A stretch of 64,000 nucleotides of DNA from assembly GCA_003599575.1 (NCBI GenBank), contig QZKV01000163.1, forward strand, positions 1 through 64,000, written 5' to 3'. Numbering within the stretch: position 1 is the first letter of the stretch; every line of letters starts with the position of its first letter. Of this stretch, positions 1 through 64,000 are shown in pieces. The translations under genes were made by a program, and so were the position numbers. Below the pieces are notes generated by a model that was not told where the DNA came from, did no database searches, and worked only from the letters and a program-made list of their open reading frames with translations. This DNA is from Desulfobacteraceae bacterium. GTDB lineage: Bacteria > Desulfobacterota > Desulfobacteria > Desulfobacterales > Desulfosarcinaceae.

Positions 1-141
1 AACATTGCTACGGACTACATGTTCGCCTCCGGTTGCTCCCCACCCCACCTCACGGTGACGCAGTTACCTTCGGCTACCGGGAGCGGGCATCTCCCGAGGG
101 AGGACTTTCACCTCCCAGATCGCGCCTGCTCCCAGGCGCAC

Positions 142-280
142 GGTTCCCAAGCTGGAGCTTGGGAACCAGCGAGCAGAGTGGGTCGGAGCTTGGGAACCAG
201 TGGTGATCGGGATCCCCGGAGCCGGCGAGGGTCGGAGCGTGAGAGCCAGCGAGTGGAGAGGGTCGGAGCTTGGGAACCAG
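142..280. repeat. GTTCCCAAGC palindrome and degenerate half-copies
   Basis: A near-perfect palindrome (GTTCCCAAGC, short centre, GCTTGGGAAC) begins this block. Three more half-copies of GGAGCTTGGGAACCAG, one degraded, follow at 31-49 bp spacing. The same palindrome recurs near 14.48 and 14.64 kb, so it is a dispersed REP-like intergenic element. I see no supported gene in positions 1-374. Short open frames here are translations of the repeat. Confidence 0.75.
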
Positions 281-374
281 CGCCAGAGGGGGCTTGGGCT
301 TTTTGCCCGTTATCCATCTGCGGGCTGTAAAACCGGTAGGAACCGCCGCCTGTTTCACTTGCCGGCACGCCTGT

Positions 375-2267
375 TCAGAGGTCTGTTATGAATGCTGCCG
401 GTGCGGGGCAGGCCGGTGTCGTCATGCTATGAACCGTGGGAAAGCGGCAGATCACGCGGGTGCCTTCGTTCTCGCGGCTTTCGATCATGATGGTGCCGCG
501 TAAACGGTTGATGGCTTCCTTGACGATGACCAGTCCCAGGCCGGTGCCTTGATCCGTCAGGGCTTTGGCATTTTCGGCGCGGAAGAATTCGTTGAAGAGC
601 AGGGAAATCTGTTCCTGCGGAATGCCGATGCCGGTATCGATGACTTGCAGGCAAAGGCGCTCTTCATCTTCACTGTGCAGGGTCACGCGCACCGATCCTC
701 CGGGGGGCGTGTACTTGACGGCATTGGAGAGCAGGTTGCTGCAGATATCGTCCAGCAGCCGTTCTTCGCCCAGCGCCAGGGGCAGACCGGGATCGATCGA
801 AAGGATCATGGCGATTTGCTTTTCTTCAGCCTCTGCCTTGAAGACCGCGGCCAGTTGCGCAAGCAGCGGCCCGAGATCGATCGGGAGCAGCGCCATGGCA
901 GTGCTGCCGGCCCGTTTGATGCCCAGTTTGAGCAGGTCATGCAGCATGGCGGATAGCGATTCGATGCGGCGTTCGCATTGCAGCAGCATTTCGCCTTGAC
1001 GCTCGTTGAGCGGTCCGGCGTAGGCCTTGCGCAGCACCTTGAGAATGGTATCCACCGCGTTGAGGGGCGAGCGCAGCTGATGGGCGGCTTTTTGCAAAAA
1101 CCAGCTCTTGTTCAATTCGCTTTTGAGATTCTGCATGGCCAGGGCGGTCAGGTCGGCTACCAGGGTAAAAAAATCCACATCCCGTTTGCTGAAGGAAAAA
1201 CTGGCTTCACTGTAGACGCAAAAAACTCCCAGGACCCTCTTTTCCACTCTCAACGGCAGGCAGAGCATCGAAGAGATGCCTTCCTTGAGGATATTTTCGG
1301 GATATTGAAAATAGTCTCTTTCTTCGATCTTGCCGATGCTGTAGACGGCGCCGGCGATAATTTTCTGGTTGATGGGGCTCTTGTCGATATCGATGTTGCC
1401 GCGCGCAAGATAATTCTGGCTCAATCCATAGGTAGAGGCGAAGCGCAGCGCGTTGGCCTGGTCGTCGAGAAGTTTGATCGAGCAGGCTTTGACGCCCATG
1501 ATTCGGGCGGTATTGCGGGTGGCCGAATCCATCAGCGCCTGGTACTCGGTGCACAAGGCCATATGCTTGACAAAGTCGTACAAGGCGGTCAGTTTGGCGT
1601 TGGCCACATCCAGTTCTTTGCAGAAGACCAGCAAGTTACGGCCCTTGATGCGCAGGCTGCGCTTGATGGAGGTAACCAGAAAAGCCGTTACCAGGACGGC
1701 CGCGGCCAGGATGAGGAAAAGGAAAACACCTTCGCCCAGGGAATGACCTGAGTTGAACATGGTGTGGCTGAACAGGGGAATGGGCGGCTGGATGAGATCC
1801 GCGTGCTGAAGATATCCCAGAAGACCCAAACCGATGATCATCAGGCCGGAATAGATATAGGCATGGATGGGATTCAGGAGAATGCCCGCCAGAATGATGT
1901 GAAAAATGATGAAGAGCACCAGGGGGCTGTAAAAACCGCCGGTATAAAAGATCAGCCCGAACAGGGCCGACAGGTCGCATACGATCTGGCCGTGGGCGCA
2001 AATCTCAAAGGGCTTTTCCCGGTCGGGGGAAAAGCGGCGCAGATAGCGGCAGGCAATCGTGAAAAGAATGTTGTAGACGACGATCGCGGCGATGATGCCG
2101 GCGATACTCTTCAGGCGGAGTTCAAGCCGCAGGGCGTGCGCAATCCACATCCCGGCCAGGGCGACGGCGATGGCGACCCAACGCAAGCCGATGAACCAGC
2201 CGACCCGTTCACTCAGCTCACGGCGGAAAAAAACCTGCTGCCGGACCAGTTCCTTGGCCAGTTCCAT
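375..2267 (-). CDS. membrane sensor histidine kinase with GAF domain
   Basis: This is a 630-residue kinase. About six hydrophobic segments fill residues 25-200, followed by a GAF-like domain (about 230-380), a HisKA H-box (AAHQLRSPLNAV, His396) and a HATPase. The ATPase shows an N-box (NLLSNAVKYTPPGG), a G1 box (DTGIGIP), an F-box and a G2 box (GTGLGLVIV). It is the last gene of the hydrogenase operon, 22 bp after a stand-alone receiver protein that is its likely phospho-acceptor. The input signal cannot be read from sequence. A role in hydrogenase expression or redox sensing is inference from position only. Confidence 0.88.
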   Translation of the reverse strand: MELAKELVRQQVFFRRELSERVGWFIGLRWVAIAVALAGMWIAHALRLELRLKSIAGIIAAIVVYNILFTIACRYLRRFSPDREKPFEICAHGQIVCDLSALFGLIFYTGGFYSPLVLFIIFHIILAGILLNPIHAYIYSGLMIIGLGLLGYLQHADLIQPPIPLFSHTMFNSGHSLGEGVFLFLILAAAVLVTAFLVTSIKRSLRIKGRNLLVFCKELDVANAKLTALYDFVKHMALCTEYQALMDSATRNTARIMGVKACSIKLLDDQANALRFASTYGLSQNYLARGNIDIDKSPINQKIIAGAVYSIGKIEERDYFQYPENILKEGISSMLCLPLRVEKRVLGVFCVYSEASFSFSKRDVDFFTLVADLTALAMQNLKSELNKSWFLQKAAHQLRSPLNAVDTILKVLRKAYAGPLNERQGEMLLQCERRIESLSAMLHDLLKLGIKRAGSTAMALLPIDLGPLLAQLAAVFKAEAEEKQIAMILSIDPGLPLALGEERLLDDICSNLLSNAVKYTPPGGSVRVTLHSEDEERLCLQVIDTGIGIPQEQISLLFNEFFRAENAKALTDQGTGLGLVIVKEAINRLRGTIMIESRENEGTRVICRFPTVHSMTTPACPAPAAFITDL

Positions 2268-2289
2268 AAGTCCGTTTTCCGTTCGCCCG

Positions 2290-2694
2290 CTATTCCCCCC
2301 TGATCAGTTCCGCGACCGTTTTCAGCAATACGTCGGGATCGACCGGTTTTTCCATGAACTGGGTGACGGGCCAGTCTTCGCCCATGATGTGCTGGAACTT
2401 TTCCGGTCCTTCTTCTGCCATTTTGCGCGGAAAGGAGGTCAGCATCAGGATCGGAATATCCCGGTATGGTTCCCGGTTTTTCAGCTTGAAAGCCAAATCG
2501 AATCCTTCGGTATCGGTGGCCATCATCACGTCCAGAATGATCAGGTCGGGCGTTTTGGTTTCGATTTGCCGGTAACCCTCTTTCCCGTTATGCGCCGTCC
2601 GCACCGCGTAGTGCTTGCTTTCCAGTACGATACGAATGGAATGGACCAGATCGCGGTCATCATCGATGATCAGGATATCGTTTTCCTTATCCAT
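2290..2694 (-). CDS. single-domain response regulator
   Basis: A 134-residue CheY-like receiver without an output domain. Visible residues are the acidic pocket D11-D13, the phospho-acceptor D55 in LIILDVMM, the switch Thr in LMLTSF and the conserved Lys in EKPVD. It starts 2 bp after the protease stop and ends 22 bp before the kinase start, so translation is probably coupled. With no DNA-binding domain it must act through protein contacts or in a phosphorelay. The target is unknown. Confidence 0.88.
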   Translation of the reverse strand: MDKENDILIIDDDRDLVHSIRIVLESKHYAVRTAHNGKEGYRQIETKTPDLIILDVMMATDTEGFDLAFKLKNREPYRDIPILMLTSFPRKMAEEGPEKFQHIMGEDWPVTQFMEKPVDPDVLLKTVAELIRGE

Positions 2695-2696
2695 GG

Positions 2697-3215
2697 TCAG
2701 TCCTCTTTTTCAATCTTTTTATGGGGCAAAGCGATGTTTTGTTTAAACAGCCAATCCACGATTTGCACAGCGGCTTTTTCGGCACTGCGGCGGGCTTCCG
2801 GGGTCAGCGCCTCTATCAAATCGAAGACATGCCCCTGAACCGATACCATCCAGGCGGAAGGCGATCGGTTGTAGAGCAACTGCAGGAGTCCCACAAAAAC
2901 CTTCGGATAGAGGTGATGTGAGCCCATGGCCCACCCGTTTAATTCCGGCTTTATCCTGGACCATTGCACATCATCGCGGAGTTCGTCCAAACAGGCGTCC
3001 ACGAAAATCAGGGTGTCGGCGCTTTGAACCTCTTCCAGCAGCGCCATATCAAGCTGATGCACGGAACGGATGCCCACATCCTGAACCTGTTCGAAATGCC
3101 GGCGCAATTCGCGCGCGACCAGGCGACCGATCCCGTCATCTCCGCGTTGCGGGTTTCCGTAGGCGACAATCCAGCAGGACGGCGCGTCGATGGTGATTCC
3201 GATATCCAGTGTCAT
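2697..3215 (-). CDS. [NiFe]-hydrogenase maturation endopeptidase
   Basis: HyaD/HycI-type protease that removes the C-terminal tail of the large subunit after nickel insertion. The N-terminal signature GNPQRGDDGIG carries the family's metal-binding Asp, and a second acidic site lies in FVDACLDE. I chose the ATG giving MTLDIG because GAGGT lies 4 bases upstream, overlapping the hoxH stop. A longer in-frame start would run into hoxH. Its substrate is almost certainly the HoxH encoded immediately upstream, which still carries a cleavable tail. Confidence 0.9.
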   Translation of the reverse strand: MTLDIGITIDAPSCWIVAYGNPQRGDDGIGRLVARELRRHFEQVQDVGIRSVHQLDMALLEEVQSADTLIFVDACLDELRDDVQWSRIKPELNGWAMGSHHLYPKVFVGLLQLLYNRSPSAWMVSVQGHVFDLIEALTPEARRSAEKAAVQIVDWLFKQNIALPHKKIEKED

Positions 3216-3217
3216 GA

Positions 3218-4645
3218 TTACCTCGCTGTTTGGTGAATGCATTGGCCGGCCGCATCGATCACCTGCAGGATCATCTGCATCTGTCCCAGAGCGTGCGTGG
3301 CGCAGGAAAGACAGGGATCGTAACAGCGAATGGCCCCCTCGATGCGGTTCAGGATGCCTTCCCGGATCTCTCCGTTACGGATATATTCCTTGGCGACGCG
3401 GGTGACCGCACGGTTCATGGCGATGTTGTTGTGACCGGTGGCCACGATCAGATTGACTTTGTTGATGGTGCCGAAATCGTCCACGCCGTAATGATGGATC
3501 AGGATGCCGCGCGGCGCCTCGATGATGCCGACCCCCTCCGCATGGGCCGGGGCGGCCGTGGTGCGGACCTCCTTTGCGCAGATGCGCTTGTCCGACAGAA
3601 GCGCCTGGGCTTTTTCCAGGGCGTACAGCAACTCGATCATACGCGCATAGTGATACATCAGTGATGCGCCCTTGAGATTGGTCTTGGCGATTTTTCTGTA
3701 CAATTTGAGCGCCGCGTCCGCCTGCGGGGTTCCCATGGCATCCGCGGCATTCAGGCGCGCCAGCGGCCCCACGCGGTAGCAGCCCTCGGGGTATCCCTGG
3801 TCTTTGAAGAAGGGGAATTTCATATAGCTCCACGGCTCGACATGCTCGCCGATGAAATCCAGGTATTGCCGGGATTCAAACTGGGCCAAAATGTCTCCGG
3901 CATGACCTTTGACCCGCAGGAAACCGTCATAGAGCTGGAGCCGCCCCTGGGCGTCCACCAATGCGGCGTAATGGGAAGGAAAATTGGCGAAGACCTGCAC
4001 ATCGGCCATATTTTGATCGATCCAGCCCTGGATGATCGCAAGGGCCGTGTGAGCGGTCTGAAAGGCTTCCTCGAATCCGGCCAGCAGCTGGTTGCGCGCG
4101 CTCTCGGAAAGGGCATGCGTAACCCCGCCGGGAACGGCAAAGACCGGATGAACTTTTTTCCCGCCCAGCGCGGCAATGATGTCCTGGCCGAATTTTCGCA
4201 GCCGAATGCCGCGCCTGGCCAGTTCAGGCGCAGCTTCGATCACCCCGATCACATTGCGCTTAGCCGGATCCGAGTCCCAGCCCAGCAGAAGGTCGGGGCT
4301 GGCCAGATGGAAAAAGTGCAAGGCATGGGATTGGATGTACTGCCCCATGTGCAGCAACTCCCTCAGCATCCCGGCCGTCTCGGGGATCTGGACGCCGCAG
4401 ATGGCGTCGCAGGCCTTGACCGAGGCCAAGTGATGGCTCACCGGGCAAATGCCGCAGATCCGCTGGGTAATGATCGGCATCTCCTCAAAGGGACGCCCAT
4501 GGCAGAAGTATTCATAGCCCCTGAACTGGGTGATATGGAAAAAGGCTTCATCCACTTCACCGTGGTCATCCAAATGAACGGTGACCTTTCCATGTCCTTC
4601 CAACCGGCTGATCGGATTGATCGTAATTAGGGTTGCAGTCGTCAT
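3218..4645 (-). CDS. hoxH: [NiFe]-hydrogenase large subunit (HoxH-type)
   Basis: Catalytic subunit of a cytoplasmic bidirectional hydrogenase, 475 residues. The four nickel ligands are present: RICGIC (C64, C67) near the N-terminus and DPCLSCATH (C445, C448) near the C-terminus. A 24-residue tail follows His451, where the maturation protease is expected to cut. It is preceded by the small subunit (11-bp gap) and followed by the protease. With diaphorase subunits upstream this fits NAD(P)-linked group 3 enzymes. The exact subgroup needs a tree. Confidence 0.94.
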   Translation of the reverse strand: MTTATLITINPISRLEGHGKVTVHLDDHGEVDEAFFHITQFRGYEYFCHGRPFEEMPIITQRICGICPVSHHLASVKACDAICGVQIPETAGMLRELLHMGQYIQSHALHFFHLASPDLLLGWDSDPAKRNVIGVIEAAPELARRGIRLRKFGQDIIAALGGKKVHPVFAVPGGVTHALSESARNQLLAGFEEAFQTAHTALAIIQGWIDQNMADVQVFANFPSHYAALVDAQGRLQLYDGFLRVKGHAGDILAQFESRQYLDFIGEHVEPWSYMKFPFFKDQGYPEGCYRVGPLARLNAADAMGTPQADAALKLYRKIAKTNLKGASLMYHYARMIELLYALEKAQALLSDKRICAKEVRTTAAPAHAEGVGIIEAPRGILIHHYGVDDFGTINKVNLIVATGHNNIAMNRAVTRVAKEYIRNGEIREGILNRIEGAIRCYDPCLSCATHALGQMQMILQVIDAAGQCIHQTAR

Positions 4646-4656
4646 GCGGGTGTCTC

Positions 4657-5199
4657 CTAGTCGTAATGAATCAATTCACGTGGAAGAACCGGCACTCTTC
4701 CATTCAGAATTTCAGTCAGACCATAAGCGATAGCTTCCGGCGACGGCGGACAACCGGGAATATAGCAATCGACAGCAATGACCCCATTGAGCGGCAGCAC
4801 CTTTTCCAAAAGGAGCGGGAGTTCTGCATGGATCGGGATCACGCCGTTGATCGTGCCGGCGGTTTGGGTATACCCGTAGCGCAACAGATCTTTGACCGGT
4901 ATATGGTTGCGCAGCGTATTGACGCCTCCGAAGACTGCGCAATCTCCCCAGGCCATGATGATCCTGGATTTTTCACGCATATGGCGCACGATTTCGACTT
5001 GCTCTTCGTTGCCGATGCCGCCTTCGACAATGCCCAGATCCAGCAGCGGAAATGCATAATTCTTGAAATCGGTGATCGGCGTCACGGTCAGTTCGATTTT
5101 GGAAAGCACATCGAGCAGTGCTTCATCCAAATCCAGGAAGGACATATGGCATCCGGCGCAGCCCTCGCACCATACCGTGGCTACTTTAGGTTTTCCCAT
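4657..5199 (-). CDS. hoxY: [NiFe]-hydrogenase small subunit (HoxY-type)
   Basis: A short, soluble small subunit of 180 residues carrying the proximal [4Fe-4S] cluster. Candidate ligands are CEGCAGC at the N-terminus, the Cys of WGDCAVFGG and the Cys of PGCPPSP. There is no Tat signal, so it is cytoplasmic. I start at the second ATG (MGKPKVATVW) because GGAGG lies 6 bases before it. The first in-frame ATG overlaps that ribosome site. It pairs with HoxH and passes electrons to the HoxU/HoxF module. Confidence 0.92.
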   Translation of the reverse strand: MGKPKVATVWCEGCAGCHMSFLDLDEALLDVLSKIELTVTPITDFKNYAFPLLDLGIVEGGIGNEEQVEIVRHMREKSRIIMAWGDCAVFGGVNTLRNHIPVKDLLRYGYTQTAGTINGVIPIHAELPLLLEKVLPLNGVIAVDCYIPGCPPSPEAIAYGLTEILNGRVPVLPRELIHYD

Positions 5200-5249
5200 G
5201 GATTCCTCCATTGTTTACTGCCGAATTGAGAATTTCTTCCCCGGTTTCA

Positions 5250-7280
5250 TCACCGCTGCAACGCTTCCAGGATCTTCCCGGCGTCCGCGCGGAGGCTTTC
5301 CCAGTTTCTGGCCTGACCGGCGCCACCCTTGCGCAACGCCAGGCCCTGGAGAATTTCCCAGGTGCGCAGCACGCCGGCGGGGGGATCGAGCACGCCCGGT
5401 TTGAACAGCGTTTCCGCGCCATCCGGGCTGGTGTAGGAGCCGTCCTCCTCCAGCCACAAGGGTCTGGGAAGCAGCACATGGGCTGCCGAAGCAAGCCCGG
5501 GGTCGTAATAAGGGGTGACCACCGCCAGGAAATCGGGCGCTGTCCTGCTTTTCAAGCAGGTGTCGAGATTTTCGCCCTGTTCGTCTTCCAGCACCAGAAG
5601 ACCCGCGCCGGCAAATTCGTTCGGGCCTTGCGGCGAGGCAAGGCCCAGGCGCCAGGCCGCCGCGCTGTTCACAGAGGGCTTTAATAAGACGAGGCCGGCG
5701 CCCGCACCAGCCGGGGCCGCCGACTTGATGCGCAACAGTTTAAAGAGCTCCGCAAGGCCGCCGGCGGCTTTGCGGCCGGTAAGTTTTTCTCCGGCCAGGA
5801 TGAGCGGGGAGGCAGCCGCGCCATATGTCTGCGCGATGTGGTTGAGGACAGTCTGCTGCTCTGCTTTGAGGAGATATTTGCCTTGTGAGGCCACGGACCG
5901 GGTGCCATCGACCATTACACATAGGGTGAACAGCACCGCCCGCAGTTCCTCTTCGGCCACCGGCAGGGAAAAACTGCTGAGCAGGTGCGCATCACGGGCC
6001 TGGCCGATGACGGCAACGGGCAGCTTTCTTTCAAGCAGGGCTTGGCGCAGCAGGGAGATGAGCACGGGATGGCTGGCTTGCGGATCGGCACCAACCATCA
6101 AAATCATATCCGCCCCGGCTATTTTTTTCCAGGAGACCTCCTCGGGCATGGCCCGGGGGCCGTTGTCCAGGGAAGAGCGGATGTTGCGGAAATGATCGCC
6201 GTCCAACGTATCGATCCACCCCGTGCCCCAGCGGTCGACCATTAATTGTTTGAACAGCACCAGCGCTTCGTTGGACAATTTAGCGGAAGTGATGCCGAAA
6301 AGCGCACTGGCGCCGTCCCGCTTGCCGATCTTTTCGAACTCGGCAGTGATGAGTTCCAGGGCACGCTCCCAGGATTGCGTGCGCCACTGCCCTTGCGCAT
6401 CCTTGACCATCGGGGCCGTCAGGCGCTGGCCGTGGGTTTTAAGCACCTCGAAGCGGCCTTTGTAGCAAAGCTGTCCGCGATCCGGCCGGCCGTTTGCGCT
6501 TCCCAACATGCCTTCCATGCGGATGAGCTGGTTGTCGCGGCTCACTGCAGTGACGGGGCACAGCATGCCGCATTGCGCGCAGAGTGAAGTCGTTGTGCGG
6601 CGTTCGGCAGGCTGCCCCTTGACGGCATAATGAGCCCGGTAACGGCTGTTGATGGCACCGGTGGGGCATACTTGCAGGCAGGCCCCGCAATTGATGCACG
6701 ATGAATCTTTTCTGCTTTCCAGCAGATCGAAACCGATCAGGGTCCTGGGACCACGGTTATGGAAACCCAGCACCTGGGTTCCGGCGATCTCCTGGCAGGC
6801 CCGCACGCAGCGGCCGCAGAGAATGCAGCGGTTATGATCGAAGGTCATGTATTCGCCGGTCACATCCGTGGGGAAAGCTTTGAAGGATTGGGAAACGGTT
6901 AAATGGTCCATCTGAAGCGCATAGGCCATCTTCTGCAGCTCGCAGTCGCCGCTGTCCGGGCAAAACATGCAGTTGTGGTTGCGTTCGGCGAAAAGCAGTT
7001 CCAAGCTCAGACGGCGGCTGGCCGTGATGGTCGCATTTTCAGTAACCACTTCCATACCGTCGCGCACCGGCATGACGCAACTGGCCACCAGTTTTGGCGA
7101 TTTGTCCACCTCCACGACGCACAGGCGGCATCCGCCCCAATTCGTAAGGGCCGGATGATGGCAAAGGGTGGGGATGTCGATCCCGTTGCGCCGCGCCGCT
7201 TCCAAAATGGTCACCGATTCATCTACGGTAAAATCTCTACCGTCAATGGTGAGCTTCACCTGCTTGGCATTGGAATTCAT
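5250..7280 (-). CDS. hoxU: NuoG/HoxU-like iron-sulfur subunit with MGD-type domain
   Basis: A 676-residue electron-transfer subunit. In order it shows an N-terminal plant-type [2Fe-2S] domain (CHHPALTNWGGCRLC), a His/Cys cluster segment (NHNCMFCPDSGDC), two [4Fe-4S] motifs (CILCGRCVRAC and CINCGACLQVC), an Fe4S4-MGD motif (CAQCGMLCPV) and a molybdopterin-oxidoreductase-like body. Classical HoxU is about 240 residues, so this is closer to NuoG of complex I. The start has GGAG 7 bases upstream. It probably relays electrons between HoxF and HoxY. Whether the C-terminal domain binds a cofactor is unknown. Confidence 0.88.
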   Translation of the reverse strand: MNSNAKQVKLTIDGRDFTVDESVTILEAARRNGIDIPTLCHHPALTNWGGCRLCVVEVDKSPKLVASCVMPVRDGMEVVTENATITASRRLSLELLFAERNHNCMFCPDSGDCELQKMAYALQMDHLTVSQSFKAFPTDVTGEYMTFDHNRCILCGRCVRACQEIAGTQVLGFHNRGPRTLIGFDLLESRKDSSCINCGACLQVCPTGAINSRYRAHYAVKGQPAERRTTTSLCAQCGMLCPVTAVSRDNQLIRMEGMLGSANGRPDRGQLCYKGRFEVLKTHGQRLTAPMVKDAQGQWRTQSWERALELITAEFEKIGKRDGASALFGITSAKLSNEALVLFKQLMVDRWGTGWIDTLDGDHFRNIRSSLDNGPRAMPEEVSWKKIAGADMILMVGADPQASHPVLISLLRQALLERKLPVAVIGQARDAHLLSSFSLPVAEEELRAVLFTLCVMVDGTRSVASQGKYLLKAEQQTVLNHIAQTYGAAASPLILAGEKLTGRKAAGGLAELFKLLRIKSAAPAGAGAGLVLLKPSVNSAAAWRLGLASPQGPNEFAGAGLLVLEDEQGENLDTCLKSRTAPDFLAVVTPYYDPGLASAAHVLLPRPLWLEEDGSYTSPDGAETLFKPGVLDPPAGVLRTWEILQGLALRKGGAGQARNWESLRADAGKILEALQR

Positions 7281-7305
7281 CGGTCACTCCGTTTTCGTGA
7301 AAACG

Positions 7306-10300
7306 TTAAGTTGTCGATTCGATTAAGACATCGCATCGCAGACAACGCCCGGCTTCCCGGCGCGCGATCTCTTCCGTAAATCCCAACTCCACTTCTCTGA
7401 AGTCGGAGATACGCACGGCCAGATCCGCTTCGGGCATGGGCGAACGTGGCATCTCGCGGATTTCTTCATCGATCTCGCGGGGGATGACCACATCCGTGAC
7501 ATCCACAGGAACATACGGTTCTTCCGAATTTCTAGCGCGGATGGCGGCATCGATTTCTTCGGCCGCTTTGTGTCCGGCCGCAACGGCGCCCACCACCGTA
7601 TCCGGTCCGGTCACCACATCTCCGCCGGCAAAAATCATGGGCGCGGTGGTTTGGGTTTTCTTCCCGGCGGCAATTTCAACCAGCCGGTTGGCGGTAAGTG
7701 CCACGCCGGTGCGCTTGAAATCGAAGGCGCCGTCCACCTCCTGACCGATGGCCAGGATGACCTGATCGGCCTCCACCATGTATTCGCTGCCCAGGATGGG
7801 CACCGGTTTTTTGCGGCCGCCGGTGTCGAACTCGCCCAGGCGCATCTTTTGCAGCACCATTTGGCAGACCTGGTTCTCCCGGCCGATGAATCGCAGCGGG
7901 GCGACCAGTTCTTCGATATGCACCCCCTCTTTCCGGGCGGTCACCACTTCATCCTTCAGAGCGGGCATATCCGCCTTGGTGCGGCGGTAATAGATCGTGA
8001 CGTTTTGCGCCCCCAGGCGCAGCGCGCACTGGGCGGCATCGATGGCCGAGTTTCCGCCGCCGATCACCGCAACTCTTCGCCCGACCTGGGGACGACCGCC
8101 CAAATGCAGCTCTCTGAGAAACTCAACCGCGCCGGTGATGCCTTTATAAGTTTTGCCCTCCAACTCGGCCTGCGTGCTGCGCTGGGCACCGATGGCCACG
8201 AAGATCGCATCATAGGCGCCGCGCAACGTATCCCAGGAGATATCCCGGCCGACCCGGATGTTGCACCGCAGCAGAACGCCCACATCGAGGATGTCCTGAA
8301 TTTCCTTGCACAGAATCTCTCTGGGCAAACGGTAAGCCGGTATGCCCCAACGCAACATGCCGCCGGCTTCGGGCAGCTCCTCGTACACGGTCGTGGGGTA
8401 GCCGCGCAGAACCAGATCGCGGGCCGCGGTCAGACCGGCCGGCCCGGCGCCGATGACGGCGATTTTCTCCCTGCGGGTCACGGGGGCTTTGCGCACCGGG
8501 GGTACGGACGCATGATCGGTGATAAAGCGTTTCAGATATTTGATATGCACCGGTTCATCCAGGGTTGAGCGGCGGCACTTGAGCTCGCATTTATGGTCGC
8601 ACACCCGGCCGCAGATGCCGGGGAAAGGATTTGTTTTGAGCAATACTTTGTAGGCGTCGGCCAGCCGATCGGCCTTGATCAGGGAGATATAGGCCGGAAT
8701 ATCCATGCCGACGGGGCAGGCATGCTGGCAGGGAGAGGTGAAGAAAGCATTGCACACCACGGCCGGACAGCGCTTTGCATGGATGTGCTTTTCATACTCA
8801 TCGCGGAAGTAGCGCAAGGTGGAGAGAACCGGGTTGGGGGCGGTCTGCCCCAGGCCGCACAGGGCGTTGTTTTTCATGTAGTCGGCCATCATCTCCAGCG
8901 TCTGGATGTCGCCGGACCGGCCCTTTCCCTCGCAGATGCGGGTCAAAATCTCCAGCATCTTTTCAGTACCCACCCGGCAGGGAGTGCATTTGCCGCAGGA
9001 TTCATCGCGGCAGAATTCCATGAAGAAGCGGGCCACATCCACAACGCACTTATCTTCATCCATAACGATCATGCCGCCCGAGCCGACAATGGCGCCCAGC
9101 TTGACAATGGTTTCGTAATCCACCGATGCGTTCAGGTGAGCGGCCGGAATGCATCCGCCCGACGGCCCGCCCAGCTGCACGGCTTTGAATTTCTTGCCGC
9201 TGGGGATGCCGCCGCCCACATCGTAAATGATGCGGCCGATGGAGATGCCCATGGGCACCTCCACCAAGCCTACATTCCTGACGTCGCCGGTCAGGGCGAA
9301 AACCTTGGTGCCTTTGCTGCGGGTCGTGCCCACACTTGCATACCATTTGCCGCCGTTGAAGATGATCTGGGGGATGTTGGCGAAGGTTTCTACATTGTTC
9401 AGGATGGTCGGCCGTTTCCACAGTCCCTGGATGGCCGGAAAGGGCGGTCGCGGCCGCGGCGTGCCGCGTTTGCCCTCGATGGAGGTCATCAGCGCGGTTT
9501 CTTCCCCGCAGACAAAAGCACCGGCCCCGCGATACACTTCGATGTCGAAGTCAAATCCGGAACCCAAAATGTTATCTCCGAGCAAGCCATACGCCCGCGC
9601 CTGTGCGATGGCGTGGTTAAGCATTTTCACCGCCAGCGGATACTCGGCGCGGCAGTAGATATAGCCCTGCCGCGAACCGATGGCCCTGGCGGCGATGATC
9701 ATTCCCTCCAGGACCGCGTGGGGATCGGATTCAAGCACGCAACGGTCCATGAAGGCGCCCGGATCGCCTTCATCGGCGTTACACAGCACGTATTTGATGT
9801 CGCCGGCCGATTTGGCTGCAAATTCCCACTTCAAACCGGTTGGAAACCCGCCGCCCCCACGGCCGCGGATGCCCGAAATCTTGACCTCCTGGATAATTTC
9901 GCCGGGTTGCAGTTGAAAGATGGCCTTGGCCGCACTGAAATAGCCGTCCCGGGCGATGTACTCTTCGACGCTCTCCGCCTGGATCAAACCCCGGTTGCGC
10001 ATGACCCGCAGGTTCTGCATGCCGAAGAAGGGGATTTGCCGGATGTGCGGCCTTTGCTCCGCCACCGGCAGCGGCGGACCTTCAAAATCCTTTTCGAATT
10101 GCTCCCAGCCGCGTGCGTAGACCCACTCGGCCGGAATTTGGCCATTGAGCACGTGCCGGTCGAAAATGGCGGCGGCGCGTTCTTCAGTGACATCGGCATA
10201 GCGGACCGGTTCCTCGCCCAACCGTTCGATGGTGACCATCGGTTCACGATTGCAGATGCCGGCGCACCCGGAGGTGGTGATAAAAATGTCCTTGCGCTTG

Positions 10301-10473
10301 GCCGTAACCAACGCCTGCGCAAAGCAGGCCCTGACCTTTTCCGCACCGGAAGAGATGCCGCAGGTTCCCATGTGCACGGTGATGCGGATGCTTTTGCGCT
10401 GGGCGTCGAGCAAACTGTCTCTCAGGGCATCGCCTTTGATTTTATAGAGATCCTCCACCTTTAAGCGGGACAT
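7306..10473 (-). CDS. hoxF: HoxF/NuoF diaphorase fused to GltD-like flavoprotein
   Basis: A 1055-residue fusion. An N-terminal thioredoxin-like [2Fe-2S] domain keeps three of the usual cysteines (GTCG, GCAGIC). A NuoF domain follows with the NADH/FMN loop GIRGRGGGGFPTG and YRGAGAFVCGEE, then a [4Fe-4S] site (ESCGKCTPCRVG). From about residue 600 comes a GltD/NfnB-like part with CQHACPVGMD, an FAD motif (GAGPAGLTAARDL) and an NAD(P) motif (VIGGGNSAID). Normal HoxF is about 530-590 residues. The extra flavoprotein adds a second pyridine-nucleotide site, which could allow NADH/NADPH coupling or bifurcation (inference). AAGGAG precedes the ATG. Confidence 0.9.
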   Translation of the reverse strand: MSRLKVEDLYKIKGDALRDSLLDAQRKSIRITVHMGTCGISSGAEKVRACFAQALVTAKRKDIFITTSGCAGICNREPMVTIERLGEEPVRYADVTEERAAAIFDRHVLNGQIPAEWVYARGWEQFEKDFEGPPLPVAEQRPHIRQIPFFGMQNLRVMRNRGLIQAESVEEYIARDGYFSAAKAIFQLQPGEIIQEVKISGIRGRGGGGFPTGLKWEFAAKSAGDIKYVLCNADEGDPGAFMDRCVLESDPHAVLEGMIIAARAIGSRQGYIYCRAEYPLAVKMLNHAIAQARAYGLLGDNILGSGFDFDIEVYRGAGAFVCGEETALMTSIEGKRGTPRPRPPFPAIQGLWKRPTILNNVETFANIPQIIFNGGKWYASVGTTRSKGTKVFALTGDVRNVGLVEVPMGISIGRIIYDVGGGIPSGKKFKAVQLGGPSGGCIPAAHLNASVDYETIVKLGAIVGSGGMIVMDEDKCVVDVARFFMEFCRDESCGKCTPCRVGTEKMLEILTRICEGKGRSGDIQTLEMMADYMKNNALCGLGQTAPNPVLSTLRYFRDEYEKHIHAKRCPAVVCNAFFTSPCQHACPVGMDIPAYISLIKADRLADAYKVLLKTNPFPGICGRVCDHKCELKCRRSTLDEPVHIKYLKRFITDHASVPPVRKAPVTRREKIAVIGAGPAGLTAARDLVLRGYPTTVYEELPEAGGMLRWGIPAYRLPREILCKEIQDILDVGVLLRCNIRVGRDISWDTLRGAYDAIFVAIGAQRSTQAELEGKTYKGITGAVEFLRELHLGGRPQVGRRVAVIGGGNSAIDAAQCALRLGAQNVTIYYRRTKADMPALKDEVVTARKEGVHIEELVAPLRFIGRENQVCQMVLQKMRLGEFDTGGRKKPVPILGSEYMVEADQVILAIGQEVDGAFDFKRTGVALTANRLVEIAAGKKTQTTAPMIFAGGDVVTGPDTVVGAVAAGHKAAEEIDAAIRARNSEEPYVPVDVTDVVIPREIDEEIREMPRSPMPEADLAVRISDFREVELGFTEEIARREAGRCLRCDVLIESTT

Positions 10474-10574
10474 GGGCTGCTCCTTTGTATTTCGCCTGAT
10501 CGTCGAGGGTTCGTATCTGCCGATTCATCCGACTGTAGTCGATGGTACGAATCGACAAATAACGTTTTGACGAA

Positions 10575-11066
10575 CTATTCATAGTGCTCCAATATTTCGG
10601 CCAGCTTGGAGGGCTTCACCTGGCGGTAGGTGTCTTCATCCACGGTGATCACCGGCGCCAGCCCGCAGGCGCCCAAACAACGTACGGTCTCGAGGGAAAA
10701 TTTTTGATCGGGGGTTGTCCCACCGGGTTCGATCTGGAGCACCTCTTTAAGTCGCGCCATGTTGTTTTTACCGCCCCGCACGTAGCAAGCCGTTCCCAAA
10801 CAGCAGCGCGTGGTGTGGCGCCCTCGCGGGACCATGGTGAAGAAAGAGTAAAAGGAAACCACCCCGTGCACCTCTTTCAACGGCACGCGCATGGAATCGG
10901 CGATACGGGCCTGGATAGACTTGGGAAGATATCCGATGCTCTCCTGCACCTCCTCCAAAGCCGGAATCAAAGCGCCCGGCTTTTCTTTATAGCGGTCGAT
11001 AATCCGATCCACGGCCGCCAACTCCTCCGGTGTAAACTCCTGGCTTTTGATGGGATTGACGCTCAC
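10575..11066 (-). CDS. hoxE: NuoE/HoxE-like [2Fe-2S] subunit
   Basis: First gene of the hydrogenase operon, 163 residues. A helical N-terminal part precedes a thioredoxin-like fold holding one [2Fe-2S] cluster. The likely ligands are C89 and C94 (CCLGTAC) and C130 and C134 (CLGAC). The start is GTG with GGAGG 6 bases upstream. It is expected to bind HoxF as NuoE binds NuoF. The 100-bp gap to hoxF shows no obvious terminator. Confidence 0.92.
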   Translation of the reverse strand: MSVNPIKSQEFTPEELAAVDRIIDRYKEKPGALIPALEEVQESIGYLPKSIQARIADSMRVPLKEVHGVVSFYSFFTMVPRGRHTTRCCLGTACYVRGGKNNMARLKEVLQIEPGGTTPDQKFSLETVRCLGACGLAPVITVDEDTYRQVKPSKLAEILEHYE

Positions 11067-11886
11067 GTAGGCCTCCAGATAAGAAGTGAAGTATCCAAAC
11101 TATTTTGCGTGAAGGACGAGTACTTTAAATGTCCTCACGTTCGCCGGGCGCAACCCGCTAAAGGAAGAAGGCAAGCCTATGAAACCGAGGGAGAATATTG
11201 GGTAAGCCCGCTTTGATTACCTGTTTTTCATATTTTCAGCCTTCATCCTCTTCGGGGAGTATCCGGCGGTGCAGCGGGCTTTCGCTTATCTTTGTGCAAA
11301 GGGTGTTCCATCAGGATGGCATGATCAAAATTCCCTATGAATCTTTAGTCTTAGTCGAATTTTCGGTTTCTTGTCCCCTATTCGGCGCATGGCCAGGTGT
11401 CCGGATATTTGCCTTTCACAATCTATCTACAAAAGACCGCGACGCTGATCGCGCAGGAGCCCATTTTGATTGTAAGCCTACGTAATATTGGCAAAATTGG
11501 CTCATTTGGGAAAAATGCGGAAGCGCTGAACCTGCCGGCGGATGCCACGGCGGCAGGTTGATTTCGCAACCGTCGCACATTTCCTCGCCAAGGCCCTGCA
11601 TGAGTCAAAGACGGCTGGAGAAAAGCTGATCGGGATTTAAGGTGAAGGCCTTTATTTCAGGGAGTTACACTCAGCCCTGGAACTTCCCGGCATGCGCCGG
11701 ATGACTTTTCAGATGGTAAGAGTCAATCGTTCAAGGCCAAAGAAAAGCTACGAACTGGGGAGAGCGGCTGGATTCATGTTAGTGGCCATTTACAGGCTGA
11801 TAAATTTTCTGACGATCGAGAGATCTCACGGCGGGTATCCATCGGTGAATGCTGAATCGGCTTCCCGCGCCTCTATTTTCAAATCA
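11067..11886. other. intergenic region upstream of hoxE, no supported gene
   Basis: About 820 bp between hoxE and the proB stop. It should hold the hydrogenase operon promoter, but I cannot identify a convincing -35/-10 pair or an activator site. Short open frames lack ribosome sites and family signatures. A stretch near 11.48-11.60 kb, including an inverted GCCGGCGG/CCACGGCGGC-type segment, looks like a decayed repeat. I see no IS ends. Confidence 0.4.
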
Positions 11887-13020
11887 TCAGCCGGTCTTCT
11901 GGGTGGTAATCACCAGGTTGTCCCGGTGGATCACCTCGTCATAGGGCTTGTCGCCCAGGCGTTCCTTGATCTGGTTGGTTTTTAAACCTTTGATGATGCG
12001 GATGTCGGCCGCGCTGTAGTTGACCAGCCCGATGCCGATTTCAATACGATCCTTGTTTTTGAGCGCCGCCGGAGCGCCTTCGCCGAATTCGCCTTCGACT
12101 TCGACGATGCCGCTGGGCAGCAGGCTTTTGCCCCTGTGCAGCAGGGCCTGCTCGGCGCCGGCATCCAGAATCAGGCTTCCCTTGGGCGTCAGGGTATAGG
12201 CGATCCAGCATTTGCGCCGGTTCATTTTTTTCCCCTGGGGCGCGAAATAGGTGCCGTGGGGCTCTCCGGAAAAAAGCCGCAGCAGAACATCGGGTTTGCT
12301 GCCTTTGGCGATGATCATGGGCACGCCGGCGGCGGTGACCTTTTTGGCCGCTTTGATTTTGCTCAGCATTCCGCCGCGGCCCAATGCGCCGGGGATGTGA
12401 CTGGCAAAATGCTCGATTTCTTTTTTGATCCCGGACACGCAGGGAATCAGTTCGGCATCGGGCTGGGTGCGCGGATCCTTGGTGTACAACCCGTCGATAT
12501 CGGTGAGGTTGATAAGAAAATCGGCATCCATCAACAGCGTGATCATGGCGGCCAGGTTGTCGTTATCACCCAGTTTGATCTCCTCGACCATCACCGTGTC
12601 GTTTTCATTGATAATGGGCACCACCTTCCAATCGAGCAGCGTGTTGAGGGTGTTGCGCGCATTCAGGTAGCGTTTGCGGTTGTTCAAATCTTCGCTGGTC
12701 AGCAGGATCTGGGCCACCCGCTTGTCATGCCGGCCGAAAGCGGCTTCGTACGCGTTCATCAAGCCGCTCTGACCGACGGCCGCAATGGCCTGGCGCTTGG
12801 GAATCTCCTCGGGCCGGCGGGGCAGCCCCAGTTTTCGCAATCCGGAGGCCATCGCACCCGAGGAGACAAACAACACCTCCAGCCCCCGATCGATCAGCAG
12901 GCTGATCTGGGTGGAAAGCGCGCCGACGACCTCGATATTCAAACCGTTTTGGGCGGTCAGCACATTGCTGCCCACCTTGACGACGATACGTTTGGCGGAT
13001 TTCAGGCGATTGGCAGGCAT
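11887..13020 (-). CDS. proB: glutamate 5-kinase with PUA domain
   Basis: First enzyme of proline synthesis, phosphorylating glutamate, 377 residues. The amino-acid-kinase domain begins KRIVVKVGSNVL and contains the NENDTVMVEE and LTDIDGLY segments. A PUA domain fills the last ~90 residues. I start at MPANRLKSAKR. The frame stays open 260 bp further upstream, but that part overlaps proA and is not protein-like. It follows proA by 8 bp, so the two are co-transcribed in the order proA-proB. Confidence 0.93.
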   Translation of the reverse strand: MPANRLKSAKRIVVKVGSNVLTAQNGLNIEVVGALSTQISLLIDRGLEVLFVSSGAMASGLRKLGLPRRPEEIPKRQAIAAVGQSGLMNAYEAAFGRHDKRVAQILLTSEDLNNRKRYLNARNTLNTLLDWKVVPIINENDTVMVEEIKLGDNDNLAAMITLLMDADFLINLTDIDGLYTKDPRTQPDAELIPCVSGIKKEIEHFASHIPGALGRGGMLSKIKAAKKVTAAGVPMIIAKGSKPDVLLRLFSGEPHGTYFAPQGKKMNRRKCWIAYTLTPKGSLILDAGAEQALLHRGKSLLPSGIVEVEGEFGEGAPAALKNKDRIEIGIGLVNYSAADIRIIKGLKTNQIKERLGDKPYDEVIHRDNLVITTQKTG

Positions 13021-13028
13021 AAGCGTCC

Positions 13029-14357
13029 CTATTGAGAAAAGGAGGAAGATGGAGGGGTCAGGTGTTCGAACGCCTTTTTCAATTTCCGGTGGGTAAACGC
13101 CTTGGCCCGATCGCCGCTGTAGTCCGCGACGATGTGTCCATTGCCCATCAGGCGCCATTGATAGATCAGCAAACCCTCCATGCCCACCGGTCCGCGGGCG
13201 TGGATTTTGTTGGTGCTGATGCCCACTTCGGCGCCCAGCCCGAAACGATAGCCGTCGCTGAAGCGGGTGCTGGCGTTCCAAAACACGTCGGCCGAGTCCA
13301 CGTGGTCCATGAAATGTACGGCCAGGTCACGGTCGGCGGTGACGATGACGTCCGTGTGGCCCGATCCAAACGCATTGATGTGGTCCACGGCCGCATCCAG
13401 ATCCGGTACCACCTTGATCGAGATGATCAGATCCAGGTACTCGGTGCCCCAATCCTCTTCGACGGCCGGTTTCACATCGATGATTTTGCGGGTGGCTTCG
13501 CAGCCGCGGATTTCAACTCCTTTGTTTTCCAGAGCGGCTTGCAGGCGCGGCAGGAGCCGTTCGGCGCAATCGGCATGGATCAACAGTGTTTCGGCGGCAT
13601 TGCAGACCGCCACATACTGGCATTTGCTGTCCACGGCGATCCGCACCGCCATTTCGAGGTCGGCATCGCGTTCGATATAGACGTGGCATATGCCATCGGC
13701 ATGGCCCAACACGGGTATCCGGGTGTTGTCCATGATGTGGCGGACAAAGGCGTTGCTGCCGCGTGGAATGATCAGGTCGATAGAGCGGTCCAGGGCCAGC
13801 ATCTCGGCCACGTCGGCCCTGGTCTCCAGCAATCCGAGCCAACCCGGAGGCAGACCGGCTTTGGCGGCCGCATCCACTATGGTATCGGCCAGAATGCGAT
13901 TGGTGTGCGCGGCCTCGCTGCCCCCTTTGAGCAGCGCGGCATTGCCGCTTTTCAAACACAGCGACGAGATCTGCACCAGGGCGTCGGGGCGCGACTCGAA
14001 AATGACGCCGATCACGCCGATGGGCCGGCTGACCTTATACAATTCAAGGCCATGGTCCAATTCGGTGGCGCTTAAGGTGACGCCCACCGGATCGGGCAGC
14101 CGGATCAAAGTGTGCAGCCCGGCGCAGGCCTCCTTGATCCTGGCCTCATCAAAACGCAGCCGCTTGAGCAAAGGCGCCGCCAACCCCTCTTTTTCGGCCT
14201 GGGCAAGATCCCTCTGATTGGCCTCGATGATGGCGGGTTGGCCGGCTTCCAGGGCGTGAATGATTTCCGCCAGTGCCTTGTTCTTAATCTCGCCCCCCAG
14301 GGCGGCCATGCGGATGGCCGCGGTTTGGGCCTCTCGTGCGATATACTGGATATCCAT
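13029..14357 (-). CDS. proA: gamma-glutamyl phosphate reductase
   Basis: Second enzyme of proline synthesis, reducing glutamyl phosphate to the semialdehyde, about 442 residues. It aligns by eye to ALDH-superfamily ProA: RPIGVIGVIFESRP, LKGGSEA, the catalytic Cys in YVAVCNAAE and FSDGYRFGLGAEVGIST near the C-terminus. I favour the ATG giving MDIQYIAREA. An ATG 12 bases earlier is also possible. It forms a two-gene operon with proB. Confidence 0.93.
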   Translation of the reverse strand: MDIQYIAREAQTAAIRMAALGGEIKNKALAEIIHALEAGQPAIIEANQRDLAQAEKEGLAAPLLKRLRFDEARIKEACAGLHTLIRLPDPVGVTLSATELDHGLELYKVSRPIGVIGVIFESRPDALVQISSLCLKSGNAALLKGGSEAAHTNRILADTIVDAAAKAGLPPGWLGLLETRADVAEMLALDRSIDLIIPRGSNAFVRHIMDNTRIPVLGHADGICHVYIERDADLEMAVRIAVDSKCQYVAVCNAAETLLIHADCAERLLPRLQAALENKGVEIRGCEATRKIIDVKPAVEEDWGTEYLDLIISIKVVPDLDAAVDHINAFGSGHTDVIVTADRDLAVHFMDHVDSADVFWNASTRFSDGYRFGLGAEVGISTNKIHARGPVGMEGLLIYQWRLMGNGHIVADYSGDRAKAFTHRKLKKAFEHLTPPSSSFSQ

Positions 14358-14415
14358 GCGATTCACCATTAAGGATGCGTTTTTAAACCCATTACATACA
14401 CCGAAATGGGTAAAA

Positions 14416-14750
14416 AACAAAGAAGGGTTTGTTGGGTTGGTTGAGTTTGTTGAGTTTGTTGGGTTGGTTGGGTTCCGCTGGTTCCCAAGCTCCGGCTTGG
14501 GAACCCGTTTGGGGAAGCTCTAGCTTCCCCTTTTTTGAGCTTTGCCGTGTGGATAAACAGAGGCAGACCTACAGCGACAGCAACGCGGAATGTGTCCCTG
14601 ACGGACAATGGAAGCCGGAGCTTCCAAGGCGTGGGGTTCCCAAGCCGGAGCTTGGGAACCAGCGGAACAAAGAAGGGTTTGTTGGGTTGGTTGAGTTTGT
14701 TGAGTTTGTTGGGTTTGTTGGGTTTGTTGAGTTTGTTGGGTTTGGTTGTG
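14416..14750. repeat. 9-bp tandem repeats duplicated around GTTCCCAAGC palindromes
   Basis: Two arrays of a GTTTGTTGG/GTTGGTTGA-type 9-mer (about 14424-14475 and 14672-14748) are each preceded by the same AACAAAGAAGG. Between them lie two copies of the GTTCCCAAGC palindrome, also seen at the left end of the window. Both strands stay open through the arrays and give spurious Thr-Asn-Pro or Gly-Leu-Val peptides. I regard this as non-coding repeat DNA. Confidence 0.75.
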
Positions 14751-15026
14751 GGGCGCCGGAAGATGTCGTGCGCGGGAGGTGTCGGGATTCGCCGGGGGGT
14801 TTGAATACGAAAATGAATTTGGGTTGTTGCTGATTTGATAGGGCGGTGATGCGGGACGGACCTCCGGAGCGAATCACATGATCCAAACTCGATCGTGTTC
14901 GACACGGCAAAGGAGGGCGCGCCAGGGAAAACGGGCGCTCAAGCGCTTTGTCCTCTTTTGGGTGAAGTTGACCTGATTTCGCCCATGGGAGACAGGTGGG
15001 GTGGATCGGCGCAAATGATTACCACG

Positions 15027-15052
15027 CGCCGGGGGTTTGAGAACCCCCGGCG
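15027..15052 (-). terminator. strong GC hairpin after OmpA-family gene
   Basis: An 11-bp stem (CGCCGGGGGTT with AACCCCCGGCG) with a TGAG loop lies 14 bases beyond the stop of the minus-strand lipoprotein gene. No U-run follows, so intrinsic termination is uncertain. It may act as a 3' stabiliser. Confidence 0.5.
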
Positions 15053-15065
15053 GACCCAATCCGGA

Positions 15066-16013
15066 CTACATGCGGCCGTCGCCTCTGCCCGCATCTTCCG
15101 GTTGCTGTTCCGGATTCAAGATGGTGATTTCCACACGCCGGTTTTGTTGGCGTCCGGCCACGGTCTCGTTGGTGGCAAGCGGGTAATCTTCCCCAAGCCC
15201 CCTGGTGCTGATCCGGTCCGGTGACACACCGTCGGCCTCCAGGGCTTGGGCAACCGCTTCAGCGCGCCGCTCCGACAAACTCCGATTGTATTGGTCGCTG
15301 CCGACGCTGTCGGTGAAACCTTCCACCAGCACCTTGCGATCGGGATGCCGGTTCAGAAATTCGGACAAGCGGCCGATGCTGCGCTCGGCGCCGGTTTTCA
15401 ATTGCGCTTGATCGAACTCGAAAATAACATCCGACAAGGTCAGCACCATGCCCGTTTCGGTCTGCCTTGCATCCATATCGCTCATTTCCTGGCGCAATTG
15501 CTGAAGCTCGGCTTGGGCTTGCTGTGCTTCCTGCTCAGCGCGCTGGACCTCCTGCTGGGCGCTTTGGGTCTCCTCCTGCGCGCGCGACAGTTCTTGTTGT
15601 CTTTCTCTACCGCGATAGGCTTGCAGCTCTTCTTGGGCCTGTTCCGCCCGCTGTCTGGCCTGTTCGGCCTGCTTCCGCCGGAGCGCCAGCAAAAAGCTTT
15701 CTTGCTGTTCCTGAAGTTCTTCTACTTCCTGCCGGGTTTGCAGCTGGTCGGCCTGCACTCTGGCCAGGTCGATCTTTTTCTGCGCCACGTAGGCGTAGTG
15801 CTTCTGCTCCTCAATTTCTTCCGCCCGCTGCGCTCTGTCCAGTGCCTGCTTGCCTTCGTAAAGAGTTACCGAAGCATTCTGGGTGATCGAAGGATCGTCT
15901 TTGGCGAGGGAATAGGATTGCTGTGCTTGTTTGAGCTCCTGCGATTGGGGGGTGGCGCAACCGATGGCGACGATTCCGGCTGCAAAGAAAATAGCCAATC
16001 TTGACCTTCTCAT
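15066..16013 (-). CDS. OmpA/Pal-family lipoprotein with DUF4398-like N-terminus
   Basis: A 315-residue envelope protein. A signal peptide ends at a lipobox (VAIGC) and is followed by a DUF4398-like helical region, a Gln/Glu-rich coiled coil (about residues 95-190) and a C-terminal OmpA domain. The peptidoglycan-binding signature is visible (LVEGFTDSVGSDQYN, LSERRAEAVA, RRVEITIL). I start at the second ATG because GGAGG lies 6 bases upstream, while the first ATG abuts it. It probably tethers the outer membrane to the cell wall. It lies with two other lipoprotein genes on the same strand. Confidence 0.88.
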   Translation of the reverse strand: MRRSRLAIFFAAGIVAIGCATPQSQELKQAQQSYSLAKDDPSITQNASVTLYEGKQALDRAQRAEEIEEQKHYAYVAQKKIDLARVQADQLQTRQEVEELQEQQESFLLALRRKQAEQARQRAEQAQEELQAYRGRERQQELSRAQEETQSAQQEVQRAEQEAQQAQAELQQLRQEMSDMDARQTETGMVLTLSDVIFEFDQAQLKTGAERSIGRLSEFLNRHPDRKVLVEGFTDSVGSDQYNRSLSERRAEAVAQALEADGVSPDRISTRGLGEDYPLATNETVAGRQQNRRVEITILNPEQQPEDAGRGDGRM

Positions 16014-16031
16014 TTTCATCCTCCTTTGCGA

Positions 16032-16430
16032 CTACTGCACGGTCTCATTATGTTCTATTTCCCGCCGCAGATCGCCAATACTTTTCTGCAATGCCTGTAC
16101 CATTTCCTTGGTCCTGGCGTTCTGTGTTTTGGCTTCGGCCAACCTTGCGTCGGCCAAGGCTTGCTCAGCCAGGTACTCGGCCTCGGTGTACTTCTCATCG
16201 GCAAAGGCCGCGTTGGCCCGGGCCAACTTCCCCTGCGCCATGGTCAGCTCCAGCGGCGCGTATTCCCGGGCGTTGCCCGCCTGGGCCTGGCTTATGGCGG
16301 ATTCGGCACCGCCGATTTCCTTGCGCGCCGGCCCTTGATCCACCGAGGCGCACGCCGTGACCAGCACAGCAAAGACAAGCGCCGCATACAAACCCTGTCG
16401 TCCCGTATGCTGGTGTCGCTTTTCAGGCAT
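16032..16430 (-). CDS. DUF4398-family lipoprotein
   Basis: A 132-residue lipoprotein with signal peptide and lipobox (VLVTAC), then an Ala/Glu-rich helical domain typical of DUF4398 (KLARANAAFADEKYTEAEYLAEQAL). AAGGAGG precedes the ATG. It lies 18 bp from the OmpA-family gene, whose N-terminal half is related, so the pair may act together in the periplasm. The biochemical role is unknown. Confidence 0.85.
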   Translation of the reverse strand: MPEKRHQHTGRQGLYAALVFAVLVTACASVDQGPARKEIGGAESAISQAQAGNAREYAPLELTMAQGKLARANAAFADEKYTEAEYLAEQALADARLAEAKTQNARTKEMVQALQKSIGDLRREIEHNETVQ

Positions 16431-16504
16431 GATGATCCTCCTTAAATATACTTAACTGGCGTTATGAGACCCTTGGCCGGGGAGCGTTCTGCGGTTCCCT
16501 GGCA

Positions 16505-16894
16505 TTAAAGGTTCTCTTCGATATCGGTGTGAATTTTTTTGGATGCTTCTTGGTTCCCCATAAGTCCCGCCCGGACAGCTACATTGGTCATTTTATCGCC
16601 TTTGGACTCCAATTTTACCCAATAGGTCTGTTCCGGCGATTCAGCTTTGATCTGGGCTGAAGCAAGCTCTTTCGATCTTTCCACGACGGTGATGTTATTT
16701 TCCTTAAAAGAATCCAATGATGCCTGGTAGGCTTCATCCAGGGATGCGTCGTAATCTCTGGACATCCATCCTGCTATATAGGTGTAAGCAGCAGCAGCGC
16801 CCGCACCACCGGCGACGACCGCAGCGCACGAAGTCAGCCACAGGCTTAACAGCACCATCGTCAGGGCCAAGAATCCTCCTCTTCTGATCTTCAT
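16505..16894 (-). CDS. DUF3568-family lipoprotein
   Basis: A 129-residue lipoprotein with a signal peptide and lipobox (WLTSC), a Gly/Ala-rich segment and a DUF3568-type domain (tyrosine-rich AAAYTYIAGWMSRDY, then a beta-rich region ending near GLMGNQEAS). AGGAGG precedes the ATG. Function is unknown in this family. It is the first of three lipoprotein genes in a row. Confidence 0.85.
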   Translation of the reverse strand: MKIRRGGFLALTMVLLSLWLTSCAAVVAGGAGAAAAYTYIAGWMSRDYDASLDEAYQASLDSFKENNITVVERSKELASAQIKAESPEQTYWVKLESKGDKMTNVAVRAGLMGNQEASKKIHTDIEENL

Positions 16895-17219
16895 TCCATA
16901 TCCTCCTGTACCCCGCCGTTTGCAGGGGGTTAAGGTTCCGTGGTGAAAACGTCTAATTCGACCGCTTTGTTCAAAATACGTGTTCTACTATCATACAATA
17001 GGACTCGCCGGCAGATGCGCCATGGGGGCAACTCTTTATATTGATGGGACAGGCAACTGTACTCTATGGGAGCGGCATGCCGATTCAAACGGCCGGCGGC
17101 TCGGGCGGCGGGAATTTGCGGGTGATTTGGACAATGCGTTCTTTTTCCCTCTTCCGGCGGAAGGAGAGAAGAAGAAGAATAGAAGGGGTATCCGAACTGC
17201 GCCCTCTTTGGCAGCCGCC
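16895..17219. other. intergenic region downstream of hgcB
   Basis: I see no supported gene here. At its right edge a 6-bp GC hairpin (GCCGCC/GGCGGC, 17214-17234) contains the hgcB stop codon in its loop. A TTTTGTTTT run follows on the plus strand, so it would terminate plus-strand transcription better than hgcB itself. Confidence 0.4.
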
Positions 17220-17495
17220 TTATCCACAGGCGGCTTTTGTTTTACCCCTGATCCAGACTTGAATGATATAGGCGGCGCAGCCGACGCCCGGCGAAACCGT
17301 CAAGGCCATGGCCGGGCAATTTTTGGCGCAAGCGCCGCATTCCATGCAGCCGTTGCGGTCCATGATCCTGGCTTTACGGCCGCTCAATGCCAGTACGCCA
17401 TGCGGACACACGCGCAAACACATGCCGCAGCCTGTACATTTTTGGACATCAAGGGCCAGGGTAACGACTTCATCCAGATAACGTAACGATTTCAT
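17220..17495 (-). CDS. hgcB: HgcB, ferredoxin of mercury methylation
   Basis: A 91-residue 2[4Fe-4S] ferredoxin. The cluster motifs are C20/23/26/30 and C50/53/56/60. A lone Cys73 sits in GVGCA, a hallmark separating HgcB from ordinary ferredoxins, and a further Cys lies at position 90 near the C-terminus. It starts 36 bp after hgcA on the same strand. HgcB is thought to reduce the HgcA corrinoid and help handle Hg(II). The length is in the family range. An unrelated ferredoxin is unlikely given Cys73 and the neighbour. Confidence 0.93.
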   Translation of the reverse strand: MKSLRYLDEVVTLALDVQKCTGCGMCLRVCPHGVLALSGRKARIMDRNGCMECGACAKNCPAMALTVSPGVGCAAYIIQVWIRGKTKAACG

Positions 17496-17531
17496 TTTCC
17501 AACCTTATGGCTTGGCTTGCCTTCGCATCGC

Positions 17532-18743
17532 TCAGGCGAATGCGCCTCCTATCCACAATCCAGCCGCCAGCAGAACCGCCGCGGCCTGCAGCGGAATGGC
17601 ATGGCGCATCTCCTTTTCGACCCCCGATGGAGATGTAAACGGTGTACACCCGGTAAAATTCATGGCCAAAAACGAACTCAGCACGGTGGTCAAAAGGACC
17701 AGTCCCGACCCGGACAGCGTGCTTATTCGAGGGGTATCCCATAGCAGCCCTCCCAGCAATAGGCCCAGAAACAACCCTGCGACGATTCCCTTGACTGCAA
17801 AAGCACGTCCGGGAATCCAGGGCAACAGCGCCGGGACCATGATGCTGCCGGCGAAAATGCCCGCCGCCGCGGCCGCCGCGGCTGCAAAGCCCCGCTCCCA
17901 GGCAGCTGCAATGGAAAAAATGGGCGGGCCGATACCCGACAGCACGAATAAACCCGCCAAAACCGGCAGAATGTATTTTCGGAGCATCATCAGCTCAAAC
18001 GGCACCAGCACCAGTCTTTCGGGCAGAGTGAACGTCACCCGGCGCATAGCCGTATCGCTTTCAGGCGGCGCCGACAAAAAAACCGGGATGTCTGCAGCGC
18101 GCACGGGCCCCCAGACCACTTCAAACCCGCATGCTTTTTTGACCATGCGGGCGGCAACGCCGGTGGCGCCCAACTGGGGCAGGATCAGCCGGCGGTGATG
18201 CACCAGCTCAGCCAGGCGGGTCGACCGCACCCGCCGGACCAGTTCTTGGGTGCTGAAAGCCCCTTTGCCGGCCGCGCACCACACATTGATGCCACAGGTA
18301 TCCAATACCAGCAGCCATGCGGCTGTCTCCCCCAGGCATCGGCGGACAGCATCGAAGGTGAGTTTGTAATTGGCCGTGACCAAGACGGGCGCGTCGCGGT
18401 CGGGAATGCCGGCCGCATAAATACCGGGGGCCACTTTGTAATCGTTGCGTCCTATTCCCAGGCGGACCCGCGCTGCCCCGAGGCGGTCCCGGCGATGCAG
18501 GGTGGTGCCGACACGCGGCACGGCCCCCACCGGGGTCTGGACGAAACCTTTGACAAAGGGGCACAGCGTGTACCCGGGCCGTTCATAGGGACTGCTCGGC
18601 GGACCGGCCGGAGCGCCGCAACAGGGCTCATTGTTTCCGGCGGGACTCAAGACCGGAAACATTTCCATTGCCGCACCGCTTGGATTGGACGCCTTTGGGG
18701 GCGCCGTGCAGCGGCAACCGTTCTGCTTTGAAAGCTCACTCAT
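17532..18743 (-). CDS. hgcA: HgcA, corrinoid methyltransferase of mercury methylation
   Basis: A 403-residue protein. The diagnostic cap-helix motif NVWCAAGK (Cys156) lies in a CdhD-like corrinoid-binding domain (about 55-240), where Cys is the lower cobalt ligand in known HgcA. The C-terminal ~150 residues form about five membrane helices and include [12 protein letters not shown] start at MSELSK, where the ATG overlaps the mscL stop (ATGA). An open frame extends upstream but lies inside mscL. It transfers methyl to Hg(II) together with HgcB, the next gene. The N-terminal ~50 residues are Cys/Pro-rich and look like a lineage-specific addition. Confidence 0.94.
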
Positions 18744-19192
18744 GCCGTCACTGCCTCCAGATCCGATGTACAATGCGGGCAGCGCCGCGCCTTGATCGGG
18801 ATGGTCGAAGAACAAAGCGGGCACTCCTTGGTGTTCGGCGCGGCCGGCGCTTTTCTTTGAAGCTTGTTCATACCGCGCACCAGCATAAAAACGGCAAACG
18901 CCACAATCAGAAAACTGATGATCTTGTTGGAGAACAGACCATAGTTGATGGTGACGGCGCCGGCTGTTTGCGCTTCGGCCAAAGAAGTATACGGACCGGC
19001 CGTCGTACCTTGTTTCAATACCAGAAACAGATTGGAAAAATCCACATTGCCCAAAATCCACCCGATTGGCGGCATGATGATATCGGCCACCAGCGACTGC
19101 ACGATGGAGCCGAAAGCGGCGCCGATAATGATCCCCACCGCCATATCCACCACATTGCCCCGCATGGCGAACTCTTTGAATTCCCTAAACAT
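18740..19192 (-). CDS. mscL: large-conductance mechanosensitive channel
   Basis: A 150-residue MscL. The N-terminal amphipathic helix and TM1 read [18 protein letters not shown] and [10 protein letters not shown]. The periplasmic loop and TM2 ([16 protein letters not shown]) follow. The C-terminal tail carries two CxxC pairs (CPLC and CPHC), a zinc-ribbon-like end absent from E. coli MscL. AGGGGGG precedes the chosen ATG. It is translationally coupled to hgcA and lies 150 bp from the phage attL, so its promoter is in the short host stretch beside the element. Confidence 0.92.
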
Positions 19193-19307
19193 GCTGCCCC
19201 CCTTTGGATGTGTGGTCAAGGCATCTTTGGGCCCGCCCCGCGAAAATCCGAGGTTGCTTCCGGCGGGCTGCAATGGTTTCACATTCATACCGCCGTGCTC
19301 AAAACAA

Positions 19308-19341
19308 AACAAGGGGTTCGGCTGGAAGCCGACCCCTTGTT
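19308..19341 (-). terminator. original terminator of tRNA-Phe, stranded at attL
   Basis: An inverted repeat (AACAAGGGG-TTCGGC with GCCGA-CCCCTTGTT, one bulge) is followed on the minus strand by TTGTTTTG. It lies 1 bp outside the left copy of the tRNA 3' end. Before integration it would have been directly downstream of the tRNA-Phe gene now at 61.3 kb. Confidence 0.75.
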
Positions 19342-19342
19342 G

Positions 19343-19388
19343 ATGGTGCCGAGGGACAGAATCGAACTGCCGACACGGGGATTTTCAG
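19343..19388. repeat. attL, 46-bp copy of tRNA-Phe 3' end
   Basis: Identical to 61250-61295. It covers the acceptor 3' strand, T-arm, variable loop and part of the anticodon stem of tRNA-Phe on the minus strand. Similarity stops exactly after TTTTCAG, which marks the crossover limit. Confidence 0.95.
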
Positions 19389-19450
19389 ACTTCGTGCCTG
19401 GCTTTTCACAAGTGCCTGATATGATCTATCTATCTTATTATACTTGAAAT

Positions 19451-19496
19451 AATCAATGGACAATTTTACCCCACCCCGCCCTATTTTCCATTGATT
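19451..19496 (-). promoter_or_regulatory. inverted repeat and outward -10 box near left end
   Basis: AATCAATGGA and TCCATTGATT form a 10-bp inverted repeat with a 26-base loop, downstream of the minus-strand nuclease gene. A TATAAT on the minus strand (19437-19442) with TTGTCC 15 bases upstream points out of the element toward mscL-hgcAB. The hairpin at 19308 stands between. The promoter call is weak. Confidence 0.35.
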
Positions 19497-19506
19497 CCCC
19501 GGTTTT

Positions 19507-19529
19507 CTTTAGCCAGTCTTTAGCCGGAA
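19507..19529. repeat. putative integrase arm-type site (left)
   Basis: CTTTAGC-NNNN-CTTTAGCCGGAA. The same 23-bp arrangement, differing at only four positions, lies 47 bp inside the right att site (61181-61203) in the same orientation. Direct repeats near both ends fit arm-binding sites of a tyrosine integrase. Confidence 0.55.
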
Positions 19530-19537
19530 TACGCGCC

Positions 19538-21004
19538 CTAAATGATATCTTGTGATATGAGAAATCTGAGATCGGTTATTTTTTCATCTGACGCAAGCCA
19601 GTTCTCTTGTTTTGACATATGAAAAAACGGCTGAACACGGCTGAGGAGCGGATTGTTCTGCAAGGCATTCCTTACCGAGTTGGGCGAGAGCTGGCCGAGA
19701 GCCGCTATCATCCAACTGGCGTTATCCGGATTCTGTTCGGCGGCCTGAATTAATTGATTAATCACATATTCGTTATCGATTAGCCTAAGCGCCTCGCATA
19801 CGGCGCCCCGCTGCCGATCGTTCCCGGTAACAAGCAAGTTGATAAGGCTACCGATCACATTATTAGGTGTATCCGTGTCGAAACCAGCAATGGCGTGAAG
19901 AACCACATCATCTTCATGATCATCTAAAAACTGGATCAAACTATCATAAGCTTTGGCACCGGCCTTCCCAATCCCCCATACAGCAGCCGGCCGGATCTCA
20001 TTGCCAAAGTATTCACGAGCAGTCGCTATACGTTGAAGTTCCATGAGGCTCTGACGGTCGGCTATTTCAGTCAGAATAAAAACACCCTCCATGGGAATAA
20101 AATCAATTCCAGGGTTGGCAATCTTACTAATGATGGTATCAAAACCCCTGGCTGAATTCATTCTGGCGAGGGAGGCACCCATTTCCAACGATACACGTTC
20201 ATCGGTTTCAATGTCCAATCCAGATTCAAGAGCAGATATACGATCGGTGATAGGAATGGCCTCATAAAACGGCAATGCTTTAGTTGCAGCGTATCTGTCT
20301 ATATCGATTGATGAACTCAATAGATCAAGTGGGCTCCAGGTATTTTGAAGCCTTGTCGCCGGCCTCACCGGTGCCGGAACAGTACCCGCTATAATAGATT
20401 CGAGCCCGGTAAATCTGTCACCCGTTGAAACATAGGCGATTTTTCCATTAAGGGAATACGTCTGTTTTCGTCCGCTATCGAATTCAGTGCAAATACGATT
20501 TCCATCGACACTAAGGACGACGCCGTCTTGCTTTGGAACTGTGCAAGGCCACGTCAGGTCACGTTCAGCACCTTCGGAAGCTGATTTAGGTGGACCAAGC
20601 TTTGCCGTTTCAAATGTGGCTTGAAGATCCCCGACTTTAAAATACATGGCGGTTTGAGCGGGACAAACCATGGACCCATTATTATGACAAGCAATGAAAG
20701 CTATTAGGTCATCCGACCGTAATCCTGCGTCCCAATATCGCACGGGATTTCTTTCCGCATGGCTCATCCTTATTTTAAGATCGGTTTTCGCCCTTACCTC
20801 TATCCTAACTCCAGTCCTCACACAAAGCAGATCAGGCAGGCGCAGGCGCTTCACTTTCGTTGACCAAATTTTATTCGAGGCGCAATAACGTTCCAATTCG
20901 ATCGGAATAAATCCTATGCCTCTAAGTTGCGCAATTGTCTGTTTAACTCCCATGGCTCCCATTGTAAGAAAGCGTAAGAAACTGGTATCAACTTTATATC
21001 CCAT
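19538..21004 (-). CDS. putative restriction endonuclease with HEAT-like repeats
   Basis: A 488-residue protein that I do not match to a named enzyme. The N-terminal ~100 residues look like a PD-(D/E)xK nuclease (Glu37, LPDLL with D58, then IEVRAK with E69 and K73). The C-terminal half (about 240-450) is built of alpha-helical HEAT-like repeats (AAVWGIGKAGAKAYDSLIQF, then similar units). It follows the XRE controller by 7 bp with AGGA before the ATG and is divergent from a DNA methylase. The context points to the restriction half of a type II-like system. The target site is unknown. Confidence 0.7.
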   Translation of the reverse strand: MGYKVDTSFLRFLTMGAMGVKQTIAQLRGIGFIPIELERYCASNKIWSTKVKRLRLPDLLCVRTGVRIEVRAKTDLKIRMSHAERNPVRYWDAGLRSDDLIAFIACHNNGSMVCPAQTAMYFKVGDLQATFETAKLGPPKSASEGAERDLTWPCTVPKQDGVVLSVDGNRICTEFDSGRKQTYSLNGKIAYVSTGDRFTGLESIIAGTVPAPVRPATRLQNTWSPLDLLSSSIDIDRYAATKALPFYEAIPITDRISALESGLDIETDERVSLEMGASLARMNSARGFDTIISKIANPGIDFIPMEGVFILTEIADRQSLMELQRIATAREYFGNEIRPAAVWGIGKAGAKAYDSLIQFLDDHEDDVVLHAIAGFDTDTPNNVIGSLINLLVTGNDRQRGAVCEALRLIDNEYVINQLIQAAEQNPDNASWMIAALGQLSPNSVRNALQNNPLLSRVQPFFHMSKQENWLASDEKITDLRFLISQDII

Positions 21005-21011
21005 GTGAGTC

Positions 21012-21242
21012 CTATTTCTTCTGAATCGGTTTCAGTAAATCGCGGGGATCACAGCCAAGGGCCTTTGCCAATGAAAAAATATTTTCTATCGAAACGTTTC
21101 TTTGAGCGCGCTCCACTGAACTGATATAAGTCCTATGGAGTCCGGCCCTGTCGGCAAGCTCCTCTTGTGACAGACCTGAGGATTGCCTTAATGTTTTGAC
21201 ATTATATGCCAGTATGTTTTTCGCTTCGGCCGTGGTAACCAT
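21012..21242 (-). CDS. XRE-family controller (C) protein
   Basis: A 76-residue helix-turn-helix protein (LRQSSGLSQEELADRAGLHRTYISSVERAQRNVSIENIF), the size and form of restriction-modification controller proteins. I start at MVTTAEAK, which has GGAA upstream. An in-frame GTG 30 bases earlier abuts a TATAAT and is probably upstream of the transcript. It is co-transcribed with the nuclease. It should bind the GACT/AGTC boxes between it and the methylase and set the timing of nuclease synthesis. Confidence 0.85.
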   Translation of the reverse strand: MVTTAEAKNILAYNVKTLRQSSGLSQEELADRAGLHRTYISSVERAQRNVSIENIFSLAKALGCDPRDLLKPIQKK

Positions 21243-21283
21243 CTTTTTCCATTGGCTAATCTTTTCCAGCACATTATATGGTT

Positions 21284-21312
21284 GACTTCTATAAGTCTAC
21301 AGACTATAAGTT
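21284..21312. promoter_or_regulatory. C-box operator pair between controller and methylase
   Basis: GACTTCTATAAGTC, a TACA spacer, then GACTATAAGT. This resembles the paired GACT...AGTC operators of C proteins. It sits in the 79-109 bp divergent gap and overlaps the -35 region of the minus-strand promoter, whose -10 TATAAT is at 21273-21278. Confidence 0.65.
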
Positions 21313-21351
21313 TCCCATCTGCAAACAAAGCAAGTCATAGAGAGTGTTCTA

Positions 21352-23106
21352 ATGAAAAAACCTATTCCTGATATTGTTCAAGTTCCAAGGACAGATCCTA
21401 TTTATAATTGTCATGGCTATCTTACAAAAGTTCCCGTGAATGCGATTTTACCTTTTATCGAATATTATTCTGAGCCGAATGATACCATTGCCGATATTTT
21501 TGCCGGTTCCGGAATGTCAGGAATCGCTGCCGCCATATCCGGACGCAATGCCTTACTGAGCGACATTTCTGTATTTGGCCAACACATAGCCCAGGGGTAT
21601 TTGTCAAAGGTTAATCCCAGCGATTTTATGAAAACCGCTAAACGGGTCGTTTCTGTTGTCCGGAAAAATGCAGGCGATTTCTACAAGACGATCAGGCTTG
21701 AAGACGGAAAACCGGTGGAGCTGATAAGAACCATCTGGTCTTTTGTTTATGTTTGTCCGGAATGCGGCCATAAACTGACTTTTTTCGATCATGTGAATAT
21801 TCCGGACAAGGAAAGAAAAGAAGTTTGTTCGGATTGCGGAAAAGATTTCAGCAGGCGTTCATGGGGGGTAAGAGGGGATGTCCCGGTCAGAGTTGTTGTT
21901 GATGGCGTATATGGTAAGCAAATTGAACAGGAAGTCCAAAGGGTCGATTACGATAATATTTCCAGGGCTGAAAAAGATCCCCGTTTGAAAAAGGTTCCCT
22001 CCCTGCCCATTGATCCGGACAGGGAAATGTATAGTCGCTCCGGACTTGGAAAGCGTCAGCTCAATGAAACCAAGTCGTTTTTTTCCGCACGGAATGCAAT
22101 CATTCTGAAAGAGTTATGGGAGGCAATTTCCGGAATAACCGATTCGGCTATTCGGAAAAAATTGCAATTCGCCTTCACAGCAATTCTGCCCCGTGCCTCA
22201 AGGCGATATCAATGGAGCAAGCAGCGTCCATTGAATGCCCAGAATCAGACTTATTATATTTCCCCGGTGTACTATGAATGGAACGTTTTCGAACTTTTTA
22301 TGCGAAAGGTAAAAGCTGCTATCCGTTCTGACGAAATAGTTTTTAGTGATGGTGACATTTTAGGAAAAACGGAATTTGGAAACGTCACCTATAACCTCGC
22401 TTCAGCGGATTCTTTGGACCATATAGCTTCAAATTCTATCGATTACGTGTTTACTGATCCTCCTTTCGGATCAAATATATTTTATAGCGATATGAGCCTA
22501 TTTCATGAGGCCTGGCTTGGTCAGATGACAAACCATGAAAAAGAGGCCGTCATACATACCTGTGGTTCAAAAAAAGAAAATGCGGCCGGTCGTTATGAGA
22601 ACTTGCTTAAAAAAGCTTTTAAAGAGACATACCGGATTTTAAAGCCAGGAAAGTACATGTCTGTTGTTTTCGGTAATAGCAAGGGTAGCGTTTGGAGTTT
22701 GGTTTTGCGTGCCCTTCGTGAAGCCGGCTTCGATTCTGTACCGGACAACATTGCAATCCTGGACAAGGGCCAAAGGTCCGTAAAAGGTTTAAGTTCCGGT
22801 TCTGAAAACGTAGTAACCGTGGACCTGATCTTAACGGTTCATAAGCCTAGTGATAGGGCGTCCGGCGAGACTAACGGTAAATGGAAACAAGCAGACCCGA
22901 AAAATTTGATTAGGGCCGCTATTTCGAATGCCGACAACGGTGACGCGAAGAACCCAAGTTATGTTTATGCTCAAATACTTAAGGAGGCAATAAACCAGCA
23001 CCTTTTGGTTGACAACCTCCACCTATCTGATGTGTTAATAGCTTTGAGAAATGCAGGTTTTGGAATTGATGCTAAAAAGGGACTCCTTATTCCTCCATCT
23101 AATTAG
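21352..23106 (+). CDS. DNA methyltransferase (adenine/N4-type) with zinc ribbon
   Basis: A 584-residue methylase. The SAM motif is FAGSG (residues 50-54) and the catalytic motif TDPPFGS (DPPF 369-372), the pattern of amino-methyltransferases. An inserted zinc ribbon (CPECGHKL then CSDCGKDF) lies near residue 140. It is divergent from the controller/nuclease pair and starts a four-gene plus-strand run with a ParA ATPase 15 bp downstream. It presumably protects against the HEAT-repeat nuclease. Confidence 0.87.
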   Translation: MKKPIPDIVQVPRTDPIYNCHGYLTKVPVNAILPFIEYYSEPNDTIADIFAGSGMSGIAAAISGRNALLSDISVFGQHIAQGYLSKVNPSDFMKTAKRVVSVVRKNAGDFYKTIRLEDGKPVELIRTIWSFVYVCPECGHKLTFFDHVNIPDKERKEVCSDCGKDFSRRSWGVRGDVPVRVVVDGVYGKQIEQEVQRVDYDNISRAEKDPRLKKVPSLPIDPDREMYSRSGLGKRQLNETKSFFSARNAIILKELWEAISGITDSAIRKKLQFAFTAILPRASRRYQWSKQRPLNAQNQTYYISPVYYEWNVFELFMRKVKAAIRSDEIVFSDGDILGKTEFGNVTYNLASADSLDHIASNSIDYVFTDPPFGSNIFYSDMSLFHEAWLGQMTNHEKEAVIHTCGSKKENAAGRYENLLKKAFKETYRILKPGKYMSVVFGNSKGSVWSLVLRALREAGFDSVPDNIAILDKGQRSVKGLSSGSENVVTVDLILTVHKPSDRASGETNGKWKQADPKNLIRAAISNADNGDAKNPSYVYAQILKEAINQHLLVDNLHLSDVLIALRNAGFGIDAKKGLLIPPSN

Positions 23107-23121
23107 ACTTGGGAGATTGTG

Positions 23122-23934
23122 ATGCCCACAACATTATCATTCGTCAACTTAAAAGGCGGTGTAGGAAAAACAGCTTTATCAGTGAATTTTGCAGCTTATT
23201 GCGGTAAAAAAGGATTAAAAACTCTGTTGATCGATACAGATCCACAAACAAATGCAACCTTTTCCTGCATTACTGCCGATGCCTGGAAAAAACATTCCGC
23301 TGATCATGGTACGATAGCTAATATAATGGGAATGAAACGGCATACATCGGCTGATGGATCAGAAGCTAAGGCCGAGGATGTTATTATCGAAGAGGTTTTT
23401 TACAATGTGGATCTGTTGCCATCACACTTGGACCTGTTCACCATAGATTTGGATTTGGCAAGCACAACTGCAAGGGAAAAAAAGCTTAAACGTGCCCTTA
23501 CGGATGTAATTGATGACTATGAAATGGTTGTGTGTGATTGTCCTCCCAACCTGACAATTCCGACCCAAAATGCTCTGGCAATGAGCACTCATTATGTCGT
23601 GCCAGTTTCCCCGGATTTTTTATCTGCGTTGGGGGTTGGTATTTTATTGAGCCGGGTGCAGGAATTTTGTGCGGATCTCGAGCACGATCTCACACACGTG
23701 GGATTAATACTTTCACGTGTCGGACGACCGGCAAAGCACAGGAGTGAGGTGACTGCCGATTTAAAAAAGAGGTTTAAGGCAAAAGTACTAAAAACAGCTA
23801 TACGGGAACGTGTTGTAGTAAGTCAAGCCGCATCAGAAAATCGGTCAGTATTCGATATGAAGGACAAAATCGCTATAAAAATGTTTGGTAATTGTTATAA
23901 CGAATTACTATCAAAAGTTGGAGTACAAATATGA
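23122..23934 (+). CDS. ParA/Soj-type ATPase
   Basis: A 270-residue deviant-Walker ATPase (KGGVGKT, residues 11-17; DTDPQTNATF; VVCDCPPNL). I start at ATG because GGGAG lies 6 bases upstream. A GTG just before it is also in frame. It overlaps the next gene by ATGA and follows the methylase closely. ParA proteins segregate plasmids or position cargo. A ParB-like gene lies 9 kb away. Alternatively it belongs functionally to the methylase-linked operon. The sequence does not decide. Confidence 0.9.
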   Translation: MPTTLSFVNLKGGVGKTALSVNFAAYCGKKGLKTLLIDTDPQTNATFSCITADAWKKHSADHGTIANIMGMKRHTSADGSEAKAEDVIIEEVFYNVDLLPSHLDLFTIDLDLASTTAREKKLKRALTDVIDDYEMVVCDCPPNLTIPTQNALAMSTHYVVPVSPDFLSALGVGILLSRVQEFCADLEHDLTHVGLILSRVGRPAKHRSEVTADLKKRFKAKVLKTAIRERVVVSQAASENRSVFDMKDKIAIKMFGNCYNELLSKVGVQI

Positions 23935-24317
23935 AAACACATGCTTTTGCTAAGGCTCTTAGACAATTAGCACATGTGCTGGAGTCAGGTCCGAATGTTG
24001 ATATTGCGAATTTACAATTCCAGGATCAAACTCAAAAAACAATTGATCCAAAGGAAGTAGCCTTAAGCCTTACTACTTTAATTAGCCTATCGAGAATAAG
24101 CAAACAGGAGTGGGTAGATTTAATAAATAATTATAAGTTCAGTATAAATCTTGGCCCCAGAGATTCAGCAAGGGATATTATAGGCAAACTATTGAGATAT
24201 CTAGATAAGCATCCGGAAGCAATAGATATGTTGAAAAAGAAAGCACATGAAGGTAATAAAGAGCCTACCGCGCTTTCAAGGGCCCTGGATGTATTATTGG
24301 ATGGCGTGAAGGAATGA
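23931..24317 (+). CDS. hypothetical protein coupled to ParA
   Basis: A 128-residue, mostly helical, unrecognised protein. It overlaps parA by 4 bp and the next gene by 4 bp, so the three are translated as a coupled unit. Position and size would fit a ParA partner (a centromere-binding or adaptor protein), but I see no ribbon-helix-helix or HTH signature. It has no ribosome site of its own. Confidence 0.75.
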   Translation: MKTHAFAKALRQLAHVLESGPNVDIANLQFQDQTQKTIDPKEVALSLTTLISLSRISKQEWVDLINNYKFSINLGPRDSARDIIGKLLRYLDKHPEAIDMLKKKAHEGNKEPTALSRALDVLLDGVKE

Positions 24318-25066
24318 AAACCTTAGAAAAAGAGCTGGAAAAAAGTTTTGATTTATTCAGCTCTGATTTGCACTCATCATTCTCGGTGTCTTTCAAAAGC
24401 CTTGAAGGGAATAAATCGATATATCTTGCAAGTTACAATAGGCTCTCCAGCTTAGAAGCATGGAGGGCCTATGTGCTGGAAGGAACAATATCTCCTGAAA
24501 GTTTGGATTTTTTTATTGAAGCACAAAACGATGCGCTGTTATCACATGCCTTCGCCAGGATAGGTTCTTGGCGAGCTGCCTTGAAGTCTTTACGGTCGGC
24601 GGTGGAAAACGTTTTATTCGGATTATTTTACAAGGACCACCCGGTCGAATATATGCTTTGGGAAAAAGGGAAAAGCCAACTCCCTATAAGTGAATATAGA
24701 AGTTATTTAGAACGCCATCCTCTTTATGATTCCATTCCTGATGAGCTTTCCGGCATTGCCTTGCTAAAAAAGGAGTATGCGACCTTATCAAAAGCCGTTC
24801 ATGGATCATCGACAAAATTCCGCATGACAACCGCTCCATACAAGTTTCCGTCTCTAATGGTTCCAGAGAAACCTAAATTAGGTCAATGGGCCACAAGAGA
24901 AAAAGAGACTTTACAGATGATTAATCAGCTTATGGTCTCAATGTTTTATGAAAAAATTCAAGGCGCCAAACTTAGGGATTTGAGAAAATCGATAAGCTTT
25001 TCTATTCCCAAGAAGTTGCATGCTAAGATTAGAAGCACATTTGGAATCAGTTTATTCACTCTATAA
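24314..25066 (+). CDS. hypothetical protein, third gene of ParA unit
   Basis: A 250-residue, helix-rich protein of unknown function. A segment reading YATLSKAVHGSS resembles the Arg/His-type end of HEPN-like helical domains, but the match is too short to assign. Coupled by ATGA to the gene before it. It closes the methylase-parA operon, followed by an A+T-rich promoter region. Confidence 0.7.
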   Translation: MKTLEKELEKSFDLFSSDLHSSFSVSFKSLEGNKSIYLASYNRLSSLEAWRAYVLEGTISPESLDFFIEAQNDALLSHAFARIGSWRAALKSLRSAVENVLFGLFYKDHPVEYMLWEKGKSQLPISEYRSYLERHPLYDSIPDELSGIALLKKEYATLSKAVHGSSTKFRMTTAPYKFPSLMVPEKPKLGQWATREKETLQMINQLMVSMFYEKIQGAKLRDLRKSISFSIPKKLHAKIRSTFGISLFTL

Positions 25067-25077
25067 AAGGCATGGCT

Positions 25078-25105
25078 TTGCAGTATTTTTAATATATGCT
25101 ATAAT
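25078..25105 (+). promoter_or_regulatory. promoter with extended -10
   Basis: TTGCAG, 16 bases, then TATAAT preceded by TGC. It reads toward the structured region at 25.2 kb and the zinc-ribbon gene beyond. Confidence 0.6.
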
Positions 25106-25213
25106 AATATTATAATACTCCCCCTCATAATTTTCCGCTTAACCAAGTTCACCCCTTTGCTTCGTTCCGCTTTTAAAAAATTTTAGCCGACCTTCGGCAA
25201 AATTATATAATAG

Positions 25214-25342
25214 TGTCGGATTTATGTCGCTTTTGGTGAAGACCACCAAAAACCGACAGCCCGCCTTTCCAGAACCTCGCAAATTGTACTAACGAGAACC
25301 ATGCAAAGCCGGGCTGTCGGCTACGCCAGACAAAATCCGACA
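25214..25342 (+). ncRNA. structured intergenic element (three-stem junction)
   Basis: A 10-bp closing stem (TGTCGGATTT with AAATCCGACA) encloses two further stems. One is 8 bp with a 5-base loop (TTTTGGTG/CACCAAAA). The other is 11 bp (CCGACAGCCCG/CGGGCTGTCGG) with a 46-base loop. It lies downstream of an extended -10 promoter, and no ORF crosses it. It could be an RNA, a replication origin or a protein-binding site. I do not recognise the family. Confidence 0.5.
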
Positions 25343-25373
25343 TAATAAAAATAATATTAATAAATTTAATCCT

Positions 25374-25646
25374 ATGCATGAAAAAATTGCCAAACTATCC
25401 GAGCTTTTTAAACAGCGTGACGCTATTGATAGCGAAATTATCGAGCTGATAGGAAGCTCGTCAACCGAAGCACCAAAAACTAAAACAACAAAAAGGAAAT
25501 ATAAAAAAAGGGAAATAACAGCTTCGTCTGAAGAGAGGGGTAAGAAATACAGGTGCGAGGAATGCAGTAAAATATTTTTCAGCACTGCTGATTACAAGGA
25601 TGTCCGGTGCAAATGCGGCGCCAAAAGAGTTATAAGCTTACCATAA
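25374..25646 (+). CDS. small zinc-ribbon protein
   Basis: A 90-residue protein: coiled-coil-like N-terminus, a Lys-rich linker and a C-terminal CxxC...CxC zinc ribbon (CEECSKIF then CKCGAK). No Shine-Dalgarno precedes the ATG. Function unknown. Confidence 0.65.
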   Translation: MHEKIAKLSELFKQRDAIDSEIIELIGSSSTEAPKTKTTKRKYKKREITASSEERGKKYRCEECSKIFFSTADYKDVRCKCGAKRVISLP

Positions 25647-25650
25647 ACAA

Positions 25651-25752
25651 ATGACCGTCCGAGAATACTATATAAAATTTGCCATAGTCTTAGGTGTTTT
25701 GGCATTCATAATGTTCAAGCATTCCCTGATAATCATAGACCAGAAAATGTAA
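25651..25752 (+). CDS. 33-residue membrane peptide
   Basis: The frame MTVREYYIKFAIVLGVLAF... has one clear transmembrane helix and a short charged tail. It starts 4 bases after the upstream stop, in the tight packing typical of this element. There is no ribosome site. Plausible but unproven. Confidence 0.45.
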   Translation: MTVREYYIKFAIVLGVLAFIMFKHSLIIIDQKM

Positions 25753-25790
25753 GGAATTTATGCTTATTGCGATAAATTACTATAACCAAA

Positions 25791-26528
25791 ATGACCCGAT
25801 CCAAACACACAATTATAGACATCCACCGCCTTGTTTCCGCTATTAGGGATTTTACGGCGTACACGCTCCAACCCTATACGAATGAATCTTCGAATAAGCT
25901 TGATTCTTCCTTAGCCTCTCCTTCCCGATATATTAGTAAATTATGCAAGGCCGGATTAATCAAACCTGCCAGGCTATCCAATTTCATCGGCGTGAATAAC
26001 AAGAAATACGCCTTTTACGGCACTAAGCAGATAGAGCTTGATTTCAATTCAGTTGCGCACCGGTCGATGCTCGCTGACCTGGCTATGGCGTTCAATTACC
26101 GCTTTGAGGATTGCCAATTAAGTTATGAGGAGAAAATCCCGGTTGACGGCACCGACATTAGAAGTGACCTGGTTGTCCGGACCGGGAAATATGTTTTTAT
26201 AGTTGAGCTGGAAAAATCCTTAACGCCATTGCAGATATTCGAAAACAAGATAAAGCGTTACGAGAAAATGAAGCGTAAAGGTGAATTCAAAAGCGCTATT
26301 GTTTTGTTTGCGTTCGCTCCCAGGATCTGGGATTTCAGTTGGCGGCCGCTTGAATATTGCCGGTTAGGCGCCGAAATCGCGAAATCGAAAGAAAGCGTGC
26401 AAGAGTTGATCAGGTTGTCTAAGGGCTGCAAGTATTACTACCGTTTTATGTCATTTCATGATTTTAATAAAATACACCAGTCCGTGTGGTTTAGGCCGGA
26501 TGGACAGAGGTGTAGGTTAATAAATTAA
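25791..26528 (+). CDS. replication-relaxation-like DNA-binding protein
   Basis: A 245-residue protein. A winged-helix-like N-terminus (SPSRYISKLCKAGLIKPARL) is followed by a restriction-fold-like core (GTDIRSDLVVRTGKYVFIVELEKS with a following Lys-rich helix). This arrangement resembles Replic_Relax proteins of mobile elements, which are often linked to replication or mobilisation. The family call is by eye and moderate. Confidence 0.55.
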   Translation: MTRSKHTIIDIHRLVSAIRDFTAYTLQPYTNESSNKLDSSLASPSRYISKLCKAGLIKPARLSNFIGVNNKKYAFYGTKQIELDFNSVAHRSMLADLAMAFNYRFEDCQLSYEEKIPVDGTDIRSDLVVRTGKYVFIVELEKSLTPLQIFENKIKRYEKMKRKGEFKSAIVLFAFAPRIWDFSWRPLEYCRLGAEIAKSKESVQELIRLSKGCKYYYRFMSFHDFNKIHQSVWFRPDGQRCRLIN

Positions 26529-26540
26529 TGTAAGAATAAA

Positions 26541-26756
26541 ATGAAGATTTTTGAAAAATTTCAAAAAATGTCAGACGAAGGTAAAGATATTCGTCTGGCA
26601 CCGCAAGCGAACATCCAGGGTGTTGATATTAATACCAGAGGCGGGATTGTGCATATTGCCGTAGATCTGCAAACCGCCCATGACCTCATGAATAATAAGG
26701 AATTTTACGGGGGATTGCTCCTTGCCGATAAGAAGCAATGCGATGAAATAGAATAA
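26541..26756 (+). CDS. small hypothetical protein
   Basis: A 71-residue acidic protein with no recognised domain. It is closely spaced after the preceding gene (12 bp). No ribosome site is visible. A CGGTTTG/CAAACCG inverted repeat lies between it and the next gene. Confidence 0.6.
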   Translation: MKIFEKFQKMSDEGKDIRLAPQANIQGVDINTRGGIVHIAVDLQTAHDLMNNKEFYGGLLLADKKQCDEIE

Positions 26757-26821
26757 TTTATTATTAAACCTCTTTCGGTTTGTCGTGGAATTTGATCAAC
26801 CGCAAACCGTAAGGAGGCTAT

Positions 26822-27259
26822 ATGCGTTTCCGCATTCTCGTTCCGAAGTTCAAGTACCTGGAAGTCAAAGAACCGCCCTGCCCGCCCTTTAAAAAATTCA
26901 CATTTCCCACTGATGTTTACGAATCTTTCAGATTCCTGAAGGACGAACCCAAAGAGCACTTCATCACCCTCCACCTGAACGGATCGAATAAGCTGGTCTG
27001 CATCGATATCGTTTCGGTCGGTCTGGCCAATCGTTCATTGGTCCACCCCCGGGAAGTTTTCCAGTCGGCCCTGCTCTCTTCTGCATGCGCCTTAATTCTG
27101 CTCCACAACCACCCTTCCGGCGAAATTCAGCCTTCCCAGGATGATTTCGCAGTTACCCGGCAGCTAAAGGAGGCCGGGCTTGTAATGGGAATAAAGATTT
27201 TGGATCACGTCATTATCGGCGAGGGTTACTATTCATTCAATGAAAACGGTCATTTATAG
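26822..27259 (+). CDS. RadC-like JAB/MPN domain protein
   Basis: A 145-residue JAB-fold protein. The metal motif is readable as LLHNHPSGEIQPSQDD, with VHPREVFQ upstream and DHVIIGEG downstream. It lacks the N-terminal HhH of full-length RadC. Such short RadC copies are common on ICEs, plasmids and prophages. Their role is unproven. AAGGAGG precedes the ATG, unlike neighbouring phage genes. It heads a run of SD-led genes up to 28.6 kb. Confidence 0.85.
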   Translation: MRFRILVPKFKYLEVKEPPCPPFKKFTFPTDVYESFRFLKDEPKEHFITLHLNGSNKLVCIDIVSVGLANRSLVHPREVFQSALLSSACALILLHNHPSGEIQPSQDDFAVTRQLKEAGLVMGIKILDHVIIGEGYYSFNENGHL

Positions 27260-27268
27260 GAGGTAAAC

Positions 27269-28057
27269 ATGGAAGGATTATCCGTTAACAGAGGCACGAG
27301 CATTATCGGACTGGATGAACTTAAAGCATTTCCGGTCCCACTGGCAACCGCGACTTATACCCCGGTGCCGCATTACGATCTGTCGAGATCCATCCGGACT
27401 ATCGGCCAGGATATGCTTACCGGCTTCAACCTGATCAATGAGCAATACGCCGTGGCCCGGAATGGTAACCAGCTTTTCGCCCTCATTACCATGAGGGCCG
27501 ACAATTCCGAAATGGGATTGTCCATCGGTTTCCGGAACAGTTACGATAAATCGATGTCGATCGGGATCGCTATAGGCAGTCAAGTTTTTGTATGTGAAAA
27601 CCTGATGATGACCGGCGACATAACGGTCATGAAAAAGCATACCCCCAATGTGCTGGCCACGCTGGAAGAGGCAACGATCAGCACCCTGTACCGGGCGCAA
27701 TACACCTTTTCCAAGCTGGTGAAAGATTCCCAGCTTTTAAAGGCCAAGGGCATTTCCGATCAGCAGGCTTTCCAAATGCTCGGGATATTGTTCGGCCACG
27801 GAATCCTTTCATCTCGGCAGTTACCGGTTGCTCTGGAAGAATGGCAGAAACCCCGGCATCCGGATTTCCAACCACGGAACGCCTTCAGCCTTTACCAGGC
27901 ATGTACGGAGTCCTTGAAATCGAGTCCTCCGATCAATGTCATGGAGCGGCACATCAATCTTCACCGAACCATAATCAACGGCCAAGAAGTTTGGGGGAAT
28001 GATGAACCTGAAGATCCTGGAAATTCTAGCCAAGTCATGGGTAAGGCGCGGACTTAA
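27269..28057 (+). CDS. DUF932-like plasmid/phage protein
   Basis: A 262-residue protein resembling DUF932 (phage/plasmid-like TIGR03299) through the IGFRNSYDKSMSIGIAIGSQVF core and the following VCENLMMTGD. AGGAGG precedes the ATG. It lies 9 bp after the RadC-like gene, the usual pairing on mobile elements. Molecular role unknown. Confidence 0.75.
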   Translation: MEGLSVNRGTSIIGLDELKAFPVPLATATYTPVPHYDLSRSIRTIGQDMLTGFNLINEQYAVARNGNQLFALITMRADNSEMGLSIGFRNSYDKSMSIGIAIGSQVFVCENLMMTGDITVMKKHTPNVLATLEEATISTLYRAQYTFSKLVKDSQLLKAKGISDQQAFQMLGILFGHGILSSRQLPVALEEWQKPRHPDFQPRNAFSLYQACTESLKSSPPINVMERHINLHRTIINGQEVWGNDEPEDPGNSSQVMGKART

Positions 28058-28184
28058 AGCCCCCTGCCCTTATTGCGGCAGTGAATTGGAAATTAAACCC
28101 TCCGACTATCAGGTTACCTGCACCAGTTGCAATAAATACTCAGCTGCGGAAACCCTGATAATAGAGGCCATTAAAAATCGGTGA
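27999..28184 (+). CDS. small zinc-ribbon protein
   Basis: A 61-residue protein with CPYCGSEL and CTSCNKY, a four-cysteine zinc ribbon. GGGGGA lies just before two adjacent ATGs; either could be used. It overlaps the end of the DUF932 gene. Similar in plan to the next gene, so the two may be ancient duplicates. Confidence 0.7.
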   Translation: MMNLKILEILAKSWVRRGLKAPCPYCGSELEIKPSDYQVTCTSCNKYSAAETLIIEAIKNR

Positions 28185-28199
28185 ACAACAGGAGGGCAA

Positions 28200-28478
28200 A
28201 TGACCCTAAAGACGATTTTTCAGCAGGTGACCTATTGGTATGAGCGCGGCGGCTTCACCTATCATTGCCAGCGTTGCGGTGAAGATATGAAAATCACGCC
28301 GACCGCCAAAATCAGTCCGTGCCTTCATTGCGAAAGCACCTATTGGACTGACAACCTGATCCTAACGGCAATTAAGGAGGATTGCGAAAAAAGGAGGGTG
28401 CAAGATGCCATTAAAGCAAATCGGAAGTCTTTGGAAAAAGACCAAGGGAAAAAAGACATACCTGACGGGAGTTCTTGA
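28200..28478 (+). CDS. zinc-ribbon protein, paralogue-like
   Basis: A 92-residue protein with CQRCGEDM and CLHCEST. The N-terminal 60 residues follow the same layout as the preceding 61-residue protein (helix, ribbon, second CxxC, then an ILTAIK-like helix). A charged tail follows. GGAGGG precedes the ATG. Confidence 0.72.
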   Translation: MTLKTIFQQVTYWYERGGFTYHCQRCGEDMKITPTAKISPCLHCESTYWTDNLILTAIKEDCEKRRVQDAIKANRKSLEKDQGKKDIPDGSS

Positions 28479-28590
28479 CCTCGGTGCAATGGGGCAGGTA
28501 AATGTCGGGATTTTCCCGAATGATCAGAAGGAGGAAAACCAACCTGATTACCGGATCGTACGTTTTGAAGAAAACCAAAGAGGCGAATAA
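28405..28590 (+). CDS. DUF736-like small protein
   Basis: A 61-residue protein of the form IGSLWKKTKGKKTYLTGVLD ... VGIFPND ... PDYRIVRF, which resembles DUF736 proteins of conjugative elements. GGAGGG precedes the ATG. It overlaps the preceding gene by 74 bp in another frame and ends at an intrinsic terminator. Confidence 0.68.
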   Translation: MPLKQIGSLWKKTKGKKTYLTGVLDLGAMGQVNVGIFPNDQKEENQPDYRIVRFEENQRGE

Positions 28591-28606
28591 ACCAGCCTCT
28601 TTTTTT
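28577..28606 (+). terminator. intrinsic terminator after DUF736-like gene
   Basis: AAAGAGGC/GCCTCTTT stem with a 10-base loop and a seven-T run. It ends the SD-led RadC-DUF932 unit and overlaps the last codons of the final gene. Confidence 0.9.
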
Positions 28607-28621
28607 ATTTATCCACAGCTC

Positions 28622-28656
28622 AAACATATAGAAGATTTTATTTTTTCTATATGTTT
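28622..28656. promoter_or_regulatory. 12-bp inverted repeat, candidate operator
   Basis: AAACATATAGAA and TTCTATATGTTT are separated by 11 bases, 58 bases before a consensus promoter that drives an HTH protein gene. It could be the binding site of that protein. Confidence 0.5.
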
Positions 28657-28713
28657 AGAAAGTCATTTAATTTTTTAGCTTATTTAAGCTTTTATTTCTG
28701 GCTTATAGGTATA

Positions 28714-28741
28714 TTGACAGCTAGTATATATATGCTATAAT
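28714..28741 (+). promoter_or_regulatory. consensus promoter with extended -10
   Basis: TTGACA, 16 bases, TATAAT, with TGC before the -10. This is the strongest promoter I see in the window. It opens the early phage gene block. Confidence 0.8.
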
Positions 28742-28768
28742 TAAAGTATAAATAATTTAGTCACCTGT

Positions 28769-29029
28769 ATGCCAAAGCTATCACTTATAAAAGAAGTAAA
28801 AATCCACAAGGTTGATTTAAAGGCACTCTGCGAAAAAGCAAATATTTCCTTGCCAGAACTCGCTCGTCTTGCGGAAGTCAACTATGCCCACCTAAATCGC
28901 ATTAGCTTAGGGTATCATTCAATGAGCCTTGCTTATTGGAATAAGCTAAGAAATGCTTTAGATAAACAAAAATTAAAACAAAAAAATGCCCAAAACAAAA
29001 ATCATAAAAATCCTCAACCAAAAAATTGA
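28769..29029 (+). CDS. small HTH protein
   Basis: An 86-residue protein with a Cro/C1-type helix-turn-helix (LCEKANISLPELARLAEVNYAHLNRIS is spread over residues 20-46) and a basic Lys/Asn-rich tail. First gene after the consensus promoter. No ribosome site. Likely the regulator of the early block. A repressor role is inference. Confidence 0.72.
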   Translation: MPKLSLIKEVKIHKVDLKALCEKANISLPELARLAEVNYAHLNRISLGYHSMSLAYWNKLRNALDKQKLKQKNAQNKNHKNPQPKN

Positions 29030-29111
29030 TTGCCTGATAATCGCAGGCAAAACAAAATCCCCAGAATACAGACGCCTTACTCGCCTACATTACAAACTAA
29101 CCCACGCGTAA
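28986..29111 (+). CDS. 41-residue basic protein
   Basis: The frame MPKTKIIKILNQKIDCLIIAG... overlaps the tail of the HTH gene and ends 1 base before the next ATG. Spacing and codon style match the element's other tightly packed genes. Function unknown. Confidence 0.45.
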   Translation: MPKTKIIKILNQKIDCLIIAGKTKSPEYRRLTRLHYKLTHA

Positions 29112-29112
29112 T

Positions 29113-29307
29113 ATGCGACCAGTCAATTCAATCAAAATGCCCCTTAATCCAATAGAGGCGGAACACGCTCGACAAAAAAAACACATCACGCCGGAGCTTT
29201 GTCCCCACCACAAAAGGTTTCATGAAGCAGTAGACATCACCAATCCTTTAATTGACGAGATCGAAAGCCACATCCTTTGTACAGCCTGTAATACAATAAT
29301 AGAATAA
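29113..29307 (+). CDS. small Cys/His protein
   Basis: A 64-residue protein with CPHHKRFH and CTACN, a possible zinc site. The start might be the second Met (MPLNPIEAEH). No ribosome site. Unknown. Confidence 0.55.
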   Translation: MRPVNSIKMPLNPIEAEHARQKKHITPELCPHHKRFHEAVDITNPLIDEIESHILCTACNTIIE

Positions 29308-29311
29308 AAAT

Positions 29312-29464
29312 ATGTCAGCATGTTTCGACCCCAAAAAAGGAATAGTCGGCAAACCAGTTGAATGGAAACCGCTATTCAAAGATCAAAACGACTTTCTCGG
29401 CTGGGTGATGAACACTAAGCCATTCGAGGAGCCGAAAGTTAAAAAAGTAGATATAACTAAGTAA
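29312..29464 (+). CDS. 50-residue hypothetical protein
   Basis: The frame MSACFDPKKGIVGKPVEWKP... is packed 4 bases after the previous stop and 10 bases before the next ATG, with the local AATATG start context. No domain recognised. Confidence 0.5.
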   Translation: MSACFDPKKGIVGKPVEWKPLFKDQNDFLGWVMNTKPFEEPKVKKVDITK

Positions 29465-29474
29465 CAATAAATTT

Positions 29475-30053
29475 ATGGAAAACACATTTCTTCCCCAGAG
29501 CTATGAACCGCCCGTAAGCGGTGGCAAGTATTTCAAACTAACAGACGGCGAAAACAGATTCAGAGTGCTTAGCTCCGCTATTGTCGGCTGGCTTGATTGG
29601 GACGACAAAACCCCAGTCCGAACCAAGGAACAGCCGGAAGCGCCGATCGATCCAAGCAAACCCGCCAAACATTTCTGGGCTTTCGTGGTCTGGGACTACA
29701 AGGGTGAAGCTGTGAAGATATTAGAGGTTACGCAAGTCGGCATTCGCAACGCCATAATGAATTTAGTCAAAAGCGCCGATTGGGGAGATCCCAAGAATTA
29801 CGACATTATTGTCACCAGAAAAGGCAAGGCGCTTGATACCGAATACAGCGTGGCGCCAGTACCGCCAAGACCGCTTGATCAGGCTATTGTCGAACTGTAT
29901 CAGAGCATGAATATCGACCTGAACAAACTGTACGAAAACGGCGATCCTTTCGCAGGTGCTCCAGTGACAGCCGAACAAATAGCCAAAGAACAGGCCGAAA
30001 TCGACAGGGAGAAGACAGGCGGAATTGACGTTAATCAAGTCCCTATGGGTTAG
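29475..30053 (+). CDS. putative phage ssDNA-binding protein
   Basis: A 192-residue protein with an OB-like N-terminal part (GGKYFKLTDGENRFRVLS) and WGDPKNYDIIVTRKGK. An acidic, flexible C-terminal tail follows. The layout resembles gp32-type single-strand DNA-binding proteins found near recombination genes. It precedes a NinB-like gene, separated by a 10-bp hairpin. Confidence 0.6.
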   Translation: MENTFLPQSYEPPVSGGKYFKLTDGENRFRVLSSAIVGWLDWDDKTPVRTKEQPEAPIDPSKPAKHFWAFVVWDYKGEAVKILEVTQVGIRNAIMNLVKSADWGDPKNYDIIVTRKGKALDTEYSVAPVPPRPLDQAIVELYQSMNIDLNKLYENGDPFAGAPVTAEQIAKEQAEIDREKTGGIDVNQVPMG

Positions 30054-30063
30054 TGGCTGATAT

Positions 30064-30092
30064 ACACAACTGGTTTCTAGTCCCAGTTGTGT
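30064..30092 (+). terminator. 10-bp hairpin, possible attenuator
   Basis: ACACAACTGG/CCAGTTGTGT with a 9-base loop, just after the ssDNA-binding-like gene. There is no strong U-run, so it may attenuate or protect the 3' end. Confidence 0.45.
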
Positions 30093-30108
30093 AATTAGAA
30101 ACAAACCT

Positions 30109-30552
30109 ATGTATTATTTAAAAGCCAAAGTTGAAAACGGCAAATTACATCTTCCCAATAGTTTATATCTTAAAGGGATATTGAAATTTTATGAGGGTAA
30201 GGAAATCAGTATTGAAATAAAGAAGTACCGCAAAACTCGTACTACGCAGCAAAACAAAGCCCTCCACCTCTGGTTTACTCAATTAGCCAACGAACTTAAC
30301 GACAACGGCTGTGATATGCGCCAGGTAATCAGCCAGGCCGTAGACATACCATGGTCGCCCTATACGATCAAGGAGCACCTGTTCCGGCCAACAATGAAAA
30401 CCATGTTCGGCTACAAAAGCACCAGACTGCTCAAAACAAACGAAATTGATAAAATATTTGATGTTATCAGTAAGGCGATAGGCGAGCGGACAGGCCTTTT
30501 TATCCCTTTTCCGAGTGTAGAAACGCTCATGCAAGAGGAATTAGAAAACTAA
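30109..30552 (+). CDS. NinB-like recombination protein
   Basis: A 147-residue protein. The NinB-type core RTTQQNKALHLWFTQLANEL is followed by DIPWSPYTIKEHLFRP and TMFGYKSTRLL. NinB (lambda Orf) proteins assist RecFOR-type recombination by binding single-stranded DNA. The upstream ssDNA-binding-like gene supports this. No ribosome site. Confidence 0.75.
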   Translation: MYYLKAKVENGKLHLPNSLYLKGILKFYEGKEISIEIKKYRKTRTTQQNKALHLWFTQLANELNDNGCDMRQVISQAVDIPWSPYTIKEHLFRPTMKTMFGYKSTRLLKTNEIDKIFDVISKAIGERTGLFIPFPSVETLMQEELEN

Positions 30553-30563
30553 AATAAAAACAC

Positions 30564-31076
30564 ATGAAAACCCAAACAAAAGACCTTAAAATCCTAATCT
30601 GGCTTATTCTATTCACTGCCCTAATCGGCTTTTACGCCAAACACAATGTAATCAAACCGGCAGAAGCCAACGCCCCAAATGACGCGATCAATTACAGATT
30701 ACCGTTTAATGACGATAAGGAAATGACCGACAAAGATATAATTTACGCAGTAGCGATGAGGGAGTGTTACGCTCACGGTTACGGAAAACTATGCAGAAAC
30801 GATCTGATGGGTATAGCGAATAAAGAATCAAAATTTGACTGTACGGCCAACGGAGACTTCGGCGCTTCACACGGCTGTTTCCAGATCCATTTAGGTTATC
30901 ACCCTGAAATAACCCAGGAGGAAGCAAGAGACCCCGAATTTGCCACAAAATGGACTTTTAAGAGGCTTTTGCACTATGGATACCCCGAATATCGTTCTTA
31001 CGCCATAATGCGTCATAACGGCACGCCAGGGACTGAAAAAACACTATCCTATTTAGAAGCAGTGAATAATTATTAG
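30564..31076 (+). CDS. membrane-anchored lysozyme/transglycosylase-like protein
   Basis: A 170-residue protein. One N-terminal hydrophobic helix (ILIWLILFTALIGFYA) is followed by a lysozyme-like core (MGIANKESKFDC, GASHGCFQIH) with the catalytic Glu in NKES. It could be a signal-anchor endolysin or a virion muramidase. It lies far from the M23/holin lysis genes at 55.8-56.7 kb. Confidence 0.68.
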   Translation: MKTQTKDLKILIWLILFTALIGFYAKHNVIKPAEANAPNDAINYRLPFNDDKEMTDKDIIYAVAMRECYAHGYGKLCRNDLMGIANKESKFDCTANGDFGASHGCFQIHLGYHPEITQEEARDPEFATKWTFKRLLHYGYPEYRSYAIMRHNGTPGTEKTLSYLEAVNNY

Positions 31077-31159
31077 ATATCTCGGCTGCCCTTATCCTCC
31101 ACAGGACGGGATTGCGACCCAATTTTAAGCGGCCACTCGATTATTATTAGATTATAAAT

Positions 31160-31441
31160 ATGGAAAAAGAAATTTGTATTTGTGCCGCAGTAAGAGCGAA
31201 CGGAAAAGTATGGCTGGGACATAGGCACAATAACTGCCTAGAGGCTATGAGAGATGAATTGTCTTATGCAATGAACAGGCAGCAAATTGGTAAATTAGAC
31301 GTAGAGCAGGGCTTCGTAACATCTAAAAACAGGTATGTCAGCAGGGAGGAGGGAAGGAGCTTGCAAGAGGCAGCTGGTATAAAATCAGCCGGCAAGGATG
31401 GCTACCGGGGGAACACTCTTTACAGCGAAGATTTATATTAA
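31160..31441 (+). CDS. conserved phage hypothetical protein
   Basis: A 93-residue protein with a recurrent phage pattern: WLGHRHNNCLEAM, EQGFVTSKNRYVSREEG and a LYSEDLY C-terminus. This family occurs widely in phages without a known function. Start context AATATG, no ribosome site. Confidence 0.75.
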   Translation: MEKEICICAAVRANGKVWLGHRHNNCLEAMRDELSYAMNRQQIGKLDVEQGFVTSKNRYVSREEGRSLQEAAGIKSAGKDGYRGNTLYSEDLY

Positions 31442-31486
31442 ATAACCATTTAGCAGTCTCCCCGCTTGTCCTGCCGAACTGAATGT

Positions 31487-31651
31487 ATGTGCTTGATCGT
31501 ATGCTGCCACCGCTGCGGAATCTGCGGCCCGTGGTACTGTTTCGAGGAGGATGAGGAAAGGGAGTATATTTGTAAATTGTGCAAAAAAACCTATGCAAGT
31601 CAAATTAATCATCGACCACCAAGACCTGGAAATCCTGAAGCCGATCATTGA
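31487..31651 (+). CDS. small zinc-finger protein (uncertain)
   Basis: A 54-residue Cys-rich frame (CCHRCGICG then CKLCKKTY). It overlaps the next gene by 59 bp. The paired CxxC sites favour a real zinc ribbon. The start could be 21 bases upstream. Confidence 0.45.
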   Translation: MCLIVCCHRCGICGPWYCFEEDEEREYICKLCKKTYASQINHRPPRPGNPEADH

Positions 31652-31751
31652 CGAACACCGTTTTGATCCGAAGTGGAGCCGGATCGTCAAGGCTTATGGC
31701 GCGGCCGTGAAAGAGTACGGGAAACTTTTAATCGCTAAATCTTTAAAATAA
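31593..31751 (+). CDS. small hypothetical protein
   Basis: A 52-residue frame starting MQVKLIIDHQDLEILKP. A longer in-frame start exists 42 bases upstream, but the CCTATGC context matches neighbouring starts. Unknown function. Confidence 0.5.
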   Translation: MQVKLIIDHQDLEILKPIIDEHRFDPKWSRIVKAYGAAVKEYGKLLIAKSLK

Positions 31752-31755
31752 CCCT

Positions 31756-31944
31756 ATGCGCACCCTCTCCAAAAAAGACCGGATATTGAAACTTCTTTTG
31801 ACCGGCCGCAAAGTCCATATGAGGACACTGAATAAAATTGGTTATCGCTATGGTGGCCGGCTTGATGAATTACGCGAGCAAGGCTACAAGATTGAAACTA
31901 TACGCGTAAAGGGCAGCGAGTTTGTCTATCGGTTAATCCAATAA
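31756..31944 (+). CDS. small winged-helix-like DNA-binding protein
   Basis: A 62-residue basic protein. RILKLLLTGRKVHMRTLNKI, then YRYGGRLDELREQGYKIET, matches the small phage HTH proteins that end in a beta-wing. Probably a local regulator. It precedes a structured intergenic region. Confidence 0.62.
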   Translation: MRTLSKKDRILKLLLTGRKVHMRTLNKIGYRYGGRLDELREQGYKIETIRVKGSEFVYRLIQ

Positions 31945-31950
31945 AAATGT

Positions 31951-31969
31951 AGTTGCCTGGCCGGCAACT
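31951..31969 (+). terminator. small hairpin after HTH gene
   Basis: AGTTGCC/GGCAACT with a 5-base loop, followed by TTCCT. A weak candidate terminator or RNA hairpin at the end of the small-gene block. Confidence 0.35.
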
Positions 31970-32038
31970 TTCCTAAGTTGAACTGGCAGAGTAGAATAGT
32001 TTGTCTAACAAATCAGCCCTTAATATCACTCGTCTCCC

Positions 32039-32141
32039 ATTGTAGCATCACCCCAACCACTGTAAAGGCGATGGAAAAGTCTGCGCTCCGCTCCGACTTT
32101 ACCACACCTTGACAGCGGCCGGGGTCCCCGATGCTATCAAT
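32039..32141 (+). ncRNA. structured intergenic element upstream of ParB-like gene
   Basis: ATTGTAGCATC pairs with GATGCTATCAAT (11 bp, one bulge). Inside, ACCCC pairs with GGGGT and GTAAAG with CTTTAC, or alternatively AAAGTC with GACTTT. No ORF crosses the region. It lies 60 bases before the ParB-like start, so an RNA, a leader control or a DNA partition site are all possible. Confidence 0.45.
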
Positions 32142-32201
32142 TGGTCGAGAGCGATATTAAGCGGCTCTGTCCTCTCATATAATTAATTCCGCATAAAAAT
32201 T

Positions 32202-33635
32202 ATGAAACTACAAAACATCTCTGTTTCGCAGGCGTATGCCTCTGAAACAAACCCACGAGGCAACGACTTCAACGGCCCTGCCCTTGATGACCTTGTGGCA
32301 AGCGTAAAGGAAAAAGGCGTTTTAGTTCCCATCATTGTCAGGCCAAACAAAAAAGACGACAAGCTTTATGAAGTGGTGGCCGGCAACCGTCGTTTCACCG
32401 CAGCACAGAAAGCCGGCTTAGAGGAGATCCCGGCAAGGGTCGAGGAGATGAGCGATGAAGAAGCCAAAGAGGTCCAAATCATCGAGAACCTACAGCGCGA
32501 GGACGTTCATCCGATCGAGGAGGGAACGGCCTACCGGAATCTAATCGAAAATTCAAAATATGACGTAAAAACAATCGCGGCCCGGGTCGGCAAAAGCGAA
32601 CAGTATGTGCGGTATCGATTGTTCCTGACCAACCTGACGGAAAAGGCGGCTCAAGCTTACAGGAACGGAAAATTCAATGACGGGTATGCCGTAGAGATCG
32701 CGAAATTGTCACCGGATAACCAGAATCAAACCGTAACGAAGCTGACCAACTCGCACGAGTATAATCCTATTAGGACTTTGAAGGAGTTGAAAGAGTACAT
32801 CAAAGAAAAGTTCTATGACGTTTTGAGCTTCCAGCCTTGGCTGAAAAATGAGGAGGCGAACAAAGCGATCGGGCCGTGCAAATTCTGCCCGCCGAATAAT
32901 CCCACCTTGTTTGGGGATGTGAAGGAAGGTGCCTGCACTTCGACTAAATGCTGGGAGTACAAAATGCAAAAATACATCGATTTCATAGTCAATAGCTCGG
33001 AACCGCGCATGACTAAAGTCGCTTCCCATTATGGTGTTAGCGCCGAACTGCAAAAGCAGAAGGTACTTACCAACGGACAATACGAGGAGGTTAAGAAAAA
33101 TGGCCACTGCAAGTTCACCCGGGATGCGATTATCGTCGATGGCGAAGGTATGGGAAAAATAATTCAGATCTGCACCACGAAATCTTGCAAAAAGCACCAT
33201 CCTTGCGAAACCAATTATGAACCTACCCCGGAAGAAAAAGAAATGCGGAAAGTAGAGCGCGCAAAAGAATTGGCCAAGGCGAAGAAGAAGAAGGCCAAGG
33301 AGGACAAGCAAATATTGGATGCACTTGAAAAGGTCAATTATCCAATAAAGACAAATGAGATCGATATCATTTTAGACCTTCTGCTATGCCGGTCATACGT
33401 GGACGAGATCTTAAAAAATATCTGTCAACGTCACGGATGGGACCCTGTTGTTGAAGTTCAGAAAAGTTACATGGATTCGAACAAAGAGAGGAATGTAAGA
33501 AATTGGGAAAAGACGGCGAGACAAAAATATGTCGAAATGACCGACAATGAAAAGATGAAATTGATTTTCGAAATCATGCTTCAAAATGTCTGGGATGAAC
33601 CGCGCAAGAAAGCTATCAAAGCATTGACAAAGTAG
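32202..33635 (+). CDS. ParB/Spo0J-like protein with Cys-rich C-terminus
   Basis: A 477-residue protein. The ParB N-terminal CTPase-like domain is visible (VVAGNRRFTAAQKAG; ENLQREDVHPIEEGTAY) and then a KorB/HTH segment (IAARVGKSEQYVRYRLFL). The C-terminal half is not ParB-like. It is Lys/Glu-rich and has cysteine clusters (CKFCPPNN, CTSTKCW, CTTKSCKKHHPC). It could serve partition together with the ParA at 23 kb, or act as a transcription or nuclease factor. No ribosome site. Confidence 0.8.
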   Translation: MKLQNISVSQAYASETNPRGNDFNGPALDDLVASVKEKGVLVPIIVRPNKKDDKLYEVVAGNRRFTAAQKAGLEEIPARVEEMSDEEAKEVQIIENLQREDVHPIEEGTAYRNLIENSKYDVKTIAARVGKSEQYVRYRLFLTNLTEKAAQAYRNGKFNDGYAVEIAKLSPDNQNQTVTKLTNSHEYNPIRTLKELKEYIKEKFYDVLSFQPWLKNEEANKAIGPCKFCPPNNPTLFGDVKEGACTSTKCWEYKMQKYIDFIVNSSEPRMTKVASHYGVSAELQKQKVLTNGQYEEVKKNGHCKFTRDAIIVDGEGMGKIIQICTTKSCKKHHPCETNYEPTPEEKEMRKVERAKELAKAKKKKAKEDKQILDALEKVNYPIKTNEIDIILDLLLCRSYVDEILKNICQRHGWDPVVEVQKSYMDSNKERNVRNWEKTARQKYVEMTDNEKMKLIFEIMLQNVWDEPRKKAIKALTK

Positions 33636-33701
33636 GAACGAATTTCAGTTAATTCAATCATGGGGGATAGGCCTTAACCGGCTTATCCCCTCTTTTTATT
33701 T

Positions 33702-34391
33702 ATGCGTAACCAAAAAATTAAGGAGATAATCAATTACCTTACAAAAATCACATGCAGAGGCTACAGCAATCATGACGTATTCGAGGACTGGCTGGATCTG
33801 ATGATTTATGCGCTCATGAGGAATGATGAGAAATATCTGAAAGTGGTTGGCAGGTACAAGAACGAGGGCGAAATAGGTCGGCGTGAAATTGATCACTTCG
33901 CTTGTGCATTTGGGGCTTTGATGCAGGGCATGGCGACTGAGAATGAAGAGCTGTTAGGTTTGATTTATCAGGAATGGAATATCCAGAACAAATATGTCGG
34001 TCAGTATTTTACGCCGCCCCAGATTGCGAAACTGATGGCGCAAATAACTAATCCGAAAGGCAGGATATTGGACCCGACATGCGGATCGGGGATCATGTTG
34101 GTGGAATCGGCCAAGGCGATGAGTTACAAGGATTGCTCGGAAGCGGTTTTTGTGGGTCAGGACCTGGACCCGACGTGCGTTAAGATGTGCGCTTTGAATA
34201 TGACATTTTTTAATCTCAACGGTTATGTTGTGCAGGGAAACACTTTGGCGGTGGAAGTGAACTGGGGATATCGTACTATCAGAAGCGTGTATGGCGGAGC
34301 GATCAGAGATTTGACCGATGACGAAATTCAGATGTTGAAGCCGTCCATCCGGGAGGCGATGAAAGAGCCGGAACAGATGACCCTTATATAG
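33702..34391 (+). CDS. minimal N-6 DNA methylase-like protein
   Basis: A 229-residue protein with the HsdM-like GQYFTPPQIAKLMA and SAM motif DPTCGSG. After VVQGNTLAVE the usual NPPY/NPPF catalytic motif is missing and the protein ends about 40 residues later. It may be a SAM-binding accessory factor or an inactive methylase. Several phage homologues share this short form, by my recollection. No ribosome site. Confidence 0.7.
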   Translation: MRNQKIKEIINYLTKITCRGYSNHDVFEDWLDLMIYALMRNDEKYLKVVGRYKNEGEIGRREIDHFACAFGALMQGMATENEELLGLIYQEWNIQNKYVGQYFTPPQIAKLMAQITNPKGRILDPTCGSGIMLVESAKAMSYKDCSEAVFVGQDLDPTCVKMCALNMTFFNLNGYVVQGNTLAVEVNWGYRTIRSVYGGAIRDLTDDEIQMLKPSIREAMKEPEQMTLI

Positions 34392-34529
34392 GGTTGTCTT
34401 TTAAGCCCCAGACCCTCCCTAAAAAACGGACCTATCGCAGCCACATCAAAAACCTTTCAATCCATTGATATTTTTGATATGTCCGCTACAGGTCCGATAA
34501 AAGCCCGCTTTTATACGGAGGTATAAAAA

Positions 34530-35174
34530 ATCAGAAAAATTCAACAATTCCCGGACCTTGAACCGATCATAGCTGGAAGTTCGATAAGACAGCTCGCGCA
34601 CCTATTATATAAGCTCGCCCTCGCCCGGTACGGCACCAAGCCCCAATTAAACGCCATAAACAACAAGTTAGCCACTCCCAAGAAACTAAAAAGCCTCGTT
34701 GACCTCGGTTATATCGGCCAAACCGGGGATTATTATTTTTACAGAGATAAATCCCTGGAATTAATGCACAAAGAGGGGTTCAATACCAGGATTTTACAGA
34801 AGAAATTACAGGGGGAAGCCGCCCAACACCAGCAAAAGCTATCCTCTGTAATTTTTGGACTGTTTAATGAGCCTGATTTTTACAGCGTTTTTTACCCGAT
34901 TTTCAAGCGACCGCCAGACTATACCGAGATTTATCTGATCCCTGATTATTGCCTGATCCGAAAACGTGACAGTGCTTACAAGATCGAGTTCGGCGAAGTT
35001 GAGGTCAGCGATAAGCCGAGGGGTTACACCGAGGAAAAGCAAGCCAAATATGAACAGGTGGCAAAGGACGGCAATACTTATCACAAGTGGTGGGCTTACC
35101 ACGCCGGACAGTTGGGGTTGCCGATGTGTTCGATTGATAACTTCTGTTTTTCTGTTGCTTGGAGGATTCTATGA
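34530..35174 (+). CDS. hypothetical protein with non-AUG start
   Basis: The open frame is protein-like well upstream of its first ATG (34764). It includes a winged-helix-like stretch ending LVDLGYIGQTGDYYFYRDKS. No ATG, GTG or TTG occurs there. GGAGG lies 8 bases before an ATC codon, immediately after an in-frame TAA, so ATC is the best start (214 residues). The C-terminal part (PDYCLIRKRD..., IEFGEVEVSDK) resembles a PD-(D/E)xK nuclease core. The next gene overlaps by ATGA. A sequencing error is the alternative. Confidence 0.65.
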   Translation: MRKIQQFPDLEPIIAGSSIRQLAHLLYKLALARYGTKPQLNAINNKLATPKKLKSLVDLGYIGQTGDYYFYRDKSLELMHKEGFNTRILQKKLQGEAAQHQQKLSSVIFGLFNEPDFYSVFYPIFKRPPDYTEIYLIPDYCLIRKRDSAYKIEFGEVEVSDKPRGYTEEKQAKYEQVAKDGNTYHKWWAYHAGQLGLPMCSIDNFCFSVAWRIL

Positions 35175-35869
35175 TAGTTGTGGCGATAATTGGACTGCCG
35201 AGTGCTTTTATGTTTTATTTTATTTGGGCCTTGACCCACAATATCGCCGCCACCTGTATTGTCGGTTTTTTGATAATGTGTTTATACACGGGGGCTTTGT
35301 TTGCCGCCAATGAAAAAGGCAAAAATAAAAATGCACATTTTTTATTCAGATCTATATACTTCCTTTTTAGCTTGCATGATGAAATGGCCGCCGCTGAACC
35401 ATTGAATGAAGAAGACCACCAAAAAAGAATGCAAAGAGCGCAACAAGACGCGGAATTGGCCACGCTAAAAGAGAGAACACTTACACTCGACCGCATGGGC
35501 CGGATGGCCAACCTGCACGGCGAACAAATAACCAATCATTTAAAAGCCGAAATAAACAAGCTGAACGCCGAAATCATGCAGATATTAAGCAACTCCAACA
35601 TAACAAACACACAAGCAGAGATTTTAAATAAAATCAGCCTGGAAGCGGAAGCAAAGAACATCACCCCGAATGAAGCCCATTTGCTTTTAAAATTATTGAA
35701 TCCGAGTGCTGATACCGGCATAAGCATTGGCCAGGAAAGAATGGTCGAAGAACAGCTCAACCGCATAAAGGCCGAAACGTATAATTTAACGCAGGAAGGC
35801 AGGCAAAAAAGATATCAAGCCGATCTTGATGGGTTAACCGTTAAAGAAACCAGAAAGAGGTACAAATGA
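35171..35869 (+). CDS. membrane protein with coiled coil
   Basis: A 232-residue protein. Two N-terminal transmembrane helices (MIVVAIIGLPSAFMFYFIWA and TCIVGFLIMCLYTGALF) precede a long charged coiled coil. I start at MIVVAI, preceded by GGAGG. It overlaps both neighbours by 4 bp and so is coupled to the nuclease-like gene and the ATPase. It may anchor the ATPase to the membrane (inference). Confidence 0.72.
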   Translation: MIVVAIIGLPSAFMFYFIWALTHNIAATCIVGFLIMCLYTGALFAANEKGKNKNAHFLFRSIYFLFSLHDEMAAAEPLNEEDHQKRMQRAQQDAELATLKERTLTLDRMGRMANLHGEQITNHLKAEINKLNAEIMQILSNSNITNTQAEILNKISLEAEAKNITPNEAHLLLKLLNPSADTGISIGQERMVEEQLNRIKAETYNLTQEGRQKRYQADLDGLTVKETRKRYK

Positions 35870-36930
35870 TAAGCTTTGGGATGCCGTTGAAAGCAAGGGA
35901 TGGTTTGCCGGACATTGACGATAAGGACATGTACAAACACGTCGCTATTGTTGGCGGTACCGGGCAGGGTAAAACGACCAAACTTTTGCATCTTATCAGC
36001 AAGGTAAACGGAGCTAAAATTATCCTTGATCCAAACGGCGCATTGGCTGAAATGGTTTACGCAATGCACCCCGATGCGATTTATGTAAATAAACACAATC
36101 CAGTTTCGCTCAATCCGTTAACCAGAGAACATTTGTCAAAATCGGAAATGGCGAACGAGCTTGTCGAAGTTCTGAACACCGCCTCCAGGGTTACAAGCAA
36201 AGACCAGGTGGAAGTGTCGGTGCTGATGGCGAAAATTATCAGGAACGCCGTCCGGATTGGGATTAAAGACCTTGGGGGATTATCGGAATTTCTGGAATAC
36301 GAGGAACTGCGGAAAAAGGTAAACGATAAGTACTGGAAAGCTTTTGACGAGAAAGACAGCAAAGGTTGGTACGTTAACCGCGAGCAAAGGGAATCAGCCA
36401 AGCGCATTTCGGCCAGATTGTCCATGTTGGTAGATGATGAGCATATTTTGCCGTTTATTCAAGGTAATAATTTTTTTGCGGTCGAACAGTTGGTGGAAAA
36501 GGGCAAAGTGGTGATATTCGATTTCCGTGGATTCGACGATTTTTTAACTGCATTTTTAGGTGGTTTAATTTCAATATACGTTAAGAGCTACTATCTTCAT
36601 GTGGCGACACAAGAAAGCAAACCGTTATTCTTTTTTGTGGACGAGGTTGATTTATTCTTTTCATCCTTGTTTTCGAGGTTTTTAGCAGAAGCCAGGAAAT
36701 ACAATATTGGCGTAATAATGAGTATGCACTCCTACTCGCAGATACCCAAAGACTTAGAATCAATGATTGAAGCTAATTGTTATACCAAAATAATTCTGCA
36801 AGATAAACATAAAGCTGAAGTGCATATCGGCCAAAAATCCCACCTTGTGTTATGCGACCCACCTCCAGAAATTACGCCGAAGAATCCACCGACGTTCTCA
36901 TTCTTAAGGGACGACTGGTGTATGATATAA
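35866..36930 (+). CDS. HerA/TraG-type DNA-translocating ATPase
   Basis: A 354-residue RecA-fold ATPase. Walker A is GGTGQGKTT (K36) and Walker B LFFFVDEVD. HNPVSLNPLT and the MHSYSQIPKD sensor region resemble TraG/VirD4 and HerA ATPases. It is coupled to a two-TM protein, as conjugative coupling proteins often are. A conjugation-like or DNA-pumping role would be unusual for a siphovirus. The relaxase side of such a system is only weakly represented (25.8 kb). Confidence 0.72.
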   Translation: MISFGMPLKARDGLPDIDDKDMYKHVAIVGGTGQGKTTKLLHLISKVNGAKIILDPNGALAEMVYAMHPDAIYVNKHNPVSLNPLTREHLSKSEMANELVEVLNTASRVTSKDQVEVSVLMAKIIRNAVRIGIKDLGGLSEFLEYEELRKKVNDKYWKAFDEKDSKGWYVNREQRESAKRISARLSMLVDDEHILPFIQGNNFFAVEQLVEKGKVVIFDFRGFDDFLTAFLGGLISIYVKSYYLHVATQESKPLFFFVDEVDLFFSSLFSRFLAEARKYNIGVIMSMHSYSQIPKDLESMIEANCYTKIILQDKHKAEVHIGQKSHLVLCDPPPEITPKNPPTFSFLRDDWCMI

Positions 36931-36931
36931 T
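36923..36931 (+). promoter_or_regulatory. extended -10 for ncRNA candidate
   Basis: TGATATAAT at the end of the ATPase gene. The start point should fall a few bases into the following 300-bp gap. Confidence 0.6.
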
Positions 36932-36937
36932 TTAAGT

Positions 36938-37197
36938 AGATTCCCTTGGCTTACTTCAGGTAAGCTTAAGATCAGTCCGATAGTCGATGTGGGCGGACTT
37001 GTCCTTCTTCCCTTTTGGGTTGTGCCGTGTTCGCACGGTATTATAAGGCGGGAAATGGGAGCAAGCAGGGCGTGTCGGAACAACGGCCTTCGCAAGAAGT
37101 AGGGCTGATTAGTGGCTGAGTATCCGGGTACTCCCATACCTGGATAACGCTTATAGGAATACGTTTAAAAGCGGGCTATCACTAGTCCGCTTTTGCT
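36938..37197 (+). ncRNA. candidate 260-nt phage non-coding RNA
   Basis: The segment lies between an extended -10 box and an intrinsic terminator (AAAAGCGG/CCGCTTTT with T-rich tail, 37167-37194). It has no supported ORF. Internal hairpins include GCTTAC/GTAAGC with a 5-base loop, GTCCG/CGGAC, and CCGTG-TTCG-CACGG with a UUCG tetraloop. A second promoter starts the next gene immediately after the terminator. I do not recognise the RNA class. Confidence 0.62.
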
Positions 37198-37202
37198 ATT
37201 TT

Positions 37203-37211
37203 TGATATAAT
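37203..37211 (+). promoter_or_regulatory. extended -10 before primase-like unit
   Basis: TTGATATAAT box, 19 bases before an ATG that also has a GGGGG ribosome site. Confidence 0.55.
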
Positions 37212-37230
37212 TTTAAGAAAGGGGGTGAAA

Positions 37231-37452
37231 ATGAAACCAAGTGAAGTTATCGGCAGGGGCAATTCGCTTATTGAAGCCGTACAGGCAATTGAACACGTTT
37301 TGGACGGCAGATGGGCGCACGGAAAGAAATTCCGTATCGTTAACGCAAGACTGACAGGCGAAAATCTTCTTTACAAGGGGAAGCGTGTCGATGAATGGAC
37401 TTTTGGCGTCATTCCGCTGGATCAAAGGGGGTGGACCGATGAAATATCTTGA
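37231..37452 (+). CDS. small hypothetical protein
   Basis: A 73-residue protein. I start at ATG (GGGGG 5 bases upstream). A GTG two codons earlier is in frame. It overlaps the primase-like gene by 14 bp. No domain recognised. Confidence 0.65.
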   Translation: MKPSEVIGRGNSLIEAVQAIEHVLDGRWAHGKKFRIVNARLTGENLLYKGKRVDEWTFGVIPLDQRGWTDEIS

Positions 37453-38224
37453 TTTCCAAAAAATCAGCCAACAAGTATCTTTCGAAGCTCTTTTCAACCA
37501 TCTTAATTTGCCCTTCACCCGGGACAAGGACACCATTAAAACCGATCGGGTTATCGTGTCGGTCAAAAAGAACATGTTTTTTTACAAAGACACGCAGAAA
37601 GGCGGATCTCCGATCAATTTCTATTCCGACCACGCGGACTGCAACCTCCGGCAGGCAGCTGAATACCTGCAAAAGATATTTCTGACCGAGATCCCGGAAC
37701 CGAAACGCCAAATTCCAACCCTCACCCTGGAATATGATCCATGGATGGAGAAACAGGGAATCACCGAAAAGGAGGCGGCCGAATTCGAGATCGGCAAGGT
37801 CAAAGCCAAATCAGTCCTGTCCGGTTGTGTGGCTTTCCGGCTCTATTACGAGGATCAGGCGCCGGCCGGTTACGTGGGCTGGAACCTGAAGGATAAGAAA
37901 TGGATATTTCCAAAAGGCTCGAAGCGCGGCAATGTCGTCTATAACCTCAACCGGGTTAATACGGATTATTCGATCCTTGTTTCCGACATCCTCGACTGCC
38001 TTCATATCATCCGGCAAGGTTTCCCGTTTACGGTCGCGCTCATGGCAGAATCTGCCACCGATGAGCAAATTAACCTGCTCGGGAATTGTTTCAAGCGAGT
38101 CCTGGTTATCCACAAGGCACCGGAAAATATCCTATGCAGAATTTCTCAATACTGCTTTTGCAAAGCGGTTAGAGAAAATAGTGTCCGGGGAATGGATAGT
38201 GAAGCGATTAAAAAGCTTTTCTAA
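37439..38224 (+). CDS. primase-like (CHC2/Toprim-type) protein
   Basis: A 261-residue protein. The N-terminal part (FEALFNHLNLP ... NMFFYKDTQKGGSPINFY) resembles a DnaG-type primase recruitment/zinc domain without the full cysteine set. The later part (SILVSDILDCLHIIRQG, AESATDEQINLL) looks Toprim-like. GGGGGTGG precedes the chosen ATG. No helicase follows, so host helicase may be used. An intrinsic terminator ends the unit. Confidence 0.62.
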   Translation: MKYLDFQKISQQVSFEALFNHLNLPFTRDKDTIKTDRVIVSVKKNMFFYKDTQKGGSPINFYSDHADCNLRQAAEYLQKIFLTEIPEPKRQIPTLTLEYDPWMEKQGITEKEAAEFEIGKVKAKSVLSGCVAFRLYYEDQAPAGYVGWNLKDKKWIFPKGSKRGNVVYNLNRVNTDYSILVSDILDCLHIIRQGFPFTVALMAESATDEQINLLGNCFKRVLVIHKAPENILCRISQYCFCKAVRENSVRGMDSEAIKKLF

Positions 38225-38234
38225 CCGTTCTCTT

Positions 38235-38264
38235 AGCCCCTGTCATTTGGCGGGGGCTTTCTTT
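38235..38264 (+). terminator. intrinsic terminator after primase-like gene
   Basis: AGCCCC/GGGGCT stem with a 12-base loop and TTCTTTT tail, 11 bases after the stop. Confidence 0.85.
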
Positions 38265-38266
38265 TA

Positions 38267-38275
38267 TGGTATAAT
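38267..38275 (+). promoter_or_regulatory. extended -10 before small HTH gene
   Basis: TGGTATAAT directly after the terminator T-run. The next ATG is 25 bases away with a GGAGG site. Confidence 0.55.
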
Positions 38276-38299
38276 TAAAGAGACATAAAATCAGGAGGT

Positions 38300-38521
38300 A
38301 TGGCGGAGCCAAAAAACAAAGATTATTCGATCATAGACGATCTGAACAATTTGGAATTTAGGGTTTTTGTTTGTTATTATCTGTTCGATTGGAAAGACAG
38401 TAAAATCGCCTCCCGTCTTAATCTGCACATCATCGAAGTGAACCAAATGTTAAAAGACATTCGCAATTTGAGTGAATTTGAACGCCTTAAGGAAGATGTC
38501 CTTGAGGCTTTTTTGTTCTGA
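38300..38521 (+). CDS. small HTH-like protein
   Basis: A 73-residue protein with a possible helix-turn-helix (DSKIASRLNLHIIEVNQML). GGAGGT precedes the ATG. It comes just before the packaging genes and may regulate late expression or assist terminase (inference). Confidence 0.55.
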   Translation: MAEPKNKDYSIIDDLNNLEFRVFVCYYLFDWKDSKIASRLNLHIIEVNQMLKDIRNLSEFERLKEDVLEAFLF

Positions 38522-38532
38522 ATACCCCGATA

Positions 38533-38541
38533 TGCTATAAT
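38533..38541 (+). promoter_or_regulatory. extended -10, start of late operon
   Basis: TGCTATAAT, with TTGTTC 17 bases upstream. Only 17 bases separate the box from the first late ATG, leaving a leader of about ten bases and no ribosome site. Confidence 0.65.
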
Positions 38542-38558
38542 ATAATTAATACTATACT

Positions 38559-38933
38559 ATGAAGCCAAGCATAATCAAAAACCTGTTCCTAAGCGTAGAC
38601 TTTACCAGGCAGAAAACGAAATCCGGCATCACCATCGAAGGCAATGGCCGGCAGTTTTATTTGATCGGCACGTTGCCGGTTTTATTGATTCATGAGGGAG
38701 GGAAAAAGGAGATCACAAAGTTGAAGGACAAAGAGCCTATCGCCTGCGATGACCCGTATTTAAGGAAGCTGTTGGGAGTGAGGGCGACGGAGAACCTGGA
38801 ATACATCAAAAAATACAGGGAACCGCTCACGGAGATCGTCTTGCGCTTGGAAAAGGCTATCGACAAAATGGCGGAAACTAAGATTTTCGCAGGAAAAAGG
38901 ATAGAGAAGCTGGCAATTATAGCAATGAAATAA
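38559..38933 (+). CDS. hypothetical protein, first late gene
   Basis: A 124-residue basic protein without recognised domain. It lies between the late promoter and terS, one base before the terS ATG. Unknown role. Confidence 0.65.
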   Translation: MKPSIIKNLFLSVDFTRQKTKSGITIEGNGRQFYLIGTLPVLLIHEGGKKEITKLKDKEPIACDDPYLRKLLGVRATENLEYIKKYREPLTEIVLRLEKAIDKMAETKIFAGKRIEKLAIIAMK

Positions 38934-38934
38934 T

Positions 38935-39366
38935 ATGGCTGACAAAAAGAAAAAACTGAATGCCAAGCAGGAGAAGTTTTGCAAACTATACGCAAGCGAC
39001 GAAGAGTTCTTTTGTAATGGGGTGCAGGCATATATCGAAGCATATCAACCGAAGAGGGTTGGCAATTGGTATAATAGCGCGAAATCAAGCGCCTTTAATT
39101 TATTGACAAAAACTGACATTTTAAGCCGGATTGACGAATTGCTGGAGTTAAGAGGCTTGAATGATTCATTCGTTGACAAGCAACTTGAAAAATTGATCAC
39201 ACAGGACGCTGATTTCAAATCTAAGCTGGGAGCGATTAAGGAATACAACGAATTAAAGAAAAGGATTTTGAAAAAGATAGAATTAACTCCGTCAGAGGGC
39301 TTTAGTATTAAAATTAGCACCGTATCAGATGGAGATAGACTGGCAGCAAACAAAAAAACAGAATGA
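38935..39366 (+). CDS. terS: terminase small subunit
   Basis: A 143-residue protein. The N-terminal HTH region (LNAKQEKFCKLYAS, VQAYIEAYQP) is the usual TerS opening. An oligomerisation helix and a basic tail follow. It recognises phage DNA for packaging and overlaps terL by 38 bp in a different frame. Confidence 0.85.
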   Translation: MADKKKKLNAKQEKFCKLYASDEEFFCNGVQAYIEAYQPKRVGNWYNSAKSSAFNLLTKTDILSRIDELLELRGLNDSFVDKQLEKLITQDADFKSKLGAIKEYNELKKRILKKIELTPSEGFSIKISTVSDGDRLAANKKTE

Positions 39367-40708
39367 GGCCTGGCAATGCTTAACAAACAATGAAACAAAC
39401 GACCTGGTATTCGGCGGCGGCGCCGGCGGCGGTAAAAGCTTATTGGGCTGTGCCTGGCTGATAGTGATGTGCGGAATGTATCCGGGAAGCCGTTGGCTTA
39501 TGGGCCGGGCGAAATTAAAGAACCTGAAAGAAACCACGCTCAACACCTTTTTCGAAATATGCGGCCGCTGGAACATAAAGAACGAAAGAGATTTCAAATA
39601 TAATTCGCAGGACGGCACGATCACATTCACGAACGGCAGTCAGATCCTTTTAAAAGATCTTTTCCTTTATCCTTCCGACCCAAATTTTGACAGCCTTGGC
39701 AGTTTGGAAATAACCGGCGCATTTGTTGACGAAGTAAATCAGATAGTCTTTAAGGCCTGGTCAATCGTCAAATCCCGTATTCGCTACAAACTGGATGAAT
39801 TCGGCATTATCCCGAAAATGTTGGGCACCTGCAATCCCTCCAAAGGTTGGGTGTATACCGAGTTCTATAAACCGAATCGGGACCGGAATATCGAGGACAA
39901 CAAACGCTTTATCCAGGCATTAGTAACCGATAATCCTTTCATCTCCCCCCACTACATCAAAAACCTGAAAAGCATCAAGGACAAGGCCACCCGGGAAAGG
40001 CTCCTGCACGGCAATTGGGAATATGACGACGATCCAGCCTGCCTGTTTGATTACGATGTCATCCAGGACATGTTCACCAACAAAGCCAAAAAGGACACGA
40101 CCAAATACATAAGCGGCGACGTATCGAGGAAAGGCCGCGACAAAATGCCTATCGGTATCTGGAAGGGTTTGAAACTGCAAAAGGTCATTCTGATTCCGGA
40201 TGAAATAAGAAGCAGTACCAAAAAATCCGCATATTTCATAATGAATTTGGCGCAGGAGGAAGGAATAAGGTTCAGCCACATCGTATTGGATGAGGACGGC
40301 GTAGGCGGCGGCGTAGTTGATAATATTCCCGGTTGTGTCGGATTCGTAAATAATTCAGCGCCCATCCTCACCCGGGCGGACAAAATAAAGAAACAGAAAG
40401 GAGAATATTACCAGAATTTCGGTAACCTGAAAGCGCAATGCTATTTCAAGTTCGCGGACCTGGCCGAGGAAGGCAAGGTTGAAATAGGCGAGGAAGTATT
40501 CAGGGACAGCAAGGACAAGGATGACTTTATCGAGGACCTGGGCCAGATCAAACAGAAGGACATCGATAAGGACGGCAAGATCTACCTGATCGGCAAGGAT
40601 GAGATCAAAGAAAACATCGGCCGGTCCACCGACTTTGGCGACATGGCCATGATGAGAATGTACTTCGAAGTCTACCGCAAGCCAGAGTTAAATATTACAA
40701 GCTTATAA
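39329..40708 (+). CDS. terL: terminase large subunit
   Basis: A 459-residue packaging motor. Walker A is GGGAGGGKS (residues 29-37) and Walker B GAFVDEVN. The RNase-H-like nuclease half shows SGDVSRKGRDK, VLDEDGVGGGVVD and a late Asp in DFGDMAMM. Full length, so packaging should be functional. Confidence 0.92.
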   Translation: MEIDWQQTKKQNEAWQCLTNNETNDLVFGGGAGGGKSLLGCAWLIVMCGMYPGSRWLMGRAKLKNLKETTLNTFFEICGRWNIKNERDFKYNSQDGTITFTNGSQILLKDLFLYPSDPNFDSLGSLEITGAFVDEVNQIVFKAWSIVKSRIRYKLDEFGIIPKMLGTCNPSKGWVYTEFYKPNRDRNIEDNKRFIQALVTDNPFISPHYIKNLKSIKDKATRERLLHGNWEYDDDPACLFDYDVIQDMFTNKAKKDTTKYISGDVSRKGRDKMPIGIWKGLKLQKVILIPDEIRSSTKKSAYFIMNLAQEEGIRFSHIVLDEDGVGGGVVDNIPGCVGFVNNSAPILTRADKIKKQKGEYYQNFGNLKAQCYFKFADLAEEGKVEIGEEVFRDSKDKDDFIEDLGQIKQKDIDKDGKIYLIGKDEIKENIGRSTDFGDMAMMRMYFEVYRKPELNITSL

Positions 40709-40721
40709 ATTATAAAAACAT

Positions 40722-41138
40722 ATGATCCCAAACAGCTTAAAAAAGAAATTATTCGACGGCGACATTGACCTGTCCGCAGACACAATCAAAGTCATGCTCT
40801 TGGACAGCAACCACGTTGACGATCAGGATGCGCAGGAGTTCATTGATGATGTAAGCGCCAATGAGGTCAGCGGCGACGGCTACACGGCCGGCGGTGCGAC
40901 TTTAGCCAATAAAGCCGTTACCCAGGACAACACGGACAATGAGGGCGTTTTTGACGCTGATGATGTTACTTGGGCCGATTCCACGATAACAGCCAGATAT
41001 GCGGTCGTTTACAAGGACACCGGCACGCCGTCCACTTCGCCGATCATCCAGATAATCGACTTCGGCGAGGACAAAGTATCTTCTGCCGGTCCGTTCACTA
41101 TTACGTGGAACGCAGAGGGAATATTGAACTTAAATTAA
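40722..41138 (+). CDS. virion protein of phage structural family
   Basis: A 138-residue protein. The SADTIKVMLLDSNHVDDQDAQ opening, GDGYTAGG and ADDVTWADSTITARYAVVYKDTG match a family recurring in phage structural blocks (decoration or fibre-associated). No ribosome site. Exact location in the particle is unknown. Confidence 0.65.
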   Translation: MIPNSLKKKLFDGDIDLSADTIKVMLLDSNHVDDQDAQEFIDDVSANEVSGDGYTAGGATLANKAVTQDNTDNEGVFDADDVTWADSTITARYAVVYKDTGTPSTSPIIQIIDFGEDKVSSAGPFTITWNAEGILNLN

Positions 41139-41147
41139 ATTACAAAT

Positions 41148-41372
41148 ATGAGCATTCAAACAGAAGCTAAGAGAGTTAAGTATGGCCAGTCATTGACCGA
41201 CCTGGATAATCAGGCAAACAGCGCAATCACCCAACTGGAAGGAATAAAAACCAACTTGCTGAATATGATATCTGCAATGCAAGCCGACGAGGATTTTACG
41301 GCAGAGGATGAGGCAGAAGCGCAGGCAGTTATTCAGGGTTTAGCCGCAAGAATACAGGCGCTACTTTCATAA
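41148..41372 (+). CDS. small coiled-coil protein
   Basis: A 74-residue, Ala/Glu-rich, entirely helical protein beginning MSIQTEAKRVKYGQ. It lies between two structural genes. Possibly a fibre chaperone or connector (inference). Confidence 0.6.
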   Translation: MSIQTEAKRVKYGQSLTDLDNQANSAITQLEGIKTNLLNMISAMQADEDFTAEDEAEAQAVIQGLAARIQALLS

Positions 41373-41386
41373 TTAATCGTTAATCG

Positions 41387-43183
41387 ATGTTTCCAACAGG
41401 CTGGGGTAGAAAGTGCGCCCTCACAATTCAATCATCTTATGTTGGGAGCAATTTATCTGATTTTCCAGTTCTTTTTACACACGACAATTTGCCGGCGGAG
41501 ATATTTGCCAATGCCGATAACGGTGGCGGCGACCTGCGGTTTTCACTCGATAGCGATGGAAATACACCGCTGCCATGCGAGGTGGTGAACTTCGACACAG
41601 TAAACAGCAAGGCGGAAATCTGGGTCAAAGTGCCAAGCGTGTCCAGTGCAGTCGATACGGTTATTTATGTCTGGTACAACAAAGCAGGAGAAACCCAGCC
41701 AGATGTGACGGATACTTATGGGCGGAATGCGGTGTGGGCTACGGATTATATTCTTGTATCACACAACGGTGGCGGTACGAATAGTACAGGAGGGACGAAC
41801 GGTACTGGTTACAATAGTGTTACAGAAGGTGATTCAATAGGTAAAACTGGCAAGGCAACATCTTATAACGGCTCTAACCAATACTATGGATGGGCGGATA
41901 ACGCTCTTGGCGAAGAAGGTCTTAGTTATTTAAGCTTAAGCGGATGGTATAAGGCGATAGCACAGGCGAGCAAACAGCATACGCTAATCGCAAAGTTCGG
42001 TTCATCCGATAATTATGTCTTCGCACTTTCAACTAACTATGGAGGAACTGGTTCTTTCGCAAAAAATAGAACAGCAAATCAATATTTCGATGGCGGTTCA
42101 GCCACAGTTATGGGAAATGATATTTGGTATAGGTTAGATGGAATGTGGAATGGTGGGACAGAGTGGAAAACATATATTGATGCAACAGCAGAATATACAA
42201 TTACAGGTACTGGCGGAGGTACGACGCTAAACAAAGCACAAGCAGTGACAATGGGATTTATCTCCAGATATAGCCGATATACGTACGGTTATATGTCGGA
42301 AATCCGTATAAGAAAAACTGCGAACAGTACAGATATAATTACCGCCGAATATGCCAACCAAAATAGCCCGGCATCGTTCGTATCAACCGGAACCCCGGAG
42401 GACGCCGGCGGTACTGGAGCAACAGGAGTAACAGTTACCCCCACAACAGAATCGTTGGCAATATCAGCCCCGACACCAACGGTAACGGCAGTGAGAAGCG
42501 TTGTTATCGCGGTGGCTGTTTCAGTCCTGACCATTTCAGCACCGACACCGACCATAGCCACTCAAACAAGCGCAGTTGTACAACCAGAGACCGAAACGAT
42601 CACATTGCAAGAAATTGCCCCCACCGTAAGCACCGGAGTAACAATCAAGCCTAATGCAGAAAGTCTAACTATATCAGAGCCAAGCCCCAGTGTTACGGCC
42701 GTAAAAAGCATTAATGTTTTAGCTGAGGCGGAAGCATTGAGCCTAACCGCACCTACCCCGACAGTGTTGACTGGAAGCAGCGCAGTAGTTCAACCAGTAA
42801 CGGAAACATTATCGCTTTCAGCTCCAGCTCCCATTATAAAGGCAGGCGTTACTGCCAGTCCAAGCACCGAGAGTCTTACTATATCCGCCCCGGCGCCTAC
42901 CATATCGGCAGTTAAGAGCGTAACAATCAGCCCCAGCGTTTCCGTCCTTACGATCACAGCACCCACATCCACAACCATAGCGTCAAAGGCTATAATCATT
43001 ACGCCGGAAGTTGGAATACTTTCCATTACCGCCCCGGAGCCGTCAGTCGTATTCATTGAAACTATCAGGGGCAAAGTTCACACCCTAAAACTTCCGCAAA
43101 GAGATTTCACAGTCAAGCAACCGCAAAGAGCATTCATCCTTAAACAGCCTCCAAGAGAATTCACACTTAAAACCAAATTCTAA
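41387..43183 (+). CDS. DUF2341/LamG fibre protein with higher-order repeats
   Basis: A 598-residue protein. Residues 1-110 resemble DUF2341 and 150-330 a LamG/concanavalin-like lectin fold. From residue 348 to about 559 come nine units of 22-24 residues of the type ESLTISAPAPTVSAVKS. They are arranged as three super-repeats of about 70 residues (24+24+22). The C-terminal 35 residues are short KQPQRAF-type repeats. It is probably a receptor-binding fibre or an appendage with a repeat stalk. It sits unusually between terL and portal. Confidence 0.75.
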   Translation: MFPTGWGRKCALTIQSSYVGSNLSDFPVLFTHDNLPAEIFANADNGGGDLRFSLDSDGNTPLPCEVVNFDTVNSKAEIWVKVPSVSSAVDTVIYVWYNKAGETQPDVTDTYGRNAVWATDYILVSHNGGGTNSTGGTNGTGYNSVTEGDSIGKTGKATSYNGSNQYYGWADNALGEEGLSYLSLSGWYKAIAQASKQHTLIAKFGSSDNYVFALSTNYGGTGSFAKNRTANQYFDGGSATVMGNDIWYRLDGMWNGGTEWKTYIDATAEYTITGTGGGTTLNKAQAVTMGFISRYSRYTYGYMSEIRIRKTANSTDIITAEYANQNSPASFVSTGTPEDAGGTGATGVTVTPTTESLAISAPTPTVTAVRSVVIAVAVSVLTISAPTPTIATQTSAVVQPETETITLQEIAPTVSTGVTIKPNAESLTISEPSPSVTAVKSINVLAEAEALSLTAPTPTVLTGSSAVVQPVTETLSLSAPAPIIKAGVTASPSTESLTISAPAPTISAVKSVTISPSVSVLTITAPTSTTIASKAIIITPEVGILSITAPEPSVVFIETIRGKVHTLKLPQRDFTVKQPQRAFILKQPPREFTLKTKF

Positions 43184-43184
43184 T

Positions 43185-43511
43185 ATGCCACGCACCATTA
43201 TAGACGCCATTAAAAACGATAAATTATACGAACTTAGTTTTGCGTTGAAAAAGTACGATGACGAAGTGATAGATTTGGACGGGGCAACCTTAAAACTGAA
43301 AGTCCAGGCGCCCGGATCGACTGTTCTCAAATTCGAAGGCATTATGAGCATAGTAGACGCTGACGCCGGCACCTGTAAATATTTGGTTGCGGACGGCAAT
43401 TTTGATGAGGCCGGAAATTACCACGCCGAAATCGAGGTGACATATTCGACGGGGCAAGTGATCACTTTCAGCGATATAATTATTAAGGTCAAATCAGACC
43501 TGCCAAAATAA
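43185..43511 (+). CDS. BppU-like N-terminal domain protein
   Basis: A 108-residue beta-rich protein (LSFALKKYDDEVIDLDGA ... GNYHAEIEVTYSTGQ) resembling the immunoglobulin-like BppU N-terminal domain of baseplate proteins. Coupled closely to the portal gene. Confidence 0.6.
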   Translation: MPRTIIDAIKNDKLYELSFALKKYDDEVIDLDGATLKLKVQAPGSTVLKFEGIMSIVDADAGTCKYLVADGNFDEAGNYHAEIEVTYSTGQVITFSDIIIKVKSDLPK

Positions 43512-45563
43512 ATGGGATTATTTGACATATTCAAATTCAGAAAAAAAGAAGCCGTACCAATGACCGCCATTATCGGCAACGGCCTCATGAGTTCGCTCAT
43601 TACAAGAAATGACGGCCTAAGCCTTTATTCCAGTTGGGTGTATGGCTGTATCGACAGACGCGCCAAGGGAATAGCGAACGTTGAATTCAAATTATACAAA
43701 CTGAAAAGGGATGGAGAAGTAGAAGAAATTTTAGAACATGAGATTCTGGACCTGCTTTTAAAAGTCAATCCAAGCATGACCAAGTTCGACTTCATGCAGA
43801 TGTCGGTCATCTTCCTGGACATTTTCGGCATGGCTCCTTGGTATCTGGAAAACGGTAAAAAAAATAACCAGCCGACTGGCATTTATCTTTTAAGGCCCGA
43901 ATACCTGACCGCCAAAAAGGACAAGATCGGCAATACCCTCGGCTATGAATACAATATCGGCGCAAAAAAGTATGAGTTCGAGCCGGAAGAGATCATTGAG
44001 CTGAAAAACTATAATCCGCAGCAGCCGGACAAGGGCTTGGGGATAATCGAAGCCGTAAGAATGGCGGCCACCCATAACGATTATATCAAACAGCACAATA
44101 CCGGGCTATTGAAAAACGGGGCCAGGCCGGCCGGTACGCTCACCACGGAAGACAAGATCGATAAGGAAACGCACAAGCGTCTTAAAAAACAGTTCAAGGA
44201 GCAGTATCAAGGCTATGAAAACGCTTATAAAATGCTCATTTTAGAAGCCGGATTAAAGTTTGAAGCCATTTCCCTGCCCCCTAAAGACCTTGATTTCATC
44301 GAATCCACCAAGATGAACCGGGATGAGATATTCAGTTTATTCGGCGTCAATAAGCCGATTATGGGCATTTTTGACGATATTAACCGCGCCAGCGCCTATA
44401 CGGCAGAATACCTGTTCGCCAGGCAGACCTTGGAACCGATGGCCACCAAGTACGTGGAGCAACTGAATGAATTTTTGGTACCTCGTTATGGCGATGATCT
44501 CTGGTTGAGTTTTGAACCGTTGGCGAAGAATGACGCGGACGCGGAAGTAAAGCGCCGGGAAGCGGCCTGGAACAAATGGATGACAACGAATGAATGCCGG
44601 GCTGAAATTGGACTGGAACCGGTCAAGGGCGGCGACATGATCTATATGGGCATGTCTAATATGCCGATGATCGGCGGTGAACAAGGCCAGAAAAACCTGC
44701 CCGTTTTAGAAGGAAAAAGCGCCGATATCGCCAAGGTTGACCTCAAAACCCAGCGAGCAATAAAAAAACGCATTCTGAACCGCAGCGTCAGGCTAAAAAG
44801 GATGATCCGTGGAGCGAGCGAAAAAGCCGCCCAGGAGGTAATAGGCCGGAAGAAAGTCCTTTTGAAGATCGTACCGGAGAAAAAAGAATTGTCGCAAGAC
44901 CAGATAGACGCCTTCTATAAGCTCAGAATGGCCGATGAGGGCACTTTGGAAGGAAAATGGGAAAAGACCTTCATAAACCACTTTGAAGCGCAGAAAGGCC
45001 GGTTTTTGGGCAAAATTGAGGGCAAGAAGTCAGCGGTTGAGGATTACGATATCGATGTAGAGGAAGAACTGAAAACCACCATCGATATTATAAACCCCCT
45101 GATGTACGAAACCGTCATGAAAGGCACCCAGCACGCGAGCGAACTTATTGGGGAATCCGCCATTTTAGATATGGATTTTATCAAGGATTGGCTTGACGGA
45201 GTGGCCGAAAAGACCGGTGAGAGCATAACCAATACCACCATCGAAGCCTTTGAAGAAGCGGTTAAGGAAAGCGTCGCGGCAGGCGAGAGCATAAATGAAC
45301 TGAAAAACAGGGTTGAAGATATTTTCGAATTCGCCAAAGGCACCCGCGCCACCATGATCGCCCGGACCGAAACCGCCCGGGGCGTTACCGAGGCGCACCG
45401 CAAAATGTATGAATACTATGGTTTTACCGATGTGAAATGGCTGCTTAGTCCGGGCGCCTGCGAGGACTGTATTAAAAAAGCATACCTCAAATGGACAGTC
45501 AAAAATATCGAAGGACAGATACCGGTACACCCGAACTGCAAATGCGATCACACGCCTATTTAA
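43512..45563 (+). CDS. portal protein fused to MuF-like head protein
   Basis: A 683-residue fusion. Residues 1 to ~410 are an HK97-type portal (LYSSWVYGCIDRRAKGIANV; GVNKPIMGIFDDINRASAY). The C-terminal ~250 residues end in a Mu gpF-like head morphogenesis domain (MIARTETARGVTEAHRKM, GACEDC, PVHPNCKCDH). In most phages these are separate genes, so one polypeptide per portal subunit would also deliver the minor head domain. It begins immediately after the previous stop. Confidence 0.88.
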   Translation: MGLFDIFKFRKKEAVPMTAIIGNGLMSSLITRNDGLSLYSSWVYGCIDRRAKGIANVEFKLYKLKRDGEVEEILEHEILDLLLKVNPSMTKFDFMQMSVIFLDIFGMAPWYLENGKKNNQPTGIYLLRPEYLTAKKDKIGNTLGYEYNIGAKKYEFEPEEIIELKNYNPQQPDKGLGIIEAVRMAATHNDYIKQHNTGLLKNGARPAGTLTTEDKIDKETHKRLKKQFKEQYQGYENAYKMLILEAGLKFEAISLPPKDLDFIESTKMNRDEIFSLFGVNKPIMGIFDDINRASAYTAEYLFARQTLEPMATKYVEQLNEFLVPRYGDDLWLSFEPLAKNDADAEVKRREAAWNKWMTTNECRAEIGLEPVKGGDMIYMGMSNMPMIGGEQGQKNLPVLEGKSADIAKVDLKTQRAIKKRILNRSVRLKRMIRGASEKAAQEVIGRKKVLLKIVPEKKELSQDQIDAFYKLRMADEGTLEGKWEKTFINHFEAQKGRFLGKIEGKKSAVEDYDIDVEEELKTTIDIINPLMYETVMKGTQHASELIGESAILDMDFIKDWLDGVAEKTGESITNTTIEAFEEAVKESVAAGESINELKNRVEDIFEFAKGTRATMIARTETARGVTEAHRKMYEYYGFTDVKWLLSPGACEDCIKKAYLKWTVKNIEGQIPVHPNCKCDHTPI

Positions 45564-45578
45564 TAATTTTAAAAATAT

Positions 45579-46352
45579 ATGTCAAAAATCATACGAGTAT
45601 TAGCAAAAACTCAAATAAAGCTCCTGGAGACCAAGGACGAAAAGGGCAACACCAAAGATAAGGGAGTTATCGAGGCTTATGTTTCCATTTTTGATAATGT
45701 TGACCTTGGCGGCGACAAGATCATCAAAGGCGCATTCGCAGACAGCCTCAAGAAGAAGTTTCCGGTCGGGTGTTGGATGCACAATTGGGATGAGCCGATC
45801 GCCAAAACTCTGGAAGCCCGGGAGGATAAGCGCGGATTGTATATCAAAGGCAAGCTGATCCTGGGAGTTCAAAAGGGCAAAGAGGCCTATGAGCTTTTGA
45901 AAGAAGGCGTGATCGATGAATTCAGTATCGGATACCGCGTGTTGGAGGATGAATGGGAAGAGGACGGCACCAGGCTTTTAAAAAAGCTGCGCCTTTACGA
46001 ATGGTCGCCGGTGCTTGTTGGTATGAACCCGGACACTGAATTGTTGAATGTAAAAGAAGAGAACCAAAAAGCAAAGCAACCGGCCAAAAAACAGGAACAA
46101 AAAATTAATTATATTGACGCTGACCCGAAGAAAATGCGGGTGAAAATCTACTATTCGGACGGCACGGTCAAGCGTTATGAGCGTAAAAGATTAAGTTTTA
46201 AATATAAAACTCATCTCAAAGCCCTGGCAGTCAAAGAGCCGCAAAAGGGGCCAAAGGTCGAAGGCAATCAAGCCACACTCATCAAGCTTGTGAAACAAGC
46301 TAACAGGGCCACTTCAACGGTCCTGCGAATAGTTAAGGAAAATAATAAATAA
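45579..46352 (+). CDS. HK97-type prohead protease
   Basis: A 257-residue protein with the S78/U35 protease pattern: VIEAYVSIFDNVDLGGDKI, WMHNWDEPI (His) and GVIDEFSIGYRV (Ser). The C-terminal ~70 residues are Lys-rich and may be a scaffold segment. It precedes the major capsid gene by 15 bp. Confidence 0.87.
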   Translation: MSKIIRVLAKTQIKLLETKDEKGNTKDKGVIEAYVSIFDNVDLGGDKIIKGAFADSLKKKFPVGCWMHNWDEPIAKTLEAREDKRGLYIKGKLILGVQKGKEAYELLKEGVIDEFSIGYRVLEDEWEEDGTRLLKKLRLYEWSPVLVGMNPDTELLNVKEENQKAKQPAKKQEQKINYIDADPKKMRVKIYYSDGTVKRYERKRLSFKYKTHLKALAVKEPQKGPKVEGNQATLIKLVKQANRATSTVLRIVKENNK

Positions 46353-46361
46353 TGCTATAAT
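46353..46361 (+). promoter_or_regulatory. leaderless-type promoter of the capsid gene
   Basis: TGCTATAAT followed by only six bases before the capsid ATG, so transcription should begin at or next to the start codon. No ribosome site is present. Confidence 0.6.
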
Positions 46362-46367
46362 AAAAAT

Positions 46368-47456
46368 ATGCCAGAACCGAAAGGAAAAACCGAGGTAATG
46401 GAGATTACCGAGGAAAAATTAGAGGGGATGATGAAGGACAGTGCCCAAAAGGCATTGGAGGCCGTTATCCCTGAACTCAAAAACGAGCTCAAAAACGAGC
46501 TCAAGGAAAAAATCCAAATAGAAACAGACGAGGTCAAAAAAGAAGAATCCATCCAGGAAGTGAAGGATTTCTTAATCGCCCTTGAAAAAGGCGATAAAAG
46601 TTTCCTGGAAAAATTCGAGGCGAAGGCGGTTGATTCTACTTCCAGTTCCTTCGGCTACACCATCCCAACGGAGTTAGCCAGCCGCATTTTAGAGGAGAAG
46701 GATAAAATCCCGAAAATGCGCAAAAATGCGTTTGTGTTCCAGCACGCCGGGCCGTTCCAACTGCCCAAAGAGGGAACCGGTGTCACTTCCTACTGGGTTG
46801 GGGAAAATACGCTGATCACCGCAAGCGAACCGACCATCGACAAGGAAGACCTGGCAGATTATTACCTTGCCACCAGGGTATTAATGCCGCGCCAGCTGCT
46901 CCGGACTTCGGCTTACAATGTAACCGAGTTCATCGCGCGTCTTTGTTCCCGGTCCCTGATCGGCACAGAGGAAACCGCGTTCACGGCCGGCGACGGTTCA
47001 AGCAAGCCTTTGGGCCTGCGCCAGACTGTCGGTATTACGGATGTACCCCAGGTCGGAACCGATTTGGCCTACGATGATCTGATCAACCTGATCTACAGTA
47101 TCGCGGAACAGTACCGGGATAACTGTATCTTCATTTTGTCAACCGCAGCTATCAAGCTCTTGATGAAATTGAAGGACAACAACGGCCTGCCGATCTTCGA
47201 TCCTTCGAATAAGAGGCTCATGGGCTATCCTTATTTCGAGAGCGTCGATATCCCTTCCAATCTGGGAGTCGGTACGGACGAAACCGAGATCCACTTCTTC
47301 GATCCGTTCTATTATTGGATCAAGGACAGTGAGAACATGTTCATGGAGGTTGATAAGATTATCAGCTACCTGCAAACCGAACTGGTTATCGCAGAAGCCA
47401 CTGATGGCGCTTATATCCTTCCTGAAGCAGCCGCTAAACTGTCAGCCGTAAAATAG
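46368..47456 (+). CDS. HK97-fold major capsid protein
   Basis: A 362-residue protein. The N-terminal ~85 residues are a charged delta-domain-like scaffold with direct KNELKNELKE repetition. The capsid body follows (SSSFGYTIPTELASRI, ISAL-like NLIYSIAEQYRDN, MGYPYFES). The protease gene upstream probably removes the scaffold. It has its own leaderless-type promoter and a terminator downstream, consistent with a separate abundant transcript. Confidence 0.88.
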   Translation: MPEPKGKTEVMEITEEKLEGMMKDSAQKALEAVIPELKNELKNELKEKIQIETDEVKKEESIQEVKDFLIALEKGDKSFLEKFEAKAVDSTSSSFGYTIPTELASRILEEKDKIPKMRKNAFVFQHAGPFQLPKEGTGVTSYWVGENTLITASEPTIDKEDLADYYLATRVLMPRQLLRTSAYNVTEFIARLCSRSLIGTEETAFTAGDGSSKPLGLRQTVGITDVPQVGTDLAYDDLINLIYSIAEQYRDNCIFILSTAAIKLLMKLKDNNGLPIFDPSNKRLMGYPYFESVDIPSNLGVGTDETEIHFFDPFYYWIKDSENMFMEVDKIISYLQTELVIAEATDGAYILPEAAAKLSAVK

Positions 47457-47469
47457 TCACATATTCTTG

Positions 47470-47489
47470 GCCCCTTTTTATTAAGGGGC
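47470..47489 (+). terminator. terminator after major capsid gene
   Basis: GCCCCTT/AAGGGGC with a 6-base T/A loop, 13 bases past the capsid stop. No long U-run, so termination is probably partial. Confidence 0.6.
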
Positions 47490-47527
47490 TAAGGGTGTAG
47501 CGATTACTAATTAATAAATCAAATCGT

Positions 47528-47749
47528 ATGTCAAAAGATTTTGATGACAGAAACAAAGTCACCTACAAGGCCAACGGAAAGAAGTCCTTGGTAAAATTCA
47601 AAAAAGCCAAAACTCCTTATGCGGTCGGCGATGTGGCTAAAATCGATCAGCCATTAGCCGAGATCTATGCCGAACAAGGAATTATTACGGTAATGGAAAA
47701 AGATTTCAAACCGAAAAAAGAGAAAGAAGAAAACGACGGCAAGAAATAA
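47528..47749 (+). CDS. small head-associated protein
   Basis: A 73-residue protein, mostly charged, with a DVAKIDQPLAEIYAEQGI segment reminiscent of small head-fibre or decoration proteins. Position after the capsid gene supports this. Confidence 0.6.
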   Translation: MSKDFDDRNKVTYKANGKKSLVKFKKAKTPYAVGDVAKIDQPLAEIYAEQGIITVMEKDFKPKKEKEENDGKK

Positions 47750-47763
47750 TTGATTCCAGATAC

Positions 47764-47783
47764 TTCCGGGAGTTTTCCCGGAA
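47764..47783 (+). terminator. 8-bp hairpin in capsid-connector gap
   Basis: TTCCGGGA-GTTT-TCCCGGAA, 14 bases after the stop. No U-run; perhaps mRNA processing or stability. Confidence 0.4.
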
Positions 47784-47805
47784 TGATTTGTAATCAATTC
47801 GCAAT

Positions 47806-48354
47806 ATGATCACTAAAGAGGATTTCAAAAGCCACCGCATCATAAACACCAATGACGATGACGAGATTATCGACATTCTTATTGACGCTGTAGAAGAGTT
47901 CATCAAAAGCTATGTTGGCCGGGTCATAGAAAAAGAAACCATCACGGAATACTTTGACGGCGACGATCTGGCCGACACCATTTTTCTTGCCAATTACCCG
48001 GTCGTTGCGCTGACTTCCCTGCAATACAACCGAGGCACTTATTCAGATCCGGACTGGCAGGATATCAATGCCGATTATTATCAATTAGACGATGATATCG
48101 GTGAAATATTGATTGATGTCATGTATTCCGGCCGGCGCAATATCAAGGCCGTTTACGAGGCCGGCTATGTCGAAGACGATATTCCTAAAAGCCTGAAAGC
48201 CGCCGCGCTAAAACTGGTCACCAAATTATATGACAAGCGGTCAAGCGAAGGATTCAGTATCGAAGAGGTGGCCGGTGCCAGGATCGAATGGGGGAAATTC
48301 CTGTCCGATGACGTTAAGGCCTTACTGGCGGCCAATATCAAACCAAAATTATGA
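47806..48354 (+). CDS. head-tail connector (gp6-like)
   Basis: A 182-residue protein opening MITKEDFKSHRIINTNDDDEI, the usual helical start of gp6/gp15-type adaptors, then LANYPVVALTSLQYN and VTKLYDKRSSEGFSIE. It joins portal to tail. Overlaps the next gene by 4 bp. Confidence 0.82.
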   Translation: MITKEDFKSHRIINTNDDDEIIDILIDAVEEFIKSYVGRVIEKETITEYFDGDDLADTIFLANYPVVALTSLQYNRGTYSDPDWQDINADYYQLDDDIGEILIDVMYSGRRNIKAVYEAGYVEDDIPKSLKAAALKLVTKLYDKRSSEGFSIEEVAGARIEWGKFLSDDVKALLAANIKPKL

Positions 48355-48653
48355 GGGTGTTTTTTAGAAATACAATCGATGTTTACCGCCTGGCCAGTGC
48401 CGACAACAAGGAAAGTTACGGTATAAGCGGCCAAATCAAAGCCTATATCGCCCCATTGAGCGCGGAAGACACCATGCTGACCGAGGGAAATCCGGCTGAG
48501 TCTTTCAAGCTGATAACGACAGCGGACGCGGATATCAAGAAAACCGACAGAATCACCCATAATGACGAGAATTACACAGTCAGCGGAATCAAGACATACG
48601 GTTTTGGCGCCTTGGCCCGGAAAGAAGCGATCTTGACCAAATTCAACAGTTAA
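48351..48653 (+). CDS. head closure/stopper protein
   Basis: A 100-residue beta-rich protein in the position of phage head-closure proteins (after the connector, before the gp10-like gene), with DIKKTDRITHNDENYTV. Assigned mainly by size and order. Confidence 0.7.
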   Translation: MRVFFRNTIDVYRLASADNKESYGISGQIKAYIAPLSAEDTMLTEGNPAESFKLITTADADIKKTDRITHNDENYTVSGIKTYGFGALARKEAILTKFNS

Positions 48654-48654
48654 T

Positions 48655-49104
48655 ATGGCTTATGAGCTTAAAATCAACAACCTGGCAGAATTGCAAGCGG
48701 CGTTTAAAAAATCACCGAAAATAATCGGCAAGGAACTGGAAACGGCCACAAAAAACGCCGGTAAGCTCATCCTAAAAACCGAAAAGGAAGAAGTGCCTGT
48801 CAGGACCGCCACCTTGAAAAGAAGCATTACCATGGATTACCGGCCGATCAGCGTAGCCATATATCCCACCGTAAAATATGCCCTGCCGGTCCATGAAGGA
48901 TCGAAACCGCACACTATAACCCCAGTCCGGAAAAAAGTCCTGGCGTTCAAAATAGGCGGTAAAAAAGTATTCGCTCGCCGCGTCAATCATCCGGGCAATA
49001 AACCTAACAAATTCGTAGACAGAACCGTAAGCAAGACGGATCGCGGCGTAAACAACCTTTTCGACAAAGCGCTGGACGCAGTAATTAAATTTTTAGCCAA
49101 ATAA
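48655..49104 (+). CDS. HK97 gp10-like tail completion protein
   Basis: A 149-residue protein. The gp10 pattern is clear: EVPVRTATLKRSITMDY, VKYALPVHEGSKPH and a C-terminal amphipathic helix. Involved in head-tail joining. Confidence 0.82.
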   Translation: MAYELKINNLAELQAAFKKSPKIIGKELETATKNAGKLILKTEKEEVPVRTATLKRSITMDYRPISVAIYPTVKYALPVHEGSKPHTITPVRKKVLAFKIGGKKVFARRVNHPGNKPNKFVDRTVSKTDRGVNNLFDKALDAVIKFLAK

Positions 49105-49515
49105 ATGTATTCAAGCATCAAAACAGGCATTAAAACCCACCTGGAAGCCATTGACGGCATTAAGAAAGTATATGGCTACGAGAAAGGCGAATTGGACGGC
49201 TACCCCTCCGCTGTCGTGATTTTGGACGCGATAGAGACCGAACTGGAAACAACCGCAGAAGATACGAGGAAATACAGCTTTAAAATCAAAATATATCAGG
49301 AGCTCGACAAGGACGGCATCGGCGCCGAGGAGGCAGAATCACGCGTTGAAGCTCTCCTGGACACGATTTTGGGGAAATTTGAGGATGATTATACGCTTGG
49401 CGGTCTTTGCTATAATTCGAATATCAAAGGCATTGCCGGTTGGGCGGACAGGGGGAACAAAGAGAGGGTGCTTGAATTCACCTTGGAGTGTTTCGCGATT
49501 TATTCACTTACATAA
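49105..49515 (+). CDS. tail terminator-like protein
   Basis: A 136-residue protein in the tail-terminator slot. It has the alpha/beta layout (GYPSAVVILDAIETELETTAE, KIYQELDKDG, VEALLDTIL). Adjoins the gp10-like gene directly. Confidence 0.7.
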   Translation: MYSSIKTGIKTHLEAIDGIKKVYGYEKGELDGYPSAVVILDAIETELETTAEDTRKYSFKIKIYQELDKDGIGAEEAESRVEALLDTILGKFEDDYTLGGLCYNSNIKGIAGWADRGNKERVLEFTLECFAIYSLT

Positions 49516-49519
49516 ATAT

Positions 49520-49678
49520 ATGCCAAAAATACAAAATAAGGCCGTCCAGATGGGCGATGAAATCAAAACCAGAGAAGAAAAATACTTCTTTCCGGACGTG
49601 AACGGCAAGCAGATCACGGTGAAAGCCAATTCGCTAAAGGAGGCCGAAGAAAAAGCTAAAGAATTAACTACAAAATAA
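49520..49678 (+). CDS. small protein before tail tube
   Basis: A 52-residue protein, MPKIQNKAVQMGDEIKTREE..., one base before the tail-tube ATG. The ATATATG context matches its neighbours. A possible tail cofactor. Confidence 0.55.
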   Translation: MPKIQNKAVQMGDEIKTREEKYFFPDVNGKQITVKANSLKEAEEKAKELTTK

Positions 49679-49679
49679 T

Positions 49680-50657
49680 ATGAGCAAATTCATCGGGAGA
49701 TTAATCCAAGCCGGTATCGGCAAGGAAACGGAAAGAGGCACCGCAGTCGCGCCGTCTTTCTGGCTTCAAAAAATCAATTGCGACGTAGACGATAAGTTCG
49801 AAGGCGTAGTTGATGAAAATAGCCTGGGCGTTATCGAGGACGCGCAGGATTTCAAAGTAACAAAAAAATGGGCTGAAGGGGAAGTGTCAGGTAAGGTCGG
49901 CGACGCCTCTATCGGTCTGCTGCTTTTAGGGGCTTTGGGGACAGTATCAAGCGATGCCAAAGACGCGCCGAACGCCGCTGTTTACGATCACACATATGCG
50001 GTCCAACAGGACGCACAGCACGATAGCCTGACTTTGGAAGTCAAAAATCCCAACGAACAATTAAAATTCGTCAACGCGGTATTGTCTGCCTTGAGTATAA
50101 AGGCCGAATTAGGCGGTTTTGTCGAATTTGTCGCCAATTTTATGGCTAAATTGGGAACGGCGGCCGCCAACACGCCCGCTTATACCGCCGAAAACAATTT
50201 TCTCGCCAAGGATATATCGGTCAAATTTGCCGACAATCTGGCCGGCCTGGCGGCGGCAAGCGAGGTATCAGTTAAGAATGTCGAACTCAATATCGAAAAA
50301 AATATCGAGAGCGACGATGTGCTTGGGGATGATGAGCCGGAGGACTTCCTCAATAAGCAATTCGCCATCACCGGCAACATTGAACTGCTTTACGACGCTA
50401 CTACTTATAAGGCTTTGGCCTTGGCCGGCACGCAAAAGGCGCTGCGGATCAATATCACTGATACCGGCACCACGATCGGCGATTCCGCCAACCCAGGACT
50501 GGTGATCGATCTGGCCAAGGTTAAGCTGACGGAATGGGCCAAGACCAGCGACCAAAATGAGATCGTCCGGCAAACGCTGTCGTTCAAAGCCTTTTACAGC
50601 TCGACAGATTCGAAAATGCTCGATTGCGTACTTACTAACTTAACCGCAAGCTACTAA
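49680..50657 (+). CDS. major tail (tube) protein
   Basis: A 325-residue protein: IQAGIGKETERGTAVAPSFW at the start and repeated beta-sandwich segments. Placed between tail terminator and tail chaperone, as in siphoviruses. AATATG start, no ribosome site. Confidence 0.8.
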   Translation: MSKFIGRLIQAGIGKETERGTAVAPSFWLQKINCDVDDKFEGVVDENSLGVIEDAQDFKVTKKWAEGEVSGKVGDASIGLLLLGALGTVSSDAKDAPNAAVYDHTYAVQQDAQHDSLTLEVKNPNEQLKFVNAVLSALSIKAELGGFVEFVANFMAKLGTAAANTPAYTAENNFLAKDISVKFADNLAGLAAASEVSVKNVELNIEKNIESDDVLGDDEPEDFLNKQFAITGNIELLYDATTYKALALAGTQKALRINITDTGTTIGDSANPGLVIDLAKVKLTEWAKTSDQNEIVRQTLSFKAFYSSTDSKMLDCVLTNLTASY

Positions 50658-50658
50658 T

Positions 50659-50742
50659 ATGGAATTCAGTAAAACTACAAAAATACTAACAGTAATAATC
50701 AGCGCGGTTGTGACTTTATTTATCATAGCCGCCTCAAATTAA
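50659..50742 (+). CDS. 27-residue membrane peptide
   Basis: A frame encoding a single transmembrane helix (ILTVIISAVVTLFIIAAS), one base after the tail-tube stop and four bases before the chaperone ATG. Packing suggests a real gene. Role unknown. Confidence 0.45.
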   Translation: MEFSKTTKILTVIISAVVTLFIIAASN

Positions 50743-50746
50743 AATT

Positions 50747-51076
50747 ATGCCGATTCTTAAAGACAATAGAAAAATTAAAAAAATCATTCTCCCTAAGTCA
50801 GGGATCACAGTGGAGATAAAGGATGGTCTGTTGGCGGCTGATATGGAGGCAGTATACTGCGAGGAAAACAGAATCAGGGCCACATATTTAATGATCAAGA
50901 ACCTGATGGTCGGCTGGGATGCCGAGGATGAAAAAGGAAACCGGATAGAGATCACCGTGGATAATTTAAGGATGTTGGACATCGAAGATCTTGAAAAGAT
51001 TCAGACCGGCTTGGATGTGGTTCAAGATTTTTTAGCCAAAGCGGCCCGAAAAGGTACGAGTTCGCCAACTTCTTAA
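50747..51076 (+). CDS. tail assembly chaperone, short form (gpG-like)
   Basis: A 109-residue zero-frame product located between tail tube and tape measure, the classic gpG position. It reads MPILKDNRKIKKIILPK... and ends shortly after a CGA-AAA-G run at which a -1 shift gives the long form. Confidence 0.78.
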   Translation: MPILKDNRKIKKIILPKSGITVEIKDGLLAADMEAVYCEENRIRATYLMIKNLMVGWDAEDEKGNRIEITVDNLRMLDIEDLEKIQTGLDVVQDFLAKAARKGTSSPTS

Positions 51077-51231
51077 GAAGCGGCAAACTTACCTTTAGGT
51101 CGCTTAAAGTCTATATCTGCCTGGAGATGAAATGGACCGAGCAAGAATTCTTTAATCAAAAATGGGAGTTTATAAATGATCTGATCTTATTCATTGATGA
51201 ACAAAACAAATGTCGTCATCAAAAGAATTAA
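50747..51231 (+). CDS. tail assembly chaperone, -1 frameshift product (gpGT-like)
   Basis: A -1 slip on AAA at 51050-51052 (read A-AAA-GG) opens a 59-codon extension. It reads RYEFANFLRSGKLTFRSLK and later MKWTEQEFFNQKWEFI, giving about 161 residues. The extension overlaps the tape-measure start by 22 bases. It has no start of its own, which fits the programmed frameshift conserved in long-tailed phages. The P-site codon CGA is not an ideal slip partner, so efficiency is uncertain. Confidence 0.75.
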
Positions 51232-52667
51232 AAATAATAATAAACGGGAAGGATAATACTGGCGCGACTTTCAAAGGATTGACCAATAAATTGGAAGATG
51301 CAAAAAGAGCCAGTAATGCCTTTGCTTTGTCGCTTGCCGGGATTACTGCCTCGGTGGGTCTATTCGGTCTGAAAACTGCTGGCCAACTGGAAACCGCAGA
51401 AATCGGATTAACAACTCTTTTGGGATCTGCGGAAGAGGCTTCAGCGACGATAAAGAGAATTAAAGAGGAGGCAAAAAGAACGCCTTTTGAATTGACTGGA
51501 CTTACAACGGCCGTTCAACTTCTCTCTTCAGTCACTAAAGATGGCGATAAAGCAACAGATATCATACTGGACGTTGGGGAGGGTTTGGCTGCTATGGGCA
51601 AGGGGCAGACTGAACTTGACCGAATCATTGTCAACCTGCAACAAGTTGCTGCCCTGGGAAAGGCACAAACCGTCGACATCAAGCAATTCGCTTATGCGGG
51701 TATTCCAATTTTCGAGATGTTGCAGGAAGAGACTGGATTGGCCGGCGAGGCACTTGGTGATTTCATCGAAGATGGGAATGTGTCTTTTGATGTGTTGGTG
51801 AAAATGTTCGACAAGGCCAACGATGAGGGAGGGAGGTTCTTTAATGCCTACATCAATCAAACAGGAAGCTTAAACCAGTCTTGGAGTAATCTAATTGATA
51901 CGCTTACCATTGCTTCATCTGAATTCGTCAAACAAACCGGTATTTTCGATTTAGCTAAAAAGGCTATTGTTTCCTTGAGTGACAATATCGGCATTTTAAG
52001 CGATAAAACGGTTGCCGTCGTTAATTTTCTAAAAGAGAATCAGACAGTTTTTTACATGGTGGCCGGTGCGATTGCCGGTGCCTTGGCCCCAGCTGTTTGG
52101 GGATTGGTTGCGGCTTTTGCGGCAGGAGCTTTGGCATTGGCCCCCTTTATTCTTGGCGGTGCTTTAATTGCCGGTCTGATAGCCGGTATTTATTCAGTGG
52201 TCACTAATTGGGATGAATCAAAAGAAAGCCTGAAATTTATCTGGGAAACAATAAAAGAAATATTTACGTCTGGAGTCGATTGGGTTAAGGGCCAATTAGA
52301 TAAAATGGTCGGCTGGATACAAGAGGCCATTGAAAGCATAAAAGAATTATTGAGAGCCTTTGACCAGTTATCTCTTAAAAATGTCGGTGATGCCTGGAAG
52401 AATGTAGGCTCGAATTTGAAATGGGCGTTCGGCGGCGGTAAGGCTATCGGCGGTCCGGTAAGCGCCGGCACCAGTTACCTGGTCGGAGAAAAAGGCCCGG
52501 AGCTTTTCACCCCGGGCGCAAGCGGTTTCATTACTCCTAATCATCAGTTGGCCGGAGCCGGCGGAATCAACATTACCATTTCCGGTAATACGCTTTTAGA
52601 TAGCCGAGCAGCGGAGAGGATCGGCGATATGATCATTAAGAAATTGGGATATAGCACAAAATTATGA
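51210..52667 (+). CDS. tape measure protein
   Basis: A 485-residue protein. The tape-measure N-terminal domain is clear (ETAEIGLTTLLGSAEEAS, KRTPFELTGLTTAV, DIKQFAYAGIPIFEML). Hydrophobic helices follow around residues 280-330. It is short for a tape measure; at the usual ~1.5 angstrom per residue the tail would be only about 70 nm. Overlaps the next gene by 4 bp. Confidence 0.85.
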   Translation: MSSSKELKIIINGKDNTGATFKGLTNKLEDAKRASNAFALSLAGITASVGLFGLKTAGQLETAEIGLTTLLGSAEEASATIKRIKEEAKRTPFELTGLTTAVQLLSSVTKDGDKATDIILDVGEGLAAMGKGQTELDRIIVNLQQVAALGKAQTVDIKQFAYAGIPIFEMLQEETGLAGEALGDFIEDGNVSFDVLVKMFDKANDEGGRFFNAYINQTGSLNQSWSNLIDTLTIASSEFVKQTGIFDLAKKAIVSLSDNIGILSDKTVAVVNFLKENQTVFYMVAGAIAGALAPAVWGLVAAFAAGALALAPFILGGALIAGLIAGIYSVVTNWDESKESLKFIWETIKEIFTSGVDWVKGQLDKMVGWIQEAIESIKELLRAFDQLSLKNVGDAWKNVGSNLKWAFGGGKAIGGPVSAGTSYLVGEKGPELFTPGASGFITPNHQLAGAGGINITISGNTLLDSRAAERIGDMIIKKLGYSTKL

Positions 52668-54160
52668 CCATAGCCGTTACTGTTGAGGGAAACGACAGGA
52701 CAAATTATATAACTTGGGATTCATTCACCTTGGAGGATGTTCTAAATTCACAGCCGAATTCTCTGACCTTTGAAACAAAACTATATGGCAGTAAATCATG
52801 GGTGCCTGCGGTCGGCGAGGAGATCGAAGTAACGGACGGCATTATTTACACGATTTTCGCCGGCGTCATTACCACTGTGAAAGAAAGAATCGAAGGCCGC
52901 GTCTTGAAATATGAAGTAACCTGCAAGGACTGGACGCACTATCTTGATAAAAAACTGGTGATTGAAAGATACGAAAACAAAACGGTTAAGGAGATTATTG
53001 ACGATATCAACGCAACCTACCTGACCGATTTCACGGCCAACAGCGTCTATTGCGATCTAACCATTTCATCCATTGCCTTTAATCGCGTGTCCGTGAGCCG
53101 GTGCCTTCAGATTCTAGCCGAACAGGTGAATTTCAACTGGTATATCGGCTATGACAAGGACATTCATTTTTTTGCCAAGAATACGGAAGGCGCACCTTTT
53201 TATTTAAGCGATGACGGCGGCAATTATATTTTCAACTCCTTGGAGATCATCGATGACCTGACGCAGATCCGGAACAGGGTATTTATCGAAGGAGGAGAGA
53301 TCAAGGGAACAGAAAGGGCTGAAACCTACAAGGGCGACGGCACAAAACTCGTTTTTCCCTTGTCCTATAAATTTTCCAATGAACCGACCGTCACGGTCGG
53401 GGGCGTGGCTCAGGATGTCGGTATCGACAACTTGCACAGCGAAGACGCACATGATTGCTTTTGGAGTTACCAGGAAAAATATATCAGATTCAAGGTTGCG
53501 CCCGGCGCAGGCGTTGATATTTCCATGTCCGGCACGCCGCTCTATGCCATTATCGCCCAGGTCCAGGATGACGCCAGTATCGCGATGTATGGCGAATATG
53601 AGTTCAGCGTCAAGGATTCAAAGATAAGTTCGGAAGAAGAGGCCAGGCAATACGGCGTTTCGCAACTGGAAGCCTATGCCAGTAAAATCTCGGAAGGCAG
53701 CTTTCAGACCTACAGCACCGGACTTCGCGCCGGCCAGAACATCACCATCCAGTCGGATATCAGGGGTCTAAATAGCCTGTTCCTGATCCAGCGAGTGACG
53801 CTCACGATGCGAACGGCAACGGATGGGCTTTGGACGGCGGAAGTGGCCTCACTCCGGACTATCGGGATAATCAGCTTTTTACAGAAATTATTGATCGATC
53901 AGAACAGGGAAATTAAGATTGATGACAATGTGGTCTTAAAAAAATCCTATGTACTGAATGAAACCGTCAACGCCCAGGAGGAAATTAACCGAGTAGAACC
54001 ATATCAGGACCACGAAACGGCGCAGGCAGACGAGGACATTCAAAAAGACCCCTTCGGCGCGAACGTTCTTCCCATTATGGTTTTAGGTCCATACTTCCCT
54101 TCAAGCCATACCGACCCCAAGCGCCCGGGCAGATTAAGTATTTCAATGAAATTAAAATAA
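52664..54160 (+). CDS. tail tip/baseplate hub-like protein
   Basis: A 498-residue protein following the tape measure. Beta-rich hub-like N-terminus (WDSFTLEDVLNSQPNSLTFE, KYEVTCKDWTHYLDKK, NRVSVSRCLQILAEQ). The C-terminal ~80 residues are acidic. Assigned by position and general resemblance to Tal/hub proteins. Confidence 0.68.
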   Translation: MTIAVTVEGNDRTNYITWDSFTLEDVLNSQPNSLTFETKLYGSKSWVPAVGEEIEVTDGIIYTIFAGVITTVKERIEGRVLKYEVTCKDWTHYLDKKLVIERYENKTVKEIIDDINATYLTDFTANSVYCDLTISSIAFNRVSVSRCLQILAEQVNFNWYIGYDKDIHFFAKNTEGAPFYLSDDGGNYIFNSLEIIDDLTQIRNRVFIEGGEIKGTERAETYKGDGTKLVFPLSYKFSNEPTVTVGGVAQDVGIDNLHSEDAHDCFWSYQEKYIRFKVAPGAGVDISMSGTPLYAIIAQVQDDASIAMYGEYEFSVKDSKISSEEEARQYGVSQLEAYASKISEGSFQTYSTGLRAGQNITIQSDIRGLNSLFLIQRVTLTMRTATDGLWTAEVASLRTIGIISFLQKLLIDQNREIKIDDNVVLKKSYVLNETVNAQEEINRVEPYQDHETAQADEDIQKDPFGANVLPIMVLGPYFPSSHTDPKRPGRLSISMKLK

Positions 54161-54165
54161 TCAAT

Positions 54166-54711
54166 ATGCAAGTCAATCAAAAAGCAATCGCCACAGGCAT
54201 AATTACAGCCGAATTCTACGATCAATCAAAGCTCGACAAATTCGATAAGGCCATAAATCGATTCATTTTATCCATGCGCGACAAATATCCGCACTTAATG
54301 AAGTCATACCGCCTCGGCCCGAAGGTTAAAACCGATGTAAAGAAGAACGTGATCTGCGATGCTGGTTTTAATGTATTCTGTCGAATATTAAAGTCCGGAG
54401 CCACATCGTACGGGGGGGAAGCCAAAATCACCAAAATGGCTTTAGGTACCGGCGCGGGTACGCCGTCTGCGAACGATACGGGATTATTCAATGAAGATTA
54501 TAGAAATGATACATACAGCGGCTCTGAAAGTGGCAACGTCTTTTACCTGACTGCCATCTTCACGGAAGGCGAATGCTCTGGCAATTATACTGAATTCGGC
54601 AATTTTATAGACGATACCGAATTATGGAGCCATATTGCCGGGCTTAATTGGGTTAAGGACACAAATACAGCCTTAGTTGTTTCCTGTAAATATACTTTTC
54701 AAAGCATTTAA
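54166..54711 (+). CDS. tail fibre-like protein
   Basis: A 181-residue protein with the recurrent phage segment ITKMALGTGAGTPSANDTGLF, found in tail-fibre or baseplate proteins. Beta-rich. Adjacent to the hub gene. Confidence 0.65.
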   Translation: MQVNQKAIATGIITAEFYDQSKLDKFDKAINRFILSMRDKYPHLMKSYRLGPKVKTDVKKNVICDAGFNVFCRILKSGATSYGGEAKITKMALGTGAGTPSANDTGLFNEDYRNDTYSGSESGNVFYLTAIFTEGECSGNYTEFGNFIDDTELWSHIAGLNWVKDTNTALVVSCKYTFQSI

Positions 54712-54727
54712 TTATTAATTCTTGAAT

Positions 54728-55540
54728 ATGTCAGATATAGCCAGGCCAAAATCGAGCGGTGATGAATTATCAGTCGAAGAAGTCAATCACGATCTGCCGG
54801 TACAAGGAACTGGAGGTGAAACCATAGGTGGGGCCACCACTCCAGCACCTGTTTTTATTAGTAGCGTAGATGGCGAGCTTTATGAATGCGATTCAAACGA
54901 TGCGACAAAATTGCTATTCATCGGTTTTGTCGTAAATAACACTTCCGATGGAATCGCAGCCACTTTGCAAAAGAATGGCGTTGTTCCGGGGTTTTCTGGT
55001 CTTTCTGCTGGCTTAAAATATTATGTTCAAGATAGTGGTGGGATTGGAACAACACCGGGAACTTATGTTATTTTAGTCGGAATTGCTTTATCGGCTACAG
55101 AATTATTAATTATTAAAGAAGAATTCGAGGAGAGTGTTAAAAGACTTATTGCGAGTGATAATGTTAAAAAAGAGGACAATGCAGAAGAAAATATAAAATC
55201 GGAAACTTACACTGAGTTAAAAGAATTTAAAGTCAGGGTGCCGGGAACTGTCAAAGTAAAATTTGAAATGAAGCAGATCACATCAGAAACGGGGCCATAT
55301 AACGCATATGCGACAATATATATTAATGGTTCAGCGGCTGGAACTCAAAGAGCATCAACATCAACTTCTTATATTGAATATGAGGAAGACATTACAATAG
55401 GCGAGGATGATATTGCTGATAGTGAAGATGGCGCATTAGTTGAATTATATGTCAGGTCGGGGCATAACGTTTATTGTACGGCATACGTGAAGAATTATAG
55501 CATCGGGTACGACGTTATTAAGAAATCAATTTCTGAATAA
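54728..55540 (+). CDS. tail/fibre-associated protein
   Basis: A 270-residue protein. The N-terminal half (GELYECDSNDATKLLFIGFV, GLSAGLKYYVQDSGG) resembles capsule- or fibre-associated beta domains. The C-terminal half (VRVPGTVKVKFEMKQ) looks like a separate sandwich domain. I use ATG rather than the TTG two codons earlier. Confidence 0.6.
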   Translation: MSDIARPKSSGDELSVEEVNHDLPVQGTGGETIGGATTPAPVFISSVDGELYECDSNDATKLLFIGFVVNNTSDGIAATLQKNGVVPGFSGLSAGLKYYVQDSGGIGTTPGTYVILVGIALSATELLIIKEEFEESVKRLIASDNVKKEDNAEENIKSETYTELKEFKVRVPGTVKVKFEMKQITSETGPYNAYATIYINGSAAGTQRASTSTSYIEYEEDITIGEDDIADSEDGALVELYVRSGHNVYCTAYVKNYSIGYDVIKKSISE

Positions 55541-55551
55541 ATATAAGCAAT

Positions 55552-55788
55552 ATGCCAGAAACAAAATTTACAAAAGAAACTCTCATTTCAGCCGGCATGG
55601 TCGTAACAATGTGCGCCAGTATCTTTTATCTTGGCGTTATGAGCAACCGTGTTGATCAAAACGCTAAAACCATTGCTGAAATCAAAACTCAATACTCCGC
55701 TACTCCCACGCGGATCGAGTTTGACGCGCTGATTCTTACCGTGGACGAGATTAGAAAGGACGTAAAAACATTAATTACTCAAAAATAA
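55552..55788 (+). CDS. small membrane protein with coiled coil
   Basis: A 78-residue protein. One transmembrane helix (ISAGMVVTMCASIFYLGVM) and a C-terminal coiled coil. Next to the endopeptidase. Possibly a spanin-like or holin-associated protein (inference). Confidence 0.6.
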   Translation: MPETKFTKETLISAGMVVTMCASIFYLGVMSNRVDQNAKTIAEIKTQYSATPTRIEFDALILTVDEIRKDVKTLITQK

Positions 55789-55792
55789 TTTT

Positions 55793-56521
55793 ATGTCGGA
55801 GGTTAAGCTACTGCTCCCAGTCCGGGACGTTCATATCAATCAACCGTTCGGAGTTAATTATTTGGATTTTTACAAGCAATGGGGTTTAAAGGGGCACCCG
55901 GGAATTGATTTTCGGGCAAGGAGGGGATGTTCAATAATAGCAATGCATGACGGAATTATATCATGGTGCGGTTACGGTAAGGACGGAGGGACAGGAATTG
56001 AAATTTGGAATAAGGATCTTGGATTCAAAACCTTTTATTATCACCACCTCGAAAACCTTGATAAAATTCAAAAAGGCATAAAGGTTGGCGCCGGAGAGGT
56101 TATTGCTTCGGCCGACAATACGGGGAAATACACCACAGGCGACCATGAACACGTAGAGCTTTATTTTGTGGATAGGAACGGAAACACCTTAAATAAGAAT
56201 AATGGCTTTGGCGGTTCGGTCGATCCAGCGCCTTATTTCGCTAAGCAATACGGCCAGTATTGGATGAAACCGGCCGCGTATCACCGGTACGGACGCGAAC
56301 AGAACTGGCTGGCCGAATTTACGATGCGGTTCAAGAATTTTTGGCTGCACCGGCAATTACTGAAAACAAACCAGTTATACAAGATCTACGACACGGAATT
56401 CATCAACGCCCTGGTCTATGGCGGATGGGATTTTGATACGGTGATCAATCCGGCTATGTGGGAGATCTGGGTTTATTGTAAAAAGGTCGATTACGAAGCC
56501 GGTTACCGGCCGTTCAAATAA
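55793..56521 (+). CDS. M23-family peptidoglycan endopeptidase
   Basis: A 242-residue protein. M23 zinc motifs are readable: GHPGIDFRA and DHEHVELYF, with FYYHHLENL between them. The C-terminal ~80 residues (YHRYGREQNWLAEFTM) are unrecognised and may bind the wall. With the holin just downstream it is the likely endolysin. Confidence 0.85.
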   Translation: MSEVKLLLPVRDVHINQPFGVNYLDFYKQWGLKGHPGIDFRARRGCSIIAMHDGIISWCGYGKDGGTGIEIWNKDLGFKTFYYHHLENLDKIQKGIKVGAGEVIASADNTGKYTTGDHEHVELYFVDRNGNTLNKNNGFGGSVDPAPYFAKQYGQYWMKPAAYHRYGREQNWLAEFTMRFKNFWLHRQLLKTNQLYKIYDTEFINALVYGGWDFDTVINPAMWEIWVYCKKVDYEAGYRPFK

Positions 56522-56540
56522 TTATCTCAATTACAAAACT

Positions 56541-56744
56541 ATGACACAAACAATCAAGCGCTACCTCATCAGCTCTGCCGTTTCTTTCCTGACCGGCTTT
56601 GCTTTGATAATGGGAACCGAAATAGATAATATCACTTTAGAAGCGGTAAAAAACGGGGCCTGGATCGGAACGCTGTTTTTAGCGGTTCGCGCAGGACTAA
56701 AAGCAATATTCGAAATGTTGGTTGTCAGCCTTACACACAAATAG
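56541..56744 (+). CDS. holin
   Basis: A 67-residue protein with two hydrophobic helices (YLISSAVSFLTGFALIMG and GAWIGTLFLAVRAGLKAIF) and a short charged C-terminus. It follows the endopeptidase and ends the late operon at a strong terminator. Confidence 0.75.
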   Translation: MTQTIKRYLISSAVSFLTGFALIMGTEIDNITLEAVKNGAWIGTLFLAVRAGLKAIFEMLVVSLTHK

Positions 56745-56778
56745 TCATTCTGAACCAAAAACAAAGCCAGAACAAACA

Positions 56779-56813
56779 AAAACGTCCATTCATGACAGAT
56801 TGGACGTTTTTTT
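56779..56813. terminator. bidirectional terminator of late operon
   Basis: AAAACGTCCA/TGGACGTTTT with a 12-base loop. T-runs on both strands serve the plus-strand late operon and the minus-strand zinc-ribbon gene. Confidence 0.9.
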
Positions 56814-56842
56814 ATTTTCGTGCGTCTACGGGGCTTGTGTGG

Positions 56843-57031
56843 CTAAATTTTATATATATGCTCGTAGCCGCATTTCGGGCAAATTTTCTTATTGTTTGAT
56901 GCCATCCACAAAAGATAAAATACTCCTGGAATGATAAAAAACATAAACAAGAAAATAAGCAACAAGCATGATCCGCGTTTTTTTGTTTTTGGTTCCCCCT
57001 CGTAACCGCAATTAGGGCAATGGATTTTCAT
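56843..57031 (-). CDS. zinc-ribbon membrane protein
   Basis: A 62-residue protein. Two CPxCGYE-type motifs (CPNCGYEG, CPKCGYEH) flank a single hydrophobic segment (LLLIFLFMFFIIPGVFYLLW). This arrangement resembles LITAF-like hairpin proteins. In the opposite direction to the late operon, it could be a superinfection-exclusion or prophage-expressed gene (inference). Confidence 0.65.
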   Translation of the reverse strand: MKIHCPNCGYEGEPKTKKRGSCLLLIFLFMFFIIPGVFYLLWMASNNKKICPKCGYEHIYKI

Positions 57032-57036
57032 ATTTT

Positions 57037-57291
57037 TTATTGCTTATTAATTATCTCATCGAGTTCCTTGTCGTATTCGGCTGCCGAGATGCCGGTATAG
57101 CGCATCTCGCGCATGGCTCCGCGTGTGTCATGGTCTTTGATCTGTTCGACTTTTGGATTGAATGGTGTGACGTTTGGATTTTCTTGCGGCGCGGCTTTTT
57201 TGTAAATGCCTTTTCTGATTAAGGTCTGCTTCAAGCCCTCGATCGATTTCTGGCGCCGAAATTTATTCATTTGGGTGTCGATGTTGACCAT
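57037..57291 (-). CDS. hypothetical protein
   Basis: An 84-residue charged protein. A second start (MNKFRRQKS) overlaps the stop of the 47-residue gene upstream by ATGAATAA, so translation from there is plausible. Function unknown. Confidence 0.55.
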   Translation of the reverse strand: MVNIDTQMNKFRRQKSIEGLKQTLIRKGIYKKAAPQENPNVTPFNPKVEQIKDHDTRGAMREMRYTGISAAEYDKELDEIINKQ

Positions 57292-57406
57292 ATACTTTAA
57301 ACTTTTCGTAGTGTTTTATATATTTACAATTTGGGCATACATCCCATTCAGTAAAGTAGTATGTAAGTCTTTTAAGCATTTCCTTTGGCCTTTTTTTTCT
57401 TTTCAT
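57263..57406 (-). CDS. 47-residue CxxC protein
   Basis: A frame starting MKRKKRPKEMLKRLTYYFTE with one CPNC site and a His-rich end. It overlaps both neighbours in the minus-strand unit. Probably expressed with them. Function unknown. Confidence 0.45.
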   Translation of the reverse strand: MKRKKRPKEMLKRLTYYFTEWDVCPNCKYIKHYEKFKVYGQHRHPNE

Positions 57407-57569
57407 TGTAGTGTTGCATTTTGGGCAATCCATATTGTTCAACTAAGTAAATTAATCCTTTGAATAGCAAATTTTTGCTTACGCCGTTTTCCGACGCCAA
57501 ATTTTTAATTGCTCTGTCTGTCTTATCCTCAAGTCTGTAGGAGTAAGCTTTGTATTGTTTATTTCTCAT
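57372..57569 (-). CDS. small ribbon-helix-helix-like protein
   Basis: A 65-residue basic protein. YSYRLEDKTDRAIKNLASE, then VSKNLLFKGLIYLVEQ, suggests a ribbon-helix-helix DNA-binding fold. First gene of the minus-strand unit and a candidate lysogeny regulator (inference). Confidence 0.55.
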   Translation of the reverse strand: MRNKQYKAYSYRLEDKTDRAIKNLASENGVSKNLLFKGLIYLVEQYGLPKMQHYNEKKKKAKGNA

Positions 57570-57818
57570 GTATGACTATTGTATGACTATTGTATTACAT
57601 AACACACTCCGCAAGCCATTTCTCTACCTAATCATAAGTCTTGTTTCCTTGTTCTTCGATTAGTGTTTATCCATTATTAATACAAATAATGTATAAAAAT
57701 TTGGGAAAAATTTTAAGAACTTATTTTAACCTCATGATTGAGGTTGGAGTATCCGTTTTTGAGAACCTTGAGGCTAATTTTAAGTCTTCCCTCTTAGGTG
57801 TTTGTGTCAGACTGATAG

Positions 57819-57891
57819 TAACAGGGGCAGGAATCGAACCTGCATCAATTCACGTTATGAGCGTGACGAGTTGCCAATACTCTACCCTGTC
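57819..57891 (-). tRNA. phage-encoded tRNA with CAU anticodon
   Basis: A full cloverleaf can be drawn: acceptor GACAGGG/CCCTGTT, D-arm GAG/CTC, anticodon stem TCACG/CGTGA around CTCATAA (anticodon CAU), and T-arm GCAGG-TTCGATT-CCTGC. The variable loop has six bases and CCA is not encoded. CAU could be elongator Met or, if modified, Ile2. The sequence alone does not decide. Initiator features are not evident. Confidence 0.82.
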
Positions 57892-58006
57892 TTTAGGATT
57901 GTAAATCCATCTGCCAGACTTGCCCTCCCTCTGGCGTGGCCACTCCCAACTATTTTTTCAAAGATTGTATGTGGCTCCCTGCTAATTTGATTATCAGCTT
58001 ATTCGC

Positions 58007-58118
58007 TGATGACGACGGCAATGGTTATCGGAGCAAAACCCACTTTTCAGTGAACCACCTTGTGAGTGGTTGACCCTTTGGTACGATAGAGCCATTGGGA
58101 TACTCGTCGCCGTCATCA
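58007..58118 (-). ncRNA. structured RNA candidate beside phage tRNA
   Basis: Three stacked stems are nested: TGATGACG/CGTCATCA, CAATGG/CCATTG and TATCG/CGATA. They enclose two hairpins, CACT-GAAA-AGTG (a GNRA tetraloop on the minus strand) and AACCAC/GTGGTT with a 7-base loop. The layout is cloverleaf-like but lacks a TTCRA T-loop, so it is not a normal tRNA. I favour the minus strand because of the GAAA loop and the co-oriented tRNA. Confidence 0.5.
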
Positions 58119-58127
58119 ATAAACAAA

Positions 58128-58203
58128 AAGAGTGTTAAACCGTTCCCGGCGGGGCCTTACACCCTCCGGAAAACAGTTGAACACTCTTGTTGTGTAAGGC
58201 CCC
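58128..58203 (-). promoter_or_regulatory. interleaved stems: pseudoknot or attenuator
   Basis: Two perfect inverted repeats interleave: AAGAGTGTT/AACACTCTT (9 bp) and GGGGCCTTACAC/GTGTAAGGCCCC (12 bp). They can form a pseudoknot or be mutually exclusive. On the minus strand the 9-bp stem is followed by TTTTTG, like a terminator, and the 12-bp stem would be the antiterminator. It lies just upstream of the structured RNA and the tRNA. Confidence 0.5.
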
Positions 58204-58422
58204 TTATATAAATTTGTCAATCTACATCGAGATAAAGTTTGAAGATCACTCTATCCCGACTTAATCCCCATGATTAACCGATGGTGGAACATCGATATTA
58301 ATATATTAGCATATTTAAGCTTAGTGGTCTAGTTGCTTAACCTTAGGAAAGATTAAGCTTTCATTAATTTTTAATTTTTATGTCTTCCCGACATCGGGAA
58401 AATATCTGTGGATAAGTACAAT

Positions 58423-58447
58423 AAAAAAAGAGAGCGTTAATCTCTCT
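58423..58447 (-). terminator. intrinsic terminator of exported-protein gene
   Basis: AGAGAG/CTCTCT stem with a 7-base loop and seven T on the minus strand, about 20 bases after the stop. Confidence 0.85.
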
Positions 58448-58467
58448 CCCTCCTGAAAACAGTATGC

Positions 58468-58725
58468 TTAATTTTGTTTTTGCCTGATGTGGGTTTCGCC
58501 TTTGTGACAAAACCAGTAAAAGATCTCTTTTTCGTTTCTCACGTACACTTGGACCGACTTAACGGCGGCGCTTTTATCCGGGTTGATATAAACCCGAATC
58601 CCGGAAATTTCATCAAACCTGATCGCGTAATTATTCCAAGTGGTAATGGTTTCGTAAACAGGGATATCCCCGGCCGTAGCCATCGATGTAAAGAGCAATA
58701 CGAGTACGACAGACAATGCTTTCAT
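58468..58725 (-). CDS. small exported protein
   Basis: An 85-residue protein. A signal peptide (KALSVVLVLLFTSMATA, probable cut after ATA-GD) precedes a ~65-residue mature domain of unknown family. GGAGGAGG lies before the ATG, an extended -10 box upstream and a terminator downstream, making an independent unit. It could be a lysogenic conversion protein (inference). Confidence 0.68.
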   Translation of the reverse strand: MKALSVVLVLLFTSMATAGDIPVYETITTWNNYAIRFDEISGIRVYINPDKSAAVKSVQVYVRNEKEIFYWFCHKGETHIRQKQN

Positions 58726-58753
58726 TATCCTCCTCCTTTGGTTGGTTGCCTTA

Positions 58754-58762
58754 ATTATAGCA
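58754..58762 (-). promoter_or_regulatory. extended -10 of exported-protein gene
   Basis: TGCTATAATTAA on the minus strand, 29 bases before the ATG. It is divergent from the nuclease promoter 30 bases away. Confidence 0.6.
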
Positions 58763-58787
58763 TACGCTAGAAGTAATAGCCGAATCG

Positions 58788-58796
58788 TGGTACAAT
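58788..58796 (+). promoter_or_regulatory. extended -10, leaderless-type, of VRR-NUC gene
   Basis: TGGTACAAT with six bases to the ATG and no ribosome site. The transcript would start at or near the start codon. Confidence 0.5.
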
Positions 58797-58802
58797 TTAG
58801 GC

Positions 58803-59132
58803 ATGAAGGAAAGCGGTATTCAGACTGCCATCGAGCAGTACTTAAATTATTTGGAAAACCAAGGGAGGCTTGTTTATATCAAGAATAACAGCGGCGCCCT
58901 GAAAACAAATGACCGGTTTATCCGATTCGGCAAGAAGGGAAGTCCGGACTTTTTTGTTTTTTTACATAATGGAAGGTGTATTCATTTGGAGGTTAAGAAT
59001 GAAAAAGGCAAACAAAACGACAACCAAAAAGCCTATCAATCAAAGATTGAAAAGCTTGATCACACCTACCTGATCGCCCGTTCAATCGACGACGTGGAAA
59101 ATTGTCTAAAATCTTCCGATCTTGTTCAATGA
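58803..59132 (+). CDS. VRR-NUC domain nuclease
   Basis: A 109-residue stand-alone VRR-NUC nuclease. The PD-(D/E)xK core reads GKKGSPDFFVF and HLEVKNEKGKQ, followed by QKAYQSKIEKL. Such phage proteins resolve branched DNA or aid replication. The upstream -10 box suggests a leaderless message. Confidence 0.85.
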   Translation: MKESGIQTAIEQYLNYLENQGRLVYIKNNSGALKTNDRFIRFGKKGSPDFFVFLHNGRCIHLEVKNEKGKQNDNQKAYQSKIEKLDHTYLIARSIDDVENCLKSSDLVQ

Positions 59133-59178
59133 CAAAATAAAATACTTTCCTTTATAGTTGCCCCAGAAAGGAGGCGCT

Positions 59179-59373
59179 ATGGGAATACTTGAAACCGCCT
59201 TATTGACCGGAGCCTTGTTACTCAATTCGAAACCCAAGAAGAAAAGGAGGAAGGGGAAAAAGACTTACACACGCAAGGGCATAATCGCCCGACGCAAACA
59301 ATGGGAACGAGAGGACTGGAAGTTAACCCAAAAAGCCCTGAAAGATTTTGCCAGGGCAATACAAGGAGATTAG
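59179..59373 (+). CDS. small basic protein
   Basis: A 64-residue protein. Hydrophobic start (MGILETALLTGALLLNS) and a very Lys/Arg-rich remainder. AAGGAGG precedes the chosen ATG. An upstream in-frame ATG lacks a site. It lies in an SD-led pair with the next gene. Confidence 0.6.
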   Translation: MGILETALLTGALLLNSKPKKKRRKGKKTYTRKGIIARRKQWEREDWKLTQKALKDFARAIQGD

Positions 59374-59376
59374 AAA

Positions 59377-59571
59377 ATGGCACAGATGCAATTCGATGAA
59401 TTCATCAAGCAGGGCAAGGAGCAGTACGAAGGCTTGGCGAAACAGGAAACCAAGCTCAAGGACGATCTGGAAAAGATCAAGCGACAAATGGCGACCTTGA
59501 AGCCGATGTTGACGGAAGCCGGCATCATTCAGCGCCAGACTCGCGCCAAAAAGAAGGCGCCCACCGAATAG
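59377..59571 (+). CDS. small coiled-coil protein
   Basis: A 64-residue charged helical protein (QETKLKDDLEKIKRQMATL). AAGGAG precedes the ATG, three bases after the previous stop. It ends inside a strong hairpin. Confidence 0.6.
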   Translation: MAQMQFDEFIKQGKEQYEGLAKQETKLKDDLEKIKRQMATLKPMLTEAGIIQRQTRAKKKAPTE

Positions 59572-59580
59572 ATGGGCGCC
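59556..59580 (+). terminator. GC hairpin over the stop codon
   Basis: GGCGCCCA/TGGGCGCC with a 9-base loop containing the stop codon. No U-run follows. It separates convergent genes. Confidence 0.5.
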
Positions 59581-59587
59581 CTGGAAC

Positions 59588-59806
59588 TTAAAGCAAGGAG
59601 TGGCGGTCTGAATAAGATCCGTCGCTCCTTACCTTTTTAGTGGGGATGAGCCCTTGAGTGTGTTCCAGCAGGGTTTGACGGTTAAAGAGGATAAGCCCGT
59701 TAATCTTAAGGAAGCCTGGAATTTGAGCCTTGTTTTTGTAGACCCATTTCAAAGACACCTTAAAATAATCCGCTACCTCCTGCACCGTCATCATGGGCGA
59801 GTCCAT
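59588..59806 (-). CDS. excisionase-like HTH protein
   Basis: A 72-residue MerR/HTH_17-type protein (TVQEVADYFKVSLKWVYKNKAQIPGF). GGAGG precedes the ATG. Such small winged-helix proteins near a tyrosine integrase usually act as excisionases. Divergent from the integrase unit. Confidence 0.75.
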   Translation of the reverse strand: MDSPMMTVQEVADYFKVSLKWVYKNKAQIPGFLKINGLILFNRQTLLEHTQGLIPTKKVRSDGSYSDRHSLL

Positions 59807-59944
59807 AGAAACCTCCTATAGACCCGCTCTCATTTTTCAACCCATTAAATTAAGCAGGAAACAGAACACCCTAAACCCGAGTACCCACTATGCATATGCT
59901 CTTTAGATAACTGAACATTCTAACAAAGTCAAAGGGGGTGATCG

Positions 59945-60247
59945 ATGATGTACTATCAGCCGTATAACAGCCTTGAGCAGGGCGTAATTATTGTTTCCGG
60001 AATAGTTGATGATTTATCGAGTGTCATTAAACAGCTTGAAGCGCTTGAGGATGAATTCAGAAAGTTGAATGCCACTGACTATGAAATGGAATATTTCTGC
60101 AAGATATTGGATCTTTTAAAGAAGCACCAGGAAGCCTTATATTTCGTTACCTTCCGCTTTCCGGCATTGGTGGAGAGTTTCCAAAAATTTGAAAAGCTCT
60201 TCGTAATGATAGGAGGGAAGCATGGGACAGTACAAAAGAAAGATTAA
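59945..60247 (+). CDS. helical protein upstream of integrase
   Basis: A 100-residue protein, mostly alpha-helical (VVDDL-like start, then IKQLEALEDEFRKLN). GGGGGTGA lies before two adjacent ATGs. It overlaps the integrase by 26 bp. Unknown role. Confidence 0.62.
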   Translation: MMYYQPYNSLEQGVIIVSGIVDDLSSVIKQLEALEDEFRKLNATDYEMEYFCKILDLLKKHQEALYFVTFRFPALVESFQKFEKLFVMIGGKHGTVQKKD

Positions 60248-61172
60248 GAAAGGAACGAGATGGTTTTATTCCGGACAGTATTTGGGCCAGAAGTATCATA
60301 GCAAGGCCATTTACCTGACCAAGGGCGAATGTGCCAAAGCTGAACGGGAGCGCCTGAAGGAACTGGACGCGCAGGCGCGGAACCCGGTCAATGATATTAA
60401 ACTCAAAGTTTTAATGGAAGACCGGCTTGACGAGATCAAGGCCAAAAAATCCAAGGACTATTACCGGGAGAACCACCGTTATTTCAAAAGAGTCCTGGCT
60501 GAGTTTGGTGACATCTATGTCAGCGAGCTTAGCAAGTCGATGGCCAATGCCTTACTGATCAAAGAAGCCAACCGGCTCAAACGCACCAAAAAATCCAATT
60601 TCAAGGTTAATTCTATGCTCCGGGCGTTGAAAGCCCTGTTCAATTACGGAAACAAAATCTATGACCTGGACCTTAGAAATCCTTTCAATCTGGATTTTTA
60701 CCCGATCGACATCAATCTGAAATACATACCGCCGGCCGAACACATCGAAGCTGTGAAAGCTGAATGCACCGACAAGCAGCGCTTGTTGATTGAATTCGTG
60801 GACGAGACGGGATGTCGGATCATGGAGGCGGTCCGGTTTAAGTACAGCGACATTGACGGCGACCTGATCACATTATGGACCCGCAAGAGCCGGAACTCCA
60901 ACCTGACTCCGCGCCGTATCCCGAAGCCGGACTGCATTACCGAGATCGGAAAAGGTAAGGTGTTTCCGTATGGGGTGCTGCCGAGATTCCTGGAACGCAA
61001 GATCGTCAAATTGAATTTGCCGGTTTTCTCCTGGCACAACCTCAGGCACCGCCGCGCTTCTCTATGGGCCAATGCCGGCATGAGCCTCTTCGAAATATCC
61101 CACCGCTTAGGCCATACCAACCTTAAGACCACGCAAGGCTATCTTCAGTTGCTTGGCTACTCCAAATCTTAG
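60222..61172 (+). CDS. tyrosine integrase
   Basis: A 316-residue site-specific recombinase. An N-terminal arm-binding-like region (KGTRWFYSGQYLGQKYHSK) and SAM-like core domain precede the catalytic domain with Arg199 (GCRIMEAVR), HNLRHRR (H272, R275), GH298 and nucleophile Tyr307 in TTQGYLQL. GGAGG precedes the ATG. It points toward the tRNA-Phe attR 77 bp downstream and is the enzyme expected to have inserted this element. Confidence 0.92.
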   Translation: MGQYKRKIKKGTRWFYSGQYLGQKYHSKAIYLTKGECAKAERERLKELDAQARNPVNDIKLKVLMEDRLDEIKAKKSKDYYRENHRYFKRVLAEFGDIYVSELSKSMANALLIKEANRLKRTKKSNFKVNSMLRALKALFNYGNKIYDLDLRNPFNLDFYPIDINLKYIPPAEHIEAVKAECTDKQRLLIEFVDETGCRIMEAVRFKYSDIDGDLITLWTRKSRNSNLTPRRIPKPDCITEIGKGKVFPYGVLPRFLERKIVKLNLPVFSWHNLRHRRASLWANAGMSLFEISHRLGHTNLKTTQGYLQLLGYSKS

Positions 61173-61180
61173 ATTTTTTT

Positions 61181-61203
61181 CTTTAGCTATTCTTTAGCCG
61201 GAA
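61181..61203. repeat. putative integrase arm-type site (right)
   Basis: Copy of the CTTTAGC-NNNN-CTTTAGCCGGAA arrangement at 19507-19529, directly after the integrase stop and 47 bp from the core site. Confidence 0.55.
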
Positions 61204-61210
61204 AAAAATA

Positions 61211-61244
61211 AAACGGGCACTTAACATAAGCTAAGTACCCGTTT
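61211..61244. terminator. bidirectional terminator supplied by the element
   Basis: AAACGGG-CACTTA paired with TAAGTA-CCCGTTT (one mismatch) around an 8-base loop, T-rich on both strands. It ends the integrase message and, on the minus strand, lies 6 bases beyond the tRNA-Phe 3' end, replacing the tRNA's original terminator. Confidence 0.82.
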
Positions 61245-61249
61245 TTATT

Positions 61250-61295
61250 ATGGTGCCGAGGGACAGAATCGAACTGCCGACACGGGGATTTTCAG
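61250..61295. repeat. attR, 46-bp core within tRNA-Phe
   Basis: Identical to the left copy at 19343-19388. It continues into the remainder of the intact tRNA. Confidence 0.95.
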
Positions 61296-61326
61296 TCCCC
61301 TGCTCTACCGACTGAGCTACCTCGGC
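61251..61326 (-). tRNA. tRNA-Phe (GAA)
   Basis: A 76-base cloverleaf. Acceptor GCCGAGG/CCTCGGC with A-CCA encoded, D-arm GCTC, anticodon loop ACTGAAAATC with GAA, and T-arm with TTCGATT. The 3' 45 bases coincide with the phage core site, so integration leaves the gene intact. Confidence 0.97.
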
Positions 61327-61373
61327 ACGAAGCGATAGCTGGTGAGATGAAAGCGTCTGATTAATAAACCAGC

Positions 61374-62132
61374 CTATCGATTGTCAAGAACATTTTGTCC
61401 GATGTCGCCGAAAACGTATTGCACGAGCGTACAGGCAACCACGGCGGCGGTTTCGGCGCGCAAAATGCGCGGCCCCATCCGCACGGTCAGAAAACCGGCC
61501 CGGGCGGCGGCATATTGCTCCTCCGCTTCAAATCCGCCTTCCGGCCCGATCATGACACACACGCTGCCCGGTCTGGACTGCGCGAGCGAATCGCTCAACG
61601 CGTTGCCGTTCCCACTCTCCCAAAAAAAGAACTTCAGGTCGCACGTTCGCGACAACGCCAGTGCTTCCTCGAACGAAACCACCCCATCAACGGACAGGGG
61701 ACGGTTACGCCGGCATTGTTTGACCGCTTCCTGGCTAATTCTTTGCCAGCGCTGCCGGCGTGCAAGGCTGCGTTTCGCGTCGGGGTTGGGCACCGAACGG
61801 CGGGCCATGAAAGGCACCAGGCGCGTGACCCCCAGTTCGGTGAGCGGCGGGATCAGCTGGTCCATCTTCTTGTCTTTTAAATACCCCTGGGCCAATACGA
61901 TTTGAAGGGGCGATTCGGCGGCGGCGGCGAGCTGTCGAAGCAAGGCGATACGAACCTGGCGGCGCCCGACCGAGATAATGCGGGCCTCGTATTGGAGGCC
62001 GGTTCCGTCAAATACGGTGATGATCTCCCCCGGCCCGAGCCGCAGCACCGTGTGAATATGCCGGGCATCTTTTTCGCCGAGCACAGGTTCGGCCTCTCCG
62101 GTTTGTTCAGGCGGTAGAAAAAACAGGCGCAT
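61374..62132 (-). CDS. rsmE: 16S rRNA (uracil-1498-N3)-methyltransferase
   Basis: A 252-residue SPOUT methylase. N-terminal PUA-like part (HIHTVLRLGPGEIITVFDG) and C-terminal knot with IGPEGGFEAEE and LGPRILRAETA, the RsmE signature. Host gene immediately beside the tRNA-Phe. Confidence 0.93.
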   Translation of the reverse strand: MRLFFLPPEQTGEAEPVLGEKDARHIHTVLRLGPGEIITVFDGTGLQYEARIISVGRRQVRIALLRQLAAAAESPLQIVLAQGYLKDKKMDQLIPPLTELGVTRLVPFMARRSVPNPDAKRSLARRQRWQRISQEAVKQCRRNRPLSVDGVVSFEEALALSRTCDLKFFFWESGNGNALSDSLAQSRPGSVCVMIGPEGGFEAEEQYAAARAGFLTVRMGPRILRAETAAVVACTLVQYVFGDIGQNVLDNR

Positions 62133-62500
62133 CTTTTATTCCCGGAAATCACAGCCACGCACAACCGGGCGGTCGAAGGAGATGCAGATTGCGGCACGGC
62201 AAGGTTCCAGAAGCAAGCTGGCACGCTTGAATTCTTAATTGATTGAATATCTTAAGAAGCAAACTCCTTGACACGCGATTTATGCTTATGATAGCTTTCA
62301 ATGATTATTTTTTCCAACAACCGAAAGTTAACCTTTACTTATGACCGTCGCTGTAGCTGCATACACATTCACGATGCGACGCTCGCACGGCCGGCGCTCA
62401 GGCCTGCCATGCAAAAACCGCGACGGGCGCATGCCGATTTTCAAGGCCGACCGGACATCCGTCGCGTGCGCTTTAGTTCTATAACAAAGCCGGGGGATTT
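62133..62500. other. intergenic region between divergent rsmE and acidic-protein gene
   Basis: About 370 bp. It should hold promoters for both genes. TTGACA occurs at 62268, with TATGAT only 13 bases further, so I cannot call a standard promoter. A short open frame here lacks a ribosome site and family features. Confidence 0.35.
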
Positions 62501-63997
62501 ATGGAAGACTCTAAAAAAGTGAAAGCGCAGCCCCAAGTTCCAACGCCGAAAGCGAACCGGGTCATTGAGCTGACCCCTGAAATGGAAACGCGCACCGCAA
62601 CCGGCGCAAAGATCATAGAGTTGACCCAAGTGCTCAATGGCCCCTCCGTCCATCCGGCAGTCTCCCCACAAACAGTCCCCGGCGGCGCGGCGGATGCCGC
62701 CGCCGCACCGGAAGTGCTCAAACCTGCGCAGCCCGCTTCAGCGGATATCGATGCGGATATTGATGCGGCTTTCGATGGCCTGCAAGCCCAGGACGCCGAC
62801 CGCAAGGCCTCCTCTCTTCTCTCCGGCGATGCGGCAATGGAGTTGCGCCCGGGTGCGGAGACTCGCGCAAGGACCGATTCGACGACCGAACCTGAGCTGG
62901 AACTTTCCATTGAAAATCTTCCGGACGATGTGCCCCTGCAGTTACTGGAAGAAGAGCCGGCCGCCGAAAAGGCAGCCGCCTCGGGGCCAAGCGCGCCCGC
63001 AGCCGACCATTCGGGCGCCAGCGCGGACGACACGCTGGACTTGACCGATATCGTCCTGCCGATTGACCTGATCAGCGCCGCGGGACCGGCCGAACCATCA
63101 CCCGATGAAAAGAAGACCCTCGCCGATGCAACGGGGGCCGCGATTCCCGCCCTAAAAGAAGAAGAGCTGATCGAATTGAACGACATCGTCGATCCCGCTG
63201 AACTGAAGGCGGTTGAAGATGAAGAAGTCATCGAGCTGACCGACATCGTTTTGCCGGATGAATGGGATGCTGCCGGATACCAGGAACAAGAAGAGGTCAT
63301 TGAATTGACCGATATCGTCGATCCTGCTGAACTGGCGGCAGCTGAAGATGAAGAAGTCATCGAGTTGACCGACATCGCCGCGCCGGATGAGCTGGAAGCG
63401 ACATCGTCGGCTTTGGCGCGGCGGGAACCAGAAGATGAACCGGTCATCGAATTGACCGATCGGGTCGATGGGGCCGCAAAGATTTCCGCTGCACCCCCGG
63501 CCGACTCCCCGCAAGACGGGGACAATGCGGTTCCCACGGCCCCGCCCATCTTTTCTGCCGATCCGGAGGAAGATCGCGGCGCCGGAGCACAGCAAACCCG
63601 GCCAGAGGATGAAATACTACCGGCTGGCGCGGACGAGCCCGCAAAACCGCACACCCTGGCATACGAAGATGAGGTCCTGCGCCTGGATGACGTGCTGAAC
63701 CGTGTCCGCCGGAGCCAAAGCAAGCTGGTGCGCGACATCAAAGAGGAGTTGACCAAGGATGCGGCCGATAGGGCCAGGGATTCCGGCCCGGCCGGCGGAG
63801 TTGAAGGCAATGAAGAAAAAACACCCGCAGCCGCAACGGTCATGCCGACCGAAAAAGATATTGAAAAGGCGATCGAAAAGATCCTGCAGACCAAGTACGC
63901 CCAAACCATCGAGTCGCTCATTGCCAAGGTGGTGGAAAAAGTGGTGACGCGTGAAATGGAAAGCATTAAAAGAAGCTTGATGGAGGGTGAAGAGTAA
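62501..63997 (+). CDS. acidic repeat protein with IELTDI motifs
   Basis: A 498-residue, Asp/Glu/Ala-rich, largely disordered protein. The motif EVIELTDIVDPAEL and variants recur about nine times between residues 20 and 320. A C-terminal helical domain (EKAIEKILQTKYAQTIESL) follows. Similar low-complexity proteins are found in Desulfobacterota, to my recollection, without known function. GGGGG lies 9 bases before the ATG. The stop is 3 bases from the window end, so the gene is complete. Confidence 0.72.
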   Translation: MEDSKKVKAQPQVPTPKANRVIELTPEMETRTATGAKIIELTQVLNGPSVHPAVSPQTVPGGAADAAAAPEVLKPAQPASADIDADIDAAFDGLQAQDADRKASSLLSGDAAMELRPGAETRARTDSTTEPELELSIENLPDDVPLQLLEEEPAAEKAAASGPSAPAADHSGASADDTLDLTDIVLPIDLISAAGPAEPSPDEKKTLADATGAAIPALKEEELIELNDIVDPAELKAVEDEEVIELTDIVLPDEWDAAGYQEQEEVIELTDIVDPAELAAAEDEEVIELTDIAAPDELEATSSALARREPEDEPVIELTDRVDGAAKISAAPPADSPQDGDNAVPTAPPIFSADPEEDRGAGAQQTRPEDEILPAGADEPAKPHTLAYEDEVLRLDDVLNRVRRSQSKLVRDIKEELTKDAADRARDSGPAGGVEGNEEKTPAAATVMPTEKDIEKAIEKILQTKYAQTIESLIAKVVEKVVTREMESIKRSLMEGEE

Positions 63998-64000
63998 GTC

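Follow-up and report, generated by a model that had tools for sequence, protein, structure and literature searches.

How is a mercury methylation gene pair expressed when its first gene starts on the stop codon of mscL, and does such a junction carry a function? The locus that raises this question lies in a window of 64,000 nt, the whole stretch of DNA analyzed, from a Desulfobacteraceae bacterium. The hgcAB pair is of a known kind, and the gene junction is unusual.

The hgcAB gene pair

The following features form the gene pair:

17532..18743, minus strand: hgcA, corrinoid membrane protein of 403 aa (open reading frame read, plus NF040863 match)
17220..17495, minus strand: hgcB, 2[4Fe-4S] ferredoxin of 91 aa (open reading frame read, plus NF040864 match)

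An earlier note on this DNA had identified the genes as hgcA and hgcB from their motifs and had named an HMM search and a tree placement as checks. Both checks bore out the identification. HgcA matched the curated NCBIfam model NF040863 with 422.7 bits (8.8e-127, residues 75-402; cut-off 275), and HgcB matched NF040864 with 122.1 bits (6.2e-36; cut-off 99). Pfam CdhD covered only residues 102-220 of HgcA, and because both NCBIfam scores exceeded their cut-offs, an identity as CdhD or as an ordinary ferredoxin was rejected. The host genome contains one hgcA gene above the cut-off. The cap-helix motif NVWCAAGK, which fits N(V/I)WCAAGK, is present, and its cysteine is residue 156, as had been stated; in an alignment of 30 HgcA proteins, N153-A157 are invariant. 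The five-helix membrane tail also agreed with the earlier description: five hydrophobic segments (251-281, 285-310, 312-338, 343-366, and 382-403) were obtained by merging overlapping Kyte-Doolittle peaks, so that the membrane domain is predicted by hydropathy only. In HgcB, cysteines 20, 23, 26, 30 and 50, 53, 56, 60 fit two CxxCxxCxxxCP motifs, and the cysteine of GVGCA is residue 73, so that both the ferredoxin type and the residue number had been given correctly.

The HgcA tree comprised 97 rows, including a single CFeSP row as the outgroup; L045, L064, and L066 (<300 aa) were left out, and G003, also short, was kept. The window HgcA was placed among HgcA proteins, apart from CFeSP, in a clade of six rows (window, G005, G006, G009, G003, and G011) with a support of 100/99. 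Its nearest relative by identity (66%) is the HgcA of G005, a MAG that carries locus L017 and is named uncultured Desulfatitalea sp. As HgcA groups with its genus relatives, vertical inheritance is likely. The host has CFeSP-type genes elsewhere, on contig C5; the CFeSP gamma protein is on a very long branch, and its placement is unsure.

With regard to gene identity alone, a complete hgcAB pair is practically certain. Methylation of Hg(II) is predicted for the corrinoid protein HgcA and the ferredoxin HgcB with its Cys73; curated models, motifs, and tree placement support the earlier prediction of a mercury-methylating host. This adds a predicted methylmercury producer to the genus of the MAG named Desulfatitalea. 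In vitro, HgcAB takes the methyl group from S-adenosylmethionine, according to the accessible part of PMC11588087. The host assembly has a completeness of 98.67% and a contamination of 6.93%. Two dsrA copies exceeded the cut-off (G000:C68:24905-26173 and G000:C196:3024-4250); the presence of dsrA is consistent with a sulfate reducer, and the second gene is either a further copy or contamination.

The window pair resembles the hgcAB genes of Pseudodesulfovibrio mercurii ND132 and other Desulfobacterota in the corrinoid domain with the cap-helix cysteine, the five-helix membrane part, and an HgcB with two [4Fe-4S] motifs and Cys73. In contrast to ND132-type pairs, it overlaps with mscL, has no ArsR-type gene upstream, has Cys-Cys in the N-terminal motif of HgcA, and has a single cysteine instead of a pair in the HgcB tail. 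The window HgcB ends with KAACG, and thus at least one tail cysteine (Cys90) is present, whereas the genus relatives G003, G005, G006, and G009 have CC at this end. The earlier note mentions neither this tail nor the N-terminal Cys-Cys of HgcA. Among 93 HgcB tails, 60 had CC, 23 a single cysteine, and 10 none; the pattern was crude, and CC is undercounted because the pattern cuts tails at GCGC or UGA.

The overlap with mscL in the window and in other genomes

Upstream of hgcB and hgcA, the following features were found:

18740..19192, minus strand: mscL, encoding 150 aa; the C-terminal tail has the form CxxC...CxxC
18740..18743, minus strand: ATGA overlap of the mscL stop and the hgcA start, read directly from the sequence
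18754..18758, minus strand: GGAGG, candidate ribosome-binding site of hgcA within mscL, 10 nt before the ATG, read directly
19193..19300, minus strand: leader of 108 bp, from a hairpin to mscL, the expected place of the operon promoter

MscL exceeded the cut-offs of PF01741 (145.4 bits, cut-off 27.4) and TIGR00220 (131 bits, cut-off 71); zinc-ribbon matches of its tail fell below the Pfam cut-off. The hgcA ATG (18743-18741) overlaps the mscL TGA (18742-18740), and reading the sequence confirmed what had been said about this start. Translational coupling of mscL and hgcA is plausible, given the overlap and the GGAGG inside mscL. An alternative hgcA start at Met26 (18668), matching the MEMLP start of the L017 open reading frame, was rejected, as no Shine-Dalgarno motif was seen by eye before Met26, in contrast to the GGAGG in front of the start at 18743.

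The distribution of the junction was quantified in 80 hgcA loci from named genomes, of which 72 were testable, i.e., had their motif intact and sufficient sequence upstream; four were dropped for lack of an intact cap motif or open reading frame and four for too little upstream sequence. In only two of the 72 loci was mscL found up to 5 kb upstream of hgcA, in L017 on the same strand at a distance of 3.6 kb and in L082 on the opposite strand. The overlap of mscL and hgcA occurred in none of them. Among 30 genomes of the family, 12 had hgcA above the cut-off, 11 had mscL, and 6 had both; of these, the window genome and G005 were the only ones with the two genes near each other. They are on different contigs in G006, G009, G017, and G020, and G003 was outside of the proximity test because its contig begins inside a partial hgcA. 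As far as the 72 testable loci and the 30 family genomes were examined, the overlap is specific to the window genome. The earlier note had claimed coupling to an osmotic-stress channel; the overlap itself held, but a functional osmotic link was not supported, and osmotic coupling as a conserved trait was rejected, as no other testable locus has the overlap.

Origin of the junction and expression of hgcAB

The genomic surroundings of the junction include an integrated element and the tRNA gene into which it inserted:

61374..62132, minus strand: rsmE
61251..61326, minus strand: tRNA-Phe (gaa), the insertion target (tRNA call and repeat match)
60222..61172, plus strand: tyrosine integrase of the prophage (phrog_1, 2.5e-34)
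19389..61249, no strand: integrated prophage of 41.9 kb with lower GC and genes for terminase, portal, tape-measure, tail, ParA/ParB-like, and integrase proteins
19538-21004, minus strand: HEAT-repeat protein, first prophage gene at the left end, pointing at mscL
19343..19388, no strand: attachment-site copy, a perfect 46-bp repeat of the 3' part of tRNA-Phe (61250-61295)
19301..19342, minus strand: strong terminator-like hairpin with a U-rich run between attachment site and mscL (fold energy against shuffles)

Up to 20 kb, the 2-kb windows have a GC content of 0.54-0.61; between 20 and 60 kb, the values are 0.39-0.48. The left end of the prophage also contains an HTH gene (21012-21272) and a DNA methyltransferase gene (21352-23106).

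The gene order of the window is rsmE, tRNA-Phe, prophage, mscL, hgcA, and hgcB, and no rlpA match was found in the window. G005 and G008 likewise have rsmE and tRNA-Phe on the upstream side of mscL. G005 begins with rsmE and tRNA-Phe and has several inserted genes ahead of rlpA and mscL; a sensor kinase gene of opposite orientation follows, and after it come arsR, hgcA, hgcB, and a second kinase. G008 has rsmE, tRNA-Phe, inserted genes, rlpA, and mscL, followed by the kinase that comes after hgcB in G005, and lacks hgcAB. In G009, rlpA-mscL and a related kinase are present with hgcAB not beside mscL, and in G010 mscL and the kinase are at a contig end without hgcAB there. The simplest reading of these gene orders is that a neighborhood was inherited and genes were lost. 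Ancestral hgcAB was probably downstream of a neighborhood of rsmE, tRNA-Phe, rlpA, and mscL, and the loss of intervening genes in the window lineage would have joined hgcA to the nearest upstream gene. The overlap is thus probably a lineage-specific, contingent junction. Repeated insertion at a tRNA-Phe hotspot is another possible route to it. Separate insertions are possible because G005 is the only other genus member that keeps hgcA near mscL and because G008, G009, and G010 have mscL beside a kinase gene, with no hgcAB at that place. In G011, which belongs to a sister genus, rlpA ends 21-30 nt before hgcA (L121, 5440-7107); the 9.6-kb locus of L121 contains no hgcB match, and no mscL match was found in G011.

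Of the 72 testable loci, 26 have an ArsR-type gene upstream of hgcA, including L017 of G005; none was found in the other 46 by a profile that was derived from matches to a single sequence and may overlook divergent regulators. G006 also has such a gene, and its product shares 73.8% identity with the G005 protein. In the window, the profile search of 8001-30000 found no ArsR-type gene. The best of seven ArsR-family matches in the host genome to the ArsR of G005 had 42 bits and 44% identity over 67 residues, and a close copy of the G005-type regulator is absent from the host assembly. The profile search also found no ArsR gene near hgcA in G009, of the same genus, or in G011, and it is therefore uncertain whether the regulator is ancestral. 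ArsR-type control of hgcAB and co-transcription of arsR with hgcA are described in the accessible parts of PMC7438021 and PMC10349881. The window shares the hgcA-hgcB order and the protein families with the arsR-hgcA-hgcB loci presented there. In contrast to those loci, and to G005 and G006, it has no regulator gene, and none was seen in G009 either. As a natural hgcAB pair that lacks the ArsR-type gene present in G005 and G006, it could be compared with these relatives to test the role of the regulator.

Since the window lacks the arsR and sensor kinase genes that separate mscL from hgcA in G005, and since hgcA starts on the mscL stop, hgcA would most likely be translated from a predicted mscL-hgcA-hgcB message, with the Shine-Dalgarno motif inside mscL. 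Because the window lacks the ArsR gene of its relatives, expression of hgcAB is likely to be free of ArsR-type control and would be set by the mscL promoter. Against this reading, a consensus scan of 16900-19700 recognized no promoter before mscL in the leader; such scans are weak, and the promoters of the host may differ from the consensus used. Taken as a whole, the chain of inherited hgcAB, junction with mscL, shared message, and lack of ArsR-type control seems to us rather probable.

It is possible, if somewhat doubtful, that hgcAB has its own promoter inside mscL and that the overlap is close packing without a regulatory effect. The junction is present in no other testable locus, and hence hgcA is expressed without mscL elsewhere; moreover, a weak terminator-like hairpin was found inside mscL (18904-18891 on the coding strand). 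However, within mscL the same weak scan of 16900-19700 gave no promoter-like site on the minus strand, and the GGAGG is well positioned for re-initiation. Two further weak hairpins of this kind are located inside hgcA; together with the one in mscL they also count against the shared message, although such hairpins occurred at about the chance level in the scan (6 found versus 4.4 expected). Far less can be said for transcription from phage promoters, which we regard as very improbable. It is true that the left attachment site is only 150 bp from the mscL start, that the first prophage gene is directed toward mscL, and that a promoter-like site (9/12) is present at 19490-19463. But promoter-like sites were near the chance level (3 found versus 1.6 expected, sd 1.3), and the hairpin at 19301-19342, predicted to have -24.3 kcal/mol (z -5.56, 0 of 200 shuffles as good), stands between prophage and mscL and should stop prophage transcripts, which makes prophage-driven expression unlikely. 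The consensus scan did not list this hairpin, the stem of which has a bulge; perhaps it is the old terminator of tRNA-Phe.

The remaining two explanations concern a function of the junction and a decay of the pair. A functional link to mscL, by which osmotic shock or membrane tension would raise hgcAB expression or MscL would pass thiol-bound mercury in or out, is unlikely. The overlap would favor joint translation if the genes were co-transcribed, and the CxxC pairs of the MscL tail could bind metal. Yet no other testable locus has the overlap, the tail is present in all nine MscL proteins of the genus that were compared, irrespective of whether hgcA is nearby, and in the literature searched, mostly without subscription journals, no publication was found that pairs hgcA with mscL or a mechanosensitive channel with mercury methylation. 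A decaying hgcAB pair, with the regulator gone and the HgcB tail shortened, could be read from the KAACG* end in place of the CC of G003, G005, G006, and G009, but this is similarly improbable: the motifs are intact, hgcA has no internal stop, and one tail cysteine remains. In ND132, according to the accessible part of PMC7305189, loss of either tail cysteine alone was harmless, while loss of both led to a 95% drop of activity, so one is sufficient. The preferred reading remains an intact, inherited pair that would be expressed together with mscL.

UGA codons in HgcA, HgcB, and a MerB-like protein

The N-terminal extension of the window HgcA contains Cys41-Cys42, which are kept irrespective of whether translation begins at 18743 or 18668. 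Among 99 distinct HgcA rows, 46 had CC at this motif and 26 had a cysteine with an in-frame TGA directly after it; by the pattern used, the other 27 had neither, some of them lacking that region. The C-TGA of the extension is upstream of the start given by a plain open reading frame search, e.g., in L039, L055, L067, and L086. In HgcB, a TGA at the position of Cys73 with a frame conserved beyond it was found in 11 loci (L033, L034, L035, L036, L037, L041, L042, L047, L048, L102, and L110), eight of which are named Desulfotignum. A hairpin sequence with a GGTC loop, CCAGGTCTGG, is present just after the TGA in these 11 loci. Nine of them have no CC or CU motif in HgcA by the pattern, and L036 and L110 have CC. 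Selenocysteine forms of HgcA (CU) and HgcB (GVGU) are already contained in a table of PMC13188914, in its accessible part, which cites Haft and Gwadz 2023. These are the same proteins, and Cys42 of HgcA and Cys73 of HgcB in the window match the UGA positions by motif; in contrast to the selenocysteine forms, the window carries cysteine at both positions.

The most surprising item is a double-UGA family of MerB-like proteins, which is encoded outside of the window:

G000:C12:32476-33171 (L147:2977-3672), minus strand: MerB-like protein of family PF03243, frame continuing beyond both TGA codons

A MerB search of the host genome gave this single PF03243 match (58.1 bits, cut-off 27) with two in-frame TGA codons. 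Its NCBIfam scores were below the cut-offs for both MerB (33.5 bits, cut-off 193) and SaoL (44.2 bits, cut-off 140). In an alignment to the MerB structures 5c17 and 3f2g, both TGA codons fall on two cysteines, which we take to be the catalytic C96 and C159. Among 79 relatives, five full-length copies were found, each with two TGA codons, and two weak partial matches in addition, in G005 (one TGA) and G009 (none). In 389 genomes of the class, all 24 full-length copies (over 300 bits) had two TGA codons, while five partial copies had one and five distant homologs (76-90 bits) had none. The two UGA codons were at the same aligned positions, 65 residues apart, in all 20 loci fetched. Of five loci read, all had an arm of the type CTTCCGGTCGGAAGA after the second TGA, in four of them within the best fold, and three had a GGTC loop sequence after the first TGA; the hairpin support is thus mixed. 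The host has SelB (373.6 bits). UGA at a catalytic cysteine position, a frame that continues beyond it, a hairpin, albeit with mixed support, and SelB are the features by which bacterial selenoproteins are recognized, and the MerB-like protein is apparently selenium-containing, with putative selenocysteines.

Within the genus, the carriers of MerB-like genes (the host G000, G005, G006, and G009) are the four members with full-length hgcA, and G003 as well as the six members without hgcA lack the gene. A strict link to hgcA, suggested by five of five carriers with hgcA above the cut-off in the first 79 genomes, was rejected in the larger set. Of the 389 genomes, hgcA (E up to 1e-60) was present in 17 of 24 full-length carriers and in 154 of 365 others (one-sided Fisher p 0.006, uncorrected for kinship); when the five partial copies were included, it was present in 21 of 29 carriers (p 0.001, likewise uncorrected). 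With 17 of 24 carriers, the link is an enrichment and not a rule. We tentatively consider that the genus pairs hgcAB, which in the window is ArsR-less and joined to mscL, with an unnamed double-selenocysteine lyase of the MerB type, so that one cell might both make and cleave C-Hg bonds and the lyase would protect the methylator from its own product. If the MerB-like protein cleaves methylmercury, net methylation would not be predictable from hgcA alone.

A description of MerB with two selenocysteines was not found in the literature searched. A MerB-like selenoprotein, SaoL, with the motif CU is already listed in the accessible part of PMC13188914, and the accessible part of PMC9312934 lists a MerB-like protein under the accession of this SaoL. 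The host protein shares the family PF03243 with the organometallic lyases MerB and SaoL, and its UGA positions align with two cysteines of MerB. It differs from them in that both aligned cysteines are UGA codons and in that it remains below both NCBIfam cut-offs. A match of the SaoL kind is also present in G005 (L153).
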